In this document: positions 1-64,000 of the stretch, in pieces
Layout of the letters: every line of letters starts with the position of its first letter
Position numbering within the stretch: position 1 is the first letter of the stretch
DNA from: Acidobacteriota bacterium
Lineage (GTDB): Bacteria; Acidobacteriota; Blastocatellia; Chloracidobacteriales; JADJPF01
Assembly: GCA_016213785.1 (NCBI GenBank)
Contig: JACQZQ010000012.1
Coordinates: forward strand, 1-64,000
Length of the DNA: 64,000 bases
Direction of reading: 5' to 3'
Made by a program: the position numbers and the translations under genes
Notes under the pieces: generated by a model
The model's input: only the letters and a program-made list of their open reading frames with translations
What the model was told of the DNA's origin: nothing
Databases searched by the model: none

Positions 1-1
1 A

Positions 2-556
2 GCAGAAAACATCTTAGACCTAAGCGAAAAGACAATCCAAATAGGAGAAATAACCTCATCAGTAAACGATATAGCAGAACAATCAAACCTATTAGCAGTA
101 AATGCAGCAATAGAAGCAACAAAGGCAGGAGAGGCAGGAAAAGGATTTGGAGTTGTTGCTGTTGAAGTTAAAAACCTAGCTGCTCGTTCTAAAAAAGCTA
201 CTACTCAGGTTCGTTCTATATTGGCTGAAATTCAAAAAGCTGCTAACTCTACTGTTATGGTTACTGAAGAGGGTAGTAAGAAAGTTGATAATGGTGTTGA
301 TCAAGTTTATCGTATAGGTAGTAATATAAAGAACTTACACGAAGTTATAGTAGAATCAGCAACAGCAGCTAAACAAATTGCTTATGCTTCTACTCAACAA
401 GTTACTGGTATTGAGCAAATTACCATTGCTATGAAGCAAATCAATCAAGGTACTAATGAATCTGTTGCTAGCGCTAGACAGCAAAAAGCTACTGCTCAAA
501 ATTTAAGTGATTTAGCTACTAGCTTAACTGGTATAGTCCAGCGATATCAGATATAA
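2..556 (+). CDS. Methyl-accepting chemotaxis protein, C-terminal part (5' end off window)
   Basis: This is the cytoplasmic signalling half of a chemoreceptor, which would control CheA kinase through CheW. The reading frame is open from base 2 to the TAA at 554-556. Early in the frame it encodes the conserved hairpin tip (SVNDIAEQSNLLAVNAAIEA, then TKAGEAGKGFGVVAVEVKNL), followed by the long heptad-patterned return helix. The N-terminal sensor and membrane segments lie outside the window, so the ligand and topology cannot be judged. Synonymous codon choice changes sharply near base 150: A-ending Ala, Val, Thr and Gly codons give way to T-ending ones (see findings). A zinc-ribbon gene follows 35 bases downstream on the same strand and may be co-transcribed. 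The family call is certain; the subtype is unknown. Confidence 0.95.
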   Translation, partial: AENILDLSEKTIQIGEITSSVNDIAEQSNLLAVNAAIEATKAGEAGKGFGVVAVEVKNLAARSKKATTQVRSILAEIQKAANSTVMVTEEGSKKVDNGVDQVYRIGSNIKNLHEVIVESATAAKQIAYASTQQVTGIEQITIAMKQINQGTNESVASARQQKATAQNLSDLATSLTGIVQRYQI

Positions 557-591
557 AAACCAAGCCATAGCTAAAACAGGAGAATTAATAG

Positions 592-972
592 ATGAAATGC
601 CCTAAGTGTAATGATGCAAATCTAATGAATGTTCTAGGACAATTAGATTTTTGCCCTGTATGTCAAGGAACTTGGTTTGATAAAGGTGAAACAGCTAAAT
701 ACTTTAGTTTTGAAGAAGATATTCCAAACTTAGCTATTGCGCTAAGTACAGCTAAAAAAACTTCTCTAAGCTGTCCTCGTTGTAGCGGCGAGCTAGAAGA
801 AATTAAGTATACTGAAAACAGCGATTTACTCTTAGATCGCTGTACTGGCTGCAACGGGCTTTGGTTTGATGCTGAGGAAGTAGATAAACTTATGCAATTT
901 GCTAATGACCAAGAAGATGCTGTTTCACGAATGAAACGCTTAAGACAAAAACTAGCAGAAGCAGGTACATAA
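592..972 (+). CDS. Zinc-ribbon (zf-TFIIB-type) protein, two copies of the domain
   Basis: A 126-residue soluble protein with two zf-TFIIB-like ribbons. The first has CPKC near residue 3 and CPVC near residue 22, followed by GTWFD; the second has CPRC and CTGC followed by GLWFD. The repeated pattern C-P-x-C...C-x-x-C-x-G-x-W-F-D is the signature of this bacterial family, whose function is not established (metal binding is expected, and nucleic-acid or protein binding possible). The ATG is preceded by AGGAG about 10 bases upstream. The C-terminal about 25 residues are charged and helical. The gene lies close downstream of the chemoreceptor and just before a tandem hairpin array. Nothing links it to chemotaxis beyond adjacency. 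Confidence 0.85.
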   Translation: MKCPKCNDANLMNVLGQLDFCPVCQGTWFDKGETAKYFSFEEDIPNLAIALSTAKKTSLSCPRCSGELEEIKYTENSDLLLDRCTGCNGLWFDAEEVDKLMQFANDQEDAVSRMKRLRQKLAEAGT

Positions 973-1002
973 AGCCTGCCACAGGGCTGAGAGTCCCATC
1001 TC

Positions 1003-1171
1003 CCTGAAAATATCAGTAAGGGCTGACCTGCTCAGCCACCCGCGAGAATACGAGTAAGGGCTGACCTGCTCAACCGCCCCTGAGAATAGACGAGTAGTGG
1101 CTGACCTGCTCAGCCACTCGCGAGAATACGAGTAAGGGCTGACCTTTGTGTCAGCCCCCTTTGTGTCAGCC
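1003..1171. repeat. Tandem array of about 38-40 bp GC-rich hairpin units between convergent genes
   Basis: Four imperfect units follow each other without unique spacers (about 1003-1043, 1044-1081, 1082-1121, 1122-1171). Each carries GAGAATACGAGTAAGG or a variant, then GGCTGA-CCTGC-TCAGCC, an inverted repeat with a 5-base loop. The third unit has 9-bp perfect arms (1096-1104 and 1110-1118). The fourth has 7-bp arms (1137-1143 and 1150-1156) and ends in a direct repeat of TTTGTGTCAGCC (1145-1156, 1160-1171). The array abuts the stop codon of the minus-strand transporter and follows the zinc-ribbon gene, so it probably ends or protects both transcripts. It is much richer in G+C than its surroundings. 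Confidence 0.85.
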
Positions 1172-2688
1172 TATCTCACAGGAACCAGTAAAACTACCCC
1201 TAATAAAATCACGATAAACCCTAAAATATCTAGTAGGACTCCATATTTCACCATGCTTCTAATAGGAACATAACCTGAGCTATAAACTATGGCGTTTGTT
1301 GGGGTCGAGATAGGAAGCATAAAACCTAAAGAAGAAGCCATACTAGCGGCAATAGCGGCTTGAAGAGCATTTTGGCCTGCAATAGCAATTACCACAGGTA
1401 CAACCATATTAGCAGAAGATACATTAGAAGTAAGCTCAGAAACCATTACAGCAACTATTGATGTAGTAGCAACTAAGCCTGCTCCACTACTAGGAATATA
1501 GCTACTTAAAGTTACTCCAATGCTTTCAGCTAGTTTGGTGGAGAAAGCAAGTTGCCCTAACATAATGCCACCACCATAAAGCGCCATTACTGCCCAATCT
1601 ATTTCTAGGGCTTGTTTAAGTGTGATAGTAAACTCTTGTTTTTTCCAATCTAAGGGTAGTAAAAATAGTAAACAAGCGCCTATTAAAGCAGCAACGCTTT
1701 CAGGAACATGTTTAGAAAAACTAGTGGTTGAAGGATGAGTATCACCTAAGGCAATGGCTAAAATTCCTGGAGTAATCCAGAGTAAAACAGTTACTCCAAA
1801 GGCAATCATTACATTTATTTCGCCTCTAGAAAGTTTTCCTAGTTTATTTTTTTCTTCTAGAAATTGTTCTTTTACCCCTGACAGTTTTTTTATTGGAGGT
1901 GAGCAAAGATAGTTTAAGTAAAAAAAGAGGATAAGATACATCACTATTACAATAGGGATAGCAAAACTCATCCATTCAAAAAAAGTTACTTTGCGGGCTA
2001 GTTGTTTTTCAATAAAACCTAGTCCAATTAGGTTTGTAGGTGTTCCAACAGGAGTTGCAAGCCCTCCAATTGAAGCGCCAAAAGCACAAATTAACATAAT
2101 GGCACAAGGATAAGCTGTGCCAATTTTTGCTCCTTTAATTGAGCTTAATGTGCGAATAACTGCAACTCCAATAGGAAACATCATCGCAGCCGTAGCAGTG
2201 TTAGAAATCCACATAGAAATTAAGCAACACACTGCACCATATGCAAATAAAATCCGGCTAGGGCTTTCTCCAATTAATGGATTAGCTAATACTAAATAAG
2301 CAAACCTACGGTCTAAGTTATGAATACAAATGGCTTTTGTAGTAATAAAAGCCCCTAAAAATAAGAACATTAAAGGGTCAGCAAAAGAAGCAAAGGCTTG
2401 ATTTGCAGGAGATACACCTAAGACAATTACTAGTACAGGAGCAAGTAAGCCTGTAATAGCTAATGGCAAGGCTTCAGTAATCCATAAAACTCCAACTAGT
2501 CCCATTATTGCCGCAAGTTTATGAGCAGCAGGGCTAAGAGTTGGCATAGGAATAAAAAGCAGTAGAAAAAAAATTAGTGGAGCTAGAATCCATCCAGCTA
2601 ATTTTCTTGCGTCCTCAAAACGCTCTTCTGCTTTAGTAAGGCTTTCTTTAGGTAGAATTAGTTCTTCTTTTGCGTCTATTTCTGACAT
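1171..2688 (-). CDS. DASS/SLC13-family sodium:anion (dicarboxylate-type) symporter
   Basis: A 505-residue inner-membrane carrier with about 12 hydrophobic segments after a charged 30-residue N-terminus. Family signatures are visible: the first SNT motif (ISNTATAAMMFPIG, residues 161-174), GGLATPVGTPTNLIG, and near the C-terminus LPISTPTNAIVYSSGY. In known DASS proteins the two SNT clamshells bind Na+ and the carboxylate. Here the second reads SNV (TSNVSSANMVVPV), a Thr-to-Val change, so substrate or ion coupling may differ. Substrates of relatives are C4-dicarboxylates, citrate or sulfate; the choice cannot be made from sequence. The gene starts only 13 bases after the propeller protein gene, making it the last gene of an apparent minus-strand operon. 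Confidence 0.9.
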   Translation of the reverse strand: MSEIDAKEELILPKESLTKAEERFEDARKLAGWILAPLIFFLLLFIPMPTLSPAAHKLAAIMGLVGVLWITEALPLAITGLLAPVLVIVLGVSPANQAFASFADPLMFLFLGAFITTKAICIHNLDRRFAYLVLANPLIGESPSRILFAYGAVCCLISMWISNTATAAMMFPIGVAVIRTLSSIKGAKIGTAYPCAIMLICAFGASIGGLATPVGTPTNLIGLGFIEKQLARKVTFFEWMSFAIPIVIVMYLILFFYLNYLCSPPIKKLSGVKEQFLEEKNKLGKLSRGEINVMIAFGVTVLLWITPGILAIALGDTHPSTTSFSKHVPESVAALIGACLLFLLPLDWKKQEFTITLKQALEIDWAVMALYGGGIMLGQLAFSTKLAESIGVTLSSYIPSSGAGLVATTSIVAVMVSELTSNVSSANMVVPVVIAIAGQNALQAAIAASMASSLGFMLPISTPTNAIVYSSGYVPIRSMVKYGVLLDILGFIVILLGVVLLVPVR

Positions 2689-2701
2689 GGCCTACTTAAA
2701 A

Positions 2702-4900
2702 CTATTTAGCAGTCTTAAAAGCTACTTTATTGTTACCAGCATTAGCGCTTTCATCATAACAACGTAAGGAAATCACATGCTCTCCAGGGTGAGAAATTTC
2801 TGTTTTTACAACAAAAGTTTCTGTGCGTGAATCAGCTAAACCATCTTCAGGAAAGACCACTTGCCAAGCACCGCCATCAATACTGTATTCAGCACGACGC
2901 AAAATACTTACATTATCTGTAACAGAAAAACTAATTTCTATTTGACGGCCATTAATACGAGGCTGAGAGGCAGAAATTTGTGGCGCAGTATTATCTATAT
3001 CAATAATATCACTAGCTAATTCACCTTTTAATGCTCTATCGGCTGAGTTTGAAGGTAGGTCACTAGCTATAATACGAAAAGAGTATTTTCCATCAGGTAA
3101 AGAATCAGCATCCACTGTATAGTAGCTACTCTTAAGATCTCCTATAAGTAAGTGCCAATCTGTTTCTAAAGTAGTACGGTAATAAATAGAGTAAATTAAA
3201 GTATCACTATTACGGTCTTCTGCTTGCCATTGGAGGGAGCGAGCGCCTTTTTGAAAGACCTTACGAGGTTGGATATTAGTAGGAAGCCCAAAACCAATAG
3301 GGTCAAGACCAGCAGAAATAATTCCTGGGTCAATAGGTTGTTGAGGAATGTCTTGAAGTCCAACACCAGGTTGCAAGATAGTAACTTTTGTTACTTCAGG
3401 AGCAACATTTCTAGGTAAATAAGCGACTTTTACAGAATTTAGACTACTACCAGAAAGTAGTTTTGCTTTCCATTGAATAAATCGCGCCGCCGGGCTGGTA
3501 ATTTGTTTACTATTTTCACTGCTTTGATAAACCCCAGACCAATCACTCCAAGTAGCATCAGGTGTTTCTGTATTACCTGTACGGGTTTGTAATTCAACAT
3601 TTCCACTACTACGCCAAGCAATTCTTCCCCAAGTAGCGGTTAATTTAGTATCTTGAACAGGAGAGGTATAAAAGCCTTCTTTAACAGTTTCTAAACCTAA
3701 GCGAAATAGCTTACCATTATTACTAGACGCAGCATAAATACCATTAGGTGTATTAATTAGCGATGTGGTTTGTTCTTCAGAGGATTGAACTAAAAGAGTG
3801 GTATTTTTACCCTCTGGCTCAATAGCATAAATCCGCCCTTTTTGTGTTGTACCTACAAGTACTACACCATCTTTTCTTAAAGTTAATCCTAAAGCAGTAG
3901 CGTCTTTAGTTGTCCAAAGAACATCATTACCACCATCAGGAGTAATTTGATAAAGTACCGCTTTAGAGTTTGTTGTGTCGCTAGTGCTTGCTTGTGAAGT
4001 AGTAACAAAGGATGTAGTACTATTACTTGTAGTAGCTAAAGTAACATCATCTTCAAAGGAAGCTGCTACAGTTACAGTAGCAATTGCTTCTCCTGAACTG
4101 CCAGCAGTATTTGTGCTAGTTGTAGCGGATTTATCACCTGATTGTCCGCTTACAGCTAGGGCATAAATAGTGCCATTTGGACTTACGGCTAATTGATGGA
4201 TTTCACGAAGTGGGCTATCAAAAAGGGCAAATGCTTTTCCTGAGGGTTTTAGTTCTAGGACTAAACCTCCTGGGTCTGTACCTGCAATTATGTTTCCTTC
4301 TTTATTTTGAGCTAGTGAGATAATGTGTTTTTCATTAGTTTTAATAAAAACATTACCTTTACCACTAGAATCTACTTTATAAACAACCCCTTTATCTCCA
4401 CTACCAACAAATAAATCCCCTGTTTTATCAAAAGCAAGCGACCAAATATATTTATCTTCTGGGTCAAAGAAGTCTGAGGATTTTCCATCTGGAGTAATTT
4501 TATAAACTTTGCCATCTGGAGAACTGCCTACATAGAGATTTCCAGCTTTATCTAAAGCAAGCGCTGTAATATCTAGTTCAGCAGAATCAAAAAACACTGA
4601 GCCTTTAGCATTTTTATCAACTTTATAGACTTTTCCGTCATGCCCTGTTCCTAAGTAAATATTTCCAGAATCATCAGCAACAGTAGAAAAAACAAAAGGC
4701 TGTTCTGTATTAAAAACTTCCTTAAATGTAGGAGATAAACTAATTAGCCCTTTATCAGATACAGATACTCCTTGAGCATCTCCACGTTCAATATCTATTT
4801 GTTTGCTAACTTCCCAAAAAGCTACACCGCCAAAGGCTAGAGCAAGGTTAGTAGTTAAAAATAAACTAAAAAAACAGCCGATAATTTTTATCCGTTTCAA
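2702..4900 (-). CDS. Secreted beta-propeller protein with C-terminal Ig/Fn-like domains
   Basis: A large exported protein of unknown function. After the signal peptide come repeated blades of the type D-x-x-G-N-L-Y-V-G-x-x-x-x-G-x-V-Y-K-V/I (for example KAGNLYVGSSPDGKVYKI), as in SMP-30/NHL or two-component-regulator propellers. A Ser/Thr/Ala-rich insert follows, then further blades, then about 250 C-terminal residues resembling Ig or fibronectin domains (IYSIYYRTTLETDW). The frame is open to a GTG at 4927, but I prefer the TTG at 4898-4900: AAAGGA lies 9 bases upstream and the product begins (M)KRIKIIGCFFSLFLTTNLALA, an ideal signal peptide. The gene sits between the S55 peptidase (about 50 bases upstream of this start) and the anion symporter (13 bases downstream). 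Confidence 0.8.
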   Translation of the reverse strand: MKRIKIIGCFFSLFLTTNLALAFGGVAFWEVSKQIDIERGDAQGVSVSDKGLISLSPTFKEVFNTEQPFVFSTVADDSGNIYLGTGHDGKVYKVDKNAKGSVFFDSAELDITALALDKAGNLYVGSSPDGKVYKITPDGKSSDFFDPEDKYIWSLAFDKTGDLFVGSGDKGVVYKVDSSGKGNVFIKTNEKHIISLAQNKEGNIIAGTDPGGLVLELKPSGKAFALFDSPLREIHQLAVSPNGTIYALAVSGQSGDKSATTSTNTAGSSGEAIATVTVAASFEDDVTLATTSNSTTSFVTTSQASTSDTTNSKAVLYQITPDGGNDVLWTTKDATALGLTLRKDGVVLVGTTQKGRIYAIEPEGKNTTLLVQSSEEQTTSLINTPNGIYAASSNNGKLFRLGLETVKEGFYTSPVQDTKLTATWGRIAWRSSGNVELQTRTGNTETPDATWSDWSGVYQSSENSKQITSPAARFIQWKAKLLSGSSLNSVKVAYLPRNVAPEVTKVTILQPGVGLQDIPQQPIDPGIISAGLDPIGFGLPTNIQPRKVFQKGARSLQWQAEDRNSDTLIYSIYYRTTLETDWHLLIGDLKSSYYTVDADSLPDGKYSFRIIASDLPSNSADRALKGELASDIIDIDNTAPQISASQPRINGRQIEISFSVTDNVSILRRAEYSIDGGAWQVVFPEDGLADSRTETFVVKTEISHPGEHVISLRCYDESANAGNNKVAFKTAK

Positions 4901-4947
4901 CTGCAAGGTTCCTTTCTTTGAAAGCACTTTTATAAAAAATTATAAAA

Positions 4948-6819
4948 CTATTGAATTACTTTAATAGAAATTGTTTGTTGACCATTAATAAGAAAATTTG
5001 TTGGTGGAATTTCTTGAGTAAGCAAGGTAGCAATAGGCAAAGCAATATAGCTACTAGTTGAGCGAGATGATTCTAGAGTAGCCATCATTGAAGGAGGCAA
5101 GCTAGGAAGTGCTTGATTATTTACTATTGCTCCAGTATCAGAATAATGCAATCGAACGTAAAGACGGTCATTTCTAGGTAAATTATTTACACTGTTAATT
5201 AAAGCTTTTAAGTCTTTTGGATTAGCATTAATTAAAACTCTTTGTTCTAGCCCAGCCATTACTGTTCCATCACCAACAGTTAAATTAACTTTACCTAGAG
5301 GAGCATCGCTAGGAATTGTAACAGGGATTCTTTCTGTATAAGTTTCACCTTTTTCATTACGGGCAAAGGCTTGAAGGATTAATTTTTCACCTCTTTTGAT
5401 TTCACTTTTATCAACAGAAATAGCAGTTAGAGTTCCACTAGCGCGTTTATCTGTAGCTTTTACAGTAACTTCCACAGACTCTACTTCTATAGGAAAACCG
5501 CTACTATAAAGAACAGAAATAGGATAACCAGTATAAAGACTAGCAGCAAAATAAGCAGCACCTTGAGAAAAACTATTACCAAAAGTTATATCTGATTGAG
5601 CTTTTAACTTTATTTTACTCTCTAGATTAATAGATAAGTCTCCTAGGCTACGTTCTGTAGATAAAATAGCATTAAGCGTAGAAAACTGAACAAGTAATGG
5701 AGTTAGAAAAGAATCTGAGACTAGCTCCATTTTATAGCTTTGCTCTTTACCTCGACTAGTTGTAACATTAACTTTTATAGGGATTAACTTAGGCATTATG
5801 CCTAGTTGTCCATAGATACCAGTGGCTCGGTCTTGTACCATTGAGCCTACTAATTTTTCACTCTTAGAAAGCTTAAAGGAATTAGCAATACTTGGAACAA
5901 CCGTAACAACGCTTCCTTCTGTCATAGGTAGAACCGTTCCACCAATACCACCAGGAGCAAAGAAAGGATGTCCAAAAGCATAGATTTTTTCTTTATCTCG
6001 CCAAGTGACTGTACCAAAAGCAGCTATAGCTAAATCACCTCTAACTAGTTCAACACCAACAGTTTTTCCTGGGGTTAAAGTATCTTCAGTAGCCTTTTCC
6101 ATTGGCCCCATAGACGAACTACCACTAGCTAAAACAGGCTGAAAACCTAAGGGTTGAAAATAATTAGCAAAATAAGAAAATACACTTGGGTCAATACCGC
6201 TAATTGATAGAGGGGTAGCTATTGGCATTAAGCTTTGTCCCATAAAAGGCGCTAAAGCAGGAACAGAGGCAATAGCTTGATCCCCAATAGGAACGGGAGA
6301 AAGAGAATTAAAAGAACTAGAACTTTGAAGAAAACCACTTTTAAGTGATTGACTGGCTAAGGCTAGTTCTTGAAATGACATTCCTTGGGAATTGCCGTGT
6401 TCAGTTTTTTCTTTATTTTCAAAAATTGACACCATATCTTCAATAGGAGTAATTGCTCCAATAGGTTCTTTTGAAAGAGGAAAAGCATAAGCAATTGCAC
6501 CAAGTAATTTTCCATTAATAAAAACAGGACTTCCGCTCATACCAGCAAAAACTCCTGAACGGTCTGTTTGAGGACTCTTTAACCGCATAATTATAAGCGA
6601 GCGGCCTGGATGCCCTACAATACTTGGGAATTTGCCTAGGATTTCGACTTCAAATTCCTCTGTTTGCCCACCAGCAAAAATTGTTTTGCCAATAGCTTTC
6701 ATTCCAGGTTTTACATCCTCTAGAGGAAAAAAGTCATTATTTTTTTGTGTTGGTTCACTTGCAAGGGTTAAAGCAGAAAAAGTTACCATTAAGATTAATG
6801 CAAAAATAAATTTTTTCAT
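4948..6819 (-). CDS. SpoIVB/S55-type secreted serine peptidase
   Basis: A 623-residue exported protein with a clear signal peptide (MKKFIFALILMVTFSALTLA). The N-terminal part contains GVFAGMSGSPVFINGKLLGA (residues 89-108), the nucleophile segment of the S55 family founded by the sporulation protease SpoIVB. A further motif, YAFGHPFFAPGG (His 284), is typical of long acidobacterial members. In SpoIVB the histidine precedes the GMSGSP serine; here a GHPG (His 70) does so too, so which histidine is catalytic is uncertain. The organism shows no sign of sporulation, so an envelope or protein-maturation role is more likely. Start at ATG 6817-6819 with only a weak ribosome site. It is the first gene of the minus-strand set with the propeller protein and symporter. 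Confidence 0.85.
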   Translation of the reverse strand: MKKFIFALILMVTFSALTLASEPTQKNNDFFPLEDVKPGMKAIGKTIFAGGQTEEFEVEILGKFPSIVGHPGRSLIIMRLKSPQTDRSGVFAGMSGSPVFINGKLLGAIAYAFPLSKEPIGAITPIEDMVSIFENKEKTEHGNSQGMSFQELALASQSLKSGFLQSSSSFNSLSPVPIGDQAIASVPALAPFMGQSLMPIATPLSISGIDPSVFSYFANYFQPLGFQPVLASGSSSMGPMEKATEDTLTPGKTVGVELVRGDLAIAAFGTVTWRDKEKIYAFGHPFFAPGGIGGTVLPMTEGSVVTVVPSIANSFKLSKSEKLVGSMVQDRATGIYGQLGIMPKLIPIKVNVTTSRGKEQSYKMELVSDSFLTPLLVQFSTLNAILSTERSLGDLSINLESKIKLKAQSDITFGNSFSQGAAYFAASLYTGYPISVLYSSGFPIEVESVEVTVKATDKRASGTLTAISVDKSEIKRGEKLILQAFARNEKGETYTERIPVTIPSDAPLGKVNLTVGDGTVMAGLEQRVLINANPKDLKALINSVNNLPRNDRLYVRLHYSDTGAIVNNQALPSLPPSMMATLESSRSTSSYIALPIATLLTQEIPPTNFLINGQQTISIKVIQ

Positions 6820-7359
6820 TTGTTTTATCGGCTTGGTATTACTTTGTTTGTAAAACCAGAAGGTGTTGCCGCCTCTATTAAAAATTTAATATAAATTTTA
6901 TATAAATTTATTGATAAAACTTATGAATGAATATAGCTTTGGCTTGTTATAAGTGTCAACTATCTAGTGTCAACTATCCTTTGTGATTCTATATATTTAC
7001 TTAGAAAAAGATAAGCAATAAGATTAAGAACAGGGTTTTCGACTATGATGTATACAAAAATTTTGTATACTATGTAGCCAAAACCAAATTTATTATCAGG
7101 TGTTAAGTATTTACTTGTATATACATACTTTGAGTATTATTTCTTGTAATTCAATAAGTTAAATAAAAAATATGATTATTCTAAATACTTTTTATTTACT
7201 TGGCATAGAAAATGCATTATTTAGCCTAGGACTTACTGCCCCTTACAATAAAATATCTGGTACATAAAAAAATTTAACAATAAAAATGCCTACAATGTAG
7301 CCAAAAAATATCTATAACTTGGGTATGATTGTACTTTTGTTCTGAGGTGATGTGACATT
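6820..7359. other. AT-rich divergent intergenic region (540 bp)
   Basis: No open frame of note. It separates the minus-strand S55 peptidase operon from the plus-strand beta-helix protein and must hold promoters for both. Visible structure: a 21-bp palindrome at 7050-7070 (separate entry), a direct repeat of AGTGTCAACTATC around 6952-6978, TATAAATTTTATATAAATTTA near 6890-6909, and two copies of ATGTAGCCAAAA (near 7072 and 7294). The plus-strand gene is served by GAGGTGA 9 bases before its ATG. I could not assign a convincing -35/-10 pair. Confidence 0.6.
7050..7070. promoter_or_regulatory. 21-bp palindrome, candidate operator
   Basis: The sequence GTATACAAAA-A-TTTTGTATAC has 10-bp perfectly complementary arms around a single base. 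It lies about 290 bases upstream of the beta-helix exoprotein start and 230 upstream of the S55 peptidase start. A dimeric regulator is the natural reader of such a site; no partner regulator is adjacent. Confidence 0.5.
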
Positions 7360-10300
7360 ATGAAAACTAAGTTATTTATCTTAACAATAGCTTTTTTACT
7401 TACAATTTTTTTTACGTTTTTAGCAATAAAACCTTATTCTACAGTTAAAGCAAGTTTAAGTCATAAAACTCAAGAAGACCCAGTTGAACCATTAGCTCCT
7501 GTTATGGTTACTAATACTGCTGATAATGGAGCAGGGTCTTTACGTGCTGCAATTGCTGTAGCTAATCAAAGCACTAATACAACTATTCAGTTTAACATAC
7601 CTAATACTGATCCTAACTTTAATGGAAAAGTATTTATAATTAGAGTAAACACAGCTCTACCTGTAATTAGTCAAGCGACTACAGTAATTGATGGAACAAC
7701 TCAAACAATGGCAACAGGTGATACTAATACTGTTGGGCCAGAAATAGTCCTTGATGGTTCATTAGCACCAAATGGTTCTGATGGTATTAGAATAACTGCT
7801 AGTAATTGTGTAGTTAGATCCTTAAATATAAGAAACTTTTTTTCTGGGGATGGAATACAATTTTCAAACGCTAGCCGTTCTAATGCTGTAACTAATTGTT
7901 ATATAGGTACAGATGAGAATGGTACAGCAATGGCTGGAAACCAAACAGGTATACGTATTTTAGATGCTTCTGCAAATAACACTATTGGAGGCACACAAGC
8001 TACAGGTAATGTTATCTCTGGTAATATTACGGACGGCATTGTGATTAGTGGAAGTGGTAGCGATAATAACCTTGTGGCAGGCAATGTCATTGGTGTAGAT
8101 GCTTCTAATGGCCGTAATCAATTACCTAACCTTAATGATGGTTTAAGAATTGCAGCCAGCGCTAAATCAAATAATATAGGCCTTGGAACAGCTGATACAG
8201 GCAATATTATTGCTGGTAATTTAGGAAATGGTATAACTTTAACTGGTACTACTACTAATAACAATAAAGTTGCTGGTAATTTTATTGGAGTACTTAGTAA
8301 TAATGCTGCTCGTAGCAATGGTCAATCTGGTGTTTTTATTACCGATAGCGCTGATACTAACACCATAGGCCCAAGCAATGTTATTGCTTTTAACTCTCGT
8401 AATGGTATTACTGTAGGAGCAACTGCTATTTCAAATGCAGTTGTTAGAAATAAAATAACTCGTAACTCTATTTTTATGAATGTTGGCCTAGGAATAGACT
8501 TAGGTAATGATGGAGTAACGGCTAATGATCCTGGAGATCCAGATAATGGGCCAAATAACTTAATTAATGCACCTGTAATAACTTCTGTTACAAACACTGG
8601 CAATTCTATTACAGTTTCAGGAACTGTCGATCTTCCTTCAGGAGCAATATCAGGAACAGTAGTTGAGATATTTACTAATACTTTACCTGTACCAGGTTCT
8701 GATCCTTCTGGTTTTGGTGAAGGACAAACTTTTGTTGCTGCCCCCTCTATAAATGCAACAGGAGCATTTACTGCAAATTTTGTTGCTGCCCCTAATGCTG
8801 TAATTAGTGCACTAACAGTAGATGCTACAGGCAATACATCTGAGTTTGGTGCTAACTTCCAATTAGGTGGAGGCCAAGCAGATTTAATTGTCACAGGTTT
8901 GACTCTTACACCAACTACAGTAAATGCTGGTGATACAGTAAGGGTAACATTTACAATAAGAAACCAAGGAACATCTTCTGCTGGTGCTAATCGTCAAGAT
9001 ATAGTTCTATCAACTGACGCTAATATAACAGCTCAAGACCCAGTTTTAACTTCAGTAACAACTAATACCCTTGCGCCTCAAGCAACAATGGTTTTTAATC
9101 AAAATGTTACAGTCCCTATAAGTACAGGCTCAGGACAGTTTTTTATTGGAGTAATTACTGATGCGGCTAATGGTATAACAGAATCTAATGAGACAAATAA
9201 TACGGCTAATGCTCCTATTACTGTTAATTCAATGCCTGATTTAAGAGTTAGTAATTTTAGGGTTAGCCCTGCTAGCACAACTCCTGGAGATACAGTTAGA
9301 CTAGATTTTACTGTTTCTAACCTAGGTAGCGCCAGTGCAGCAGCACACGTTGAAGAAATCCGTCTTTCAACAGATCCTATTTTAGGAAATAATGATGATG
9401 TTTTAATTAGAACAGAACAGACCTCAGTCTTAATGCCTAATGATAGTAGCAGGCTTTCTATAGATATTCGTATTCCTACTAATATTAGTCCTGGGTCATA
9501 TCTCTTAGGTGTAATTGCTGATGCGCGTAATATTGTAACTGAATCTGATGAAACAAATAATACTTCTAGTATGTCGATTACTGTTAGTGGGTCTTTGGAT
9601 ATAGAGATAGCTAACTTAAGCCTAACACCAAGTACTGGTGCTTCAGCAACACAAGTAGCAGTTAGTTTTCAATTAATTAATCGTGGTTCACTTAATTCTC
9701 CTTCGGTTCAAGTAGAAGTTCGTTTTTCACCTGATCAAAATATTACTAATGCTGATGCTCTACTAGCTAGCCTAAATAGTAATACAATAAGTGCTGGACA
9801 AACAGCTACACTTAATGCAACTGTTACAATTCCTGCTGGTACAGCTCCAGGTCGCTTCTTTATTGGTGTAGTAGCAGATCCTAGAGATACAATTAATGAG
9901 ACGAATGAAAGCAATAATACTACTACATCCACTTTTACCATTGCTGATAATGCTTCTCCAATGGTTAGAGTAATTAGTCCTAATGGTAATGAAGTAGTTG
10001 CAGCAGGTACAACATTTACAATTCAGTGGACAGCAACAGATGATGTAGCGGTAGTTTCTCAAGATATTTTCCTATCTACTGATGGAGGAGCTAATTTTAG
10101 CCAAGTAATAACCACAGGTTTACCTGGTACAGCAAATTCTTTTGTCTGGAATGTTCCAAGTAGCTTAAGCAGTGGGACGGCTAGAATCCAGGTAGTATCT
10201 CGTGATGGGGTAAGCAATATAGGCAGAGATAATTCTGACAATGATTTTATTGTTGGTGTAAGACCTGTTATCCTTGGCCCTAAATTCCAAAATGGTAAAT

Positions 10301-10551
10301 TAACTTTCTTGGTTTCTGGTTCAAACTTACCTACTACAGGCTCTACTTTAACAGTGGTTAATGGTGCAAGCCGGGAAACCTTTGCCCTAGGCTTAACTCC
10401 TGATTCAAGTAAGTTTCTTGTTAAAAAGAAATCAACCAGTATTCCTACTGGGATCTCACTTAACACAGCTATTCCAGCTGGTGTTCCTGTAATGCTAATT
10501 GTTACTAATCCCAGTGGGATAGCGTCGCTACCAATTACTTTCCAAAGGTAG
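7360..10551 (+). CDS. Giant secreted beta-helix/CARDB exoprotein (1063 aa)
   Basis: An exported protein with an N-terminal signal or anchor helix (LFILTIAFLLTIFFTFLAI). Next comes a segment like the CSLREAI family (TADNGAGSLRAAIAVANQ, about residues 50-67), then a right-handed beta-helix rich in Asn-Thr-Ile-Gly repeats (NTIGGTQATGNVISGN) to about residue 370. Three CARDB domains follow (for example PDLRVSNFRVSPASTTPGDT), about 505-870, each ending in a variant of ESNETNNT. Then comes a domain beginning SPNGNEVVAAGTTFTIQW, and finally a roughly 90-residue C-terminal module shared with three other proteins in this window. No catalytic site is recognisable; adhesion or surface structure is the likely role. 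Start chosen at ATG 7360 with GAGGTGA upstream. Confidence 0.85.
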   Translation: MKTKLFILTIAFLLTIFFTFLAIKPYSTVKASLSHKTQEDPVEPLAPVMVTNTADNGAGSLRAAIAVANQSTNTTIQFNIPNTDPNFNGKVFIIRVNTALPVISQATTVIDGTTQTMATGDTNTVGPEIVLDGSLAPNGSDGIRITASNCVVRSLNIRNFFSGDGIQFSNASRSNAVTNCYIGTDENGTAMAGNQTGIRILDASANNTIGGTQATGNVISGNITDGIVISGSGSDNNLVAGNVIGVDASNGRNQLPNLNDGLRIAASAKSNNIGLGTADTGNIIAGNLGNGITLTGTTTNNNKVAGNFIGVLSNNAARSNGQSGVFITDSADTNTIGPSNVIAFNSRNGITVGATAISNAVVRNKITRNSIFMNVGLGIDLGNDGVTANDPGDPDNGPNNLINAPVITSVTNTGNSITVSGTVDLPSGAISGTVVEIFTNTLPVPGSDPSGFGEGQTFVAAPSINATGAFTANFVAAPNAVISALTVDATGNTSEFGANFQLGGGQADLIVTGLTLTPTTVNAGDTVRVTFTIRNQGTSSAGANRQDIVLSTDANITAQDPVLTSVTTNTLAPQATMVFNQNVTVPISTGSGQFFIGVITDAANGITESNETNNTANAPITVNSMPDLRVSNFRVSPASTTPGDTVRLDFTVSNLGSASAAAHVEEIRLSTDPILGNNDDVLIRTEQTSVLMPNDSSRLSIDIRIPTNISPGSYLLGVIADARNIVTESDETNNTSSMSITVSGSLDIEIANLSLTPSTGASATQVAVSFQLINRGSLNSPSVQVEVRFSPDQNITNADALLASLNSNTISAGQTATLNATVTIPAGTAPGRFFIGVVADPRDTINETNESNNTTTSTFTIADNASPMVRVISPNGNEVVAAGTTFTIQWTATDDVAVVSQDIFLSTDGGANFSQVITTGLPGTANSFVWNVPSSLSSGTARIQVVSRDGVSNIGRDNSDNDFIVGVRPVILGPKFQNGKLTFLVSGSNLPTTGSTLTVVNGASRETFALGLTPDSSKFLVKKKSTSIPTGISLNTAIPAGVPVMLIVTNPSGIASLPITFQR

Positions 10552-10593
10552 TAAGATAGTGAAATTTGACATTTACAAGCAATTTTTCATAAA

Positions 10594-10618
10594 CTTGCCT
10601 TTAGTATATAAAGGCAAG
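10594..10618 (+). terminator. Hairpin after the beta-helix gene
   Basis: Perfect 10-bp arms (CTTGCCTTTA at 10594-10603, TAAAGGCAAG at 10609-10618) with a 5-base loop, about 45 bases after the stop codon. It is followed by AAATTTCT rather than a strong U-tract, so it may be a weak terminator or an mRNA 3' end protector between two co-oriented exoprotein genes. Confidence 0.6.
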
Positions 10619-10713
10619 AAATTTCTAATAAAGTTCTTATAAGTTAAGTAGTTAAATTTTGTTTTGGTAAGCAGAAAATACCCCTGATTACCGTAAAACG
10701 AGGAGGATAATAA

Positions 10714-13700
10714 ATGAAGAGCAAGCGGAACCTATGGGTTATGGCATTAACCCTGGCCTGCTTCTTTGTCGGGGCATCTTTTTGGCTCTTGACGCAGAAC
10801 AGTGAAAAAGTTAGTGCGGCAGGTGCGAAAATTGATGCTTCCAAAAGCAGTCAGGGCAAAATCTCACTGCACATCAGTGGAAAATATAAAGAATTGCCCT
10901 TTGAAGATGCAGCAGACCTACCAGAAGCAGCAGCTATTACTGGCAGCCCTGCAACGCCTCTTACATTGGCAAAAGTAGATATCAATAGTGATGGTTATCC
11001 AGATTTAGTCTCTACCTATAATTCAGCCTCAGGAAATGAGCTTAGGGTAAGATTAGGTACTTCTGTTGGTAATATTGATAGCATACCAACAAGTTTCCCA
11101 ATTGATAGTACTCCTAACGCAATGGCCTTTGGCGACTTTAATCTTGATGGTTTTCAAGATGTCATTACTGCAAATGGAGAAGCAGGTACTATCTCACTGC
11201 TCTATTCTAATAGTAATACAGAATTTACCTCTGGCCCTACTATAAATTTAGGTGGTAATCTTTCTGCTTTAGCTGTAGCAGATATTGACCGTGATGGAAT
11301 TCAAGACCTTTTAGTTCTAGATCAAAATAATAGCAATATACATTATTTTCGTGGAAATGGCGCTTTAGAAACTGCTCAAGCTAAAATCATTCCTACTACG
11401 GGTCTAGGCCGTTTAGCAGATATAAAATTAGCCGATTTTAATAATGATTATTTCCAAGACCTAGCTATTGCTAGTAATTCTGGTATATCAGTAGTTTATG
11501 GTGATGGCAAAGGTAATTTTGGTAAAGAGGTTCTTTTAAGTAATACTAATAGCGTTACGGGTATGGCAGTAACAGATCTTAATGGCGATCATTTCCCAGA
11601 TTTAGCTATATCTACACCAGAACAAGTAATTATTTGGAATTCCCGTTTAGCAAAAGGATTTTCTAGTCCTAAATCATTTTCTGCTGGAGAAAATGCCCAA
11701 AATCTAGTTGCTGGTACTTTTAATAGCGATGATTTAACAGATTTAGCAGTAGTTAATGGAACAACTAATCAAGTCTCTGTTCTATTAAATGGTAAAGGGA
11801 ATAAATTCTCTCAACCATTGTCAATGGATGTAGAGGGCGGGCCAAGTTTAATTGCTACTGGTAATTTCCGTATGACAGGCCATGATGGTATTGCTATTGC
11901 TAAGGGTGATGGCCGAACTGTCTTAGCTATACAACCTACAGTTATTACAATCCAAGTTTCTACTGTAAATGATGAAAACGATTGTCCAAGTTGTACAAGC
12001 GCTCAATTAAGAGCTATGTTAGGCCCTAATGGTGCTCCTGGTGGTGGAACAGGTATTAGCTTGCGCGAAGCATTAACAGCACTTAATAATGACTTTTTAA
12101 CTGCTGGAACAATGAACCAAGGCGCAGGTTTTTCAACCCTTTCATTACTTGCTGGCCCAAACCAAACCAACGTTGAAACAGATATTCGTTCATCTTGTGG
12201 CCCAAATCCCAATAATCAAACTTATTGGTTTATTGCTACTAACACAAACTTTCCACCTATTCTAGCTCCCGGAACAATGATTGATGGTAGTGTTGTTGAT
12301 ACCACTACTAATGGTGTTAACAACTCTTTAGGCCCAAGGACAGTAATTAGTGGTGGTGGTTTTGTTATTACCTCTTCTGCTCCTAACTGTACTATTAGAG
12401 GCTTAGGAATTATTAATACTCCTAATAACGCCATTATTGCTAACAGTAACGGTAATGTAATTTCAAACAATAATATTGGTCTTGATTGTGACACTATTAC
12501 TCCAGGCCCAGTTAATGGAAATGGTCTTGTTTTAAGCGGCTCTTCTAACACAATGGTAACCAATAACTTTATTGGTACTGCCGCTATGAATGGTATCTTA
12601 GTAAATGGTATTTCCATACAAGTACCAATCCCACAAAATAATACCTTTACTAATAACCGAATTGGTATAAATAGAGTAGGTACAACCTTAGTACCAGGAA
12701 CTGCACTAAGTATTGCTAATACTTTAGATGGTATGCGCGTCCAATCAGGTGCAACTGGTAATACTATTACTAACTCTATAATAGGTGGAAACTTAGGTTA
12801 TGGTATCAATATAAGAGATAACATAACTAGTAACACTATAATTAGAAACTGTAATATAGGTGTTGATCCAAGCGGTCAGCAAGCTAGACCTAATGTTTTA
12901 GACGGTATTGGAATATCTACAGTAGGCAACGCTAAGTTTAACACTGTTACCCAAAACTTAGTTTCTGGTAATGGTGTAATGGGCATTACAACCCCTCCAA
13001 ATGGAAATGGTATTTCTATTTCAAGCGGTGATACTCAAGCCCAATTTAATGTTGTTGCTACAAATAAAATAGGTGTTAACTCAACGGGTTCAGTACAAAT
13101 ACCAAACTTTGGTTCTGGTATTTCTTTTGGTGGCGCTGCTAATGGCAATACCATTGGTGGTACACAACGCGCTACCTTTAACCAAATTTCAGGTAATGGC
13201 GGCCCTGGTTTAACAATTGGTAATACTCTTGGCGCAAATCCAAACAACAACTTAATCCAATTTAATGATATAGGTGGAAATAACTTAGGAACAGGCGCTC
13301 CATTTGATCCTGTTACTCCAGCAATGCCCGCCCCACGTAGTAATAAAGGTGGTGGTGTAGCTATTGCTTTTGGTGCATTTGCTAATACTTTAGCAAACAA
13401 TAATATAGCTTTTAATAATGATACTGGTGCAGCACTACAACCTAATCCACCTACTTCACCTCCAGGAACAGTAACTAGTGGTATTTCTTACAACACAACA
13501 ACTAATAATGGTGTTGCAGGAAACTTTAATACCTTTACTCAAAATAATATCTTCCTTAACCCACCAGATATGCCTCCAACAACTCCAAATATCTTTGGTG
13601 TAGCTGGTAACGAAAATATAAGCAACGATGATATTATTCCGCCAAATGCTCCTAATGCTCTTAACACTTTGATTAAGATTGATTCTGCTGTAACAATCAC

Positions 13701-15924
13701 AACAACAGGTCAAACAACTATCAAAGGAACTGCAAACTTCTTAAATAACAATATCCCTGGCAACATTAATAATGCAGTAATTGAAGTATTTGTTAGCCGT
13801 AGAGGTGCAGAATTTAATGCCCCTCCAGCAACTCCATTAGACCAATTTGCTGAAGGTCAACAATTCCTTAATGGTGTTGTTTCTTTCCAACCAGACCCAG
13901 TAAATAATAATGCTGTTGATTGGTCTGCTAATTTAATTATTCCAGCACCATTTATTAACCCAGTTCAAACTCCAACTGTGTTTTTAACAGCCACTATTAC
14001 TACAGGTGATGGAAGTACTTCACCCTTCTCTATTGGCCTTACCCCACAATTTGTTAATGGCGTTGGCACTTGTTCATTTACAACTACACCAAGTCCAATT
14101 AGCTTCTCTAATGTCCCTGTTAATACTACCGCTAGCCAAACAGTAACATTAACCAACACCTCTAACTCATTAATCACATTTACTAATATTGCTTTTTCAG
14201 CTACAAATACTCGGTTTGCTTTAACACCTCCTAGCTTGCCATTTACCTTAGGCGCAGGACAAACACAAACCTTTACTGTAACATTTACTCCAACCGATAA
14301 TACTAACCAGACACTTGCACTAAATATAACTAATACTTGTACGGGTACAACGACGGTTAATATAACGGGTAATGGATGTCAGGCAACCATTGCAGCAACG
14401 CCTTCTCCTGTAGATTTTGGAACAGTCAATATAGGCGCTTCTGTTACTAGAACAGTAACAGTTACTAATTCTGGCTGCCAAATCCAAGGTCAAACCTTTG
14501 CCTTTACCGCAGCATTAAATCCAAACTCAGGTGCCGGATTTGGTATTATGGGAGTACAAGGTAATGTTATTACTTTAGTATTTGCTCCTGGCATTGCAAC
14601 AATAACAGGCCCACAAACTGGAACCCTAGTAATCACCAGTGCAGGTGCTTCTAATTCACCATTAAATGTCCCTCTAACAGGAAATGCAGTTAACCCACCT
14701 GCTCCAGTATTAACCATACAACCCAATAATGTTAACTTTGGAAATGTCCCTGTTAACACAACGGCAACACAATCAATTACACTATCTAATGCAGGTAATG
14801 CAGCATTAACTTTAAGTACTCCTGTAGTACAAGCTGGTGCTAATCAAGGTTTTGCCGTAACTACTCCTCCAAGATTATCATTAAATCCTGGTGAATCTAC
14901 TACTTTCCAAGTTTCATTTACTCCAAATCAAGCTGGAACAGCAAATGGATCTGTTTTAATAGCCTCTAATGTTCCTGCTCAAACTATTACTTTACTTGGT
15001 AATGGTGTTGCTCCTAATGCAAGTTTAGTAACCACTAGCGTTGATTTTGGCCTAGTACCAACAGGTCAAGCGGCACCTCCTCGTACAGTAACAGTTAGTA
15101 ATACTGGTACTGCACCTCTTAACATTACTTCTATGTCAATATCTGGCGGTGCAGCTAATGGTTTCTCCTTAGGAACCCAAGCTCCTCTTACAATTGCTGC
15201 TGGAAGCGTTGGTACAATAACCATTAACTTTACTCCAACCTCTCCTGGTGCTAAGAGCGACACATTAGTGATGGCTACTAATGACTCTAAGAACCCAAGT
15301 CTAAGAGTATCTTTAACAGGCAGTGGTACAGATAATATTGCTCCATCAGTCCTAGTCCAATCACCATCAGGTGGTGAGGCTGTTGCTTCTGGTCAACAAT
15401 TTACCATCCGCTTTACTGCTAATGACAATGTAGCCTTAGGTAACTTTGAAATTAGACTTTCTACTAATGGTGGTGGTAGTTTTGATACTACAATTGGCAG
15501 TGGAGTAACCCAAAGCGGTTCAAATAGCTTTACTGCTATTGCTCCAACAGGAATTGAAACCACTTCTGCTAGAGTTCAAGTCTTAGTCCGCGATACTAAC
15601 AATAATGTTGGTATGGCTTCTAACCCTGCTAACTTTACTATAGGCCAACCACCAGTTCTATTTAACCCAACCATCACAAATGGCAAGTTTGCTACATTTG
15701 CATCTGGCGCTAATATTCAACCTGGCGCAGTGTTAGTGATTGGAAATAGTACCTTCCCACTTACACAAAATAGAGTAGGTAGCAAGTTTATTGTTAAAAG
15801 AAATGTAGTTGGTTCTGCTGGTCAAAAGATTAGTGACTTAGTTCGTCCTGGTTCTTCTGTTACTCTTACAATTCGTAATCCTAATGGAATCACTTCTTCC
15901 CCAGCCACTGTACAAGCTCAATAA
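10714..15924 (+). CDS. Giant secreted FG-GAP/beta-helix/choice-of-anchor-D exoprotein (1736 aa)
   Basis: An exported mosaic protein. Order: signal or anchor segment (VMALTLACFFVGASFWLL); about seven FG-GAP/VCBS-like repeats with Ca-binding-like loops (DINSDGYPDL, DFNLDGFQDV, DIDRDGIQDL), about residues 80-400; a beta-helix region with LREALTALNND near residue 450 and many N-T-I-x-x-N repeats to about 1000; four choice-of-anchor-D/ASH-like domains (for example VDFGTVNIGASVTRTVTVTN), about 1120-1540; an Ig-like domain (SPSGGEAVASGQQFTIRF); and the shared C-terminal module. The ATG has a near-perfect AGGAGG 8 bases upstream. The first about 250 bases are clearly richer in G+C than the rest (see findings). 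A strong terminator follows. No enzyme domain seen; adhesion or matrix is the likely role. Confidence 0.85.
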   Translation: MKSKRNLWVMALTLACFFVGASFWLLTQNSEKVSAAGAKIDASKSSQGKISLHISGKYKELPFEDAADLPEAAAITGSPATPLTLAKVDINSDGYPDLVSTYNSASGNELRVRLGTSVGNIDSIPTSFPIDSTPNAMAFGDFNLDGFQDVITANGEAGTISLLYSNSNTEFTSGPTINLGGNLSALAVADIDRDGIQDLLVLDQNNSNIHYFRGNGALETAQAKIIPTTGLGRLADIKLADFNNDYFQDLAIASNSGISVVYGDGKGNFGKEVLLSNTNSVTGMAVTDLNGDHFPDLAISTPEQVIIWNSRLAKGFSSPKSFSAGENAQNLVAGTFNSDDLTDLAVVNGTTNQVSVLLNGKGNKFSQPLSMDVEGGPSLIATGNFRMTGHDGIAIAKGDGRTVLAIQPTVITIQVSTVNDENDCPSCTSAQLRAMLGPNGAPGGGTGISLREALTALNNDFLTAGTMNQGAGFSTLSLLAGPNQTNVETDIRSSCGPNPNNQTYWFIATNTNFPPILAPGTMIDGSVVDTTTNGVNNSLGPRTVISGGGFVITSSAPNCTIRGLGIINTPNNAIIANSNGNVISNNNIGLDCDTITPGPVNGNGLVLSGSSNTMVTNNFIGTAAMNGILVNGISIQVPIPQNNTFTNNRIGINRVGTTLVPGTALSIANTLDGMRVQSGATGNTITNSIIGGNLGYGINIRDNITSNTIIRNCNIGVDPSGQQARPNVLDGIGISTVGNAKFNTVTQNLVSGNGVMGITTPPNGNGISISSGDTQAQFNVVATNKIGVNSTGSVQIPNFGSGISFGGAANGNTIGGTQRATFNQISGNGGPGLTIGNTLGANPNNNLIQFNDIGGNNLGTGAPFDPVTPAMPAPRSNKGGGVAIAFGAFANTLANNNIAFNNDTGAALQPNPPTSPPGTVTSGISYNTTTNNGVAGNFNTFTQNNIFLNPPDMPPTTPNIFGVAGNENISNDDIIPPNAPNALNTLIKIDSAVTITTTGQTTIKGTANFLNNNIPGNINNAVIEVFVSRRGAEFNAPPATPLDQFAEGQQFLNGVVSFQPDPVNNNAVDWSANLIIPAPFINPVQTPTVFLTATITTGDGSTSPFSIGLTPQFVNGVGTCSFTTTPSPISFSNVPVNTTASQTVTLTNTSNSLITFTNIAFSATNTRFALTPPSLPFTLGAGQTQTFTVTFTPTDNTNQTLALNITNTCTGTTTVNITGNGCQATIAATPSPVDFGTVNIGASVTRTVTVTNSGCQIQGQTFAFTAALNPNSGAGFGIMGVQGNVITLVFAPGIATITGPQTGTLVITSAGASNSPLNVPLTGNAVNPPAPVLTIQPNNVNFGNVPVNTTATQSITLSNAGNAALTLSTPVVQAGANQGFAVTTPPRLSLNPGESTTFQVSFTPNQAGTANGSVLIASNVPAQTITLLGNGVAPNASLVTTSVDFGLVPTGQAAPPRTVTVSNTGTAPLNITSMSISGGAANGFSLGTQAPLTIAAGSVGTITINFTPTSPGAKSDTLVMATNDSKNPSLRVSLTGSGTDNIAPSVLVQSPSGGEAVASGQQFTIRFTANDNVALGNFEIRLSTNGGGSFDTTIGSGVTQSGSNSFTAIAPTGIETTSARVQVLVRDTNNNVGMASNPANFTIGQPPVLFNPTITNGKFATFASGANIQPGAVLVIGNSTFPLTQNRVGSKFIVKRNVVGSAGQKISDLVRPGSSVTLTIRNPNGITSSPATVQAQ

Positions 15925-15947
15925 TTCACTAAGTCTAGTATTAAAAT

Positions 15948-15980
15948 AAAAACCGAGGTCTAAAAAGCCTCGGTTTTTTA
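15948..15980 (+). terminator. Rho-independent terminator
   Basis: Arms AAAAACCGAGG (15948-15958) and CCTCGGTTTTT (15968-15978) are perfectly complementary around a 9-base loop and run into a T-tract. It lies 23 bases after the stop of the 1736-residue exoprotein. Confidence 0.92.
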
Positions 15981-16052
15981 TTTGCCTTAAAGATTATATT
16001 TTTTTCACCTATTACTTAATATATTTAATCTTAAAGTTTAGGTGTTTACTTT

Positions 16053-16487
16053 ATGTTTACTTTTTCTTATAAGGCAAATTTTTGTTCTGATTGTGGTGTA
16101 GATTTTTCTTCTGACAAATTAGGCTGGCAACAAAAAATCCTAGCTTTTTACTTATGCAATAACTGTATTAAACGCTTAAGATTCCCAATAATAAAAAGCC
16201 GTATTTTATTGATTACTTTGTTGTTTTCACTAACCTTACTAATAAATGAATATAAACAGTCTCCTGAAAATAACCCACCTTATTCTGTTAACCTAGCTAG
16301 TTCATTTACTCAAACAGACTTACCGACTTCATCTATATCTAACTTCTATAGCAAAACTACTACTTCTACAAAAACAGATAATAGTTTTTGTACTGGAAAA
16401 ACCAAAAAAGGAAAAAAGTGTAAGCGTAAGATAAAATACGGCAGCTATTGTTGGCAACATAAGCCTAATAATCTTAAAGATGAATAA
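16053..16487 (+). CDS. Small membrane protein with N- and C-terminal Cys/His zinc motifs
   Basis: A 144-residue protein. Near the N-terminus CSDCG and CNNC (about residues 11-14 and 42-45) form a likely zinc ribbon. One transmembrane helix follows (ILLITLLFSLTLLI, about 57-70), then a Ser/Thr/Pro-rich linker, then a C-terminal motif C-T-G-x-T-K-K-G-K-K-C-K-R-x11-C-W-Q-H. That motif resembles the short C-x-G-x-T-K-K-G-x-x-C...C-x-x-H finger found in many uncharacterised bacterial proteins. The function is unknown. ATG 16053 is chosen as the first start with AAAGTTTAGG upstream. The gene ends 20 bases before a bidirectional hairpin. Confidence 0.65.
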   Translation: MFTFSYKANFCSDCGVDFSSDKLGWQQKILAFYLCNNCIKRLRFPIIKSRILLITLLFSLTLLINEYKQSPENNPPYSVNLASSFTQTDLPTSSISNFYSKTTTSTKTDNSFCTGKTKKGKKCKRKIKYGSYCWQHKPNNLKDE

Positions 16488-16507
16488 TTATTTTTTAGAG
16501 CAAAATA

Positions 16508-16537
16508 AAAAAGCAAGCTTATATAAGCTTGCTTTTT
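16508..16537. terminator. Bidirectional terminator palindrome
   Basis: Thirteen-bp perfect arms (AAAAAGCAAGCTT at 16508-16520, AAGCTTGCTTTTT at 16525-16537) around ATAT. A-tract and T-tract flank the stem on both sides, so it can stop the plus-strand small-protein transcript and the minus-strand tRNA transcript. Confidence 0.88.
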
Positions 16538-16539
16538 AA

Positions 16540-16629
16540 CGGAGGAGGAGGGATTCGAACCCTCGGTACAGCTTTACACCGTACAACGGTTTAGCAAACC
16601 GTCGCCTTAAGCCTCTCGGCCACCCCTCC
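16540..16629 (-). tRNA. tRNA-Ser (anticodon GCT)
   Basis: The reverse complement starts GGAGGGGTGGCCGAGAGGCT and ends in CTCCTCC plus a G discriminator. It folds as a class II tRNA with a 7-bp acceptor stem (one G-T), anticodon loop TTGCTAA (anticodon GCT on the minus strand at 16593-16595), a long variable arm and T-arm GAGGG-TTCGAAT-CCCTC. The GCT anticodon in a long-variable-arm tRNA identifies serine, reading AGC and AGT. CCA is not encoded. A bidirectional terminator lies directly downstream. Confidence 0.97.
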
Positions 16630-16882
16630 AAAGATCAAAATTACTTTTTAAGAAAGCCGAAGTATGCCCTAGTTTTATAGATTATGTCAAGCAATCCAAG
16701 TCAAAATTTTCGGTCTTTTGCCTTTTCTACAACCCTAGAACTAACATCACTTAAGCAATTATACTTACTTAATAGAACAGCAAAGAATTTTGTTAAGATT
16801 TTATTTAACCTTTACCTAATTTTACTTTAGGGCTATAATTGCAAAGTTCAATCAACAAAATTATTCCAAAGAAAGGCTTTCC

Positions 16883-18817
16883 ATGAAGAAGTGTCCTAAA
16901 TGTCCAGAAGTCTACTCTGACATGATGCACTTCTGCCCAAATGATGGCAATCCCCTAACCCCAATAGTATCCCAAGACCCTTTTGTTAATACAGTTTTAG
17001 ATGGAAAATATTTAATTGAAGAACCTATAGGAAAAGGCGGAATGGGGCTTGTATACCGCGCCCGCCATGTTAATTTTAATCGCCTTTTTGCAATTAAAAT
17101 CCTTAAAAATGAATTAGTATCAGACCCCCAAGCAATTAAACGCTTTCGTAATGAAGCAAATGCCGCAGGAATGATCCGCCATCCCAATGCTATTACTATT
17201 ACCGACTTTAATATAACCAATGATGGTTCAGCTTACTTAGTAATGGATTATGTTGAAGGTCGTTCACTTAGGGATATATTAAAAAAAGAAGGAAAACAAT
17301 CCTATACTAGGACAGTTAGTTTACTATCTCAGGTCTGTGATGCAGCAGCAGCAGCACACCGTAAAGGCATTATCCATAGAGACCTTAAGCCAGATAACAT
17401 AATGGTTGAACAACAAGAAGACCAATCCGAAATGGTTCGAGTGCTTGATTTTGGTATTGCTAAACTAAGCCAAAATCCTGCCTATAGCGAAAATATAACC
17501 GTAGGTGGAGCAATTCTAGGCTCACCCTACTATATGTCTCCCGAACAATGCGATGGAAGGCATTTAGATAGCCGCTCAGATATATATTCATTAGGTATTA
17601 TTTTATATGAGCTTTTAGTAGGAAAAGTGCCTTTTCGTGCTCAGACCCCTTGGGGTTTAGTTAAAATGCATTGCTCTGCACCACCTCCCCCAATCCGCAA
17701 TCATAGACCAGACATTGCTCCAGCACTGGAAGCAGCCATTCTTAAAGCTTTATCTAAAGATCCAAAAGATCGCCAACAATCAGCAATAGACTTAAAACGA
17801 GAACTAGAAGCAGCCTTAAATACAAGTAATCAAGTAATATCACCAGCACCACAACCTCATAGTATTAGCCCTGCAACTATAGAAATGGATATACAAAATG
17901 TCTCAAAAGAGCTAGCAGCTAAACAAAATTTTGGAGCACCCCCTTATCAAAAACCAGATCTTATTGGAACAAAACCTCTACCCAATTCTGATAGCCTACA
18001 AGTCGATGAAAAAGAGTCTTTAGAAAAACAAAAACTAGAAGCATTAGCCAAAGAACTAGAAGCAGAAATTAGCCAAATACGTGCTAGAAAAGATGTTTCT
18101 GGAGGTCTTAAAAGTCCTACACTAAGAAATACTCCTAGCGAAGCATTAAGCGATTTAGCAAATGATTTAGCAAATGAACTAAACTTGTTTGACCCTAAAA
18201 AAGCTACTTCCAGTAATATTTCTAGTCAGTATGCTAATGGAGGGTCAAGTAGAACTCCTATAGCAAGCCCTAATACGCCTATCCCATCTACCTATACAAC
18301 AAATCCTCATTATCAAGTTTCCCCAAATCCTACCCCTGCGACACCCTATGCTGTACCCGCTACTGCGCCTCATGGATCTGTTAGCGGCGTTTTTATGGGT
18401 AATAGAACTTCCCAAAAACTAGCTAGCACATTTGAACCCATAGATATAGCAGAAGAATTTTCCTTAGCTCTACCCGAAATGGTAGAAGATGTACTAATGA
18501 GTGTATCTGAATCAATAGTGACAAAAGCAGAAGTACTATCTCAACGTATAGCACAAGAAACTACAGAAGCAGCAAAATCCGTTATAGCTGATGCACAAGC
18601 TAGAATGCAAATCCCTAAAGGAATTTCACCAACTAATTTTAATAGCCCTACTAGCAACTTTACTGATAGCGGTCGCTCTGTTATAAGGCAAATTCCTGGC
18701 CTAGTGCAACAAGAAACCAAAAGCACTAGTGAGTTTAAGAAACAGCTAGTCTACATAATTGGTGGGACGTTACTAATTATTGTAGTTATTTGGTTAATAA
18801 CCAGTATGTTCAAATAG
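16883..18817 (+). CDS. Membrane-anchored Ser/Thr protein kinase with N-terminal zinc ribbon
   Basis: A 644-residue Hanks-type kinase. It opens with a zinc-ribbon-like segment (CPKC, FCPNDG; residues 4-22), then a kinase domain of about residues 42-310: Gly-rich loop GKGGMGLVYRA (50-60), Lys72, HRDLKPDN (165-172), DFG (189-191), GSPYYMSPEQ activation segment. All catalytic motifs are intact. A long Pro/Ser/Asn-rich linker with a coiled-coil stretch follows, and a C-terminal transmembrane helix (about 622-641), so the kinase is probably a tail-anchored cytoplasmic enzyme. No extracellular sensor exists. RBS AAAGG lies 8-10 bases before the ATG. Its substrates are unknown; an FHA protein in this window (49373-50602) is one possible partner by analogy. 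Confidence 0.93.
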   Translation: MKKCPKCPEVYSDMMHFCPNDGNPLTPIVSQDPFVNTVLDGKYLIEEPIGKGGMGLVYRARHVNFNRLFAIKILKNELVSDPQAIKRFRNEANAAGMIRHPNAITITDFNITNDGSAYLVMDYVEGRSLRDILKKEGKQSYTRTVSLLSQVCDAAAAAHRKGIIHRDLKPDNIMVEQQEDQSEMVRVLDFGIAKLSQNPAYSENITVGGAILGSPYYMSPEQCDGRHLDSRSDIYSLGIILYELLVGKVPFRAQTPWGLVKMHCSAPPPPIRNHRPDIAPALEAAILKALSKDPKDRQQSAIDLKRELEAALNTSNQVISPAPQPHSISPATIEMDIQNVSKELAAKQNFGAPPYQKPDLIGTKPLPNSDSLQVDEKESLEKQKLEALAKELEAEISQIRARKDVSGGLKSPTLRNTPSEALSDLANDLANELNLFDPKKATSSNISSQYANGGSSRTPIASPNTPIPSTYTTNPHYQVSPNPTPATPYAVPATAPHGSVSGVFMGNRTSQKLASTFEPIDIAEEFSLALPEMVEDVLMSVSESIVTKAEVLSQRIAQETTEAAKSVIADAQARMQIPKGISPTNFNSPTSNFTDSGRSVIRQIPGLVQQETKSTSEFKKQLVYIIGGTLLIIVVIWLITSMFK

Positions 18818-18966
18818 CTTTTTCTAATTAACTATTACTCTTTCATACTTTTTCCTTTAATTATTTTCTACTAATAACCTAGCATTAAACTATTTGACTA
18901 TTATGCCTAATACTATACAATCCCATTTAAGTTTAGCTTAATCATTAATCCTAAAGGTAAAATAGT

Positions 18967-19869
18967 TTGCATAGAAGAATAAAGCTAGAATTTGTAATAG
19001 AAAAACCCCCTGCTTATTTTCCACTTAACAACCATCCTTGGGCAGCAATTATTTATAATGCCCTAGAAGAAGCCAATAGTGATTATGCAAACTTTCTTCA
19101 TAACGAAGGCTATCACCTAGACCCAAATAAACATGGCAGTAAAGCTAACAAAAGACTCAAACCTTTTGTTTTTTCTAGACCAGAAATACCTAACTGCCAA
19201 ATAGTTAATGGTAAACTTTATACCTACAGCCAAGTAGTAAAATGGCAAATAAGCTCACCTATCCCAGAGTTTATCGATTCCCTAGCATCAGGTCTAAAAA
19301 AGCAAGCAATAATAAGTATTTATGATAGAAAAACACAAGAAGCCTATAAAAATAAAGAAATTGATAGTAGTAAAGCAACACTTATCTTAAGTAAAATAAA
19401 CCATATACAGTCGCCTATTTTCACTAGCAAAATGCGTTTTACAGCACTTTCCCCTATTACAGTCTGTATTGATTCAGCAGAGCGAAAAAAGATTTTTTTG
19501 CGTCCAGATAGTGAAGAATTTTCTAAAATTATTAAAAATAACCTGATAGAAAAATATGAACTTCTTAACAAAAGACCCCCAAAAGATTGTGAGTTTTCTT
19601 TTGATTTAGACTGGGATTATATTTGCCAAAAGTTTAATTTAGAGTATTTAGAAACTATAAAAGACCTTGATAAAAAGCTTGAAGTAAAAAGACTTTCTAC
19701 CAACAAAGTATCAAAACTAGTTCAATATGAACAAATTAATATTAAATCCTATTTAGCTCCTTTTATTGTTAGCGGAAACCCTGAACTTATAAGCGTAGGG
19801 TGGGATTGGGGTTTTGGCAACTGTAATTCTCAAGGCTTTGGCATGGCGCAATTTTCCCCCAAGCATTAA
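18967..19869 (+). CDS. cas6: CRISPR-associated endoribonuclease Cas6 (solitary)
   Basis: About 300 residues, the usual Cas6 length. Recognisable landmarks are the N-terminal RIKLEFVIEK strand, FPLNNHPWAAIIYNALEEAN, YANFLHNEGYH, the FVFSRPEI strand and, at the C-terminus, the glycine-rich loop GWDWGFGNCNSQGFGMAQF that contacts crRNA in Cas6 enzymes. Cas6 cleaves pre-crRNA within repeats, usually leaving an 8-nt 5' handle. The likely start is TTG at 18967-18969, with AAAGG 9 bases upstream and no ATG nearby. No other cas gene lies in the window; neighbours are a kinase and a Ni/Co transporter. One CRISPR-type repeat lies 115 bases downstream (19984-20019). The gene shows no frameshift, so it appears intact and may act in trans. 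Confidence 0.88.
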   Translation: MHRRIKLEFVIEKPPAYFPLNNHPWAAIIYNALEEANSDYANFLHNEGYHLDPNKHGSKANKRLKPFVFSRPEIPNCQIVNGKLYTYSQVVKWQISSPIPEFIDSLASGLKKQAIISIYDRKTQEAYKNKEIDSSKATLILSKINHIQSPIFTSKMRFTALSPITVCIDSAERKKIFLRPDSEEFSKIIKNNLIEKYELLNKRPPKDCEFSFDLDWDYICQKFNLEYLETIKDLDKKLEVKRLSTNKVSKLVQYEQINIKSYLAPFIVSGNPELISVGWDWGFGNCNSQGFGMAQFSPKH

Positions 19870-20174
19870 TGCTTAAACACTTCTAGACTATTTCAACTAT
19901 TCAATTACTATTATTTTCCCTTTTTAATTAACTCTAGCAATAGCCGGTTATTACCTCGGCACCACTAACGAAATCATAATGCAGTTTCAATTCCATCCGG
20001 TTCGATTAAGCAATAAGACAGCCAGTCCTAACGAAGAGGCTGTGTATTGTGTGCTATTAAATTATGCTATCGTTTGACTTATTATGAATTAGCATTTTTC
20101 TACAAAACAAACAGCTAAATAACATTGAATCGAATAGATATAGCACTAAGAAAATTTACCTTATTTACACATAT
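19870..20174. other. Intergenic region between cas6 and the Ni/Co transporter
   Basis: About 305 bp without a gene. It holds one 36-bp CRISPR-type repeat (19984-20019), an inverted repeat ACAGCC/GGCTGT (20018-20023, 20038-20043), and two copies of CTAACGAA (19965-19972, 20028-20035) flanking the CRISPR-type repeat. The central 90 bases are richer in G+C than the flanks. The two ends are plain AT-rich sequence. Confidence 0.6.
19984..20019 (-). repeat. Single CRISPR-type direct repeat (36 bp)
   Basis: Read on the minus strand, the element runs from GTCTTATTGC to GGAATTGAAAC and is exactly 36 bp. The terminal ATTGAAAC is the classic 8-nt handle left by Cas6-type processing. It lies 115 bp after an intact cas6. 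No second copy at a normal 60-80 bp period is visible on either side, so it is an orphan or a collapsed array rather than an array. Type cannot be assigned. The alternative is a chance resemblance, which proximity to cas6 makes less likely. Confidence 0.6.
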
Positions 20175-22436
20175 TTACACAGTTTCATAAGCATACCAAA
20201 GGCCAAAAAGAATGCTAACTACACCTGCTAAAAGCTGTAGGGTTTTACCAAATCCGCCAGCTTTTTCCTTTCCTAAAACAAATGGAAGACCTACTAAACC
20301 TGACATTAGGAGCATTCCTAAAATTGAGCCAAAACCAAAAACTGATAAATAAGCAACCCCTATAAATGCTGATTTTATTTCACTTAGTACAAGTAAAGTT
20401 AGTGCGGCTGATCCAGCTAAACCATGAATACTGCCAACAATAAGAGGCTTTAGACTAATTTGAGAAAAAATACTATGTTTAGTATCTTTTTTAGAGGTTT
20501 CATTAGCATTTTCATTAGCATTTTCTAGGATATTTTTATTAACATTTTCACTAGCATTTTCTATGTTTATAGGGTTTGTCTTTTGGCGTAATGCTGAAAT
20601 TAAAGTGTTAGCTCCAAGCCAAATTATCATTAAAGAAACACTAAATTCTAGCCAACCTGCAATGGTTTCAGGAATAGAGAGTCTTAAACCTAGTACAAAT
20701 AAGCCTACAACTAAAAGCGAAAATGTATGGCCTAGCCCCCATAAAACACCAACGGAAGCAGCTTTTAGTAGGTTTTTATGTTCGCTAACAATAGCTGAAA
20801 CAGCTACAACATGATCTGCTTCTGTAGCGTGTTTAAGACCAAACATTAATCCTAATATTAAAATACCTAATACACCTAAAGAGGCTACAGACTTAAAAGC
20901 TAAAGAATCGTCTTCAAAGTGTTGAAATAGAAAAGCAATATTTATTCCTGCTTGCACTAAAGCTTGATAGCAAATAACTGCGCCAACAATAGTAATTATA
21001 AAAGCACTAAAAATAGGCAAAAATTTTATTATTCTACCATATTTACTAGAGGTAGAATCTTTAAGAAAACTGCCTGCATAAACAAACATTATGCCTATAA
21101 TGGTTAAGACAGAAGCCAGTCCTATACTGAAAGCTATAACCAAAAGTAAACCGTAAGCAACTCGATGTAGGGCAATAGCAGCTAGCAGTACAACTAGGGC
21201 TGATGGGCAAGGGAGTAAACCACCTGATATACCTAGAGTTAAGAGGCTTTGCCAAGTAACTTTTGTTTTATCTAGAGGTAAGTAAGAATTGTCTTTTTCA
21301 CTATGGGAATGGTCAGAAAATAAATTCCAATGGCTATGCTCGCTAGTAGAATTATGTGTATGACCTAGGTTTTTAATACCTAAAAATGATTCTAAGCGAG
21401 TAAAAAATAAACCCAAACCCATTAGTAAAACTATTGAGCCAGAAACAAAACTTAAAAATGGAAAAATCTTTTCTGCAATAACATATTCTGAAGCAAAAAG
21501 AGTTATTAACCCTAAAGCAAATACCCCTATAGTATGAGTTATTGTTACGATTAAGCCTAAGAATATAGCATGAGGTAAAGTGCCTTTGGAGCCAATTAAG
21601 TAGCCCGCTACTACAGCCTTACCATGCCCTGGTGAAAGAGCATGTAAAGCACCTAAGAAAGCTGCAATTATCAAGCCCCATAATGCCATAGTAGGAGTTA
21701 TATTAGGTAAAGCTATGAGTTCAGTTAAAGGATCTTTTTGGCTAATGGTTGGCTTACCTTGGCGAGTAAGTAGTATTTTTGCATCATTTGGTAGAGTACC
21801 TAAAGTAAAATAAAAGTCGGCTGAACGTTCATTAAGAGGAGCAACTAAAGCATCTTCAGGATAGGCTTTAAGCTCATCCGTAATAGCACTAGCAAAAACA
21901 TTGCTATTAAAAATACTTATACCTTGTAATGGGCTAACGACTATTTCATGCCAACCTAAGCGCTCACTATGATTATTGTCTTGGAAATGAACTTTGCTAA
22001 ATTGCTTGGTGTTTAAGGGTATATCTGCGACTAAAGAACTTTCAACTCTTAGGGTTTTTAAGTCGCCTGCTCCTAAAGGCGTAGAGATAGATTTATCAAC
22101 AAGTTGTAATTTAATTGGTTGATCGTTTACTTGTAACACTAAATTATCAATATATTGGACTAGGATTTGTTCTAAATAAGAATTTAGTTCTACTTGAGTT
22201 GGGGAATTAGGGTCTTTAACATTAAATTTTTGTAGCTCTTGAAAAGTTGTTATTTCAGCCATATCAACAATATAGCGAACTTTTATTTGATTAGTAGAGA
22301 TTTGCAGGCTAACAAAATGATTAGTACTAAAATTTCCTAGTGGATGAGCAAAAACCGAGATATATGGATAAATAGTAATGATAAAAAATATTAAACTAAC
22401 AAAAATATATTGCTTTAATGCTAATAAATAGTGCAT
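20175..22436 (-). CDS. Nickel/cobalt transporter, NicO (RcnA-like) domain joined to a HoxN/UreH-like half
   Basis: A large inner-membrane protein, probably for Ni2+ or Co2+. After a signal-type helix come about 210 extracytoplasmic residues (begins HPLGNFSTNHF). Then a NicO/RcnA-type half follows with LGALHALSPGHGKAVVAGYL and GISGGLLPCPSALVVLLAA, separated by a His-rich loop (GHTHNSTSEHSHWNLFSDHS). The C-terminal half has GLKHATEADHVVAVSAIVSE, matching the HX4DH metal motif of NiCoT/UreH carriers, and a second WGLGHTFSLL. The ATG at 22434-22436 is chosen, with AAGGA 4 bases before it; the frame is open 15 codons further upstream but without a ribosome site. Export versus uptake cannot be decided. 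Confidence 0.85.
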   Translation of the reverse strand: MHYLLALKQYIFVSLIFFIITIYPYISVFAHPLGNFSTNHFVSLQISTNQIKVRYIVDMAEITTFQELQKFNVKDPNSPTQVELNSYLEQILVQYIDNLVLQVNDQPIKLQLVDKSISTPLGAGDLKTLRVESSLVADIPLNTKQFSKVHFQDNNHSERLGWHEIVVSPLQGISIFNSNVFASAITDELKAYPEDALVAPLNERSADFYFTLGTLPNDAKILLTRQGKPTISQKDPLTELIALPNITPTMALWGLIIAAFLGALHALSPGHGKAVVAGYLIGSKGTLPHAIFLGLIVTITHTIGVFALGLITLFASEYVIAEKIFPFLSFVSGSIVLLMGLGLFFTRLESFLGIKNLGHTHNSTSEHSHWNLFSDHSHSEKDNSYLPLDKTKVTWQSLLTLGISGGLLPCPSALVVLLAAIALHRVAYGLLLVIAFSIGLASVLTIIGIMFVYAGSFLKDSTSSKYGRIIKFLPIFSAFIITIVGAVICYQALVQAGINIAFLFQHFEDDSLAFKSVASLGVLGILILGLMFGLKHATEADHVVAVSAIVSEHKNLLKAASVGVLWGLGHTFSLLVVGLFVLGLRLSIPETIAGWLEFSVSLMIIWLGANTLISALRQKTNPINIENASENVNKNILENANENANETSKKDTKHSIFSQISLKPLIVGSIHGLAGSAALTLLVLSEIKSAFIGVAYLSVFGFGSILGMLLMSGLVGLPFVLGKEKAGGFGKTLQLLAGVVSILFGLWYAYETV

Positions 22437-22554
22437 ATAGTCCTTACAAGATAGAATATAGACTCGAATATGGCAAAACATTAATTTAACATTTTGCCAT
22501 AACTTAGTAGGACTGTAAGCTTTTTTGTGCTACACACTCTAGTTTTGTGCTACT

Positions 22555-23064
22555 TTACCATTTTGCCCGAGGAAGTCCTTCTGAAATATTGTAAAAGGAT
22601 TTTTCCTTATTAGAATTAAGCTTAGTTAAAAGTAGGATTTGCCCTGTATGCATAGCAAAATGTTCTACTACATGGTAGATAGCATATATTACTGATATAT
22701 CTTTACCTTGAATTTTTCTATTTTCTAATAAAATCTTTGGGTCTAATGATTTTAAGACTTCGCTTGCTTCTTCAACAGCAGTTTTAAGTTTTAGAATAAG
22801 CTCTTGTTTAGGAATATGTGAACGCTCATCAAATTCTTCTTGACGTATTCTGTGATCAGGTTCATTGCCTAAGCCGCTAATAATCCATTGGCGGACATTT
22901 CCAGATAGGTGAAGAATTAGATTCCCAATGCTATTTGACTCTTCATTAGCTCGCCACCAAATTTCTTCGTCTGTTAATCTTTCTACGCAAGCCTCAATTT
23001 TAGGTAAAAAATCATTCTTTAAGAAGGTTTGTGAACCATTAATAAAAGTTTGTGAAATTTCCAT
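22555..23064 (-). CDS. DinB-superfamily protein (DUF1572-like)
   Basis: A 169-residue four-helix-bundle protein. It has the spaced histidines of the DinB/YfiT fold: NLILHLSGNVRQWI near residues 48-61 and YHVVEHFAMHTGQILLL near 130-146, the H-x3-H-x-x-x-H cluster that binds a divalent metal. Members are thiol-dependent metalloenzymes or uncharacterised; some are bacillithiol S-transferases. That is a reasonable suggestion here because a bacilliredoxin occurs elsewhere in the window. RBS AAAGGA lies 6 bases before ATG 23062-23064. The gene is 118 bases upstream of the Ni/Co transporter on the same strand. Confidence 0.82.
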   Translation of the reverse strand: MEISQTFINGSQTFLKNDFLPKIEACVERLTDEEIWWRANEESNSIGNLILHLSGNVRQWIISGLGNEPDHRIRQEEFDERSHIPKQELILKLKTAVEEASEVLKSLDPKILLENRKIQGKDISVIYAIYHVVEHFAMHTGQILLLTKLNSNKEKSFYNISEGLPRAKW

Positions 23065-23133
23065 ATCTATTCCTTTAGTGTAAGTTTATTTACTAATATG
23101 TAACAAGTTAAGTTTATTTTAAGGGTTAGGGTT

Positions 23134-26100
23134 TTAGAAAAATTTTTTCTTAAAGTTTTCATGACGAATGCGAGATTTTTCTATTATTTGATTAAACTCT
23201 GTTTCTGAGCGGATATTATCTAACAAAACATCTTGGGCAAAATAAGGATAGCAAAAAAAACCTTTATCAATGCTAAGATGCAAGGTAGCTAAAGCCGATT
23301 CTTTATCACCTAAAGCGGCATAAGCTTGGGCAATTTTATAAATTGCTTCACCATCACTAACACCGCTTTGTCTTATTTTTTCTTCGCTACCTTTTAGTAA
23401 GGCAATTCCTTCGGCTTTTTTCCCATCTATACTAAAACTAAAAGCTTTTCCAATTTGTGCAAATATTTGGTTTGGGGTGAGCTTATAAGCTTGTTCAAAA
23501 AATTCTTTAGCTTCAGTTAATTCTCTTAAGTAATAATGACCAAATCCTCGATAAAAAATAAAATAAGAATCACTACTGTCTTCAAGTTTAGGCAGACTAT
23601 CAATAAATTTTCTATATTGGCGATCATAGAAATAGCTATTAAATGCGTCATTAGCAACACTTTTATCAAAACCTAAAGCCCGTTCACCAACTTCAATAGA
23701 TTCTTTTAACATTCCTCCATATCTGTATGCATAGCTTAATTGCCAATTAGCAGCAGCATGATAGGGTTTTCTATCAAGAATCTTTCTAAGTTGCACTACT
23801 GCATCCTCAACTCGACCGGTATCAGTAGCTAATTTAGCACTAAAGAGTCTAGCTTCTAGCTGTTCTGGGTCTAGTTCAAGAGCTTTATCATAAGCAGCTT
23901 GAGCTTTATTATACTCTTGCTGGCCTCCAAATTGAGCAGTTGCACGGGAGGCATAGCAAAAGCCTAAATAAGCCCAAGTTAAAGAATAATTAGGATCAAG
24001 GTCAACAGATTTTTCTAAGACTTCTTGGGCTTTTTGATAGTTGTTTGCTGAACGATTCATTAAGTCTATGCCGCGTAAACAAAATTCATAAGCTGTTGAA
24101 TTGCTAGGAAGGTTACGTTTTAATTTTTCAACCTCGGCAACAGTAAGCTTTATTTCAAGCTCTCTAACAATTTGATCTGCTACTTTAGTTTGAACTGTTA
24201 ATAATTTTTCATATTTTAAGTCTAAAGTATCACTCCAAATAATTTCATCATTATCTACATCAATAAGTTGTGCGTTAATTCGTAAATCATCCCCTTCTTT
24301 TATAAAATTTCCCATAAGTAAAGTATTAACATTTAATTCTGCTGCTACTTTCTTAGGATCTATATCTTGACTACGATATTTATTTATTGCAGAAGAAGGT
24401 CTTAGAGTTAAAGAATCTATATAGCCAAGCTTATTAATTACAGAATCGGCGAGTGAAAAGCTAAGAAAATCTGTTTCTGGATCATTTTTTAGATTACGAA
24501 ATGGTACTATTGCTAGAGTACGAGTTTTTTTAGTAGCATGAGTATTATTTTTATAGTAAATATAGCCTATTGCAGAACCAAGGCTTAATATAAAGAATAG
24601 AGAGAGAGAAATAGCTAGTAACTTCTTGTTTTTATTACGCTTAGTATTAAGAACTTCAATAGGTCTTAAACTTTCATCTGTTTTATCTATTCTATCTATT
24701 CTATCTATTCTATCAGCTTGTCTAGAGAGTTCTTTTTCAACACTAGGATCACTTGAGTGAGAGTAACTAGGGCTAAGGCTACGATCAGTTAAATTACTAC
24801 GAGTAAGTTCTTTTTCAAAATCAAGACGTTGTTTTAAGCTTTTTAAGTCTAAGAGCATATCCTTAATAGTTTGATAACGCTCTTCCTTATCCTTACGTAA
24901 AGCTTTTATTACAATGCGTTCTAACTCTGGAGAAATATTAGGTAGATATTGGCTAATAGGTGGGGGTTCGTGTTCTAGAACAGAAACAATAATGTCTGAA
25001 TTTGTTGCACCATCAAAGGGGAGTTTACCTGTTACCATCTGATATAAAACAATACCAAAGCTAAAAATATCTGTACGAGCATCAACAACTTGACCTCTAG
25101 CTTGTTCTGGAGACATATACTTAGGCGTTCCCATAATCTTTCCTGCTTCAGTACGAACACCTATACTATTTTCTGTTTTATCAAGTTCTGTTTCAGTAAA
25201 TTTTGCTAGTCCAAAGTCAAGGATTTTTGCATAACCATCCTCACGTAGCATTATGTTTCCTGGCTTAATATCTCGATGAACTACTCCGGCTGGGTGCGCT
25301 ACAGCCAGTGCATTAGCAATTTGTATAGCAACTTTTAATGAGTCTTTAAGGCTTATTCCTGTTGCTATTTTCTGTTTTAAGGTAATTCCATCAATAAATT
25401 CTGTAGCAATAAAATGAATGCCATCTGCGTCGCCTATTTCATAAATGGTTAAAATATTAGGGTGGTTTAAGGCCGAAGCTGTTCTTGCCTCTTGTTCAAA
25501 CCTTCTAATTCTACTTGGATCCTTAATAATCTCTGTAGGTAGTAATTTTAATGCTACTTTACGGCCTAAGCGGGAATCTTCTGCTAGATAAACTTCTCCC
25601 ATTCCACCTTCACCAAGTTTTCTAATAACCTGGTAATAAGATAATTTTTGCCCTACTTCTAGTTCTAAAGAGATAGAAGTGTTTTCGCCTTGGGTATTTA
25701 AGCTATATCTAGATGTTAAACTGTCGGTAAATTGAGTACTAGCATCTGCAATATTTGTAGATTCTAAACTTTCAAACTCACGTTTTAGCTCTAGGGCTGA
25801 ATGTTGGCGGTTTTCAGGAAGTGGGGAAAGACCTTTATATAAAATATCGCTTAATTTTGGAGAAATATCTGGCCGAAGTTCTCTTAAAGGCTGGGCTAGA
25901 GACACGGTTGCAGGAGGAACTATCCCAGCTAGCATCTCATAAGCCACTAGGCAAATACCAAAAATATCAGACCTAGCATCTACTGCATTGCCTAAGAACT
26001 GCTCTGGAGTCATATATTTAACAGTTCCAAGCAATTCTCCATGATCGCTAATATTTTCATCTTCCTCACCAATTTGAAGAAGTTTAGCAATACTAAAATC

Positions 26101-26589
26101 TAAAACCCTAACAATTAAATCACCATCTGCAAGCTCTTCAATCATAATATTTTCTGGTTTTAAGTCTCTATGTACTATGCCTTGAAGGTGTGCAGCATAA
26201 AGCCCTGCACAAATTTGTTTAACGATTTTTAGAGTTTGCTTTTCAGTAAAACGTCCTTGACGTTCCATCATTGTACGTAAGGATAGACCTTCAATATATT
26301 CCATTACTATATAAGGAACATTACTAGAAGTAATTCCAAAGTCAGTAACCCCAACTACATTTGGATGACGTATTTTACCTAGAGCTTCGGCTTCACGTCT
26401 AAAACGAGCAAGTTGAGGGGAGTCTTGGGCAGGAAAGCTCATTAACTTAAGAGCAAAAGTTTTATTTAATTGAAGGTGAACAGCAGAAAAAACCCTTCCC
26501 ATCCCACCTAAACCAAGTAAAGAGTCAAGGCGATATTTTCCATCAATTACTGTTCCAAGTGCTGCTTCAACCGATGGCATTTGCCTCAT
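23134..26589 (-). CDS. Tandem Ser/Thr kinase receptor: two kinase domains, TM, TolB-like domain, TPRs
   Basis: About 1150 residues. Kinase domain 1 (about 10-270) has LGLGGMGRV, Lys48 and HRDLKPEN, but DFS in place of DFG. Kinase domain 2 (about 310-590) has LGEGGMGEVYLAED, HRDIKPGN and an intact DFG, GTPKYMSPEQ. A linker with RIDRIDRID follows, then one transmembrane helix (LLAISLSLFFILSLGSAIGY), a TolB/FlgO-like domain (TLAIVPFRNL...DFLSFSLADSVINKL), and TPRs to the end. The extracytoplasmic half probably senses and the two kinases signal inside. The frame is open to a TTG at 26640; the ATG at 26587-26589 is preferred, although its ribosome site is poor (alternative ATG 9 bases on). Domain calls are certain. 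Confidence 0.92.
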   Translation of the reverse strand: MRQMPSVEAALGTVIDGKYRLDSLLGLGGMGRVFSAVHLQLNKTFALKLMSFPAQDSPQLARFRREAEALGKIRHPNVVGVTDFGITSSNVPYIVMEYIEGLSLRTMMERQGRFTEKQTLKIVKQICAGLYAAHLQGIVHRDLKPENIMIEELADGDLIVRVLDFSIAKLLQIGEEDENISDHGELLGTVKYMTPEQFLGNAVDARSDIFGICLVAYEMLAGIVPPATVSLAQPLRELRPDISPKLSDILYKGLSPLPENRQHSALELKREFESLESTNIADASTQFTDSLTSRYSLNTQGENTSISLELEVGQKLSYYQVIRKLGEGGMGEVYLAEDSRLGRKVALKLLPTEIIKDPSRIRRFEQEARTASALNHPNILTIYEIGDADGIHFIATEFIDGITLKQKIATGISLKDSLKVAIQIANALAVAHPAGVVHRDIKPGNIMLREDGYAKILDFGLAKFTETELDKTENSIGVRTEAGKIMGTPKYMSPEQARGQVVDARTDIFSFGIVLYQMVTGKLPFDGATNSDIIVSVLEHEPPPISQYLPNISPELERIVIKALRKDKEERYQTIKDMLLDLKSLKQRLDFEKELTRSNLTDRSLSPSYSHSSDPSVEKELSRQADRIDRIDRIDKTDESLRPIEVLNTKRNKNKKLLAISLSLFFILSLGSAIGYIYYKNNTHATKKTRTLAIVPFRNLKNDPETDFLSFSLADSVINKLGYIDSLTLRPSSAINKYRSQDIDPKKVAAELNVNTLLMGNFIKEGDDLRINAQLIDVDNDEIIWSDTLDLKYEKLLTVQTKVADQIVRELEIKLTVAEVEKLKRNLPSNSTAYEFCLRGIDLMNRSANNYQKAQEVLEKSVDLDPNYSLTWAYLGFCYASRATAQFGGQQEYNKAQAAYDKALELDPEQLEARLFSAKLATDTGRVEDAVVQLRKILDRKPYHAAANWQLSYAYRYGGMLKESIEVGERALGFDKSVANDAFNSYFYDRQYRKFIDSLPKLEDSSDSYFIFYRGFGHYYLRELTEAKEFFEQAYKLTPNQIFAQIGKAFSFSIDGKKAEGIALLKGSEEKIRQSGVSDGEAIYKIAQAYAALGDKESALATLHLSIDKGFFCYPYFAQDVLLDNIRSETEFNQIIEKSRIRHENFKKKFF

Positions 26590-27078
26590 AAACTTATCTA
26601 ACAAGCCTCTATTAAAACTGATTCCAAAACAAGTAAGCAAAAGGTAAGCTAAACATTATTTTGGTACAAGAAATTTTACTAAGTTTAGTTTAGGTTTAAA
26701 AAAGTTTTTTTGCCAGTTAAAAATCTTGTTGGGAAAAACCATAATAGCTTCTAGCCAAGACTTAAGCAACTATCTGAGGCTAACTATTTTATATTCTAAG
26801 TTTTGTTGGCTAAAGATTTATTTTTCTAACTCCAGACTAGATAAAGGCTTAGGTAAGCTTTAGCTTAAAAAATTTTTTAGATTATTTTTAAAGTATTCTT
26901 TTTCAAAGAGCTTAAAAATCTTAAAAAATCTTAAAAATATTTTTTGTAATCTTAAAACTTTCTTCTTACGTTTTTAGTGCCTTCTATCAACTGTTAGACC
27001 GCTACATTGCCAAGAAAGGAAAAGAGTCTATGTGTATAATTATTTTGAAACCCTCAAAAATTTAAAAAGGAAACAATA
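26590..27078. other. AT-rich divergent intergenic region
   Basis: About 490 bp between the tandem kinase (minus) and the Nudix gene (plus). It contains several copies of AATCTTAAAA (around 26916-26962) and long A/T runs. I see no RNA gene and no confident promoter. The Nudix gene has AAAGGA 7 bases before its ATG. Confidence 0.5.
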
Positions 27079-27828
27079 ATGTTAACTGCTCTTAGAAATA
27101 AATATGATGGTATTTTTATTGCGTCAGATGCTCTTCCAGAATCTAAAGAAACATTTGATATATTACTTAAGGAATCTATTTCTTATTGGAGTCAGCAGGA
27201 TATTAAAGTAGTATGGCTAGAAATCTCTGCTACAAAATGTGAATTGATTCAAGCCGCTATTAATAATGGGTTTGAGTTTCATCATTGCTTTACATCAAAA
27301 TTAATCTTAACAAAACGCTTAATTAATAATTCTTATATTCCTTCATTTTCTACTCATACAATTGGGGCTGGAGCAGTAGTTCTTTCTGAGGAGAGAAAAA
27401 TACTAGTAGTTTTAGAAAAGATGGATTTAGTAAATCGTCCTCAATATTATAAGTTGCCTGGAGGAATGCTTGAACGAGGTGAACATATGTCTGAGGGCGT
27501 AGTTCGTGAAGTTTTTGAGGAAACAGGTATTAAATCAGAATTTAAGGGGCTATTGAGTTTTCGACATCATCATAGAGGACAATTTAATACTTCAAATATT
27601 TATGCAGTCTTTCTCCTAAAACCCCTAAGTTTTGATATTTCAATTGATGAAACAGAAATAGGTAGGGCTATGTGGGTTTCTGTTGATGATTATCTCTCTA
27701 GCCCAGGTGTGGGAGAATATAATAAACTTGTTGTTAAAGCAGCTGTTTTTTCAAAACCACTTGTATCAGTTAAAATTGATGGGTATATGGATAGCCCTAA
27801 TGACTATGAAATTTATGCTTATGACTAA
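27079..27828 (+). CDS. Nudix hydrolase with NUDT6-like N-terminal domain
   Basis: A 249-residue protein. The Nudix box G-x5-E-x7-R-E-V-x-E-E-x-G-I is complete at residues 129-151 (GMLERGEHMSEGVVREVFEE, then TGI), so hydrolysis of a nucleoside-diphosphate-linked substrate is expected. The N-terminal about 95 residues (KVVWLEISATKCELIQAAIN, then NGFEFHHC) match the extra N-terminal domain of the NUDT6/plant NUDX family, in which a GFxFHH motif precedes the Nudix fold. Substrates of that family include ADP-ribose, NADH and related compounds; the actual substrate here is unknown. The start ATG is preceded by AAAAAGGAAACAATA. It appears monocistronic. Confidence 0.9.
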   Translation: MLTALRNKYDGIFIASDALPESKETFDILLKESISYWSQQDIKVVWLEISATKCELIQAAINNGFEFHHCFTSKLILTKRLINNSYIPSFSTHTIGAGAVVLSEERKILVVLEKMDLVNRPQYYKLPGGMLERGEHMSEGVVREVFEETGIKSEFKGLLSFRHHHRGQFNTSNIYAVFLLKPLSFDISIDETEIGRAMWVSVDDYLSSPGVGEYNKLVVKAAVFSKPLVSVKIDGYMDSPNDYEIYAYD

Positions 27829-27891
27829 TTGCCTATAAATTTTTTGGTAAATTTTTCTCGGTAAAAATTTTTGTGCTTTTAGTTTTTTTTC

Positions 27892-27919
27892 TTGACAAAG
27901 TTGTTTTTAATCATAAAAT
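27892..27919 (+). promoter_or_regulatory. Promoter of the TetR-family regulator
   Basis: TTGACA (27892-27897) and TAAAAT (27914-27919) are spaced by 16 bases, and the operator-like ACATTCGTTCGTTTTT begins directly after the -10 box. The expected start point is only about 14 bases before the ATG at 27940, so the leader is very short and lacks a Shine-Dalgarno sequence. This arrangement fits autorepression. Confidence 0.65.
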
Positions 27920-27935
27920 ACATTCGTTCGTTTTT
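27920..27935 (+). promoter_or_regulatory. Putative TetR operator, site 1
   Basis: ACATTCGTTCGTTTTT lies between the -10 box and the start codon of the regulator. It matches the core found upstream of the TonB receptor and of the lipase at 40.8 kb. Confidence 0.6.
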
Positions 27936-27939
27936 ATTT

Positions 27940-28590
27940 ATGCCAAAACTTAGTCAAGAAATAGTAAAAGAAAAAAAGTCTAACATTGAAACAGCTGCAA
28001 AGGTTTTATTTATTAAGCAAGGTTTTCATGGCACATCTATACGTCAAATTGCTGCACAGGCAGGAGTATCACTTGGAAACCTTTATAATTATTATAAAAC
28101 CAAAGAAGATATCTTAGAATCGCTAATTAGCAAATATGAAGATCTAATTACTGCGCGTTTTGATGAGATGTTTTCTAAAATAGAAGAACCTTTGCTACCA
28201 GAAAATTTTGTAAAACTAGGAAAGTTATTACAAGAAGTAGTATCAGATCATTATGAGTTTTGGTTGTTGATGTATATTGATGTGTTAGAATTTGACAACC
28301 AACATTGTAGAAAGTTTTTTGAAGGTTTATCAAAAAGATTTGGTCAAAGATTTCATAAGCATTTTTATAAGCTAAAAAAACAAAAATTGCTTAATGAAGA
28401 TATAGACCCTGCTCTAGGTTTTACTGTAGCTTATTTGCAATTTCTAAATTATTTTTTAATTGAAAAACTATTTGGCGGTAATCATCATTTGGGTATTAAT
28501 GATGATGAAGCAGTACTAAAATTAAGTGAACTTTTTTGTCGTGGCCTACTCTCAAGTACTGCTTTAGAAAAAAATTTTCCCAATAATTAA
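27940..28590 (+). CDS. TetR-family transcriptional regulator
   Basis: A 216-residue TetR repressor. The N-terminal helix-turn-helix is clear: NIETAAKVLFIKQGFHGTSI, then RQIAAQAGVSLGNLYNYYKT (about residues 15-54). The C-terminal ligand domain is helical and of ordinary length. TetR relatives with this architecture (FadR/YsiA, PsrA types) often sense acyl-CoA or lipids. That fits the genes downstream, but the ligand is inferred. The start is ATG 27940: an upstream TTG would overlap the -35 box. The gene is followed by the TonB receptor, with a second copy of the operator between them, so it probably represses both itself and the lipid/PHA locus. Confidence 0.92.
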   Translation: MPKLSQEIVKEKKSNIETAAKVLFIKQGFHGTSIRQIAAQAGVSLGNLYNYYKTKEDILESLISKYEDLITARFDEMFSKIEEPLLPENFVKLGKLLQEVVSDHYEFWLLMYIDVLEFDNQHCRKFFEGLSKRFGQRFHKHFYKLKKQKLLNEDIDPALGFTVAYLQFLNYFLIEKLFGGNHHLGINDDEAVLKLSELFCRGLLSSTALEKNFPNN

Positions 28591-28610
28591 TCTTATTTTT
28601 AATTTTTATA

Positions 28611-28630
28611 AAAAACGTTCGTTCGTTTTT
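28611..28630 (+). promoter_or_regulatory. Putative TetR operator, site 2
   Basis: AAAAACG-TTCGTT-CGTTTTT is an inverted repeat with 7-bp arms that contains the TTCGTTCG core. It lies 33 bases upstream of the TonB receptor ATG, where it could block the promoter of the receptor and the operon behind it. Confidence 0.65.
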
Positions 28631-28662
28631 ATACACCAATAACTAAATCAGGAGAGAGAAAA

Positions 28663-31600
28663 ATGTATAAATACAGAGTAATAGCAATATTTTTTCTAGT
28701 ATCTTTGCTAGTACCAATGCAATCAATTATATTTGCTCCTAGTGTTTATGCTCAAAGCACAACAGGAGATATTAGTGGGTTAATTTCTGATCAAACAGGT
28801 GCGGCTCTATCAGGGGCTAGTGTAATAATAAAGAACCAAGACACTGGAATAGAGCGCGAAATTACGGCTAATGAATCAGGCATATTTACAGCAAGGCTAC
28901 TACCTGCTGGTAAATATACTCTTACTATCAGTATAGAGGGATTTAAGGGCGTAATCTTACAAGATGTACAAGTAAATATAACTCAAGTAACTTCACTTAA
29001 GCTTGCCCTAGAGCCTGCTAGTGTTTCAGAAGTAGTTACAATAACAGCAACTCCTCCTTTAGTACAATCAGAATCAACCCAATTAGGCCGTAATGTAGAC
29101 GAACGAACTTTGCGCCAATTGCCTTTACCTACACGTAATTTCCAACAACTCCTCACCTTATCGCCAGGCACATCTGCTAATCTCTCCAATAATACCGACT
29201 TAGGCCGAGGTGATGCAACAGTTTCTGTTAATGGTCAACGCACTACTAGTAATAGTGTACGGATTAATGGAGTAGATGCTAATTCAATTGGTACAAACTC
29301 TACTCCTAATATTGCTGTTCCTGCAACTGATACAATTCAAGAATTTATTGTTCAAACTAGTTTATATGACGCTTCTAATGGACGTAATGCTGGGGGTAAT
29401 GTTGAGGCTATAACTAAATCTGGAACAAATGCATTTCATGGAAATGCCTATGAGTTTTTACGCAATCGCTCATTAAATTCTAATGACTTTTTCCTTAATG
29501 CAGCAGGACAACCTAAACCTGTATTAACTAAAAATCAATTTGGGTTTACTTTAGGCGGGCCTATTATTCGTGATAGAGCGTTTTTCTTTGGTTCTTATCA
29601 AGGTACTCGTGAACGCAATGGAGCTTCATTAAACAATAGTCTATCCTTCCCTACTATCCCTGTTGCCTTAACTAATAGCAATAGAACAGCAATAGGACTT
29701 GCAGCAGCATTTGGACTACCTGTAAGTGTGATTAGCCCTATTGCAGTTTCTCTTTTACAAGCACGCCTTCCTAATGGTCAATTTGTTATTCCAACGCCAA
29801 CTACAGCTACAGGTTTAACGCCTATTTCAGGGATTTCTAAATTCCAAGAAGATCAATTTAATATTAATCTTGATCTAAAAATTAATGATAAACATACTTT
29901 TGTAGGTAAAGTATTTTCTGCAAATAACCCAACAACACAAGCTAATTTTAACTTTGCTGGTTTAGGTAATGGCCCAACTCAATTACCTGGATTTGGTGGA
30001 GAGCTAGACTTAATAAATCGAGTAATTTCTTTAACTGATACCTATGTTTTTAGTCCAAATATTGTTAATCAAGCTCGTTTTGGATTTAACCGTATTCGCG
30101 TTACCTCTGAGCCTCAAGAACCATTTACTGCTAAGCAATTTGGAATTAACAGCCCAACAGGTAATCTATACTCTGGACTACCAACCATTCAAGTTGTAGG
30201 TTTATTTACATTTGGCTCATCTCCTTTTGCTGATCAATCATCAGCCATTAATACTTTTAATTATGGGGATACTCTTTCAATCACTGCTGGCAGACATCGC
30301 ATACGTCTTGGTGCAGAATATCGCCGCTCACAAGTTAATTTCTTTTTTAATGCCTTTACTCGTGGTCAATTAATTTTTCCAACATTTGCTAGTTTTTTAG
30401 CAGGTCAATCCATTTCACTACTTGGTTCAGGTGTTTTTGATCGTGCACTAAGAGTTAATGAATTTAGCTTTTTTGCTCAAGATGATATTAAAGTTAATAA
30501 TCGTTTAACTCTAAATTTAGGCGTTCGTTATGAATATTTTGGCAATCCAACAGAAAAACAAGGTCGTTTAATTAATTTCTTACCCAATCAATTTAAGGCT
30601 GGTGCTCCAACATCAATTGCTCAACCTCCAAATGGTTTTGTCCAAGCAGGTAATGCAGAAAATCCTATTCAAGGCGTTCCTCTAGTCTCTGATTCATTAA
30701 TTGATAATGACCTAAACAATGTTGCTCCACGTTTTGGTTTTGCTTTCAAACCTTTTAACACTGATAAACTTGTACTTAGGGGCGGTTATGGAATTTATTT
30801 TGACCGTGTTTCAACTCGTTCAGTTAACACACAAGTATTAAACTTTCCATTCTTTTCTTTAGCAACTTCTGTAGGAAGACCTCTAGCTGCACCATTTGCT
30901 CCCGTACCCCAGCCAACAGCTTTTCCTGTAGTCCCAACAGTCCCATCGCTTTTAGGCGTTCCTATAAGCGGGATTTTCTTAGATCCTAATTTCCGTACAC
31001 CTTATATCCAACAATATAACTTCAATATTCAATATGCATTAACCAAAGATCTACTCTTAGAAGTTGGTTATGTTGGTTCAAAAGGTACAAAACTACTCCA
31101 AGTCATTAGTCTAAATCAGCCTGTTTTTAATCGTGCTACTAATCAATTTACATTGCCTTTAGGCCCATTTCTATCAACACAAAAAAATCCTGCTGGAGGT
31201 ATTCAACAAGTACAATCTAGCTCTACTTCTCATTTTGATTCTTTCCAACTTAGTTTAACTAAGCAATTTAGCAAAGGCTTGCAGTTTTTAGCCTCTTATA
31301 CACTCGGTAAGTCTATAGATAATTACTCTGGTGCTGCAATTAATGAGCTTACAGGTATTCCTGGAGATCAATTTAATACTAGTGGTAATCGTGGTCGCTC
31401 AGACTTTGATCGCCGTAATCGCTTTGTTTTAAGTGGTGTTTATGACCTACCTAAGTTTAATGTTCAATCTAAACTAGTTGGTAAAGTAGTAAATGGTTGG
31501 CAAGTTAGTAGTATTTTAACTTTACAATCAGGACTACCATTTACCATTGTTGATGCTCCTAGCAACTTTATTTTACAACGCGCAAACGTTGTAGGAGGCG

Positions 31601-31977
31601 CTAATCCAGAAAAATCAGGTGATGTTAAAGACCGTCTAAATAGTTTCTTTAACACTACGGCTTTCCTACCATCAAGACAAGCACTAGTAGGAACAACCCT
31701 TAACCCATTCTTTGATCCAAATGCACCTTTTGGAAATCTTGGTCGTAACACATTAACTGGCCCTGGGCAAAAGAATCTAGATATTTCAATCGTTAAATTT
31801 ATCCCAATCAAAGAAAGCTTTAATATGGAATTTCGTAGCGAATTCTTCAATGCTTTCAATACAGTAAATTTCTCAAATCCAAATAGTAATATTGCTGTTC
31901 CAGCAACATTTGGTCGTATTACCTCAACTAGTAGTGGGCCTCGTGTAATTCAATTTGCACTAAAGCTTAGTTTCTAG
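28663..31977 (+). CDS. TonB-dependent receptor, Oar type with carboxypeptidase-regulatory domain
   Basis: A 1104-residue outer-membrane receptor. A signal peptide (IFFLVSLLVPMQSIIFAPSV) is followed by a CarboxypepD_reg domain (GDISGLISDQTGAALSGASV, about residues 35-120), a plug domain (VTITATPPLVQ...LPLPTRNFQQLLTLSPGT) and a long beta-barrel ending in the aromatic beta-signal FALKLSF. Oar-like receptors are greatly expanded in Acidobacteria, with few known substrates. Here the ligand may be a lipid or a product of the secreted esterases, judging from the downstream operon. RBS AGGAGAGAG precedes the ATG. A TetR-type operator lies just upstream and an 11-bp hairpin separates the gene from the downstream run. 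Confidence 0.93.
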   Translation: MYKYRVIAIFFLVSLLVPMQSIIFAPSVYAQSTTGDISGLISDQTGAALSGASVIIKNQDTGIEREITANESGIFTARLLPAGKYTLTISIEGFKGVILQDVQVNITQVTSLKLALEPASVSEVVTITATPPLVQSESTQLGRNVDERTLRQLPLPTRNFQQLLTLSPGTSANLSNNTDLGRGDATVSVNGQRTTSNSVRINGVDANSIGTNSTPNIAVPATDTIQEFIVQTSLYDASNGRNAGGNVEAITKSGTNAFHGNAYEFLRNRSLNSNDFFLNAAGQPKPVLTKNQFGFTLGGPIIRDRAFFFGSYQGTRERNGASLNNSLSFPTIPVALTNSNRTAIGLAAAFGLPVSVISPIAVSLLQARLPNGQFVIPTPTTATGLTPISGISKFQEDQFNINLDLKINDKHTFVGKVFSANNPTTQANFNFAGLGNGPTQLPGFGGELDLINRVISLTDTYVFSPNIVNQARFGFNRIRVTSEPQEPFTAKQFGINSPTGNLYSGLPTIQVVGLFTFGSSPFADQSSAINTFNYGDTLSITAGRHRIRLGAEYRRSQVNFFFNAFTRGQLIFPTFASFLAGQSISLLGSGVFDRALRVNEFSFFAQDDIKVNNRLTLNLGVRYEYFGNPTEKQGRLINFLPNQFKAGAPTSIAQPPNGFVQAGNAENPIQGVPLVSDSLIDNDLNNVAPRFGFAFKPFNTDKLVLRGGYGIYFDRVSTRSVNTQVLNFPFFSLATSVGRPLAAPFAPVPQPTAFPVVPTVPSLLGVPISGIFLDPNFRTPYIQQYNFNIQYALTKDLLLEVGYVGSKGTKLLQVISLNQPVFNRATNQFTLPLGPFLSTQKNPAGGIQQVQSSSTSHFDSFQLSLTKQFSKGLQFLASYTLGKSIDNYSGAAINELTGIPGDQFNTSGNRGRSDFDRRNRFVLSGVYDLPKFNVQSKLVGKVVNGWQVSSILTLQSGLPFTIVDAPSNFILQRANVVGGANPEKSGDVKDRLNSFFNTTAFLPSRQALVGTTLNPFFDPNAPFGNLGRNTLTGPGQKNLDISIVKFIPIKESFNMEFRSEFFNAFNTVNFSNPNSNIAVPATFGRITSTSSGPRVIQFALKLSF

Positions 31978-32003
31978 TTTCCTCGCTGATGTAGGGCTAT
32001 AGA

Positions 32004-32028
32004 GTAGGGCTAAATTCTTTAGCCCTAC
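32004..32028 (+). terminator. Hairpin between TonB receptor and downstream operon
   Basis: Perfect 11-bp arms (GTAGGGCTAAA 32004-32014, TTTAGCCCTAC 32018-32028) around a TTC loop, followed by AAATTTTC. It lies 23 bases before the next ATG. With no long U-tract it may attenuate or process the transcript rather than stop it fully. Confidence 0.65.
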
Positions 32029-32050
32029 AAATTTTCTAAAAGGTTATAAA

Positions 32051-32887
32051 ATGTCAAAACCCCAATTAATTGATCACGAAATTAATCACGAAATTAATAA
32101 TGAAATTTATTATGAAATTTATGGTCAAGGCCAGCCATTACTATTAATTCCTGGCTTTGCTACAGGTCTTTGGATTTGGTATAAACAAATTCCAGTATTT
32201 TCAAAATATTATAAAACTATTGTCTTTGATAATCGTGGTGTAAGCCGTTCAACAAAAGCTATTTTTCCTTACTCAATGGAAAAAATGGCTGATGATGTGG
32301 CTAATTTATTGAGTTTCTTAAAAATTAAAAAAGCTAATATTCTTGGTGCTTCAATGGGCGGTTTTATTGCTCAAGAATTTGCTCTAAAATATCCAGAAAA
32401 AGTTTCTAGTTTAATTCTTTGTTGTACTAGTTTTGGAGGAAGAAACCATGTTTCTCCCTCGGCTGAAACCCTCTTGTCAATGAGTTCTTTTCAAGATCCA
32501 AACTCAGAACATAGGATTCGCAGAGCTTTACAGTTTGCTTTTGCTAGTGAATTTCAAGAAAATAATCCAAAAGAATTTGAAAAAATAGTCGATCTTCGTT
32601 TAGCAAATCCTATTTTAACCCAAGCTTATTTAAGCCAATTACAAGCAGCAGTTACTTTTGATGTTGAAGATAAATTAGAGAATTTAGATCTCCCAACTCT
32701 AATAATGACTGGAGATAAAGATTTACTAGTACCTCCACAAAATTCACTTAACCTTGCAAGCAAAATAAAGAACTCCAAATTAGAAGTTATTAGTGGATTT
32801 GGTCACTCAATATTTATTGAATCTGCACCTACTTTTAACAAACTAGTAATAGATTTTTTAGAATCTATTAACAAAGGGAAGGACTAA
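32051..32887 (+). CDS. Alpha/beta-hydrolase fold esterase
   Basis: A 278-residue cytoplasmic hydrolase with oxyanion segment LLLIPGFATG (about residues 30-39), nucleophile elbow LGASMGGF (Ser101), acid residue in IMTGDKDLLVPP and histidine in SGFGHSIFIE, giving a complete triad. It resembles 3-oxoadipate enol-lactonase/esterase-type enzymes; the substrate cannot be read. Given its operon, a role in releasing or transferring hydroxyacyl or fatty acyl groups (for example intracellular PHA oligomer or thioester hydrolysis) is possible. The first 24 residues are encoded by a 12-bp tandem repeat giving the HEIN/NEIY pattern. It is the first gene of a nine-gene run; AAAAGG lies 7 bases before ATG. 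The next gene starts 5 bases after its stop. Confidence 0.85.
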   Translation: MSKPQLIDHEINHEINNEIYYEIYGQGQPLLLIPGFATGLWIWYKQIPVFSKYYKTIVFDNRGVSRSTKAIFPYSMEKMADDVANLLSFLKIKKANILGASMGGFIAQEFALKYPEKVSSLILCCTSFGGRNHVSPSAETLLSMSSFQDPNSEHRIRRALQFAFASEFQENNPKEFEKIVDLRLANPILTQAYLSQLQAAVTFDVEDKLENLDLPTLIMTGDKDLLVPPQNSLNLASKIKNSKLEVISGFGHSIFIESAPTFNKLVIDFLESINKGKD

Positions 32888-32892
32888 CTAAA

Positions 32893-33891
32893 ATGACACG
32901 CTATGCCAAAATAGTAGGTACTGGTTCTTATGTGCCTGAAAAAATGTTAACTAATGATGACTTAAGCCAAATGCTAGGTGAAGATATTAATACTTTTGTT
33001 TCTCAAGTTGTTGGCATAGAACGTCGTCATTTCTGTTCTGACAAAGAAAACACAACTGATTTAGCCGTTGAAGCAGGACGTAGAGCCATAAAAATGGCTA
33101 ATCTAAAAGCCGAAGATATAGACCTTATAATTTTAGCAACAGATACTCCTGCTTATATTTCCCCAGCAACATCTACAATTGTTCAATATTGTTTAGGCGC
33201 TAAAAATGCTGGTTCATTTGATGTAAATTGTGCTTGTGCAGGTTTTGTTACAGCCTTAAAAACAGCAGCAACTTATATAATGGGTGATCCTGAATATAAA
33301 AATATTTTGGTCATAGGCGCTTATGCAATGAGTAAATATTTAGACTGGGATGATAAAAAAACCTGTACTATTTTTGCTGATGGTGCTGGGGCAGTAGTCC
33401 TCCAAGCAAGCGATACACCTGGTGGTTATTTAGCTTCAAAACTCTATGCTGATGGTCAATATCATAATTACTTAGGAATATTTGCTGGCGGAACAGCAAT
33501 GCCAATTACTAAAAATGTTTTAAGAGAAGGCAAACATAATAAAGTAAGATTTTTACAAAAATATCCTCCAGAAATTAATATGGAAGGTTGGCCTAATTTA
33601 GTTAAAGAAACGCTTAAAAAAGCCAATGTTGATATTAAAGATGTTAAACAATTTTTCTTTACCCAAGTCAACCTAAGCACAATTAAAGCTGTTATGCAAA
33701 ATCTAGAACTTCCAATGTCACTTGCTCATACAATTATGGGTAAATGGGGTTACACAGGCTCAGCTTGTATTCCAATGGCTCTAGATGATGCAGCAACTTT
33801 AGGCAAAATTCAAAAAGACGATCTTGTGCTTATGTGTGCTTCTGGAGGTGGCCTAAATATGGCCTGTGCGGTTTTTCGATGGTCGATCTAA
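32893..33891 (+). CDS. FabH-like (ketoacyl-ACP synthase III family) enzyme lacking the His and Asn residues
   Basis: A 332-residue thiolase-fold protein closest to KAS III. The nucleophile is present: FDVNCACAGFVTAL with Cys115 aligned to E. coli FabH Cys112. The two residues that support decarboxylative condensation are not. The HQAN motif (His244 in E. coli) reads TQVN with Thr257, and GNTSAASVP (Asn274) reads GYTGSACIP with Tyr287. It should still be able to take up an acyl group on Cys, but malonyl-ACP condensation is doubtful. Ester- or thioester-forming acyl transfer, as in CerJ-like KAS III variants, is an attractive alternative (inference). It sits between the hydrolase and the phasin-like gene in a PHA-type operon, so it may prime, transfer or move acyl chains there. 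Confidence 0.85.
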   Translation: MTRYAKIVGTGSYVPEKMLTNDDLSQMLGEDINTFVSQVVGIERRHFCSDKENTTDLAVEAGRRAIKMANLKAEDIDLIILATDTPAYISPATSTIVQYCLGAKNAGSFDVNCACAGFVTALKTAATYIMGDPEYKNILVIGAYAMSKYLDWDDKKTCTIFADGAGAVVLQASDTPGGYLASKLYADGQYHNYLGIFAGGTAMPITKNVLREGKHNKVRFLQKYPPEINMEGWPNLVKETLKKANVDIKDVKQFFFTQVNLSTIKAVMQNLELPMSLAHTIMGKWGYTGSACIPMALDDAATLGKIQKDDLVLMCASGGGLNMACAVFRWSI

Positions 33892-33956
33892 ATAGACCAT
33901 CTATTTTCAAAACAGCCTTTACAAAGGCTTCTTAACTTAAAAAAGGAGAACTTAAA

Positions 33957-34301
33957 ATGAATTTACTTTCTGTTTATCAAGAAACTGCAAAAGCTGGTAT
34001 CCGTAGCTCGGTACATTTCCAAAAAGCTGCTGATAAAATGACCCAAACTTTAGTCGAAGCTACATTGCCATCCAAAGATGTAACAACTACTGTTATGAAA
34101 GAATATATCAATAATTGTTACCAAACTCGTCAACAATTTTTAGATAAAATGGCAGATACAGCAGAAAAATTAATTACTGATTATCCATTTAAAAAAGAAG
34201 TTGAAGAATTTAACTCTCGTGTTACTGAAAACACTAAGAAAACCTTTGAGTTATTTTCTTTCCCTGTCTTAGTCAATGCTAATGTTAGCGCTAAGAAATA
34301 A
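33957..34301 (+). CDS. Phasin-like small helical protein
   Basis: A 114-residue, almost wholly helical protein without Cys-rich, membrane or enzymatic motifs. The pattern (ETAKAGIRSSVHFQKAADKM, TRQQFLDKMADTAEKLI) is the amphipathic, Ala/Lys/Gln/Thr-rich type seen in phasins that coat PHA granules. It could instead be a very short PhaE/PhaR-like partner of the synthase at 36990, since class III and IV synthases require a partner subunit and none of normal size is present. It has the strongest ribosome site of the operon (AAAAAAGGAG) and is followed by a perfect 15-bp hairpin, both consistent with high expression as expected for a granule coat. Assignment rests on composition and context. Confidence 0.55.
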   Translation: MNLLSVYQETAKAGIRSSVHFQKAADKMTQTLVEATLPSKDVTTTVMKEYINNCYQTRQQFLDKMADTAEKLITDYPFKKEVEEFNSRVTENTKKTFELFSFPVLVNANVSAKK

Positions 34302-34320
34302 ACACTTACTTAGCTAAGTT

Positions 34321-34359
34321 TAGATATTGCAATAAGGCTTAATTTTATTGCAATATCTA
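34321..34359 (+). terminator. 15-bp hairpin after the phasin-like gene
   Basis: Arms TAGATATTGCAATAA (34321-34335) and TTATTGCAATATCTA (34345-34359) are perfectly complementary around a 9-base loop. A-rich sequence follows rather than a U-tract, so partial termination or 3'-end protection of the upstream mRNA is more likely than complete stopping. Confidence 0.65.
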
Positions 34360-34402
34360 ATAAAAAATAACATTAAAACCTCTCTAATAAAAAATAAATA
34401 AT

Positions 34403-34792
34403 ATGCAATTTAATGATTTATTTGACAAACTATTCACTACAACAATAATCTTTTCTCAGCAAGATATTAATCAATTTGCTGAAATTAGCGGGGACAATAA
34501 TCCAATTCATATAGATGTAGAATTTGCGGCTAACTCTAAATTTGGTAAAACAATTGCTCATGGAATGTTAGTTTATGCTGTAATAAGCAAATATTTATCA
34601 ATACAATTTCCTTTATCAATACAAATATCAAATTCTTTATCTTTTCTCAGCCCAGTTTATGTAGAAGAAGAATTAATATTAACCCAAGAAATTATTTCAG
34701 CAACAGAAACAATTTTACAGGTAAAGACTCTTGTCACTAAACCAGATAAAGTAATAGCCTGTCAAAGCCTAGCTACATTAAAAATATCTTAA
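34403..34792 (+). CDS. phaJ: (R)-specific enoyl-CoA hydratase, PhaJ-like (MaoC hot-dog fold)
   Basis: A 129-residue single hot-dog protein carrying the hydratase-2 motif: FAEISGDNNPIHIDVEFAA followed by KTIAHGMLV. Asp31 and His36 have the same numbers as the catalytic pair of Aeromonas caviae PhaJ. PhaJ converts trans-2-enoyl-CoA from beta-oxidation into (R)-3-hydroxyacyl-CoA, the monomer for PHA synthase. Its location six bases short of 2.2 kb upstream of a class III-type synthase and beside an acyl-CoA ligase fits that route. The ribosome site is weak. A second, shorter-motif hot-dog protein follows after 19 bases. The alternative is a fatty-acid synthase dehydratase, which the PHA neighbours make less likely. 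Confidence 0.85.
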   Translation: MQFNDLFDKLFTTTIIFSQQDINQFAEISGDNNPIHIDVEFAANSKFGKTIAHGMLVYAVISKYLSIQFPLSIQISNSLSFLSPVYVEEELILTQEIISATETILQVKTLVTKPDKVIACQSLATLKIS

Positions 34793-34811
34793 CTTTAGGA
34801 GAAAAAATATA

Positions 34812-35198
34812 ATGGAAACACAAGTAGCTATTGGACAACAAGCCACAATAAAAAAAGTTTTTACTAAATCTGATTTGGATAAATATTCTAAATTAATTAA
34901 TATCAATACAAATAATTCACAAAATAACGTTGTACCAGAACCTCTACTAGCAGGGCTTTTTTCTATGCTACTTGGAACATCACTACCTGGAGAAGGCACT
35001 ATTTACTTAAAACAAGATCTAAATTTTCTATTTAGAGCAAAAATAGAAGATGAGTTATTAGCTAAAGTTGAAATTACAAATATTCGCAGAGATAAAGGCT
35101 TAATCACTTGTAAAACCACTTGTATAAATTCCAAAAATGAAATTATTTGCGAGGGAGAAGCTTTAGTAATGAATAAAAATAAAGCTTCAGGAGAATAA
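34812..35198 (+). CDS. MaoC-like hot-dog protein without the hydratase active site
   Basis: A 128-residue protein whose C-terminal half is plainly PhaJ/MaoC-like (SLPGEGTIYLKQDLNFLF, then DELLAKVEITNIRRDKGLI). Where catalytic members have D-x-N-P-x-H it has NTNNSQNNVV, so the catalytic Asp and His are missing. It probably pairs with the active hot-dog protein encoded just upstream, as HadA or HadC pairs with HadB in mycobacteria, to widen the substrate pocket for longer chains. This pairing is inferred from adjacency. RBS AGGAG precedes the ATG; the next gene starts one base after its stop, so translation is probably coupled. Confidence 0.72.
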   Translation: METQVAIGQQATIKKVFTKSDLDKYSKLININTNNSQNNVVPEPLLAGLFSMLLGTSLPGEGTIYLKQDLNFLFRAKIEDELLAKVEITNIRRDKGLITCKTTCINSKNEIICEGEALVMNKNKASGE

Positions 35199-35199
35199 A

Positions 35200-36987
35200 A
35201 TGAAATACCAAAATCTATATACCCTCTTTTGTGAACGTGTTTCACAATATACTGAAAAAAATATTTTCTACACAAGAGAAGAAAATCATTGGCAAGCTAT
35301 ATCTTGGAATAGTTTTGCTTATCAAGTTGAAAGTTTTAGCTCAGCACTGCTTTCATTAGGCTTAACTAAGAATCATTCTGTTTGTATTTTAATGGGAACT
35401 TTACCAGAATGGCCTATTAGCGACTTAGGAACTATTTTTGCTGGTGGTGTTAGTGTAGGGCTTTATCCAACAAGTTCTGCTGAACAATGCAAATATATTA
35501 TTAACCATTCAGATGCAGAATATATTGTCGTTGATACTAAAACACAGTTAAATAAAATTCTTCAAATTAAAAACGAAATACCAAAAATAAAAAAAATAAT
35601 TGCTCTAGATAAAAATCTTGTTGGTGAATCAGAAGAAATAATTTCTTACCAAGATTTTTTACAACTAGGAAACAATAATTTAAATTCAACAAAGTCTAGT
35701 TTTCAAGAAATAGCAAAACAAGCTAAACCAGAAGATGTTGCAATTATGGTCTACACTTCTGGTACAACAGGGCTTCCTAAAGGTGCTTGTCTTAGCCACA
35801 AATATATTATCAATAGCGTTGAATCGTTACTTGAAACCGTCCCTGTTTATGATACTGATAGGTCATTTTCATATTTGCCATATTGCCATGTAGCAGAGCG
35901 AATTACAGGTTTTTATAACCGTTTATATGCAGGTGCTCCAGCTTATTTTGTTAAAGATATAAATAAGCTTTGGGATTATATGTTAGAGGTAAAACCAACC
36001 GTTTTTGGTAGCCTTCCACGATTTTTTGAAAAAATTCATAGCAAAATAATTTCAGATATTGAAAACAGCGATCCTCAAGAACAACATCTATTTGATAAAG
36101 TAGTTAAATTAGGTCAAGAAATAGATAAATTAAAACAAAAACAATTTCCTGTACCAAGTTATTTATCAGAAATTTATGAGACTTTAGCAGGAGAAATCCA
36201 AAATAGAGTTAAAGCTTATTTTGGAGGAGAAATTAGAATTCTTTCCTCAGGGGGCGCTCCACTTCCTCAAGAAATAGCAGAATTTTTTAGTGCATTAGGG
36301 CTACCAATCTTACAAGCTTATGGGTTAACAGAAAATGTATGCACAGCCTTTAATCGCCCTGATAATCACCGTTTTGGCACAGTAGGACAAGCAATGCCAG
36401 GTTGTAAAATAAAACTAGCTGAAGATGGAGAAATTTTACTTAATAGCGAAATGATGTTTAGCGGCTACTATAAAGAACCTGAAAAAAGCGCAGAAATGTT
36501 TCTTGATAACTGGTTACTCACAGGTGATTTAGGAGCAATATCAGAAGATGGTTTCTTAAAGATTATTGGACGTAAAAAAGAGCTAATTATCACTTCTACA
36601 GGAAAAAATGTTGCTCCACTTTTACTAGAAAATTTCTTAAAAGAACACCATTTAATTAGCCAAGCTATGGCTTATGGAGATGGCAAAAGCTATTTAACTG
36701 CACTAATTACGCTTAATCAAATTGAAACAGAAAGCTATGCAAGAAGAAATAAAATAGAGTATTCTGATTTTGCTGATTTAACAAAAAAAGCTGAAATTAT
36801 TTCACTAGTTCAAACCCTAGTAGATAAAGTGAATAGCCAAGTATCATCAACAGAAGCAATTAAAAAGTTTGTGATTTTAACTCATGATTTGAGTATTGAA
36901 ACAGGTGAAATTACCCCTACATTAAAATTAAAAAGAAATGTTATTACAGAAAATTATAAAGAGCTTTTAGAGGCTCTATATAATTAG
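35200..36987 (+). CDS. Long-chain fatty acid-CoA ligase (AMP-forming)
   Basis: A 595-residue ANL-superfamily enzyme of the FadD15/long-chain type. Motifs: MVYTSGTTGLPKGACLSH (P-loop A3), AYGLTENVCTAFN (A5), LLTGDLGAISEDGFLKIIGR (A7/A8) and ELIITSTGKNVAP with the C-terminal domain. It activates free fatty acids to acyl-CoA with ATP. In the operon it would feed fatty acids to beta-oxidation and so to PhaJ and the PHA synthase. The start ATG has AGGAG 6 bases upstream and nearly touches the preceding stop; the synthase gene begins 2 bases after its own stop. Chain-length preference cannot be read. Confidence 0.93.
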   Translation: MKYQNLYTLFCERVSQYTEKNIFYTREENHWQAISWNSFAYQVESFSSALLSLGLTKNHSVCILMGTLPEWPISDLGTIFAGGVSVGLYPTSSAEQCKYIINHSDAEYIVVDTKTQLNKILQIKNEIPKIKKIIALDKNLVGESEEIISYQDFLQLGNNNLNSTKSSFQEIAKQAKPEDVAIMVYTSGTTGLPKGACLSHKYIINSVESLLETVPVYDTDRSFSYLPYCHVAERITGFYNRLYAGAPAYFVKDINKLWDYMLEVKPTVFGSLPRFFEKIHSKIISDIENSDPQEQHLFDKVVKLGQEIDKLKQKQFPVPSYLSEIYETLAGEIQNRVKAYFGGEIRILSSGGAPLPQEIAEFFSALGLPILQAYGLTENVCTAFNRPDNHRFGTVGQAMPGCKIKLAEDGEILLNSEMMFSGYYKEPEKSAEMFLDNWLLTGDLGAISEDGFLKIIGRKKELIITSTGKNVAPLLLENFLKEHHLISQAMAYGDGKSYLTALITLNQIETESYARRNKIEYSDFADLTKKAEIISLVQTLVDKVNSQVSSTEAIKKFVILTHDLSIETGEITPTLKLKRNVITENYKELLEALYN

Positions 36988-36989
36988 TT

Positions 36990-38006
36990 ATGATGAATTT
37001 ATTTAGATTACCAGAATTTATGTTGCAATTATTTGAAACTCCTAAAGTTGCTCAAACACCATCAGAAATAATTTATAGTGATTTTACTTTTAAGGTCTAT
37101 CACTATTTGCCTAAAGGTAATCTAGCCTCTTCTATTCCTATTTTAATAGTTAATTCACTAGTAAATAAATACTACATTTTGGATTTAATGCCAGGGAAAA
37201 GCTATGTTGAATATTTAGTCAGTCAGGGGCTTAATGTTTATTTAGTTGATTGGGGAGAACCTAAAATTAGTGACTCCGGTTTATCTTTAGAAGACTATAT
37301 AAGTTTTTTCTTAAATAGCATTGTAAAACAAGTATTAAAGCATTCTAAAGCTAAAAAACTATCAATGCTTGGTTATTGTATGGGTGGGACAATGGCGCTT
37401 ATCTATGCGTCATTAAAACAACAACATTTGCAGAATTTAGTTTTATTAGCAACTCCTGTTGATTTTCATAATGACTCTTTGCTCAGTCTTTGGGGCAGCC
37501 CAGAAAATTTTAATGTAGATAAGTTTATAAATATTTATGGAAATGTTCCAAAAGAAATTCTCTATAGCACTTTTATGATGCTCAAGCCTTTGAAAAACAT
37601 TACTAAATATGTTGATCTAGTAGAGAATATTGATCATCCTGAATATATAAAAGCCTTTATGGCTTTTGATCACTGGATAAAAGATGCTATTCCTATTGCA
37701 GGAGAAACTTTTCGTCAATTTATTAAATATGGATATCAAGAAAATTTATTAGTGCAAAATAAATTTCCTCTTGGCAGTCGCACTGTAAACCTAAAAAACG
37801 TCAAATGTCCATTGCTAAGCGTAGTTGCTGAACATGATGAAATAGTTCCCTTAAAATCTTCAGAAATCTTGGTGCAATTAGTTAGTAGTAAAGATAAAGA
37901 ACTATTAAAAGTAAAAGGCGGTCATCATGGTCTTTCCATTGGTGGAAGTGCTATAACAATTGTTTGGCCGAAAACTGTAGAATGGTTACTTGCCCACAAT
38001 AATTAA
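36990..38006 (+). CDS. phaC: Poly(R)-hydroxyalkanoate synthase, class III-like PhaC
   Basis: A 338-residue synthase. The lipase-like box is GYCMGG with Cys130 as nucleophile; Asp283 (AEHDEIVP) and His312 (GGHHGLSIG) complete the triad. The spacing Cys-Asp 153 and Cys-His 182 equals that of Allochromatium vinosum PhaC (149, 302, 331). VYLVDWGEP and FNVDKFINIYGNVP are also characteristic. The enzyme polymerises (R)-3-hydroxyacyl-CoA at granules. Class III enzymes need PhaE; no normal-sized phaE is next to it, and only the 114-residue helical protein at 33957 is a candidate. Two consecutive ATGs start the gene; the first, at 36990, is taken. No phaB lies in the window; a thiolase is encoded at 57.4 kb. 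Confidence 0.9.
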   Translation: MMNLFRLPEFMLQLFETPKVAQTPSEIIYSDFTFKVYHYLPKGNLASSIPILIVNSLVNKYYILDLMPGKSYVEYLVSQGLNVYLVDWGEPKISDSGLSLEDYISFFLNSIVKQVLKHSKAKKLSMLGYCMGGTMALIYASLKQQHLQNLVLLATPVDFHNDSLLSLWGSPENFNVDKFINIYGNVPKEILYSTFMMLKPLKNITKYVDLVENIDHPEYIKAFMAFDHWIKDAIPIAGETFRQFIKYGYQENLLVQNKFPLGSRTVNLKNVKCPLLSVVAEHDEIVPLKSSEILVQLVSSKDKELLKVKGGHHGLSIGGSAITIVWPKTVEWLLAHNN

Positions 38007-38027
38007 TCTCCCTGTGCAAGAGGTTTT

Positions 38028-39410
38028 ATGAAAGCTTTAACTAAAATTTTAACCAAAGTTTTAACAATATTTTTCTGCCTTGTAATATCAATAATGCTGC
38101 AAATAATGGATAAAGTAAGTTATGGACAAGAAAAGCTAGATACCCTAGAAAAACAAGATACACAAGATATACAAGGGAAAGAAGAAAAACAAACTAAAGA
38201 AGAAAAACAAGATACACAAATCAAACAAATCACCACTAAAACTAATTCCCTTATATTAGAAAGTACTTTTACAACAGTTTCTCATGGTTGGGCAAAAGCT
38301 GAACGATACAAAGTAGATAATGAAAATTTTCCTTTAGAAGACTATCCTCAAGATGGTAGAGGCGATCAAGATGGGCAAAGGTTACAATTTTTTGGTAATA
38401 AGCAACCTCATTCTAGCCAATTTTTACTTTACTATGCCCCTGGTTGGGACAAAAATGAAAAATCTATTCCAATATTGTTAGTACATGGCGCTAATGATAA
38501 TGCTGACAGGGCTTGGGCTAATCCTGGAGAATATGGTTTTGGTTGCGGGACTCCGCTTTGTGCAAAAACTGGTTTAATGCAAAGTTTAGTAGGCCAAGGT
38601 TATAAAGTTTTTGCAATTAATTTTCCTCATAAACATGGCGATAATCTGCTTTGGGCACAACAAATAGGTGTAGCTATTTCACGAATTAAAACCCTAACAG
38701 GTACAAACCAAGTAAATGTAGTGGCTTGGAGCAAAGGGGCTTTTGCTACTAGGCTTTATGTAAGCGGAATTAAACCTAAATGGGGCAAAGACTATGATAA
38801 CGACATTAATAAATTAATTTTAATTGGTAGCCCAAATTTAGGAATAGATTATGCATTTCGTCATGGAACAACTTTTAATAGCCTAATAGTCCCTAGTTGT
38901 GGAGGCTTTAAGATAAATGGCCCAGTAGCACATACTTCAGCACTTTGTCAGGAAAAGTGGCACCAATTCCCAGAACTATCAATCTATACCACCAAGGCAG
39001 GAAATTTTTTCCCAGGACAAAAACAAATGCTAAAAAAATGGGATGATAAATTCCCACTTCCTCAGAATGAAACTGATTGGAAAACGACTTATTATGGTGG
39101 TAAAGGTAGCATTTCTGAAGGCTTAGGTATAGATGCAGCCATTGAACAAGGCTCTTTAGTTAATCAAGTTTTATCTCAAGATATCCCTAAATCCATTAGC
39201 ACTTATTTATTAGCAGGAAATAAAGCAGATATCCCCCTTTTTCACAATGAACACACTGGAACAAGTGATGGGCTGGTTTTTCTTGATAGCGCTACACATA
39301 AGGGAGGAATTGGTAATTTAATAGCTACTGCGACTGTAGAAGCTAATCATTTATTACTTCCTTGGCATGCTAAATCTGTTGAACAAATTATTGAGTGGTT
39401 AAAAAAATAG
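38028..39410 (+). CDS. Secreted alpha/beta-hydrolase (lipase/esterase-like)
   Basis: A 460-residue exported protein. A signal peptide (ILTKVLTIFFCLVISIMLQI) is followed by a Lys/Glu/Gln/Asp-rich repetitive linker (about residues 35-70) and a hydrolase domain: PILLVHGANDNADRAW (oxyanion side), VNVVAWSKGAFATRLY (nucleophile elbow A-W-S-K-G instead of G-x-S-x-G), LILIGSPNLGIDY, and a likely His near ATVEANHLLLPWH. It resembles class-2 lipases or extracellular polyester depolymerases; the substrate is unproven. Placement after the PHA synthase and before a lipid-type MFS suggests external lipid or polyester breakdown. AGAGG lies 5 bases before the ATG. Confidence 0.78.
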   Translation: MKALTKILTKVLTIFFCLVISIMLQIMDKVSYGQEKLDTLEKQDTQDIQGKEEKQTKEEKQDTQIKQITTKTNSLILESTFTTVSHGWAKAERYKVDNENFPLEDYPQDGRGDQDGQRLQFFGNKQPHSSQFLLYYAPGWDKNEKSIPILLVHGANDNADRAWANPGEYGFGCGTPLCAKTGLMQSLVGQGYKVFAINFPHKHGDNLLWAQQIGVAISRIKTLTGTNQVNVVAWSKGAFATRLYVSGIKPKWGKDYDNDINKLILIGSPNLGIDYAFRHGTTFNSLIVPSCGGFKINGPVAHTSALCQEKWHQFPELSIYTTKAGNFFPGQKQMLKKWDDKFPLPQNETDWKTTYYGGKGSISEGLGIDAAIEQGSLVNQVLSQDIPKSISTYLLAGNKADIPLFHNEHTGTSDGLVFLDSATHKGGIGNLIATATVEANHLLLPWHAKSVEQIIEWLKK

Positions 39411-39421
39411 GAAAATAAATT

Positions 39422-40690
39422 ATGAGCACTTTAGCTGATTCAACAAAAACTTATTCTGAAAATGTAGGAAATTACTCTTGGTATGTACTTGGGCTTTTAA
39501 CAGTAGTTTATGCATTAAACTTTCTTGACCGCTCACTGATTTATATTTTATTTACCCCAATCAAAAAAGAACTTGCACTATCAGACCTACAACTTGCACT
39601 ACTTGGAACTACGTCATTTGTAATATTTTATACATTACTCGGTATTCCTTTTGGGCGTTTAGCAGATCGTACTATACGTAAAAATTTAATTGCTATTGGG
39701 CTAGCTATTTGGAGTTTATTTTCTGGCTTAACTGGCTATGCTGAAAGCTTTTGGGGAATTTTCCTTTGTAGAGTTATGGTAGGCGTTGGAGAAGCAACTT
39801 TGGGGCCTGCTGCACTTTCTCTATTAAGTGATTATTTTCCTGTAAGAATGCGTGCAACTGTCCAAGCTATTTATTCATCAGGAATTCCTTTAGGTGGTGG
39901 AATAGCATTCTTTCTTGGTGGTTGGATTGGTGGATCTTTAGGCTGGCGTTGGGCATTTTATTTGTTAGGTTTCCCTGGATTGTTAATAGCTTTATTTGTC
40001 TTCTTACTTAAAGAGCCTCCTAGAGGGCAAACAGAAAAAAATGCCACTCTATATCAAAGTGGCGATTGGAAAAGGCTTTTTAAGTCTAAAGCTTTAAGAT
40101 TTCATCATATAGGCTATGCCCTTTTTGCTTTGGCTGCTAATAGCTTAACTATTTGGGGGCCATCCTTTTTCTCTCGTGTTCATGGTTTAAGCATAGCAAC
40201 TATTGGGCTACTAGCAGGCATTCTTTCTCTTTTAGGTGGAATGCCTGGAACGATTTTAGGCGGCTATGCTTCAGACTGGTTTAGAAAAAAAGGCCCTGGC
40301 GGAAGAATGCTCTTTACCGCTTATGGAGCTATTGCTTGTATTCCTCTTTGGTTAATTTTACTTAATAGCAGTAATATTATCTTATTACTGGTAGCTAATT
40401 TATTTTTACTAGCAGCAGCATTAATTTGGCTAGGCCCAGCAGCAGCAGATGTTCATGATATTGCAGGGCCTCAATTAAGAGGCTTAGGTATTGGTATTTA
40501 CTTTTTTACCGTTAATATAATTGGTTATGGCTTTGGCCCTCCAATAGTAGGCAAAATTAATGACCTTATGTCTGTAAGCTCAAATCCTGGTCAAATGAAG
40601 TATTCGCTTTTAATCTGTCCTCTAGCTTGCTTACTAAGTGCTTTTTTCCTTTGGCTTGGTAGTAAAGCTATGGAAAAAGAAAAGTCTTAA
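39422..40690 (+). CDS. MFS transporter, Spinster-like family
   Basis: A 422-residue, 12-helix major facilitator. NFLDRSLIYILFTPIKKELA in helix 1 and GIPFGRLADRTIRKN at loop 2-3 match the Spinster (SPNS) branch, with SDYFPVRMRATVQAIYSSGI in helix 5. Eukaryotic Spinster proteins move lysolipids and sphingosine-1-phosphate; bacterial members are poorly known. In this operon, between an acyl-CoA ligase/PHA module and two secreted lipases, import of fatty acids or hydroxy-acids is a reasonable guess. AGGA lies 10 bases before the ATG. It is the last gene of the nine-gene run and is followed by a separate operator-flanked promoter. Confidence 0.88.
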   Translation: MSTLADSTKTYSENVGNYSWYVLGLLTVVYALNFLDRSLIYILFTPIKKELALSDLQLALLGTTSFVIFYTLLGIPFGRLADRTIRKNLIAIGLAIWSLFSGLTGYAESFWGIFLCRVMVGVGEATLGPAALSLLSDYFPVRMRATVQAIYSSGIPLGGGIAFFLGGWIGGSLGWRWAFYLLGFPGLLIALFVFLLKEPPRGQTEKNATLYQSGDWKRLFKSKALRFHHIGYALFALAANSLTIWGPSFFSRVHGLSIATIGLLAGILSLLGGMPGTILGGYASDWFRKKGPGGRMLFTAYGAIACIPLWLILLNSSNIILLLVANLFLLAAALIWLGPAAADVHDIAGPQLRGLGIGIYFFTVNIIGYGFGPPIVGKINDLMSVSSNPGQMKYSLLICPLACLLSAFFLWLGSKAMEKEKS

Positions 40691-40713
40691 ATTTTTTAAT
40701 AAGTTTTAGACAA

Positions 40714-40728
40714 ACGTTCGTTCTTTTT
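40714..40728 (+). promoter_or_regulatory. Putative TetR operator, site 3
   Basis: ACGTTCGTTCTTTTT matches sites 1 and 2 and overlaps the expected -35 region of the lipase promoter, whose -10 TATAAT is at 40743-40748. Confidence 0.6.
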
Positions 40729-40742
40729 TATTAAAACTTTGT

Positions 40743-40762
40743 TATAATAACGAACGAGCGTA
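40743..40762 (+). promoter_or_regulatory. Lipase promoter -10 box with TetR operator site 4
   Basis: A perfect TATAAT (40743-40748) is followed at once by AACGAACGAGCG (40749-40760). On the minus strand that sequence reads as a TTCGTTCG-type site matching 13 of 15 positions of site 2. Sites 3 and 4 therefore bracket the promoter. The -35 box is poor, as expected if it overlaps an operator. Confidence 0.6.
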
Positions 40763-40836
40763 CATTTTATAACTCACCCTCTCGTCAAACTTCATTTAAG
40801 TTGCATATTTTTCTTGCTTATAAAAAGGAGACCATT

Positions 40837-41901
40837 ATGAGAAAAAGTATTATTAGGATAAGTTTTTCTTGCTTACTAGTTTTAATATTAGCTTTAGGTT
40901 TTTATCCAGCAAATTTTACAAAAATTAGTGCTAATAAATCAGTCTCTACAAAAGATCTAACCCAAAATCCAATTAACAAAAATAGCGACCCATTTGATAA
41001 TGAAGGGGTTGCTGCTGTTAGTACAACAGGAATTACTAGTAATTTCAGAACTTGGTTATCAGCTAATGGATATAGTAGTTATGATTTTGCCCGTGATGAT
41101 TTAAGCGGTGGAAGTTATGGAGGAAAGTCTAGTTCAACTGACACAGTAGTTAATCAACCTGTAATTTTTATACATGGAAATTCTGATAAGGCTGTAGGAA
41201 GTGCTTTTGGTCAAACAGGTTGGACAGCTTCTATTGATTATTTTATGACTAAGGGCTATAAAACTTCTGAACTTTATGCAACAACTTATGGCCCTGCTAA
41301 TGCGCTTTTATCATCTGAACAATATCATTCTAGGGCATATTTAACAAAAATTAGGGCTTTTATTCAAGCAGTTAAACAATATACTGGAGCAACAAAAGTA
41401 GACGTTGTTACACACTCTTTAGGAGTTACATTAACTCGCAAAGCAATTAAAGGTGGATTAGCCTATGATCCTCTAAATGGAGGTTATTATGATTTAGGGC
41501 CATCATTAACAAGTAGTGTAGATACTTTTGTAGGTATTGCAGGAGCAAATCGCGGATTAACTTCTTGTTATCTAACAGGAGGAACTACTCCAACCTGTGA
41601 TGATGAAGTTGGATTATACCCTGGTTATACAGTGGGACTTTTAGGCCCCTACAATGTTTCTAGTTATTTAGTCGATCTAAATTCTTCATCACGTTATGAA
41701 GGAGCTTATATCTATACAATTTGGTCAACAGTTGATGAAGTGGTAGGATATGGCTCTGTAGTTTGGGGAAAATATACTTGTCAAATTCCTGGACAAACAA
41801 GTGAAAAAGTTTTTAGTACTGCGCCTTATGGTCATTTTGGCTTAAAAGACTTAACAGGTTATTATCAATGGAGAATGGTTAAGTCTCACGCTACTAATTA
41901 A
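40837..41901 (+). CDS. Secreted lipase, class 2 / PhaZ7-like
   Basis: A 354-residue exported hydrolase. Signal peptide MRKSIIRISFSCLLVLILAL; mature domain with QPVIFIHGNSDKAVG, GWTASIDYFMTKGYKTSELY and VDVVTHSLGVTLTRKAI (nucleophile Ser in T-H-S-L-G), plus Cys pairs that may form disulfides and a C-terminal His in YGHFGLKDL. The layout matches Lipase_2 and the related PHB depolymerase PhaZ7, so the substrate could be triglyceride or native polyester. The ATG at 40837 is chosen because AAAAAGGAG lies 6 bases upstream; an in-frame TTG at 40801 has no ribosome site. It has its own promoter flanked by two TetR-type operators and so joins the same regulon. Confidence 0.85.
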   Translation: MRKSIIRISFSCLLVLILALGFYPANFTKISANKSVSTKDLTQNPINKNSDPFDNEGVAAVSTTGITSNFRTWLSANGYSSYDFARDDLSGGSYGGKSSSTDTVVNQPVIFIHGNSDKAVGSAFGQTGWTASIDYFMTKGYKTSELYATTYGPANALLSSEQYHSRAYLTKIRAFIQAVKQYTGATKVDVVTHSLGVTLTRKAIKGGLAYDPLNGGYYDLGPSLTSSVDTFVGIAGANRGLTSCYLTGGTTPTCDDEVGLYPGYTVGLLGPYNVSSYLVDLNSSSRYEGAYIYTIWSTVDEVVGYGSVVWGKYTCQIPGQTSEKVFSTAPYGHFGLKDLTGYYQWRMVKSHATN

Positions 41902-41914
41902 GTGTGCTCGGCGA

Positions 41915-41960
41915 TGCTCAAAGGAGCCTTCTATAAACTTTTGTGAAACTTCTTTGAGCA
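41915..41960 (+). terminator. Inverted repeat downstream of the lipase
   Basis: TGCTCAAAG (41915-41923) and CTTTGAGCA (41952-41960) form a 9-bp stem with a 28-base loop, followed by CTTTACCTTA. It is a possible weak terminator. Confidence 0.4.
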
Positions 41961-42059
41961 CTTTACCTTATACTCTTTAGCAATCTGATATTGGCAATAG
42001 GCTAAACAACCTTTTAGAATGCCTTGTTATTAAATGCATTTATAAAGGGTTAAAGCATT

Positions 42060-43343
42060 ATGAAATTTGTTTGTCAACTACTATTAATTCTACTTATAAG
42101 TCAATTCTCTTCTTGCCAAAAAAATGAAACGCCCTCTACATCTAAATCTAATGTAACTCCTACATCTCCTAAACCAGAACCCAAAACTCTTACACAAAAA
42201 ATAAAATCTCCTGCAAACACAAATAGTCAAGCCCCTAAATTAACTAAAACTCCTGATGGAAACATCTTAATGAGTTGGCTAGAAAAAATTGGGGAAAAAG
42301 AGCAAGCACTTTACTTTTCTACATTAGAAAATAACCTATGGTCAAGCCCACAATTAATTGCTAAAAGCGATAATTGGTTTATAAATTGGGCAGATATTCC
42401 TTCTATTAGCAAATTATCTGATGGTTCATTAGCTGCTCATTGGTTAGCTAAGAGTGGGGAAAGTACTTACGCTTATGATATTAATATTGTGCAGTCTTTT
42501 GATAATGGAAAAACTTGGAGTAAGCCAATTTTACCACATACTGATGGGACAAAAACCGAGCATGGGTTTGTTTCAATTTTTCCTTGGAACAAAGACAAAT
42601 TTGGGGCTATTTGGCTAGATGGACGCAAAATTAAGGTTAATGCTAGTGGTGATTATAATGAAGAAGATTTATCAAATGAAATGACTTTGCGTTTTACAGC
42701 GATGGATAAATCAGGAAAACTTTCTGAAGAAACCGCTTTAGATGAACGAGTTTGTGATTGTTGTCCAACTTCAGTAGCAATTACATCAAAAGGAGCAATA
42801 GCAGTTTATAGAGATCGCTCAAAAGAAGAATTTAGAGATATTTCCTTTGTTCGTTATCAAGAGGGCAAATGGTCGCAGCCTAAAACTCTTTATCCTGATA
42901 AGTGGCAAATTGACGGGTGTCCTGTAAATGGGCCCGTTGTTGTGGCAAAAGATGAACTAGTAGCGGTTGCTTGGTTTAGTTTGGCAGGCGATAGAGCACG
43001 AGTTCAATTAATTTTTTCTAATAATTCAGGTGAAACTTTTAATGAGCCAATAACAATAGCCGAAGGCGATGCAATTGGCCGAGTTGACTTAACAATGCTT
43101 GATGACAGTTCGGTGTTAATTACTTGGTTAGCTGGAACTAAGGATACAGGGAGTCTTAATATTTTACGCGCCTGGTCTGATGGCAAGAAAACTAAGCCGA
43201 TAGCCCTTTTAGAAACAAGTATTTCTAGAAAAAGTGGTATTCCTAAAATTGTCTCCCTTAATAATCAAGCCATCATTGCTTGGATAGACGTAAATCAGTC
43301 TCGTGTCTTAACAAGTAGTTTAAATATAAATAATTTGCAGTAA
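42060..43343 (+). CDS. BNR/sialidase-like beta-propeller lipoprotein
   Basis: A 427-residue lipoprotein: the signal ends with SQFSSC, giving Cys20 as lipidation site, and a Thr/Ser/Pro/Lys-rich linker follows. Asp-box motifs (SFDNGKTWSKP, SNNSGETFNEP), GAIWLDGRKIKV, ERVCDCCPTSVAI and DGCPVNGPVVVAKDELVAVA mark a six-bladed BNR-type propeller of a family common in Acidobacteria and Bacteroidetes. Sialidase catalytic residues (Arg triad, Tyr) are not evident, so enzymatic activity is doubtful; the paired Cys could be structural. A decayed relative lies at about 45.15-45.66 kb. It is followed after 23 bases by a PepSY gene and probably heads a four-gene operon. Confidence 0.82.
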   Translation: MKFVCQLLLILLISQFSSCQKNETPSTSKSNVTPTSPKPEPKTLTQKIKSPANTNSQAPKLTKTPDGNILMSWLEKIGEKEQALYFSTLENNLWSSPQLIAKSDNWFINWADIPSISKLSDGSLAAHWLAKSGESTYAYDINIVQSFDNGKTWSKPILPHTDGTKTEHGFVSIFPWNKDKFGAIWLDGRKIKVNASGDYNEEDLSNEMTLRFTAMDKSGKLSEETALDERVCDCCPTSVAITSKGAIAVYRDRSKEEFRDISFVRYQEGKWSQPKTLYPDKWQIDGCPVNGPVVVAKDELVAVAWFSLAGDRARVQLIFSNNSGETFNEPITIAEGDAIGRVDLTMLDDSSVLITWLAGTKDTGSLNILRAWSDGKKTKPIALLETSISRKSGIPKIVSLNNQAIIAWIDVNQSRVLTSSLNINNLQ

Positions 43344-43366
43344 GCATTTCTTTTTTAAACTTATAT

Positions 43367-43966
43367 ATGAATATTAGAAAAATACATAGAATCATTGGGC
43401 TTATTTTACTTTTACCCTTTTTTGGATGGGCGATAACAGGTCTTATATTTTTTATAAAACCAGGCTATAAAGGTGCATATGAAATACTAGCACCTAAATT
43501 ATACCCATTAACCGAACCTATTTCTATAAATCCTCTTTCTGAATGGCTTGAATTGCGTTGTTTTAAGACCGCTTTGGGAAATCATTTAATAGTTCGCACT
43601 AGCAAAGGATGGCTACATTTAGATCCTCAAACTCTAAAAGAAAAAACCCCTCCAACAGATGACGAAATAAGAGTTTTACTAACAGATGCTTTTTTAGCTA
43701 ATCCTGAACGCTATGGACATATTTCTGCTATATCAAAAGATTCTATTAAAACCGACACAGGTATAAATATATCTTTAGATTGGAATAGACTAAGTCTTCA
43801 ACAAACAGGCAAAGATACAGAATGGATAGATACGTTCTATAAAATACACTATTTACAGTGGACTAGTATAAGTAGTTTAGATAGACCTATAGGGCTAGTT
43901 GGAGTTTTACTAGTGATATTACTAAGCGTTTTAGGAGTATTTTTAGCAATAAAAAAACCTAGCTAA
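43367..43966 (+). CDS. PepSY-associated TM helix protein
   Basis: A 199-residue inner-membrane protein with one N-terminal helix (IHRIIGLILLLPFFGWAITG) and one C-terminal helix (GLVGVLLVILLSVLGVFLAI), and a periplasmic PepSY-like part between. The IHRIIG start and the WI(D)xFYKIHYLQW sequence before the last helix are typical of PepSY-TM proteins that accompany TonB/siderophore or metal-reductase systems. The exact role is unknown. It sits between the BNR lipoprotein and a protein of unknown function. Confidence 0.75.
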   Translation: MNIRKIHRIIGLILLLPFFGWAITGLIFFIKPGYKGAYEILAPKLYPLTEPISINPLSEWLELRCFKTALGNHLIVRTSKGWLHLDPQTLKEKTPPTDDEIRVLLTDAFLANPERYGHISAISKDSIKTDTGINISLDWNRLSLQQTGKDTEWIDTFYKIHYLQWTSISSLDRPIGLVGVLLVILLSVLGVFLAIKKPS

Positions 43967-44002
43967 ACTAAATTGCTAATTAAATTAATAGGTATAAGGA
44001 AA

Positions 44003-44590
44003 ATGTCTACAGATAAGGCACTTATTTGGCAAGAATTTGCTAACCAGATTGACGGAAACTTTATAAATTCAAGCGTTTCAGATCACATTCAAGTCAAAGT
44101 TTTAGCATCACATTGGAATATTGTTTTTGATATTCATTCTAGCGCTGGGACAAGTGGAAATACTTTAACTAGGGTAAGAACAATATTTTTAAGTAAAGAT
44201 AACTTTCTTTTTACAATCTATCATCAAGATATTTTTAGTGAGATAGCTAAGTTTTTTGGTATGCAAGACATAGAAGCAGGGTTTAATGATTTTGATAAAA
44301 CTTTTATTGTTAAAAGTAATAATTCTAAGCAAATAATAGTATTGTTAAAAAACGATCTTATTCGTGAAATATTACTTAAACATCCTTATGTTTATTTTGA
44401 TATAAGGAAAAATGAAAGTTTTTTAAGTGAAGAGTTGCCTGATGGGGTTCTAGAGCTTTATTTACACATAGTTGGAATAGTATTAGACGTTAAAGAGCTA
44501 ATGGACTTTTATTTGTTATTTACTGAAACGCTAAAACAACTTTGTATCATAGGCTCAGCTTATGAAAGACCTTCTAGACTAAGCTTGTAG
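44003..44590 (+). CDS. Hypothetical protein (195 aa)
   Basis: I do not recognise this protein. It is soluble, about 195 residues from the ATG at 44003, mixed alpha/beta with no Cys-rich or nucleotide-binding motif (features include [20 protein letters not shown] and [19 protein letters not shown]). AAGGA lies 5 bases before the ATG; a longer frame from 43973 lacks a ribosome site. It lies in the probable operon with the BNR lipoprotein, PepSY protein and YnfA-like protein. The general shape resembles DUF3137-type proteins, but I cannot support that firmly. Confidence 0.7.
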
Positions 44591-44610
44591 CTTTCAAAAG
44601 GCTAAATTAT

Positions 44611-44940
44611 ATGGAAACACTAAAGTCTATTTTTTATTTTGTGTTAGCAGGATTTTTAGAGATAGGCGGAGGCTACTTAATTTGGCTTTGGTTAAGAGAA
44701 AATAAAAGTGTATGGTTTGCAATAGCTGGCGCTCTAATACTTATTGGTTATGGAATAGTTCCAACGCTACAACCAGCTAATTTTGGAAGAGTTTATGCAG
44801 CCTATGGTGGAATTTTTATTTTCCTCTCTGTCCTTTGGGGTTGGAAAGTAGACAAAATAATGCCAGATAAATTTGACATAATTGGCACATTAGTTTCTCT
44901 TATAGGAGTAGGTATAATTATGTATTGGCCTAGAAAATAG
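44611..44940 (+). CDS. YnfA/UPF0060 family membrane protein
   Basis: A 109-residue protein with four helices. [40 protein letters not shown] and [13 protein letters not shown] are the conserved blocks of the UPF0060 family, whose E. coli member YnfA belongs to the drug/metabolite transporter superfamily and has been linked to small-molecule efflux. The family sequence is nearly invariant, so identification is safe. It is the last gene of the four-gene plus-strand set. Confidence 0.93.
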
Positions 44941-44948
44941 CTTGATAG

Positions 44949-45107
44949 CCTAAGCTTTTTAGATTCATTTTACTAAATCGCACTAACCTTTTATTTCCCA
45001 ATAATATAATAGGTTTAAATTTAGCTATGCCACTGCGTACTTTTGGGCCAGCAACGGCAGCTAGCGCTCCTAGACAGATCCAGTTTGGATTAAGGCTTTC
45101 TTTTTAA
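44949..45107 (+). pseudogene. Remnant of a TonB-dependent receptor C-terminus
   Basis: An open stretch without a start encodes PKLFRFILLNRTNLLFPNN and ends FGPATAASAPRQIQFGLRLSF-stop. This is the last barrel strands and beta-signal of an Oar-type receptor (compare ...NAFNTVNFSNPN...FALKLSF at 31.9 kb). Everything upstream is missing: the frame is preceded by a stop at 44946 and by ynfA. Clearly a decayed fragment. Confidence 0.8.
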
Positions 45108-45149
45108 GAAAATAGGGTGTATTCTTATAAAAAATAAACATTTTTTTCA

Positions 45150-45662
45150 TCAATTTCCAAAAATCAAGGACAAAGCTTTTTACCTTCAGTAAAGGTTAAT
45201 GATAATATTAAGGCTTCTCATGATACATTACATTCAATTACAATCGATGAGAGTTGAAGAAGTTATTTTGCTTGGCTAGATAATAGAGACATCAGCCCCC
45301 CTCAAGAGTCTAAAGAAAATAGCCACCATCATAGTCAACTACCTACCCCTAAAAAGGTAGACTTGTTACAAAAGTAATAAGCCCAGTTGAGCAAAGTAAG
45401 CTTAACAGTAGAAAAAGTTTTAAGCTACGTTATGGTCAAGTTTATGTAGACTGGAGACAAGTATTACCAGATGACTATAGACATATTTAGGCATATTGCT
45501 ATTGCCGCTTCTAAAAACAGAGGAAAACGCTTTTCTGTTTCAGTAATTGTTAGTTACGCTCAATGTACGCTCAATGAAAGCTTTCTGGGTGTCCTATAAC
45601 AGGCCCCGAATTAGCAATCAACTCTAAAAATAAGCTAGCTGTTACTTAGTTTTCTGATGGCT
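45150..45662 (+). pseudogene. Decayed BNR/sialidase-like gene
   Basis: Pieces of a BNR propeller appear in order but in shifted frames. The first is SKNQGQSFLPSVKVNDNIKA, then HDTLHSITIDES, an in-frame TGA (45255-45257, where relatives have Gly), RSYFAWLDNRD and a stop at 45375. A second frame gives LRYGQVYVDWRQVLPDDYRH, a third gives IAIAASKNRGKRFSVSVIVS, and then SGCPITGPELAINSKNKLAV, matching DGCPVNGPVVVAKDELVAVA of the intact lipoprotein at 42-43.3 kb. At least one nonsense change and two frameshifts are present. Confidence 0.8.
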
Positions 45663-45942
45663 AAGTATTATATCTAGTGAAAAAAATAGGGGTTGAAATT
45701 GTTTGGGATTTTACTAAATCAAGTAGTTAAATCTTTCAAAACTATAGTATTAGACGAACTCTACGCCATAAGTAGTGACTTTTCTAGTCAACTCTTAATA
45801 CGTAAACAAAATAATAAGCGTAGTGTTTGGTTTACTTTTAAGAAGGGCAAAAACATTAACATCCGTTTGTCTAATTTTTAACTATTTTCAAGAAAATGCT
45901 CTTGAAAAACTTAATTTTAATTCTTATGAGGTCAAAGTCGAA
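45663..45942. other. Non-coding stretch upstream of the DUF4394 exoprotein
   Basis: AT-rich sequence between the decayed BNR gene and the exoprotein start. A 62-codon open frame at 45693-45881 has no ribosome site and no recognisable homology, and I treat it as a chance frame or a gene remnant. Promoter elements are not obvious. Confidence 0.4.
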
Positions 45943-48900
45943 ATGAAACATATATACAATAAAATCTTACTTTTAATTTGTTTAGTTCTTTGCTTAGCAT
46001 CTGTCTCACTTGCACAAAATACTGTAGGACGTACAGGAAGAGAAACAGTTTTTGCTGTTACTACTTCTAATCGTTTATTTAGCTTTAATAGTATAACTCC
46101 TGGAACAATAAGTACTCCTGTTGCTATTACAGGTCTGCAATCTGGTGAAAACATTCTAGGAATAGATTTTCGCCCTGCTACTAGAACTCTATATGCTGTT
46201 GGTAGCACTAGCCGCATTTATGTTATTAATCCTACTACTGGTGCTGCTACCTTAGTAGGAACGGGTGCTTTTAGCCCTGCTTTAACAGGAACAAGAGCAG
46301 CCGTAGATTTTAACCCTTCCCCAGATCGTATTCGTGTAGTTAGTAGTGCAGGTGAAAATCTTCGTATCAACCCAGATAATGGTGCTGTAGTATCAACCCC
46401 TACATCAGATCCAAATGTTGCATTTGATGCAATGGATGCTAATGCAGGTAAAACACCTAATGTTTTTGGGGCTGCCTATACCAATAATTTTGCTGGTATT
46501 GGTGGTACTACTACTACGCTTTATGAAATTGATGCCACCCTAGATACTCTAGTAACTCAAGGCTCATTTAATAGTGCTCCTGTTTCTCCAAATAGTGGAA
46601 GACTCTTTACTGTAGGTAATTTAGGAATCAATGTTACAGAAGTTGGTGATATTGATATTTCTGATGTTAGCGGTCTTGCTTTTGGTGCATTTAACTTAAT
46701 GGGAGAAAACTTCTCTCGTTTCTATACAGTTAACTTAGCTACTGGTAGAGCAAGTTTATTAGGTCAAATTGGCCCAATGGGAACTGAAACAGTTCGTGCT
46801 ATTAGCGTAAACCCAACCGGTGAAAATATTCTAGGTGCTACTGCTGATAATAGACTTGTACTTTTTAATGCTACTGCTCCTAATACAATTCTTGCAAGTA
46901 AACAACTTACAGGTATTAGAATGGGTGATACTATTTTAGGTATTGATTATCGCCCTGCTACAGGCCAATTAATGGCTGTTGGTATGCAAGGTACTATTTA
47001 TAATATCAACCCAACAACTGGCGTTGCTACTGTAGTAGGTTCACCAGTTGCAGCACCTACAGGAGCTTCATTTGGTGTTGATTTTAATCCTGCACCAGAT
47101 CGTATTCGTTTTGTTAGTAACACTGGTCAAGACCTCCGCTTAAACCCAAATGATGGAACAGTTGCTGGTACTGATATGCCACTGGCATTTGATGCCAATG
47201 ATCCAAATGCAGGTGCTCAACCAAATATTGTAGGTGCTGCTTACACCAATAACGTAGCTGGAACACCTGCTACTGGTACAACACTCTATGAAATAGACTC
47301 AACTGTTGATGCTTTAGTAATCCAAGGCTCTGTTAATGCTACTCCAGTTAATCCAAATGCAGGTACATTATTTACTTTAGCTCCTTTAGGTGTAAAAGTT
47401 ACTAATAATGTTAGCTTTGATATTTCTGGCACTAGTGGTATTGCTTATGCTGCAATGACTTTAGAGGGTGAGACTTCTACTAAATTCTTTAGAGTAGCTC
47501 TACCAACAGTTGCACAAACAACCCCTGTTGCTACTATGGTTGGTAGTGGCGTAATTGGCGATGGTACAGCTAATATCACTGCTATTTCAGTAGTACCCCA
47601 AGTAGAAAACCTTTTTGGTTTAACTATGGATAATCGTCTAGTTAGATTTAATCCTCGTTTGCCTGCTACTTTAATTGGCGCTCCTGTCAGTATTACAGGA
47701 CTCCAAGCAGGTGAAAACATTGTTGGTATTGATTATCGTCCAGTTTCAGGTATTCTCTTTGGCTTAGGTAGTACTAGCCGAGTCTATACAATTAACCCTG
47801 CAAGCGGCGTAGCAACTCAAGTAGGTACAGCACCATTTACACCAGCTTTATCTGGTACTGAGTTTGGTTTTGATTTTAACCCTGTTCCAGATCGTATTCG
47901 TTTAGTTAGTAACACTGGTCAAGACTTACGCTTAAATCCAAATAACGGTGCTTTAGCTGCTACTGATGGTATGCTTAGATTTAATATGGGTGATGCCAAT
48001 ATGGGGCAAACACCTAACCTAGCCGGAGCAGCCTATACTAATAATTATGGTGGTACAAGAGCAACAACCCTTTATAATATTGATACCAAACTAGATGTTT
48101 TAACTACTCAAGGAACAACACCTCCTGTTAGCCCAGTAATTTCTCCTAATGATGGTATTCAATTAACAGTAGGTCGTCTTGGTATTGATGCTTCTGATGT
48201 AGTAGGTTTTGATATTTCTGAGTCTACTAATAGAGCTTATGCTGCAATTCAACTTACAGGTGAAACAAGTTCTAGATTTTACTCAATTAATCTAGATACT
48301 GGTGCTGCTACACAAGTAGGAACAATGCCTATTGGCGGTGCCGCCCCATTACTACTTAGAGATATTACAACTGTTTCTAATGTAAACCTTTCTGTAGTAG
48401 CTGTTACTGGTGCAACTCCAGTTATTGCTGGTAATAATATTACCTATACAGTTGTTGTAGGTAACGGTAACTCTGAAGCTCTTTCTAATGTAGTATTATC
48501 TACAGCAGTACCAGCTAACACCACTTTTGTTTCTACAACTGCTCCAACAGGCTTTACTTGTCAAAATCCTGCTGCTGGTGCAACAGGTGCAATTAATTGT
48601 ACAGGTGCAAGTCTAGCTCCAAACTCTACTTCAACCTTTGTTATTACAGTTAGAGCAGGTGGAACAACAAGCAATCTTATGGTTCCACTAGCAACAATGG
48701 TTAAAACAGATTCTGCTGATATTAGTAGTGTTCGTTTTGATAACACTACTTCTACAGCAACTGCTGTTGTCAATCAACCCGGCCCATCAATTGCTGCTGC
48801 TGGTATTAAGATAAAAAATGATAGTATCAAAGCAACTATTAGCGGCACTGTTCCATTCTCAGCAACCACTTTACTTGTTAATGGAGTTGGTTTTGCCAAT

Positions 48901-49056
48901 GCACCTAAATTTAAGAACAACAATATGGTGCTAGTACAAAAAGGAAAACTTGCTAATGGTATGTCCATTAAACAAGCTCTACCTAAAGGCACACCTGCTA
49001 CACTTACATTTACTAATAATAATGGTGGTGTAACAGTAGTAATGGTTACTCCTTAA
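45943..49056 (+). CDS. Secreted protein with three DUF4394 repeats, DUF11-like domain and shared C-terminal module
   Basis: A 1038-residue exported protein (signal LLLICLVLCLASVSLAQ). Three roughly 260-residue DUF4394 repeats follow, each with the order TxNRLxxFN, GxNIxGIDxRPxT, GxxxDFNPxPDRIRxVSxxGxxLRxNP and AYTNN. They form a propeller-like extracellular structure of unknown function. A DUF11-like Ig domain (NNITYTVVVGNGNSEALSNV, near 820-900) and the shared roughly 90-residue C-terminal module (IKIKNDSIKATISG...) close the protein. The ATG at 45943 is chosen: it gives the signal peptide and has GAGG 11 bases upstream; the frame is open 40 codons further without a plausible start. A hairpin terminator follows. 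Confidence 0.87.
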   Translation: MKHIYNKILLLICLVLCLASVSLAQNTVGRTGRETVFAVTTSNRLFSFNSITPGTISTPVAITGLQSGENILGIDFRPATRTLYAVGSTSRIYVINPTTGAATLVGTGAFSPALTGTRAAVDFNPSPDRIRVVSSAGENLRINPDNGAVVSTPTSDPNVAFDAMDANAGKTPNVFGAAYTNNFAGIGGTTTTLYEIDATLDTLVTQGSFNSAPVSPNSGRLFTVGNLGINVTEVGDIDISDVSGLAFGAFNLMGENFSRFYTVNLATGRASLLGQIGPMGTETVRAISVNPTGENILGATADNRLVLFNATAPNTILASKQLTGIRMGDTILGIDYRPATGQLMAVGMQGTIYNINPTTGVATVVGSPVAAPTGASFGVDFNPAPDRIRFVSNTGQDLRLNPNDGTVAGTDMPLAFDANDPNAGAQPNIVGAAYTNNVAGTPATGTTLYEIDSTVDALVIQGSVNATPVNPNAGTLFTLAPLGVKVTNNVSFDISGTSGIAYAAMTLEGETSTKFFRVALPTVAQTTPVATMVGSGVIGDGTANITAISVVPQVENLFGLTMDNRLVRFNPRLPATLIGAPVSITGLQAGENIVGIDYRPVSGILFGLGSTSRVYTINPASGVATQVGTAPFTPALSGTEFGFDFNPVPDRIRLVSNTGQDLRLNPNNGALAATDGMLRFNMGDANMGQTPNLAGAAYTNNYGGTRATTLYNIDTKLDVLTTQGTTPPVSPVISPNDGIQLTVGRLGIDASDVVGFDISESTNRAYAAIQLTGETSSRFYSINLDTGAATQVGTMPIGGAAPLLLRDITTVSNVNLSVVAVTGATPVIAGNNITYTVVVGNGNSEALSNVVLSTAVPANTTFVSTTAPTGFTCQNPAAGATGAINCTGASLAPNSTSTFVITVRAGGTTSNLMVPLATMVKTDSADISSVRFDNTTSTATAVVNQPGPSIAAAGIKIKNDSIKATISGTVPFSATTLLVNGVGFANAPKFKNNNMVLVQKGKLANGMSIKQALPKGTPATLTFTNNNGGVTVVMVTP

Positions 49057-49102
49057 GTCTTAATTAAAGTAACTTGAGACAATATTAAAGTAATAAAGAT
49101 TA

Positions 49103-49130
49103 AAAGCCTAGTAGTAAAATACTAGGCTTT
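49103..49130 (+). terminator. Hairpin terminator after the DUF4394 protein
   Basis: Perfect 11-bp arms AAAGCCTAGTA (49103-49113) and TACTAGGCTTT (49120-49130) with a 6-base loop, followed by ATTTAGTC. The arms end in A- and T-runs, so it can work on either strand. Confidence 0.8.
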
Positions 49131-49372
49131 ATTTAGTCTCCCTTCAAAAGGTACTAGCATAGCTTACTAGAAAATAAGACTTAGAGGACATATATTAAAA
49201 TTTAAGTTAGTATTTTGGTGAGATTTTTAATAAGTTAAGTTAACTAGTACCTTTTTTTTAACTTAAAACTTATTATTTTTATAAGAATTTATAGAAGTAA
49301 TAAAATTTATTTTGGAGTTTTTGGAGTTTTTGGAGTTTAGGATATATTGCTTTTTCTCTAACAAAAACATTT
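49131..49372. other. Intergenic stretch between convergent genes
   Basis: AT-rich, without a gene. The notable feature is three tandem copies of TTTTTGGAG, or a close variant, around 49311-49338, just downstream of the FHA gene stop. Purpose unknown. Confidence 0.45.
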
Positions 49373-50602
49373 CTATAAGAAACTTAAACCAACAATAATA
49401 AACCCTAGCATAAAGATTAATAACACTCCGACAAAAATCATATCTCTAACTGTTAAGCCTGCATATACAACGCGGTTCATATCAGGCATTGCTGCTTTGG
49501 CATTCTTAAGCGTTTCAACAGCTTTATCTTCTGGTGTATTTGGTGTCTCTGGAGCTTTATTTTCAGTTTTTTCTTCTTTAGCTTGGGAAGGTTTTACATC
49601 GGTTACTACTGTAGCAGATTTAGGCTTTTCTTCAGCTTTTCCTTTATCTTTATTTTCTTCTTTTGCTTCGACTTTATCTGCTACTTTTTCATTAGTTTTT
49701 GTATTAACTGGTGGAGGAACGCCTATCCAATGCTCACTAGAAATAGAATTACGATCATAAAGAATTAACTTTACTCCTCCCATATTAGTTGGAATGCCAA
49801 AAGAAATTTCATCCCCATTATGGAGTTTACGGCTACTAGAAATACGAACACCATTAATAAAAACACCTGTTTGGCTATTTAGGTCATAGACTGTAATTCC
49901 TGCCCAATCCATTCTAATTTTTGCATGATTACTACTTATAGAAGGATGTTCTACTTGTAGCTGACAATTTTGACCACGCCCAATATAAACCTCACTAGTG
50001 CTTCCTCGTAGCTCAACTCTTTGACCATCCCTTTTTCCACCTACTATAACTAAATAAGAAGATTCTTCTCCAGGTTCAAGACCTAAAATTACATCTTGAA
50101 AAGATGTAGGCGGTGCAGAAAAAGTATTAGAAGTATCATCATCAAGTAAAGAGTCACTATCAAAAGATTCTTCTGTTGGAGTACTAGAAATTGCCCCCCC
50201 TGCTGCAATTCTCCCACCCTTAGCAACTGGTGCAGTAATTGAAGATGTCTTTTGTGGTATAGCTTTAGCTGGTTCTGGTTCAATAACTTGATCCTCTTCT
50301 AAAGCAAATACCGCTTGATATTCGCCTGTAGTAATAATATCTCCATTTTTCAGCTTTATTCTTTTATCACGTTCTATTCTTACTTGATTAAGTAATGTGC
50401 CATTTGAACTTTTATCTACTAAAAAGAAAATATCATTCTCATGAATAATTAAGGCATGCTCTTTTGAAACATGTGCTGAAGTCAGATAAATATAGCTAGA
50501 AGGATGTCGGCCTATTGTAATTATATCTATTTCTGGAGGAAGAAATTTCTCTAATACCATTTCTTTAGAGGTCAAATTAGTTACCTGAAGTTTCGCCCTC
50601 AT
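49373..50602 (-). CDS. Membrane protein with two FHA domains
   Basis: A 409-residue protein. FHA domain 1 (about 25-105) has TIGRHPSSYIYLTSAHVSKE and DKSSNGTLLNQ; FHA domain 2 (about 195-275) has VYIGRGQNCQLQVEHPSISS and DLNSQTGVFINGVRI. FHA domains bind phosphothreonine peptides and commonly read Ser/Thr kinase output, and both keep the Gly-Arg and Ser residues of the binding loop. A Lys/Glu/Ala/Pro-rich linker leads to a C-terminal transmembrane helix (MIFVGVLLIFMLGFIIVGLS). Topology resembles the tail-anchored kinase at 16.9 kb, so this may be a membrane reader for such kinases (inference). It is divergent from the TPR-CHAT gene. Confidence 0.92.
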   Translation of the reverse strand: MRAKLQVTNLTSKEMVLEKFLPPEIDIITIGRHPSSYIYLTSAHVSKEHALIIHENDIFFLVDKSSNGTLLNQVRIERDKRIKLKNGDIITTGEYQAVFALEEDQVIEPEPAKAIPQKTSSITAPVAKGGRIAAGGAISSTPTEESFDSDSLLDDDTSNTFSAPPTSFQDVILGLEPGEESSYLVIVGGKRDGQRVELRGSTSEVYIGRGQNCQLQVEHPSISSNHAKIRMDWAGITVYDLNSQTGVFINGVRISSSRKLHNGDEISFGIPTNMGGVKLILYDRNSISSEHWIGVPPPVNTKTNEKVADKVEAKEENKDKGKAEEKPKSATVVTDVKPSQAKEEKTENKAPETPNTPEDKAVETLKNAKAAMPDMNRVVYAGLTVRDMIFVGVLLIFMLGFIIVGLSFL

Positions 50603-50952
50603 CCATTACATCCTTAAGCTTTTAATTGAAATTTTTTACAGAAGTAAAACTAGCTATGTCATTTTGAGCAAACTTCCTTTTAGTGTCAAGTTGTTTCATA
50701 GGCTTCTACCAAAATAGATTTAAACTAAAATAAGGTATAGATAAAAATTTATTTAACCTATAAGCTTAGATACCAAGAATATATTGTTTTAAGTGCTCTA
50801 GTTGATTGCTGAAAAAAGACTTTTTTCTTATACTAAAAAAGTTTTATCTTTCTATTAATCTTTCTGTTAATTTTTCTATTAATCTCTCTATTTACAAAGG
50901 TTTACTAATTAATAACTTACTAAGAGTTTATATATTTTAAGTAAAGGTCATT
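50603..50952. other. Divergent intergenic region with 12-bp tandem repeat
   Basis: About 350 AT-rich bases between the FHA gene (minus) and the TPR-CHAT gene (plus). At 50848-50895 four 12-bp units (CTTTCTATTAAT and variants) follow each other. No confident promoter boxes are visible. Confidence 0.5.
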
Positions 50953-53900
50953 ATGCGTATAGTAGCAGTAATTTTTTCTATTTTATTTCTTCCTATTTTA
51001 AGTTTTGCAGCAGATAAACCTATTTCCATAGGCCAAAGCCTAGAAAGCCGTTTAGACGATAACTCATTAAAACGAGATGGAGTAGCCTATGAAACCTGGG
51101 TTTTTACAGGTAAAGCTAATGATTTGGTTGTTATAGAGATGTCTTCAAACAAATTTGATAGTGTGCTTAAACTATTAAGTAGCGATGGAAATTTAATTGC
51201 AGTTGATGATAATGGAGGCTATGGTTATAACTCACGTATTGTTACTAGATTAGTTAGAGATGGAAATTATTTAATTGAAGCAACTACTGTTTGGCAAATG
51301 AGAGGCGGAAATTATCGTTTAAGTCTTAATAATACTGAGACTGTGCTTAAAACAGGTGAAGAAAAATTAAAGGAAGACCTTGCTTATTTTGAACAATGTT
51401 TAGTAGAAACCAAAGAGCCTAACTGGGCTAGTGAATTACACATAGGTCGTTTACTAGTTCTCTCAGAAGTTAGAGCAGATAAACAAGCAATTGAAGCGGC
51501 TGAGCTAGCCGTAGTACTAGCAGATCAAAGCGGTGATAAATTTACTTTAGCTAGAGCCTATTTAGCGATTACTAACCGTCTATTACGTGATGAGGAATAT
51601 GAAGGAGCAATTAAGTATTTTGAACAGGTAGCCCAAATCCAAAAAGATCTTAAAAATCGTGCTGGTGAAGCTAGCACATTATCCGCTTTAGCAGACGCAT
51701 ACCTTTCATCAAATAAATTTTTAGACTCAAGAAAATATCACACACAAGCACTTGAAGTATATAAAGAGCTTAAAGATAGACGTTCTGAAGGGTTTGCATT
51801 ATTTGGAATAGCTCAATCCTATCGCTTAGAGCGTAAGCCTAAAGAAGCTATTCCATACTATAATCAGGCTTTAGCAGTAGCTAGGGATATAAATAATCGT
51901 TCTGGCGAAGGTTATGCTCTTTTTGGTCTAGCAGACTGTTATCTTTCTTTAGAAGATTTTGATCAAATGTTTTCTTCTTATGATTTAGCCTTAAAAGCTA
52001 GTCAAACGGCTAAAGATTCTAAATTACAAGGAATTATTTTAGCTGCTTTAGCAGATGTTTATCGCGCTCAAGGTAAGTTTGATAAGGCAATCCCCTATTA
52101 TGAACAAAATTTAGCCGCTCGTCGCCAAACAAATGACTTGCGAGGGCAAGCTTATACATTAAATGCTTTAGCTGTCTGTGAACGTAACTTAAGCAAATTT
52201 GATAGCGCTATAAAACATTATGAGGAGATGTTAAAACTTTGCAAAGAAACTAAAGATAAGCGAGGAGAGTCTATTGCTTCTTTAGGTTTAGGCATAGTTT
52301 ATAAATCCTTATCTCAAACACAATCATCAATAAATGCTTATGAGCAAGCATTAATGGCTGTTAGAGAAATAAAAGATCGTCGAGGCGAATATACAGCATT
52401 AACTGGGCTTGGCATAGCCTATACAACGCTAAATCAGCCTAATCGCGCTCTACCCTATTTAGAACAAGCTTTGGTCATAAACCAGGAAAACTCAGAAAAA
52501 GCTAATCCATCTACTTTACTAGAAGCTTTAGCAAATGCATCATTTACAGCAGGACAATTTGCCCAAGCAGCAAATTACTGTGAAAAAGTATTAAACATTA
52601 AACAAGAAGCTAAAGATAAAATAGGCGAGGCCAACACTTTACTTCTTCTAGCCGCTATTAGCGCCAAACAAGGAGATCTAGACAAAGTAGCTAACTCCTA
52701 TGAAAAAGCTAAAGAAATATTTTTAGAGCTAAAAAATCCTATTGGTGCATATTCATGCCGCTATGGTTTAGCAAAACTAGCTACTCAACGAGGAGATATT
52801 AAAAATGCTCAAGTTCAGTATGAAATAGCCATAAATATCATTGAAAACAACAATCAGCTTAAAGTAGAAAATACCTTTGGTCTAGTTACACCGCTACAAG
52901 TCTATGAATCATATTTAGAAATGCTTGCCTCACAACAACAATTTCCATTAGCTTTAACAGTAGCTGAAAAAATTCGTATTTTTCAATTTCGTAATCTACT
53001 ACCTCAAAGTGTTTCTAATAAAGAAGACAAAGCTACTATAGAGTTTTTTAATCAATTTACAGCCGTTAGTATCAATGAGATTACTCAAACATCTCAACGG
53101 CTTAATACAACAATTTTAGCTTATTTACCAATAGAAAGCGGGCTTTTAATTTGGGCTATAAAACCTGATGGCACAATAGTTAGCCATCTAAATAAAATTG
53201 ATAGCAAACGCCTAGATTCTTTACTAGATGAGCGTCGTATACTAAGAGAAGGCAAAAATATTCGCGCCGATAAAATGCGCGAAGTCCTAGGAGAAACAGT
53301 TAGTACTGCTAATGTAACAGCAAATGTTGATGAAGAGTTAAAGACTTTTCTGCTCCCCGAAATAATTACAAATGCATTTCCTATAGAAGCTGAAAGCAAG
53401 CTATTAATAATTGCTTCGGGTAAATTAGGTACAATGTCTTTTGCTGACTTAAAAGATGGTCAAGGAACATATTTAATTGATAAATTTATAGTCTTACAAT
53501 CACCAAGCTTAAGCACTTTTGCTATAGCTAATCGTATTCGTAGTAAATCAGAAGCCTTACCAAAAACAGAAAGTGTTGCTTTTGGTATTCCTACCACTAA
53601 TACATTTAATGGTGTTATGTTACCTACTCTAAGCGATGCTAAATCAGAGTTAAAAGCTGTAAGTAATATTAAATCTAAGACATTATCAGGAGTAATGGCA
53701 ACAAAAGGTAATTTATGCGAACAAGGAAAAGGAAATCAATTCTTACATATAATTGCCTATAGCTATCTAAATGATAAAGAACCACTTAAAAGTTTTTTAC
53801 TACTTAATCCTCAAACGGATGAACAGGGAAATAATATAAATAATGGTGAAACTAGTCTTGCGGATTTGCGCAACTGTATTGAAAACAATAATTTAGTTAT

Positions 53901-54180
53901 ATTTTCAGCTAATCAAAATAATTTTAATGTTAGTAATGGCAATGGATTATTTTTCTTAGCAAATACTTTAGCTATCAATAATAACTCAGGAATGATTTTT
54001 ACTCTTTGGCAAGTTGAAGCCAAAGTTACAACAGCATTTTCAGAAGCTTTTTATAGTCAATTTAAGAAAACCCCTGATGTTGCAGTAAGTTATCGTCGAG
54101 CCGTCTTAAAAGTACGAGAAAAATTTAAAAACCCTGCTCAATGGGGAGCCTTTGTTTTTATTGGTGAACCTGTTAACTAA
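50953..54180 (+). CDS. Secreted PPC-TPR-CHAT protein with degenerate CHAT active site
   Basis: A 1075-residue exported protein. Signal peptide (AVIFSILFLPILSFAA); a PPC-like beta domain, about residues 20-130 (VVIEMSSNKFDSVLKLLSSD); a long TPR array of about 14 repeats, residues 150-660, many with the G-x-A-x-x-L-G/A-L pattern of Kinesin-light-chain-type TPRs; and a CHAT domain to the end (ASGKLGTMSFADLKDGQGTY...TLWQVEAKVTTAFSEAF). CHAT proteases use His in H-x-A-T-H-G and Cys in L-S-A-C. Here these read HIIAY (Tyr936) and FSAN (Asn987), so peptidase activity is very unlikely. It is probably a binding or scaffold protein. It ends 7 bases from the convergent bacilliredoxin gene. Confidence 0.9.
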   Translation: MRIVAVIFSILFLPILSFAADKPISIGQSLESRLDDNSLKRDGVAYETWVFTGKANDLVVIEMSSNKFDSVLKLLSSDGNLIAVDDNGGYGYNSRIVTRLVRDGNYLIEATTVWQMRGGNYRLSLNNTETVLKTGEEKLKEDLAYFEQCLVETKEPNWASELHIGRLLVLSEVRADKQAIEAAELAVVLADQSGDKFTLARAYLAITNRLLRDEEYEGAIKYFEQVAQIQKDLKNRAGEASTLSALADAYLSSNKFLDSRKYHTQALEVYKELKDRRSEGFALFGIAQSYRLERKPKEAIPYYNQALAVARDINNRSGEGYALFGLADCYLSLEDFDQMFSSYDLALKASQTAKDSKLQGIILAALADVYRAQGKFDKAIPYYEQNLAARRQTNDLRGQAYTLNALAVCERNLSKFDSAIKHYEEMLKLCKETKDKRGESIASLGLGIVYKSLSQTQSSINAYEQALMAVREIKDRRGEYTALTGLGIAYTTLNQPNRALPYLEQALVINQENSEKANPSTLLEALANASFTAGQFAQAANYCEKVLNIKQEAKDKIGEANTLLLLAAISAKQGDLDKVANSYEKAKEIFLELKNPIGAYSCRYGLAKLATQRGDIKNAQVQYEIAINIIENNNQLKVENTFGLVTPLQVYESYLEMLASQQQFPLALTVAEKIRIFQFRNLLPQSVSNKEDKATIEFFNQFTAVSINEITQTSQRLNTTILAYLPIESGLLIWAIKPDGTIVSHLNKIDSKRLDSLLDERRILREGKNIRADKMREVLGETVSTANVTANVDEELKTFLLPEIITNAFPIEAESKLLIIASGKLGTMSFADLKDGQGTYLIDKFIVLQSPSLSTFAIANRIRSKSEALPKTESVAFGIPTTNTFNGVMLPTLSDAKSELKAVSNIKSKTLSGVMATKGNLCEQGKGNQFLHIIAYSYLNDKEPLKSFLLLNPQTDEQGNNINNGETSLADLRNCIENNNLVIFSANQNNFNVSNGNGLFFLANTLAINNNSGMIFTLWQVEAKVTTAFSEAFYSQFKKTPDVAVSYRRAVLKVREKFKNPAQWGAFVFIGEPVN

Positions 54181-54187
54181 AACATTT

Positions 54188-54532
54188 TTAACTAACAGCG
54201 TTAGTTAAAGATGTTTTTGTAATATCAAAATGCGATTTATGCCAAGTAGCCTTTCCTTTATCAACTAAAATGGCTTGAGGTGACTCATGCACAACATTTA
54301 GTCTTAATGCTACTTCATTAGAAATATTACGAGCAACTTGTACAACTATTAAAGAATAATCTACACTCTCACTAGGTGTTGCTTCTAGATATTTCTGCAT
54401 TTCAGTATAAGCCTTAGTACTAATTGGGCAAGTATTACTATGCTTAAAAATTAATTGCCTGCGCTTATCAGACCTAGCTAAGATATTTTCTAATTCATTT
54501 ATTGAGGTTATTTCAACTAATTTTGCAGTCAT
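54188..54532 (-). CDS. Monothiol bacilliredoxin BrxC/YtxJ-like
   Basis: A 114-residue thioredoxin-fold protein. LIFKHSNTCPISTKAYTEMQ carries the T-C-P-I-S site of the YtxJ/BrxC family (single active Cys), and HESPQAILVDKGKATWHKSH is the conserved second half. These proteins remove bacillithiol from mixed disulfides, so the organism probably makes bacillithiol (inference; biosynthesis genes are not in the window). AGGAG lies 10 bases before the ATG. It is the last gene of a minus-strand run, 27 bases after the pyrophosphatase. Confidence 0.88.
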   Translation of the reverse strand: MTAKLVEITSINELENILARSDKRRQLIFKHSNTCPISTKAYTEMQKYLEATPSESVDYSLIVVQVARNISNEVALRLNVVHESPQAILVDKGKATWHKSHFDITKTSLTNAVS

Positions 54533-54559
54533 AAAAATTTAACTCCTAAAATAATCAAA

Positions 54560-55279
54560 TTAACTTTGTTCTTTATTAAATTCATCGCTTAACTCATCAA
54601 TAAGTAAAGAGCGAAGTTGGGGTAAGCGTAAATTAGGATTACCATATTCTAATTTGTAATCAGTAATAGCTGCTTCTATAACTTCTTTAGCTTGAATACG
54701 TGAGTAAACATCTGTAATTTCAACTTTAGGTGAATCTGTTCCTGGTAAATCTTTATAAGTTAAAAAGTAATGGCAAAGCCTATCAATTAAAGGTTTTGGG
54801 CAATCGCTAATATCACGCCATTCACCATAAACTGCATCACCTTTAAGTACTGCTATTATTTTATCATCGGCTTCTTGTCCATCAATTAAACGTAATCCGC
54901 CTATAGGAATAGCTTCTACTAAAATACCGCTATGTAAAATAGCTCGCTCTGATAAAACACAGATGTCTAAAGGATCTCCATCTCCAATAACACCGCTACG
55001 GCCAGTTTGTTTATCACAATAATGCCCTACTTTTACACCGCAATAGGTTTGTGGGATAAAGCCATAAAGCGCTGGGCAAAGATTTGAATATTTTTGAGGT
55101 CTATCAATTTTAAGCAACCCTGAATATTTATCAATTTCATACTTTATGGTATCTGTAGGAAGTATCTCTATATAAACATTTAGCAGTTCTGGCACACTAC
55201 GCCCAGGCGTTACTCCGTGCCAAGGATGTGGTTTAAAGAGTAGTGATAATAAAGCTTTAATATCAGTATTACTTTTCAT
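54560..55279 (-). CDS. ppa: Inorganic pyrophosphatase (family I)
   Basis: A 239-residue soluble enzyme that hydrolyses PPi. The metal site D-G-D-P-L-D is intact, as are YEIDKYSGLLKIDRP, YGFIPQTYCG and the later DDKIIAV motif. It is longer than the about 175-residue bacterial standard because of an N-terminal extension (PHPWHGVTPGRSVPELLNVY) and a C-terminal helix, as in some inorganic pyrophosphatases of plant or deep-branching bacterial type. AAAGG lies 9 bases before the ATG. It is 12 bases downstream of hutH and may be co-transcribed, though no functional link is obvious. Confidence 0.93.
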   Translation of the reverse strand: MKSNTDIKALLSLLFKPHPWHGVTPGRSVPELLNVYIEILPTDTIKYEIDKYSGLLKIDRPQKYSNLCPALYGFIPQTYCGVKVGHYCDKQTGRSGVIGDGDPLDICVLSERAILHSGILVEAIPIGGLRLIDGQEADDKIIAVLKGDAVYGEWRDISDCPKPLIDRLCHYFLTYKDLPGTDSPKVEITDVYSRIQAKEVIEAAITDYKLEYGNPNLRLPQLRSLLIDELSDEFNKEQS

Positions 55280-55291
55280 TTTTCAAAACCT

Positions 55292-56779
55292 TTAATTAGC
55301 TAAATTTGGTAATAATTTTTGTACTTTGCCGACTAGCTCAGCTAACATCACATCTTCTTTAACAAAAGGAACTTGACTGCGAATTTGCTTATAAGCTTTT
55401 AGCACAGCATTACCAGGTTTTAATGGTAGTAGAAAATCTAGTGCTTGAGCAGCAACTAAAAATTCTGTAGCCAAAATAATTTCTACATTTTCAACAATAG
55501 TTCTTAGTTTTAATGCACTAGTCATTCCCATACTTACATGGTCTTCTTTATTAGCTGAAGTGGGTAATGAGTCAACAGAAGCAGGATGAGAGAGAACTTT
55601 ATTTTCCCCTTGAAGCGCTACAGCCATAACTTGAGCAATCATAAAACCAGAAGAAGTTCCTGCTTCAGGTGTTAAGAAGGCTGGGAGTTCAGAAAGATCT
55701 GGATTAACTAGTCGCTCAATTCTTCGCTCAGAAATTGCACCCAGTTCTGTTAAAGCTATTGCTAAATAATCTAATCCCAAGGCTAGTGGTTCGCCATGAA
55801 AATTACCACCAGAAATTACTTCTCCACTATCAGCAAAAACTAATGGATTATCTGTAGCGCTATTTATTTCAATCTCAAAGATTTTCTTCACATGCTCTAA
55901 AGCGTCTTGAACTGCGCCATGAACTTGAGGGATACATCTTAAGCTATAAGCATCTTGTACACGGCGGCAGTTTTGGTGTGAAGCCATAATTTCGCTATTA
56001 GCAGTTAATTCAATTAGTCGTTTTGCTACTTTTTGCTGACCCAAATGAGGTCTGGCTAAATGAATTCGTGGGTCTGAAGCTTTATCTGTACCATGAAGGG
56101 CTTCTAAAGACATTGCACCAGCTAAATCAGCTAAATAAGAAAGTCTTTCAGATTTGGAAATTAATAAACTTCCTAAAGCAGTCATTGCTTGAGTACCATT
56201 AACTAAAGCAAGTCCTTCTTTAGCTTCTAGAGCAATAGGTTTAAGCCCAGCTAATTCTAGAGCTTGGCCGCCAGGCATTCGCTTACCTTGATAAAACGCT
56301 TCTCCTTCGCCAATTAAAACTAAAGCTAAATGAGCAAGTGGGGCAAGATCTCCACTTGCTCCAACTGAGCCTTTAGAAGGGATTATAGGATTAACTCCTT
56401 TATTAAGCATTTCACATAAAGCTTCTACTATTTCTAGTCGTACTCCTGAATAGCCTTTTGCTAGCACATTAGCCCGTAACAAAGTCATTGCTCTTGATTC
56501 AGATTCATTTAATGGTTCTCCAACACCAATTGCATGTGAGCGGACTAAATTTATTTGAAGTTGTCGGAGTTTATCAGCAGGAATACTAACGTCTGAAAGT
56601 TTGCCAAATCCTGTGTTTACACCATAAACTACTTTTTCTGTGCGAATAATTTCGTCTATAACACGTCTGGAAGCATTAATATTTTCTATAGCGTTAGGGG
56701 CAATAGAGATTTTTTCACCTTGGCAAGCGATTTTTTCAACATCTGCCAAAGATAAATTATTTCCGTCTATATGGATCAT
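55292..56779 (-). CDS. hutH: Histidine ammonia-lyase
   Basis: A 495-residue enzyme converting L-histidine to urocanate and ammonia, the first step of histidine breakdown. GSVGASGDLAPLAHLALVLI holds the Ala141-Ser142-Gly143 triad that forms the MIO cofactor (142-144 in Pseudomonas putida HutH). YGVNTGFGKLSD and NGTQAMTALGSL are further signatures, and the length is normal. A tyrosine-type (TAL) specificity is less likely because the SHQNCRRVQDAYS segment follows the HAL pattern. No hutU, hutI or hutG lies in the window. The ATG has only a weak GGA upstream. Confidence 0.93.
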   Translation of the reverse strand: MIHIDGNNLSLADVEKIACQGEKISIAPNAIENINASRRVIDEIIRTEKVVYGVNTGFGKLSDVSIPADKLRQLQINLVRSHAIGVGEPLNESESRAMTLLRANVLAKGYSGVRLEIVEALCEMLNKGVNPIIPSKGSVGASGDLAPLAHLALVLIGEGEAFYQGKRMPGGQALELAGLKPIALEAKEGLALVNGTQAMTALGSLLISKSERLSYLADLAGAMSLEALHGTDKASDPRIHLARPHLGQQKVAKRLIELTANSEIMASHQNCRRVQDAYSLRCIPQVHGAVQDALEHVKKIFEIEINSATDNPLVFADSGEVISGGNFHGEPLALGLDYLAIALTELGAISERRIERLVNPDLSELPAFLTPEAGTSSGFMIAQVMAVALQGENKVLSHPASVDSLPTSANKEDHVSMGMTSALKLRTIVENVEIILATEFLVAAQALDFLLPLKPGNAVLKAYKQIRSQVPFVKEDVMLAELVGKVQKLLPNLAN

Positions 56780-56839
56780 TTTTATTTTGTCCTATTAATA
56801 AACCCAAGTAGTGCTTGGGTTTATATTGTAATATTGTAA

Positions 56840-57133
56840 TTATGATTTTTTAAATAGGTTGTTAAAAGCATTGCGGACATCATCAGGTTTGGATTTAGTT
56901 GTTAGTGCATCAACAGGTGTTTTTTGATTAGGGTTAAAATATTCACAAAAATTTGCTTTCTCCTTATCGCGAACTATTTCTGCACTAGGTTCGCGGCACC
57001 CTTTATGTGCAAAAGCATCATAAAAAGAGCAGTTAAGACAAACGTGCAAATCTGAGTGACATTTAGAACAAGAATCCATTCTAGAAACTTTTCCAGTAAC
57101 AAGATTTTCAGTTTGACAACGAAAACATAACAT
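56840..57133 (-). CDS. Small zinc-ribbon protein
   Basis: A 97-residue protein with nine Cys in the order CFRC, CSKC, CLNCSFYD, GCREP and ANFCEYF. This combination recurs in a family of uncharacterised bacterial proteins that carry a zinc-binding N-terminal half followed by a flexible Lys-rich tail (ending DVRNAFNNLFKKS). The function is unknown. AAAGGG lies 6 bases before the ATG. A small membrane peptide gene ends 10 bases upstream, so the two are probably cotranscribed. Confidence 0.75.
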   Translation of the reverse strand: MLCFRCQTENLVTGKVSRMDSCSKCHSDLHVCLNCSFYDAFAHKGCREPSAEIVRDKEKANFCEYFNPNQKTPVDALTTKSKPDDVRNAFNNLFKKS

Positions 57134-57143
57134 AATAAACCCT

Positions 57144-57323
57144 TTATTTACTTTCCTTTATTTCTTCCTCATCCTCTTCTTGAGGTCTTGAAGAACTACG
57201 TCGAAAAGGTGGAATTAGCACACCTAATAAACTTGAGCCAAATACTAAAATTAATGGCAACATTAAAACTAGCAAGATAATTTGTATTGGCAACATCAAT
57301 AAGGCAAATATTTTCTTTAACAT
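57144..57323 (-). CDS. 59-residue membrane peptide
   Basis: An intact small frame from ATG 57321-57323 to TAA 57144-57146. The product has one long hydrophobic segment (FALLMLPIQIILLVLMLPLI continuing to about residue 38), then FRRSSSR and a Glu/Asp-rich tail. The start has only GAAAGAA upstream. The gene sits in a 237-bp gap between thiolase and the zinc-ribbon gene, and the spacing (10 bases to the next ATG) supports an operon. The function is unknown; the size suggests a regulator or partner of a membrane complex. Confidence 0.6.
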   Translation of the reverse strand: MLKKIFALLMLPIQIILLVLMLPLILVFGSSLLGVLIPPFRRSSSRPQEEDEEEIKESK

Positions 57324-57370
57324 GTTCTTTCACACCTAATTTTTTATCTTCTAAAGAAAACTTCCAGAAC

Positions 57371-58552
57371 CTAGACCCTCTCTAAAAGTAGCGCAATGCC
57401 CATACCACCGCTAACACACAGAGTAGCTAGCCCTAAACGGCTTTTACGCCTAGCCATTTCATGTAAAAGAGTAACAACAATACGAGTCCCAGTACAACCA
57501 ATTGGATGACCTAATGAAATCGATCCACCGTTAACATTAAGTTTATCTCGATCAATAGCAAGATCTCTTAAACAAGCTAGAACTTGAGCAGCAAAAGCTT
57601 CATTTAATTCAACCAGATCAATATCTTCTAAAGTGATTTTATTACGAGCTAAAAGTTTTTGAACTGCTGGAACAGGCCCAATTCCCATTATTGAAGGCTC
57701 AACACCTACAATAGAATAATCAACAATTCTTGCCTGAGCTTTTGCATTTGTTTTCTTAAGCATCTCTTCAGACATTACAACTAAAGCTGCCGCTCCATCA
57801 GTAATTCCGCTAGAATTACCTGCTGTAACCGTACCTGTTTTAGAAAATACTGGAGAGAGTTTTTCTAAATCACCTATTACTGTTTTACTCCTAGCATGTT
57901 CATCAAGGGTAAAAGGCACTATATTGCCTTTGCGATCCTTTAGTTCAACTGGGTAAATTTCATCCTTAAATATACCTGAAGCAATAGCAGCAGCACCCCG
58001 CTCTTGGCTCATTAAAGCAAATTCATCTTGCTCACGGCGACTTATATTCATTTGCTGAGCAAGTTTTTCTGCTGTCTCGCCCATTATCATTCCTGAAAGC
58101 GGACATAAGAAACCATCTTTATACATCCCATCTACAAGCTGAGTGTGTCCTAAACGACTTCCCCAGCGAGCAGATTCTACATAATAAGGTAAGCGGCTCA
58201 TTGTCTCACCACCACCAGCAACAATACATTCAGCTTGGCCTAGAGCAATTTCTTGAGCAGCTAAAATAATGCTCTTAAGCCCTGAAGCACAGGCTTGATT
58301 AACAGTGTAGGCAGGAGAAGTAACGGGAATTCCTGCGCGAAAAGCGACTTGACGGCCAACATTTGGCCCACCACCTGCTTGACGAGCATTTCCAAAAATC
58401 AACTCATCAACTTGTTCTGGTAAAACATTTGCACGTCTTAAAGCCTCTCTTACAACGGGTGCAGCATATTCAGGTAAGGTTAAATCTTTTAGGCTACCGC
58501 CAAATTTTCCTATTGCGCTACGTGTAGCGCCAGCAATATAAATTGGTTTCAC
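57371..58552 (-). CDS. Acetyl-CoA C-acetyltransferase (thiolase)
   Basis: About 393 residues. Cys88 (TVNQACASGLKSI), His in GGSISLGHPIGCTG and the second Cys in LCVSGGMGIALLLERV form the catalytic set; NEAFAAQVLA is also present. It joins or splits acetyl-CoA and acetoacetyl-CoA (PhaA/AtoB type), so it could supply acetoacetyl-CoA for PHB, although it lies 19 kb from the PHA locus and no reductase (PhaB) is seen. The frame starts with TTG at 58564, but GTG at 58550-58552 is preferred because TTGGAG lies 6 bases before it. It is the first gene of the minus-strand run. Confidence 0.93.
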   Translation of the reverse strand: MKPIYIAGATRSAIGKFGGSLKDLTLPEYAAPVVREALRRANVLPEQVDELIFGNARQAGGGPNVGRQVAFRAGIPVTSPAYTVNQACASGLKSIILAAQEIALGQAECIVAGGGETMSRLPYYVESARWGSRLGHTQLVDGMYKDGFLCPLSGMIMGETAEKLAQQMNISRREQDEFALMSQERGAAAIASGIFKDEIYPVELKDRKGNIVPFTLDEHARSKTVIGDLEKLSPVFSKTGTVTAGNSSGITDGAAALVVMSEEMLKKTNAKAQARIVDYSIVGVEPSIMGIGPVPAVQKLLARNKITLEDIDLVELNEAFAAQVLACLRDLAIDRDKLNVNGGSISLGHPIGCTGTRIVVTLLHEMARRKSRLGLATLCVSGGMGIALLLERV

Positions 58553-58728
58553 AAAAGTCTCCAAAAGTTTATAGAAAATAAATAGTTGATATTTAAATTG
58601 AATTGCTATTTTATTACTAGGCTAAAAAGTAAGTTAGAATCTAAAAGAAAGCAAGACCGCTCTGCCATTTTAATTTACATCTACTTTCTCTTAGTATATC
58701 TTAGGCGTATTATATAGTATTATATAGC

Positions 58729-59520
58729 TTAAGCTTGTTTTATTAATTTAGCAAAAGCACGTAAGCCATTAATTATATCTTGTTGGTCAAAAGCTTTTGT
58801 TAAAGCTCGTTCAACTTCACTAGTTAAAAGCTCTATTCTATGTTGAGAAGCTTTATCTACACGCTCTACTGCAAAATTAATATCCCTAATCTCTGAACGT
58901 AAAGTTTTTGCGGTTTCTTCTGAAATATTTAACCGGCTTTCACTATCTTTTAAGCGACTTTCTAAGCAAGTAACTCTATTAATAGCAGAACATAGTTCTA
59001 GTTTAAGTTTATTTACATCTTCCCGAGGATAAAGTATTTCTCCACGAATTTCACGTAGTTTATTAATTAAGTAATAATATGCTTGTGAAGCAGGTCGAAA
59101 AAATGTTGTAAGAAGGTAAAAAAACGAAAAGTAGTATCCAATTTGACCACCTGCAAAATAGGTTATTCCTGCGATGATTAGAGCAGAAGCTATGTGTGCG
59201 CCTATAGCTATTACACCAGTAATAATTCTTATACGCTCTACATATTTTCGTCTTTCTAAATTAACAGGAATATTTTTTTCCTCTGAGCGCTTCATTTCAA
59301 AAAGAACATTATTTGTTTCAAAATAAAGATCCCAAGGCACTTTTACAATAAAAAGTAGCCATAAAAGAGAAATTGCTCCTGCAATAATGTCCAAGGTGCT
59401 AGTAGGCGATGGGGCTTGAGTATTCCAATGAAAAATATTTGATAGCAAATAGAAAATACCCAATAAAATTAATCCGACAATAATAACTCCTACAGCAGTT
59501 GAGAAAAACTTTTTAGACAT
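58729..59520 (-). CDS. Membrane protein with C-terminal coiled coil, function unknown
   Basis: A 263-residue protein with two N-terminal helices (VGVIIVGLILLGIFYLLSNI; TLDIIAGAISLLWLLFIVKV), a cytoplasmic segment, two more helices (ITGVIAIGAHIASALIIAG and a following aromatic one), then about 100 residues of heptad-patterned coiled coil (LESRLKDSESRLNISEETAK). I do not recognise the family. A strong AGGAGGGGC precedes the ATG. It is divergent from the SPFH gene. The coiled coil could gather membrane partners (inference). Confidence 0.75.
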   Translation of the reverse strand: MSKKFFSTAVGVIIVGLILLGIFYLLSNIFHWNTQAPSPTSTLDIIAGAISLLWLLFIVKVPWDLYFETNNVLFEMKRSEEKNIPVNLERRKYVERIRIITGVIAIGAHIASALIIAGITYFAGGQIGYYFSFFYLLTTFFRPASQAYYYLINKLREIRGEILYPREDVNKLKLELCSAINRVTCLESRLKDSESRLNISEETAKTLRSEIRDINFAVERVDKASQHRIELLTSEVERALTKAFDQQDIINGLRAFAKLIKQA

Positions 59521-59727
59521 AGCCCCTCCTCTAATTAATTGTATTTATTATAGGTTAGCAGACTTATTATTTAATTATAGATCTAAGCTATGACAGTTTT
59601 TTAACTGTTTAAGCAAAAATCGTCCAATAAGGGCAAAAATAAACAAGCAGTGTCCATAGACTAGACTTTTACAAGCCTATACTGGTTACAGCTTTAATCA
59701 CTTTATTTAACTTAAAAGGAAGTATTT

Positions 59728-60621
59728 ATGGAATCAGATAGGTTCTTTCACTCAACTAAATCTATTAAAATAGTAGTAATTGTAAGTTCTCTATTAATAC
59801 TCTTAGTAGCATTATCCAGCACAATAATACTAATAAACCCAGGGCATGTAGGAGTATTAATTAAGCGAAGTGGAGGAGGCATATCACCACAACCTTTAGG
59901 AGTCGGTTTTCACCTTAAAGCGCCCATTTTTCAAGAAATAGAAGAATATCCTATTTATATGCAAACTTTAGTTTTAACTAAAGATCTAGCAGAAGGTAGC
60001 CCTCGTAATGAAGAAATAAATGTTAACTCAGTAGAAGGCCAACCTATTAGCTGTGACGTTTCTCTTTCTTTTGAACTAGATCCTAATCAAGTTCCTCATT
60101 TATATAGTGTTTTTAGAACAGACATAGATACCATTACTCATGGATTTATTAAACAAACTATTAGACAATCTTTACAAGAAAATGTTGGTAAAACAGAAAT
60201 TGTTAATTTTCTTGGCAAAGAAAAAGCTCAAATAGTTTCTCAAGTTCAAAATGATTTACAAAAAAGGCTTAGCGAGTATGGTTTTGTTGTTAAACAGTTT
60301 ACCTTAAATGAAGTACGTGCTCCTCAGTCTATCGTTAAAGCAATTGAGGCTAAAAACACTATGGCTCAAGATGCTTTAAGAGCACAAAATGAGTTGCAAA
60401 AGAAAGAATTTGAAGCTCAACAAAAAGTAATAGAGGCTGAAGGTGATGCTAAATCAATATTTGCTCGTGCTGAGGCTCAAGCTAAATCTAATCACCTTAT
60501 TGCTGAATCTATTACTCCAACCTTAGTTGAGTATAAAAAGATTGAAAAATGGGATGGTAAAATGCCTCAAGTTGCTGGTACTAACGCAGCAACTCTACTT
60601 AATCTACAAGAAAATAAATAG
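59728..60621 (+). CDS. SPFH/prohibitin-family membrane protein
   Basis: A 297-residue protein with one N-terminal helix (VVSSLLILLVALSSTIILI), a Band 7/SPFH domain (GHVGVLIKRSGGGISPQPLG to about residue 200, including SLSFELDPNQVPHLYSVF) and an Ala/Glu/Gln-rich coiled coil (AKNTMAQDALRAQNELQKKE). Prohibitin-like proteins form ring-shaped membrane scaffolds around proteases such as FtsH or organise microdomains. The domain is complete and the length is normal. AAAAGGAAG lies 7-8 bases before the ATG. A bidirectional hairpin follows. Confidence 0.92.
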   Translation: MESDRFFHSTKSIKIVVIVSSLLILLVALSSTIILINPGHVGVLIKRSGGGISPQPLGVGFHLKAPIFQEIEEYPIYMQTLVLTKDLAEGSPRNEEINVNSVEGQPISCDVSLSFELDPNQVPHLYSVFRTDIDTITHGFIKQTIRQSLQENVGKTEIVNFLGKEKAQIVSQVQNDLQKRLSEYGFVVKQFTLNEVRAPQSIVKAIEAKNTMAQDALRAQNELQKKEFEAQQKVIEAEGDAKSIFARAEAQAKSNHLIAESITPTLVEYKKIEKWDGKMPQVAGTNAATLLNLQENK

Positions 60622-60627
60622 TTAACT

Positions 60628-60666
60628 TAAAAAAGGTTGGAAGAAATATTTTTCCAACCCTTTTTA
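60628..60666. terminator. Bidirectional terminator between convergent genes
   Basis: AAAAAAGGTTGGAA and TTCCAACCCTTTTT form a long stem with one bulged base, flanked by A- and T-runs on both sides. It serves the SPFH gene (plus) and the giant exoprotein gene (minus). Confidence 0.85.
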
Positions 60667-60669
60667 GCT

Positions 60670-63600
60670 CTAGTTTCTAGTAAACATCACACCAACAGAA
60701 AGCTTACCATCAGGGTTCTTAATGGTCAGACGAACCCGATCACCCTTCTTAATAAACTTATCAACGGTTTGACCTGAGGGACTGCCCGTTTTTCTACGTG
60801 GAGTAAATCTAGTACCAGTATCATCAAATTCTAAAGCATACATTTCTGTATCATTAATAATTAAAGTAGCATCCATTTTAATAAATGATCCTGGTGAGTC
60901 TACAAAAAAGTTTTTATCAATAAATACTGGGTTTTTTATTACGGGCAAGTCAGTAGAAGCAGGTTGAGAGCCACTACTCATTTGACCATTTCCAAAAAAT
61001 GTACTTACACTATAAACAAAGTTTCCGCTACTACTGCTACTTGTTGAGACTTTATCTGTAAATGAAGTCATATTTGCTGGAATTGACCCTACTAAATTTT
61101 CAGGTTTTACTATATCGCTTGGGCTAAGTATTCTTCCATCAGCAGGTTGCGGGACTCTATAAATATTATAGCCAGCTATTGCCATTGGATCTGCTTTAGG
61201 CTCAATATCTAAATCCCCTTTAGTATTATTTGCTATAGCTCTTACTATGCCTTTACGACCAAACATTACAGCTACAGATGTGTTTCCATCAGGGTTTTTA
61301 ACTACTAGTTTTACTATACTTGTCTTTCCTATTAGCTTCTTAATAGTTGTACCACTTGAGCTTGCTTGTTTTTTAGCTATTGTAAAACGTGTGCCTGTGC
61401 TATCAAATTGTAGTGGATAACTTTCTATATCATTTACCACTAGAGTTGCCCCCATTTTAATAAATGAGCTAGGAGAATCTAGAAAAATTGTCCCTTGAGT
61501 AAATACAGGATTTATAATTACAGGTAAGTTTGTTCCCATTGGCTGAGAACCGCTACTCATTTGACCATTTCCAAAGAATGTACTTACGCTATAAGTATAA
61601 TTGCTACTTCCGCTTGTTGAAACCTTATCCATAAATGATGTTGCATTTGCTGGCAATGAGGTTACTAAGTTATTTGGATTAACTATTTGATCTACTGGAG
61701 GCATTGTCCCATCTGTTGGTTGTGGGACTCTATAGACATTGTAACCAGCTATTACCAAGTCCCCATCTGCTTTTGGATTTATTTTGTTTACTTGTGCAAG
61801 ATTTCCTACAAGTTCTCCTGCTTTTACTTTTACATTCTGAGGTGGTAAAAGTTGGTTTGGTGGAGGAGGATCAAATGTTATTTGAACTAGTAAAGCAGGT
61901 TGAGAGGGTTGGGTTAGCGCCGCATCTCTGATTTCTGTTGCATTTGCTATAACATTTGTTGGTGGAAGAATTTGTCCTGGCGTTGGAACTGGGGCTGTAA
62001 AACTAACTACTGTTTGTAAAATTGGGGCTGAGTTATTAGCTCTTCTTATACTAAATTGCCCACTAGATACAGTCATTAGATTATCTGCTCTATCTCTAGC
62101 TGTAATCACAACTCTTGCATTTGATGTCTCAAGGTCTGCTGGTATAAACCATACTATTTCTCTAGTAGTAGAGTCTGCTCTAGCTATATCTCCAGACATT
62201 GCACCTGTTTTAGGACTAATGGCATTTTGTGTAGCTATAAATGATGCTGTAAAATCATTTATAGCATCATTATCAGTCGCATCATAACGAATTCTAATTA
62301 ATGATCCTGCGGTTAAAAGATCTCCACCAGCTAAGTTAGTAAATGTTACAGAAGGAGGTTTAGTATCAACACTTTGACCAGTAATAGGAATAGTAAGATT
62401 TCCACCATTACTATTAACAATAACTGAACCATTAACACTACCTAGGCTACCAGGAGTAGGTTTTAGAGTTAGCTCAAAAGTAGTAGATTGATTAGGTGCA
62501 AGTGTATTAGTTGATGAAGGTGTAGAAAGAGTTATTCCTGCACCATTAATAACAGGCGATGTAAAGGTTAAGTCCTGTCCTCCCATATTACGTAAAGTAA
62601 CTGTACGCTTAGCCATATCCCCAATATTAACAGCACCAAAATCTATTCTATTATCAGCCTGAAGTACTGGAGGATTAGGAGGAGGTGTAGATTCAACAAT
62701 AGTTAAAGTAGCAGTATTTGCTGCAATAAGAGCACCATTTGTTGCACCTGTAAGTAATAGATTTACTAACTTATTTTGACCAGGCTGACGGTCGTTAATA
62801 ATTGGAACATTAAATGATTGGCTAAGAACATTAGCTGGAAAGTTTAAAGTTCCACTAACATCAAAATAATTAGTTCCAGCCTGAGCATTAGCACCTGGAG
62901 AGGTTGAGAAGTTAACAGATATAGCAACATTACCTCCATCACTCCTTCCAACAACAATAGTAGCAACGCCAGCAGTCTCATTAACAGTAAAAGAGGGTTG
63001 AGAAAAAGCTAATCGTCCTGGCCGAGCAACATCTTTTTCTAGAATAGTTAAAGTAAGAGTTGCAAGCCCTAAGTTAGCGCCTCCAGTAACACTAAATAGG
63101 CTAACAGTTAAGGTTTTATTTGCTTCAAATGCATTATTTGCAATAGTTTGTATTGTAAAACTCTTAGACGAAGCATCTCCATTAGTAAAATTAAGAGATC
63201 CTGAAGCACTATTAAAATCTCTACCAGAAACAGCACTACCATTATTTGTGCCATAGTTAACAGAAACACTACCATTACTACCACCAGTACGAGTAACAGT
63301 AATAGTTGCAGCATTTCCTTCTGTAACAGACAAAGAACCAACACTAAAATTAATTGAGCCTGCACTACCACCTATAACTAAAGTGTAATTACGAGTGCCT
63401 ACACAATTATTTGCATCTCTTGTTTGAACTGTAAAATTAAATGTTCCTGATGTGTTAGGAGTTCCTACTATACCGCCTGTTGCAAAAACTGATAGTCCTG
63501 AAGGTAAATTTCCAGAAGCTAAAGAAAATGTATAAGGCGCTTTACCACCAGTTGCACTTAAGGCTTGAGAATATTGAACCCCAACTTGCCCATTTGCAAG

Positions 63601-64000
63601 ACCTGTTGGTGAAAGCGTTATAGCAGCACAATTAATCACTAGTGCGTAAGTTTGTGTTCCTATACATCCATTTCCATCTACAACTTGCAAGGTAAAATTA
63701 AATGTACCATTTGCTGTAGGTGTGCCTTGAATTCTTATTATATTATCAGTTCTAGTTGCTGGTGGAATTAAACTTAATCCTGGGGGCAATGTACCAGACA
63801 TTAAACTTACACTTATAGGTATAGTTGCTCCATTAATAGTAATAGCTTGGTTATAAGGAGAACCAACAAGTCCAGCAACTAGAGTAGAAGGAGTAAAAGT
63901 AATATTTGCACAACTTATAGTTAAAGTATAAGCCTGCATCCCTGCACAACCATTAGAATCTGCTGCTGTTATAGTAAAATTAAATGTTCCTAACATAGTA
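60670..64000 (-). CDS. Giant secreted exoprotein, C-terminal part (5' end off window)
   Basis: At least 1109 residues; the frame continues past base 64000, so the ATG at 63994-63996 is internal. Order: three putative-Ig (He_PIG) domains (GTFNFTLQVVDGNGCIGTQT); two Calx-beta domains (SVTEGNAATITVTRTGGSNG); a choice-of-anchor-D domain (IDFGAVNIGDMAKRTVTLRN); an Ig-like domain; then two tandem copies of a unit made of a fibronectin-like domain (AGYNVYRVPQPTDG / AGYNIYRVPQPADG) and the roughly 90-residue C-terminal module. The module therefore occurs twice, once at the very end. No enzyme domain is seen; an adhesin or surface-matrix role is likely. Confidence 0.87.
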   Translation of the reverse strand, partial: TMLGTFNFTITAADSNGCAGMQAYTLTISCANITFTPSTLVAGLVGSPYNQAITINGATIPISVSLMSGTLPPGLSLIPPATRTDNIIRIQGTPTANGTFNFTLQVVDGNGCIGTQTYALVINCAAITLSPTGLANGQVGVQYSQALSATGGKAPYTFSLASGNLPSGLSVFATGGIVGTPNTSGTFNFTVQTRDANNCVGTRNYTLVIGGSAGSINFSVGSLSVTEGNAATITVTRTGGSNGSVSVNYGTNNGSAVSGRDFNSASGSLNFTNGDASSKSFTIQTIANNAFEANKTLTVSLFSVTGGANLGLATLTLTILEKDVARPGRLAFSQPSFTVNETAGVATIVVGRSDGGNVAISVNFSTSPGANAQAGTNYFDVSGTLNFPANVLSQSFNVPIINDRQPGQNKLVNLLLTGATNGALIAANTATLTIVESTPPPNPPVLQADNRIDFGAVNIGDMAKRTVTLRNMGGQDLTFTSPVINGAGITLSTPSSTNTLAPNQSTTFELTLKPTPGSLGSVNGSVIVNSNGGNLTIPITGQSVDTKPPSVTFTNLAGGDLLTAGSLIRIRYDATDNDAINDFTASFIATQNAISPKTGAMSGDIARADSTTREIVWFIPADLETSNARVVITARDRADNLMTVSSGQFSIRRANNSAPILQTVVSFTAPVPTPGQILPPTNVIANATEIRDAALTQPSQPALLVQITFDPPPPNQLLPPQNVKVKAGELVGNLAQVNKINPKADGDLVIAGYNVYRVPQPTDGTMPPVDQIVNPNNLVTSLPANATSFMDKVSTSGSSNYTYSVSTFFGNGQMSSGSQPMGTNLPVIINPVFTQGTIFLDSPSSFIKMGATLVVNDIESYPLQFDSTGTRFTIAKKQASSSGTTIKKLIGKTSIVKLVVKNPDGNTSVAVMFGRKGIVRAIANNTKGDLDIEPKADPMAIAGYNIYRVPQPADGRILSPSDIVKPENLVGSIPANMTSFTDKVSTSSSSSGNFVYSVSTFFGNGQMSSGSQPASTDLPVIKNPVFIDKNFFVDSPGSFIKMDATLIINDTEMYALEFDDTGTRFTPRRKTGSPSGQTVDKFIKKGDRVRLTIKNPDGKLSVGVMFTRN

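Follow-up and report, generated by a model that had tools for sequence, protein, structure and literature searches.

Probable scavenging of ester-linked acyl compounds by a predicted TetR regulon with a putatively docked PHA synthase module in an Acidobacteriota bacterium

An Acidobacteriota bacterium (GCA_016213785.1) carries, at positions 27892–41901 of the 64,000 nt of contig JACQZQ010000012.1 analyzed here (the window), a real gene set that is predicted to be jointly regulated and that probably lets the organism cut and import external fats or polyesters. We lean towards reading this locus as a TetR regulon, conserved among the Blastocatellia, with which the cell would scavenge ester-linked acyl compounds, be it lipid or amorphous polyester, and to which a PHA synthase module would have docked. 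The work is sequence-based and draws on gene families, residues, operator copies, synteny and presence or absence in relatives. All genes described in the original prediction, which had taken the region for a single TetR-controlled lipid uptake and PHA storage locus, were found in place, and the synteny search suggested with it recovered the gene order in relatives. Features given below lie on the plus strand unless indicated otherwise.

The locus opens with a tetR promoter and the TetR operator TTCGTTCGTTTTTAT (27892–27937, operator at 27923–27937), and the stretch 27892–27919 (TTGACA-16-TAAAAT) is the best promoter-like match of the region. As both elements precede the ATG at 27940, the TetR-family regulator (27940–28590; PF00440, E 6e-14) very likely starts there and not at the TTG at 27892. 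Its orthologues in relatives share 48–63 % identity and occupy the equivalent position. A second exact operator copy (28618–28632) is found 5' of the TonB receptor gene, and an operator-like pair (40717–40758, no strand assigned), composed of a one-mismatch copy at 40717 and an opposed two-mismatch copy at 40744, is situated 5' of the separate lipase gene lipB. The 6.4-Mb genome holds two exact copies of TTCGTTCGTTTTTAT, both in the locus. A one-mismatch version occurs only once outside it, inside an ORF; C114:3094 was rejected as an operator, being located within an ORF and not 5' of a gene of the locus kind. The proposed sharing of one TetR site thus holds for the operator sequence, but not for the single site, since two exact, one one-mismatch and one two-mismatch copies are present. 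Sites resembling ACGAACGTTCGT were also detected 16–68 nt 5' of tetR in other Blastocatellia, and the conserved operator offers a handle for finding the regulon in other genomes. TetR control of pha genes as such is already known from Pseudomonas, where PhaD is a TetR protein (PMC9049629).

Downstream of the regulator, an Oar-like TonB-dependent outer-membrane receptor of the OMP_b-brl_4 type with a carboxypeptidase-regulatory-like N-domain is encoded (28663–31977; PF25183, E 1.5e-212), which is 42–66 % identical in most core loci. A hairpin that may act as partial terminator (32004–32028) separates the TonB gene from the remaining operon; it recurs in the same-genus locus L185, where it shows a compensatory change. 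An RNA-family scan of the window returned a tRNA as sole match. The nine closely spaced plus-strand genes that had been described follow indeed 3' of the TonB gene at 32051–40690, with gaps of 1–101 nt, and end with a transporter (39422–40690) whose Spinster-type MFS assignment is borne out by its best solved relatives, bacterial MFS/Spinster 6e8j (E 1.5e-42), SPNS1 and SPNS2 (the latter at about 1e-23). Within this series, MaoC1 (34403–34792) carries the Asp-x4-His motif (Asp31 and His36) expected from its earlier assignment as PhaJ-like (R)-enoyl-CoA hydratase, whereas its hot-dog partner MaoC2 (34812–35198) is devoid of it. The anticipated long-chain acyl-CoA ligase was found as a FadD11-like protein (35200–36987; PF00501, E 3e-69; FadD11, 345 bits), and 11 acyl-CoA dehydrogenases are encoded in the genome.

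Comparison with relatives divides the locus into a conserved core, comprising TetR, TonB receptor, esterase, FabH-like protein, FadD, MaoC and Spinster-type MFS, and a PHA part, as most relatives have the core but no phaC. In 24 FabH-type loci, some of them bounded by contig ends, FadD was counted within 10 kb in 21, the TonB receptor in 17, TetR and ABH1 in 16 each, MaoC in 13 and the MFS transporter in 12. Among 147 genomes of the class, 46 contain the FabH-type gene, 17 such a PhaC and 16 both (p 0.011 by genus, in a test that ignores phylogeny). The same-genus operon L185 is collinear and lacks exactly three genes, those for the 278-aa hydrolase ABH1, the 114-aa phasin-like protein and PhaC. 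These findings bear on the view that the locus is dedicated to PHA storage, in which every gene would serve to bring external lipid into the cell and lay it down as medium- or long-chain PHA. The PhaC, phasin-like, PhaJ-like and FadD genes do share one operon, the PhaC of this clade is nearly always accompanied by the FabH-type gene and several families have PHA genes in or near the FabH-type region; however, with such a PhaC absent from 30 of the 46 FabH-type genomes and from the same-genus operon, we regard this view as unlikely, and a single PHA storage locus as originally proposed is not upheld. As relatives keep the set without a PHA synthase, PhaC rather looks like a docked module and storage like an add-on to the scavenging set.

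PhaC itself (36990–38006) had been predicted as a class III-type synthase, and the catalytic subunit, of alpha/beta fold, is intact in its Cys-Asp-His triad (Cys130, Asp283 and His312, aligned across same-type orthologues). It matches TIGR01836 along the whole protein (E 1e-107), as the PhaC of class III PhaEC synthases does, although its 360.1 bits remain just under the cut-off of 365.3 bits and no PhaE partner was found in the operon of the window, relatives having only proteins with weak PF09712 (PhaE-like) matches. For the predicted phasin-like protein (114 aa, 33957–34301) the outcome is mixed. No phasin family model and no other family matched the protein itself, and the label rests on its position and on a 17–31 % identity shared with short proteins encoded next to phaC2 in relatives, where PF07879 PhaR, phasin-like proteins, phaC2 and the weakly PhaE-like proteins do adjoin phaC. 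A PhaB route from acetyl-CoA was rejected, as no PhaB-type reductase above the cut-off was found in the genome of the window or in six near relatives; FabG-like proteins exist. In Acidobacteriota of Danish treatment plants, PHA pathways were described as incomplete, 3 of 50 MAGs having no more than phaA and phaC, and the authors asked whether undescribed genes fill this gap (PMC8100337). The split PhaJ-like hydratase, FadD and the phasin-like protein beside phaC are candidates for it.

Three hydrolases are encoded in the locus. ABH1 (32051–32887) is an Est1-like esterase of the alpha/beta hydrolase type (PF00561, E 1e-39; Esterase 1, 8v16, E 3e-46). The two secreted lipase-like enzymes of the original prediction are retained as secreted hydrolases, with differing fortunes as to family. 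LipA (460 aa, 38028–39410) shows only a weak Lipase_2 match and a poor predicted structure (pLDDT 57), and its orthologues adjoin phaC in genome G003 and in Nannocystis. LipB (40837–41901; PF01674, E 3e-61), whose start was corrected from 40801 to the ATG at 40837, 3' of a ribosome-binding site, belongs to the family of the PHB depolymerase PhaZ7 by full-length homology (E 3.5e-48, profile positions 71–331) with invariant Ser194 and His333. Since it scores 101 against the NCBIfam PhaZ7 model NF050060, far under the curated 450, LipB may be an ordinary lipase.

LipB tracks phaC carriers, both being present together in 13 of the 17 PhaC genomes of the class and in 7 of 10 genera (p 9e-6 by genus, again ignoring phylogeny). 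A narrower form of our preferred reading would be polyester scavenging proper: LipB would depolymerize, in the manner of PhaZ7, the amorphous PHA of lysed neighbours; once the oligomers were taken up, ABH1 would cleave them, FadD would activate the products, the MaoC pair would dehydrate these and PhaC would put them back into storage. The full-length PhaZ7 match, the co-occurrence with PhaC, the R-specific hydratase and the operator copies 5' of lipB are in line with this route. PF01674, however, includes lipases too, and LipB is missing from most core loci, which excludes polyester as a substrate common to all of them; in Chloracidobacterium, LipB does not adjoin the FabH-type gene. We consider this narrower form possible, if somewhat doubtful.

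The KAS III (FabH)-like protein (32893–33891; PF08545, PF08541) has a KAS III fold in its predicted model (pLDDT 95) and the active-site Cys115, yet two of the three usual residues are lost, with the catalytic His and Asn replaced by Thr257 and Tyr287. Thr and Tyr are invariant in 39 of 39 members of this KAS III clade and in a Chloroflexota plasmid copy, while a canonical FabH is encoded elsewhere in the same genome. Since the Cys is kept and the His and Asn of decarboxylative condensation are lost, the protein in all likelihood transfers acyl groups from one carrier to another instead of making ketoacyl-ACP, and the clade probably departs from textbook chemistry. More tentatively, the C-T-Y clade could represent a distinct acyl-transfer enzyme through which scavenged acyl-CoA exchanges with the acyl carriers of the cell, and which in some lineages would supply monomer to the docked PHA synthase by an undescribed native KAS III-to-PHA route.

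Combinations of KAS III, AMP ligase and alpha/beta hydrolase resemble ole-type sets, which counts for a reading of the FabH-like, FadD and hydrolase genes as producing a secondary lipid, Ole- or alkylquinolone-like, with the MFS protein as exporter. CerJ and ChlB3 are indeed known examples of KAS III-like acyltransferases (PMC9573744). This reading nevertheless appears distinctly improbable to us, as the FabH-like protein resembles FabH more closely than OleA and has neither the His nor the Asn, the ligase is FadD11-like, and the TonB receptor and secreted esterases suggest inward flow. An Ole-type pathway proper was rejected on the same proximity to FabH and because the ligases of distant relatives match generic acyl-CoA ligases.

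Under the preferred scavenging reading, in which all substrates, the flux direction, the ligand of TetR and the formation of polymer are inferred, secreted LipB and LipA would cleave esters extracellularly or in the periplasm, and the products would be moved inwards by the Oar-like TonB receptor and the Spinster-type MFS. ABH1 would complete hydrolysis and FadD form the acyl-CoA. MaoC1 and MaoC2, a putative split PhaJ with its catalytic residues on MaoC1, would interconvert enoyl-CoA and (R)-3-hydroxyacyl-CoA, either feeding (R)-3-hydroxy acids into beta-oxidation or providing PhaC with monomer. PhaC would store the (R)-3-hydroxyacyl units on granules to which the 114-aa protein would provide the coat. 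The FabH-like protein would shuttle acyl groups between carriers, and a build-up of acyl ligand would release TetR from its operators.

Among known systems, the mcl-PHA cluster phaC1-Z-C2-D-F-I of Pseudomonas likewise unites PHA synthase, alpha/beta hydrolase, TetR (PhaD) and phasins (PMC9049629), and relatives of the window likewise have two synthase genes. The locus differs in its class III-type instead of class II synthase, in a core that persists without phaC and in the addition of TonB receptor, FabH-like protein, FadD, hot-dog pair, Spinster-type MFS and secreted hydrolases. With PhaZ7, the extracellular PHB depolymerase of Paucimonas lemoignei, LipB has in common that it is secreted and that the HSxG serine and a late His motif align across the whole domain, but its score lies far below the curated PhaZ7 cut-off. 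The FabH-like protein shares KAS III fold and nucleophilic Cys with FabH, CerJ, ChlB3 and DpsC, whereas its C-T-Y set contrasts with C-H-N in FabH; CerJ and ChlB3 have C-H-D and DpsC S-H-H (PMC9573744). A link between KAS III and PHA synthase also has an engineered counterpart, as the part of PMC8231600 citing Nomura et al. 2004 describes FabH-based monomer supply for PHA in E. coli; by that account the enzyme was an engineered, otherwise canonical FabH, whereas the locus holds a native residue variant within an operon.

In the locus at 27892-41901, genes for a TetR regulator and a TonB receptor are followed by nine closely packed plus-strand genes and by a lipase gene set apart from them. This agrees with what the original prediction had described at the gene level, and the locus is best read as a putative regulon for scavenging acyl esters in which PHA storage is optional. 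Family scans assigned the products as a TetR regulator, an Oar-like receptor (PF25183), an esterase-like hydrolase (ABH1, 278 aa), a FabH-like protein, a MaoC protein (MaoC1), a second hot-dog protein (MaoC2), a FadD11-like ligase, PhaC, a weak Lipase_2 protein (LipA), an MFS transporter that is closest to bacterial Spinster and SPNS1/2, and a strong Lipase_2 protein (LipB), while returning zero matches for the phasin-like 114-aa protein. The start codons of the TetR gene and of lipB were corrected to 27940 and 40837, respectively. Elsewhere in the window, the scans found a Cas6-like gene (PF01881, 18967-19869) with no other cas genes seen, as well as an aromatic amino acid lyase gene at 55292-56779 (PF00221, E 2e-201).

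The predicted TetR operator TTCGTTCGTTTTTAT occurs in exactly two perfect copies in the 6.4-Mb genome, one upstream of tetR and one upstream of the TonB gene. A copy with one mismatch, together with an opposed copy with two mismatches, lies upstream of the separate lipase gene, and the sole other one-mismatch copy in the genome is located within an open reading frame. The core of this sequence is also found upstream of tetR in relatives, its most symmetrical form being ACGAACGTTCGT, and in several of them upstream of the TonB gene as well. A hairpin separates the TonB gene from the genes downstream of it and is retained, with a compensatory change, in the same-genus locus.

Conserved synteny, the first check proposed for the locus, was clearly observed in two loci of the same family (L031 and L112) and in other families. 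Both same-family loci share the order tetR, FabH-like gene, phaR on the opposite strand, phasin-like gene, phaC2, FadD gene and phaC, with a MaoC pair between phaC2 and the FadD gene in L031 only and LipA following phaC in L112 only. Other families carry a core of tetR-TonB-(esterase)-ABH1-FabH-like-FadD-(hydrolase)-MaoC-MFS, which stands alone or with a phaC2-phaC pair nearby. In a species of the same genus, a single contig encodes TonB, FabH-like, MaoC1, MaoC2, FadD, LipA, MFS and LipB in the order of the window, and lacks ABH1, the 114-aa gene and phaC. Completeness of that genome is 87% and contamination 5%; the missing genes are nonetheless gaps internal to one contig, and its sole PhaC-like gene is a distant one. 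As other members of the family have phaC, its absence from the same-genus operon is most simply read as a loss in that species, and the operon can therefore exist without PHA synthesis.

The proposal that imported lipid is stored as PHA holds in part: the PhaC of the window retains its triad of C130, D283 and H312, but the same-genus operon does without the enzyme. PhaC scores 360.1, below the class III cut-off of 365.3, and no PhaE is encoded alongside it at this locus. PhaR (PF07879) is found among the PhaC neighbours in relatives, and the single PhaR of the window genome is located away from the locus. Those close relatives of PhaC that carry names belong to Blastocatellia MAGs. Across 147 genomes of the class, the FabH-type gene was detected in 46 and PhaC in 17, with both present in 16; this co-occurrence gives a Fisher p of 1.4e-8 by genome and 0.011 by genus, values that are uncorrected for phylogeny.

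Next to phaC, several relatives carry a second PhaC-like gene whose active-site motif, GYSMGG or GYSLGG, has Ser at the position of Cys (L113:13041-14267, L114:10528-11727, L035:7161-8687, L037:8752-9972 and L038:8718-9995). The second PhaC-like genes of the window's own family, in L031 and L112, keep the Cys. L118:555-1829 (G000:C60) encodes a distantly related PhaC-like protein whose motif also contains Ser; it lies next to a gene judged by eye to be proline dehydrogenase-like, and the same pair is present in the relative G003 (locus L120). A thiolase gene (PF00108, PF02803; 57371-58564), encoded on the opposite strand of the window about 16 kb away from the locus, is a possible candidate for a phaA-like role.

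LipB (40837..41901) matches PhaZ7 over its whole length in profile comparison (E 3.5e-48), with plain lipases far weaker at about 1e-10, and its score against the NCBIfam PhaZ7 model is below the equivalog cut-off. The gene was found in 17 of the 147 class genomes, 13 of which also contain PhaC. LipA is similar to LipB across the nucleophile half, and in G003 as well as several Nannocystis genomes orthologues of LipA adjoin phaC.

The FabH-like protein, predicted to adopt a KAS III fold (pLDDT 95), has the nucleophile Cys115, with Thr257 in place of His and Tyr287 in place of Asn. This C-T-Y set is common to all 39 aligned Acidobacteriota orthologues and also occurs in a Chloroflexota plasmid gene (L192:9001-10008, CP069395.1), which adjoins a ketoacyl reductase gene, a gene of the acetyl-CoA hydrolase/transferase family and a Zn-ribbon OB-fold gene. 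In a phylogenetic tree, a branch with support 99/95 separates the C-T-Y proteins from four C-H-N proteins of the same phylum; some branches are long, leaving joins other than this one unsure. Because a separate FabH with the canonical C-H-N set is encoded in the genome, the FabH-like protein probably does not serve as the housekeeping enzyme. Non-canonical KAS III sets on record are C-H-D and S-H-H (PMC9573744); the literature searched held no report of C-T-Y, which is weak evidence of absence.

Both hot-dog proteins are closest to (R)-specific enoyl-CoA hydratases, with D31 and H36 present in MaoC1 and both residues absent from MaoC2. Most relatives have a single MaoC gene. By analogy, MaoC1 and MaoC2 may represent a split PhaJ that would work as a heterodimer, in the manner of HadAB.
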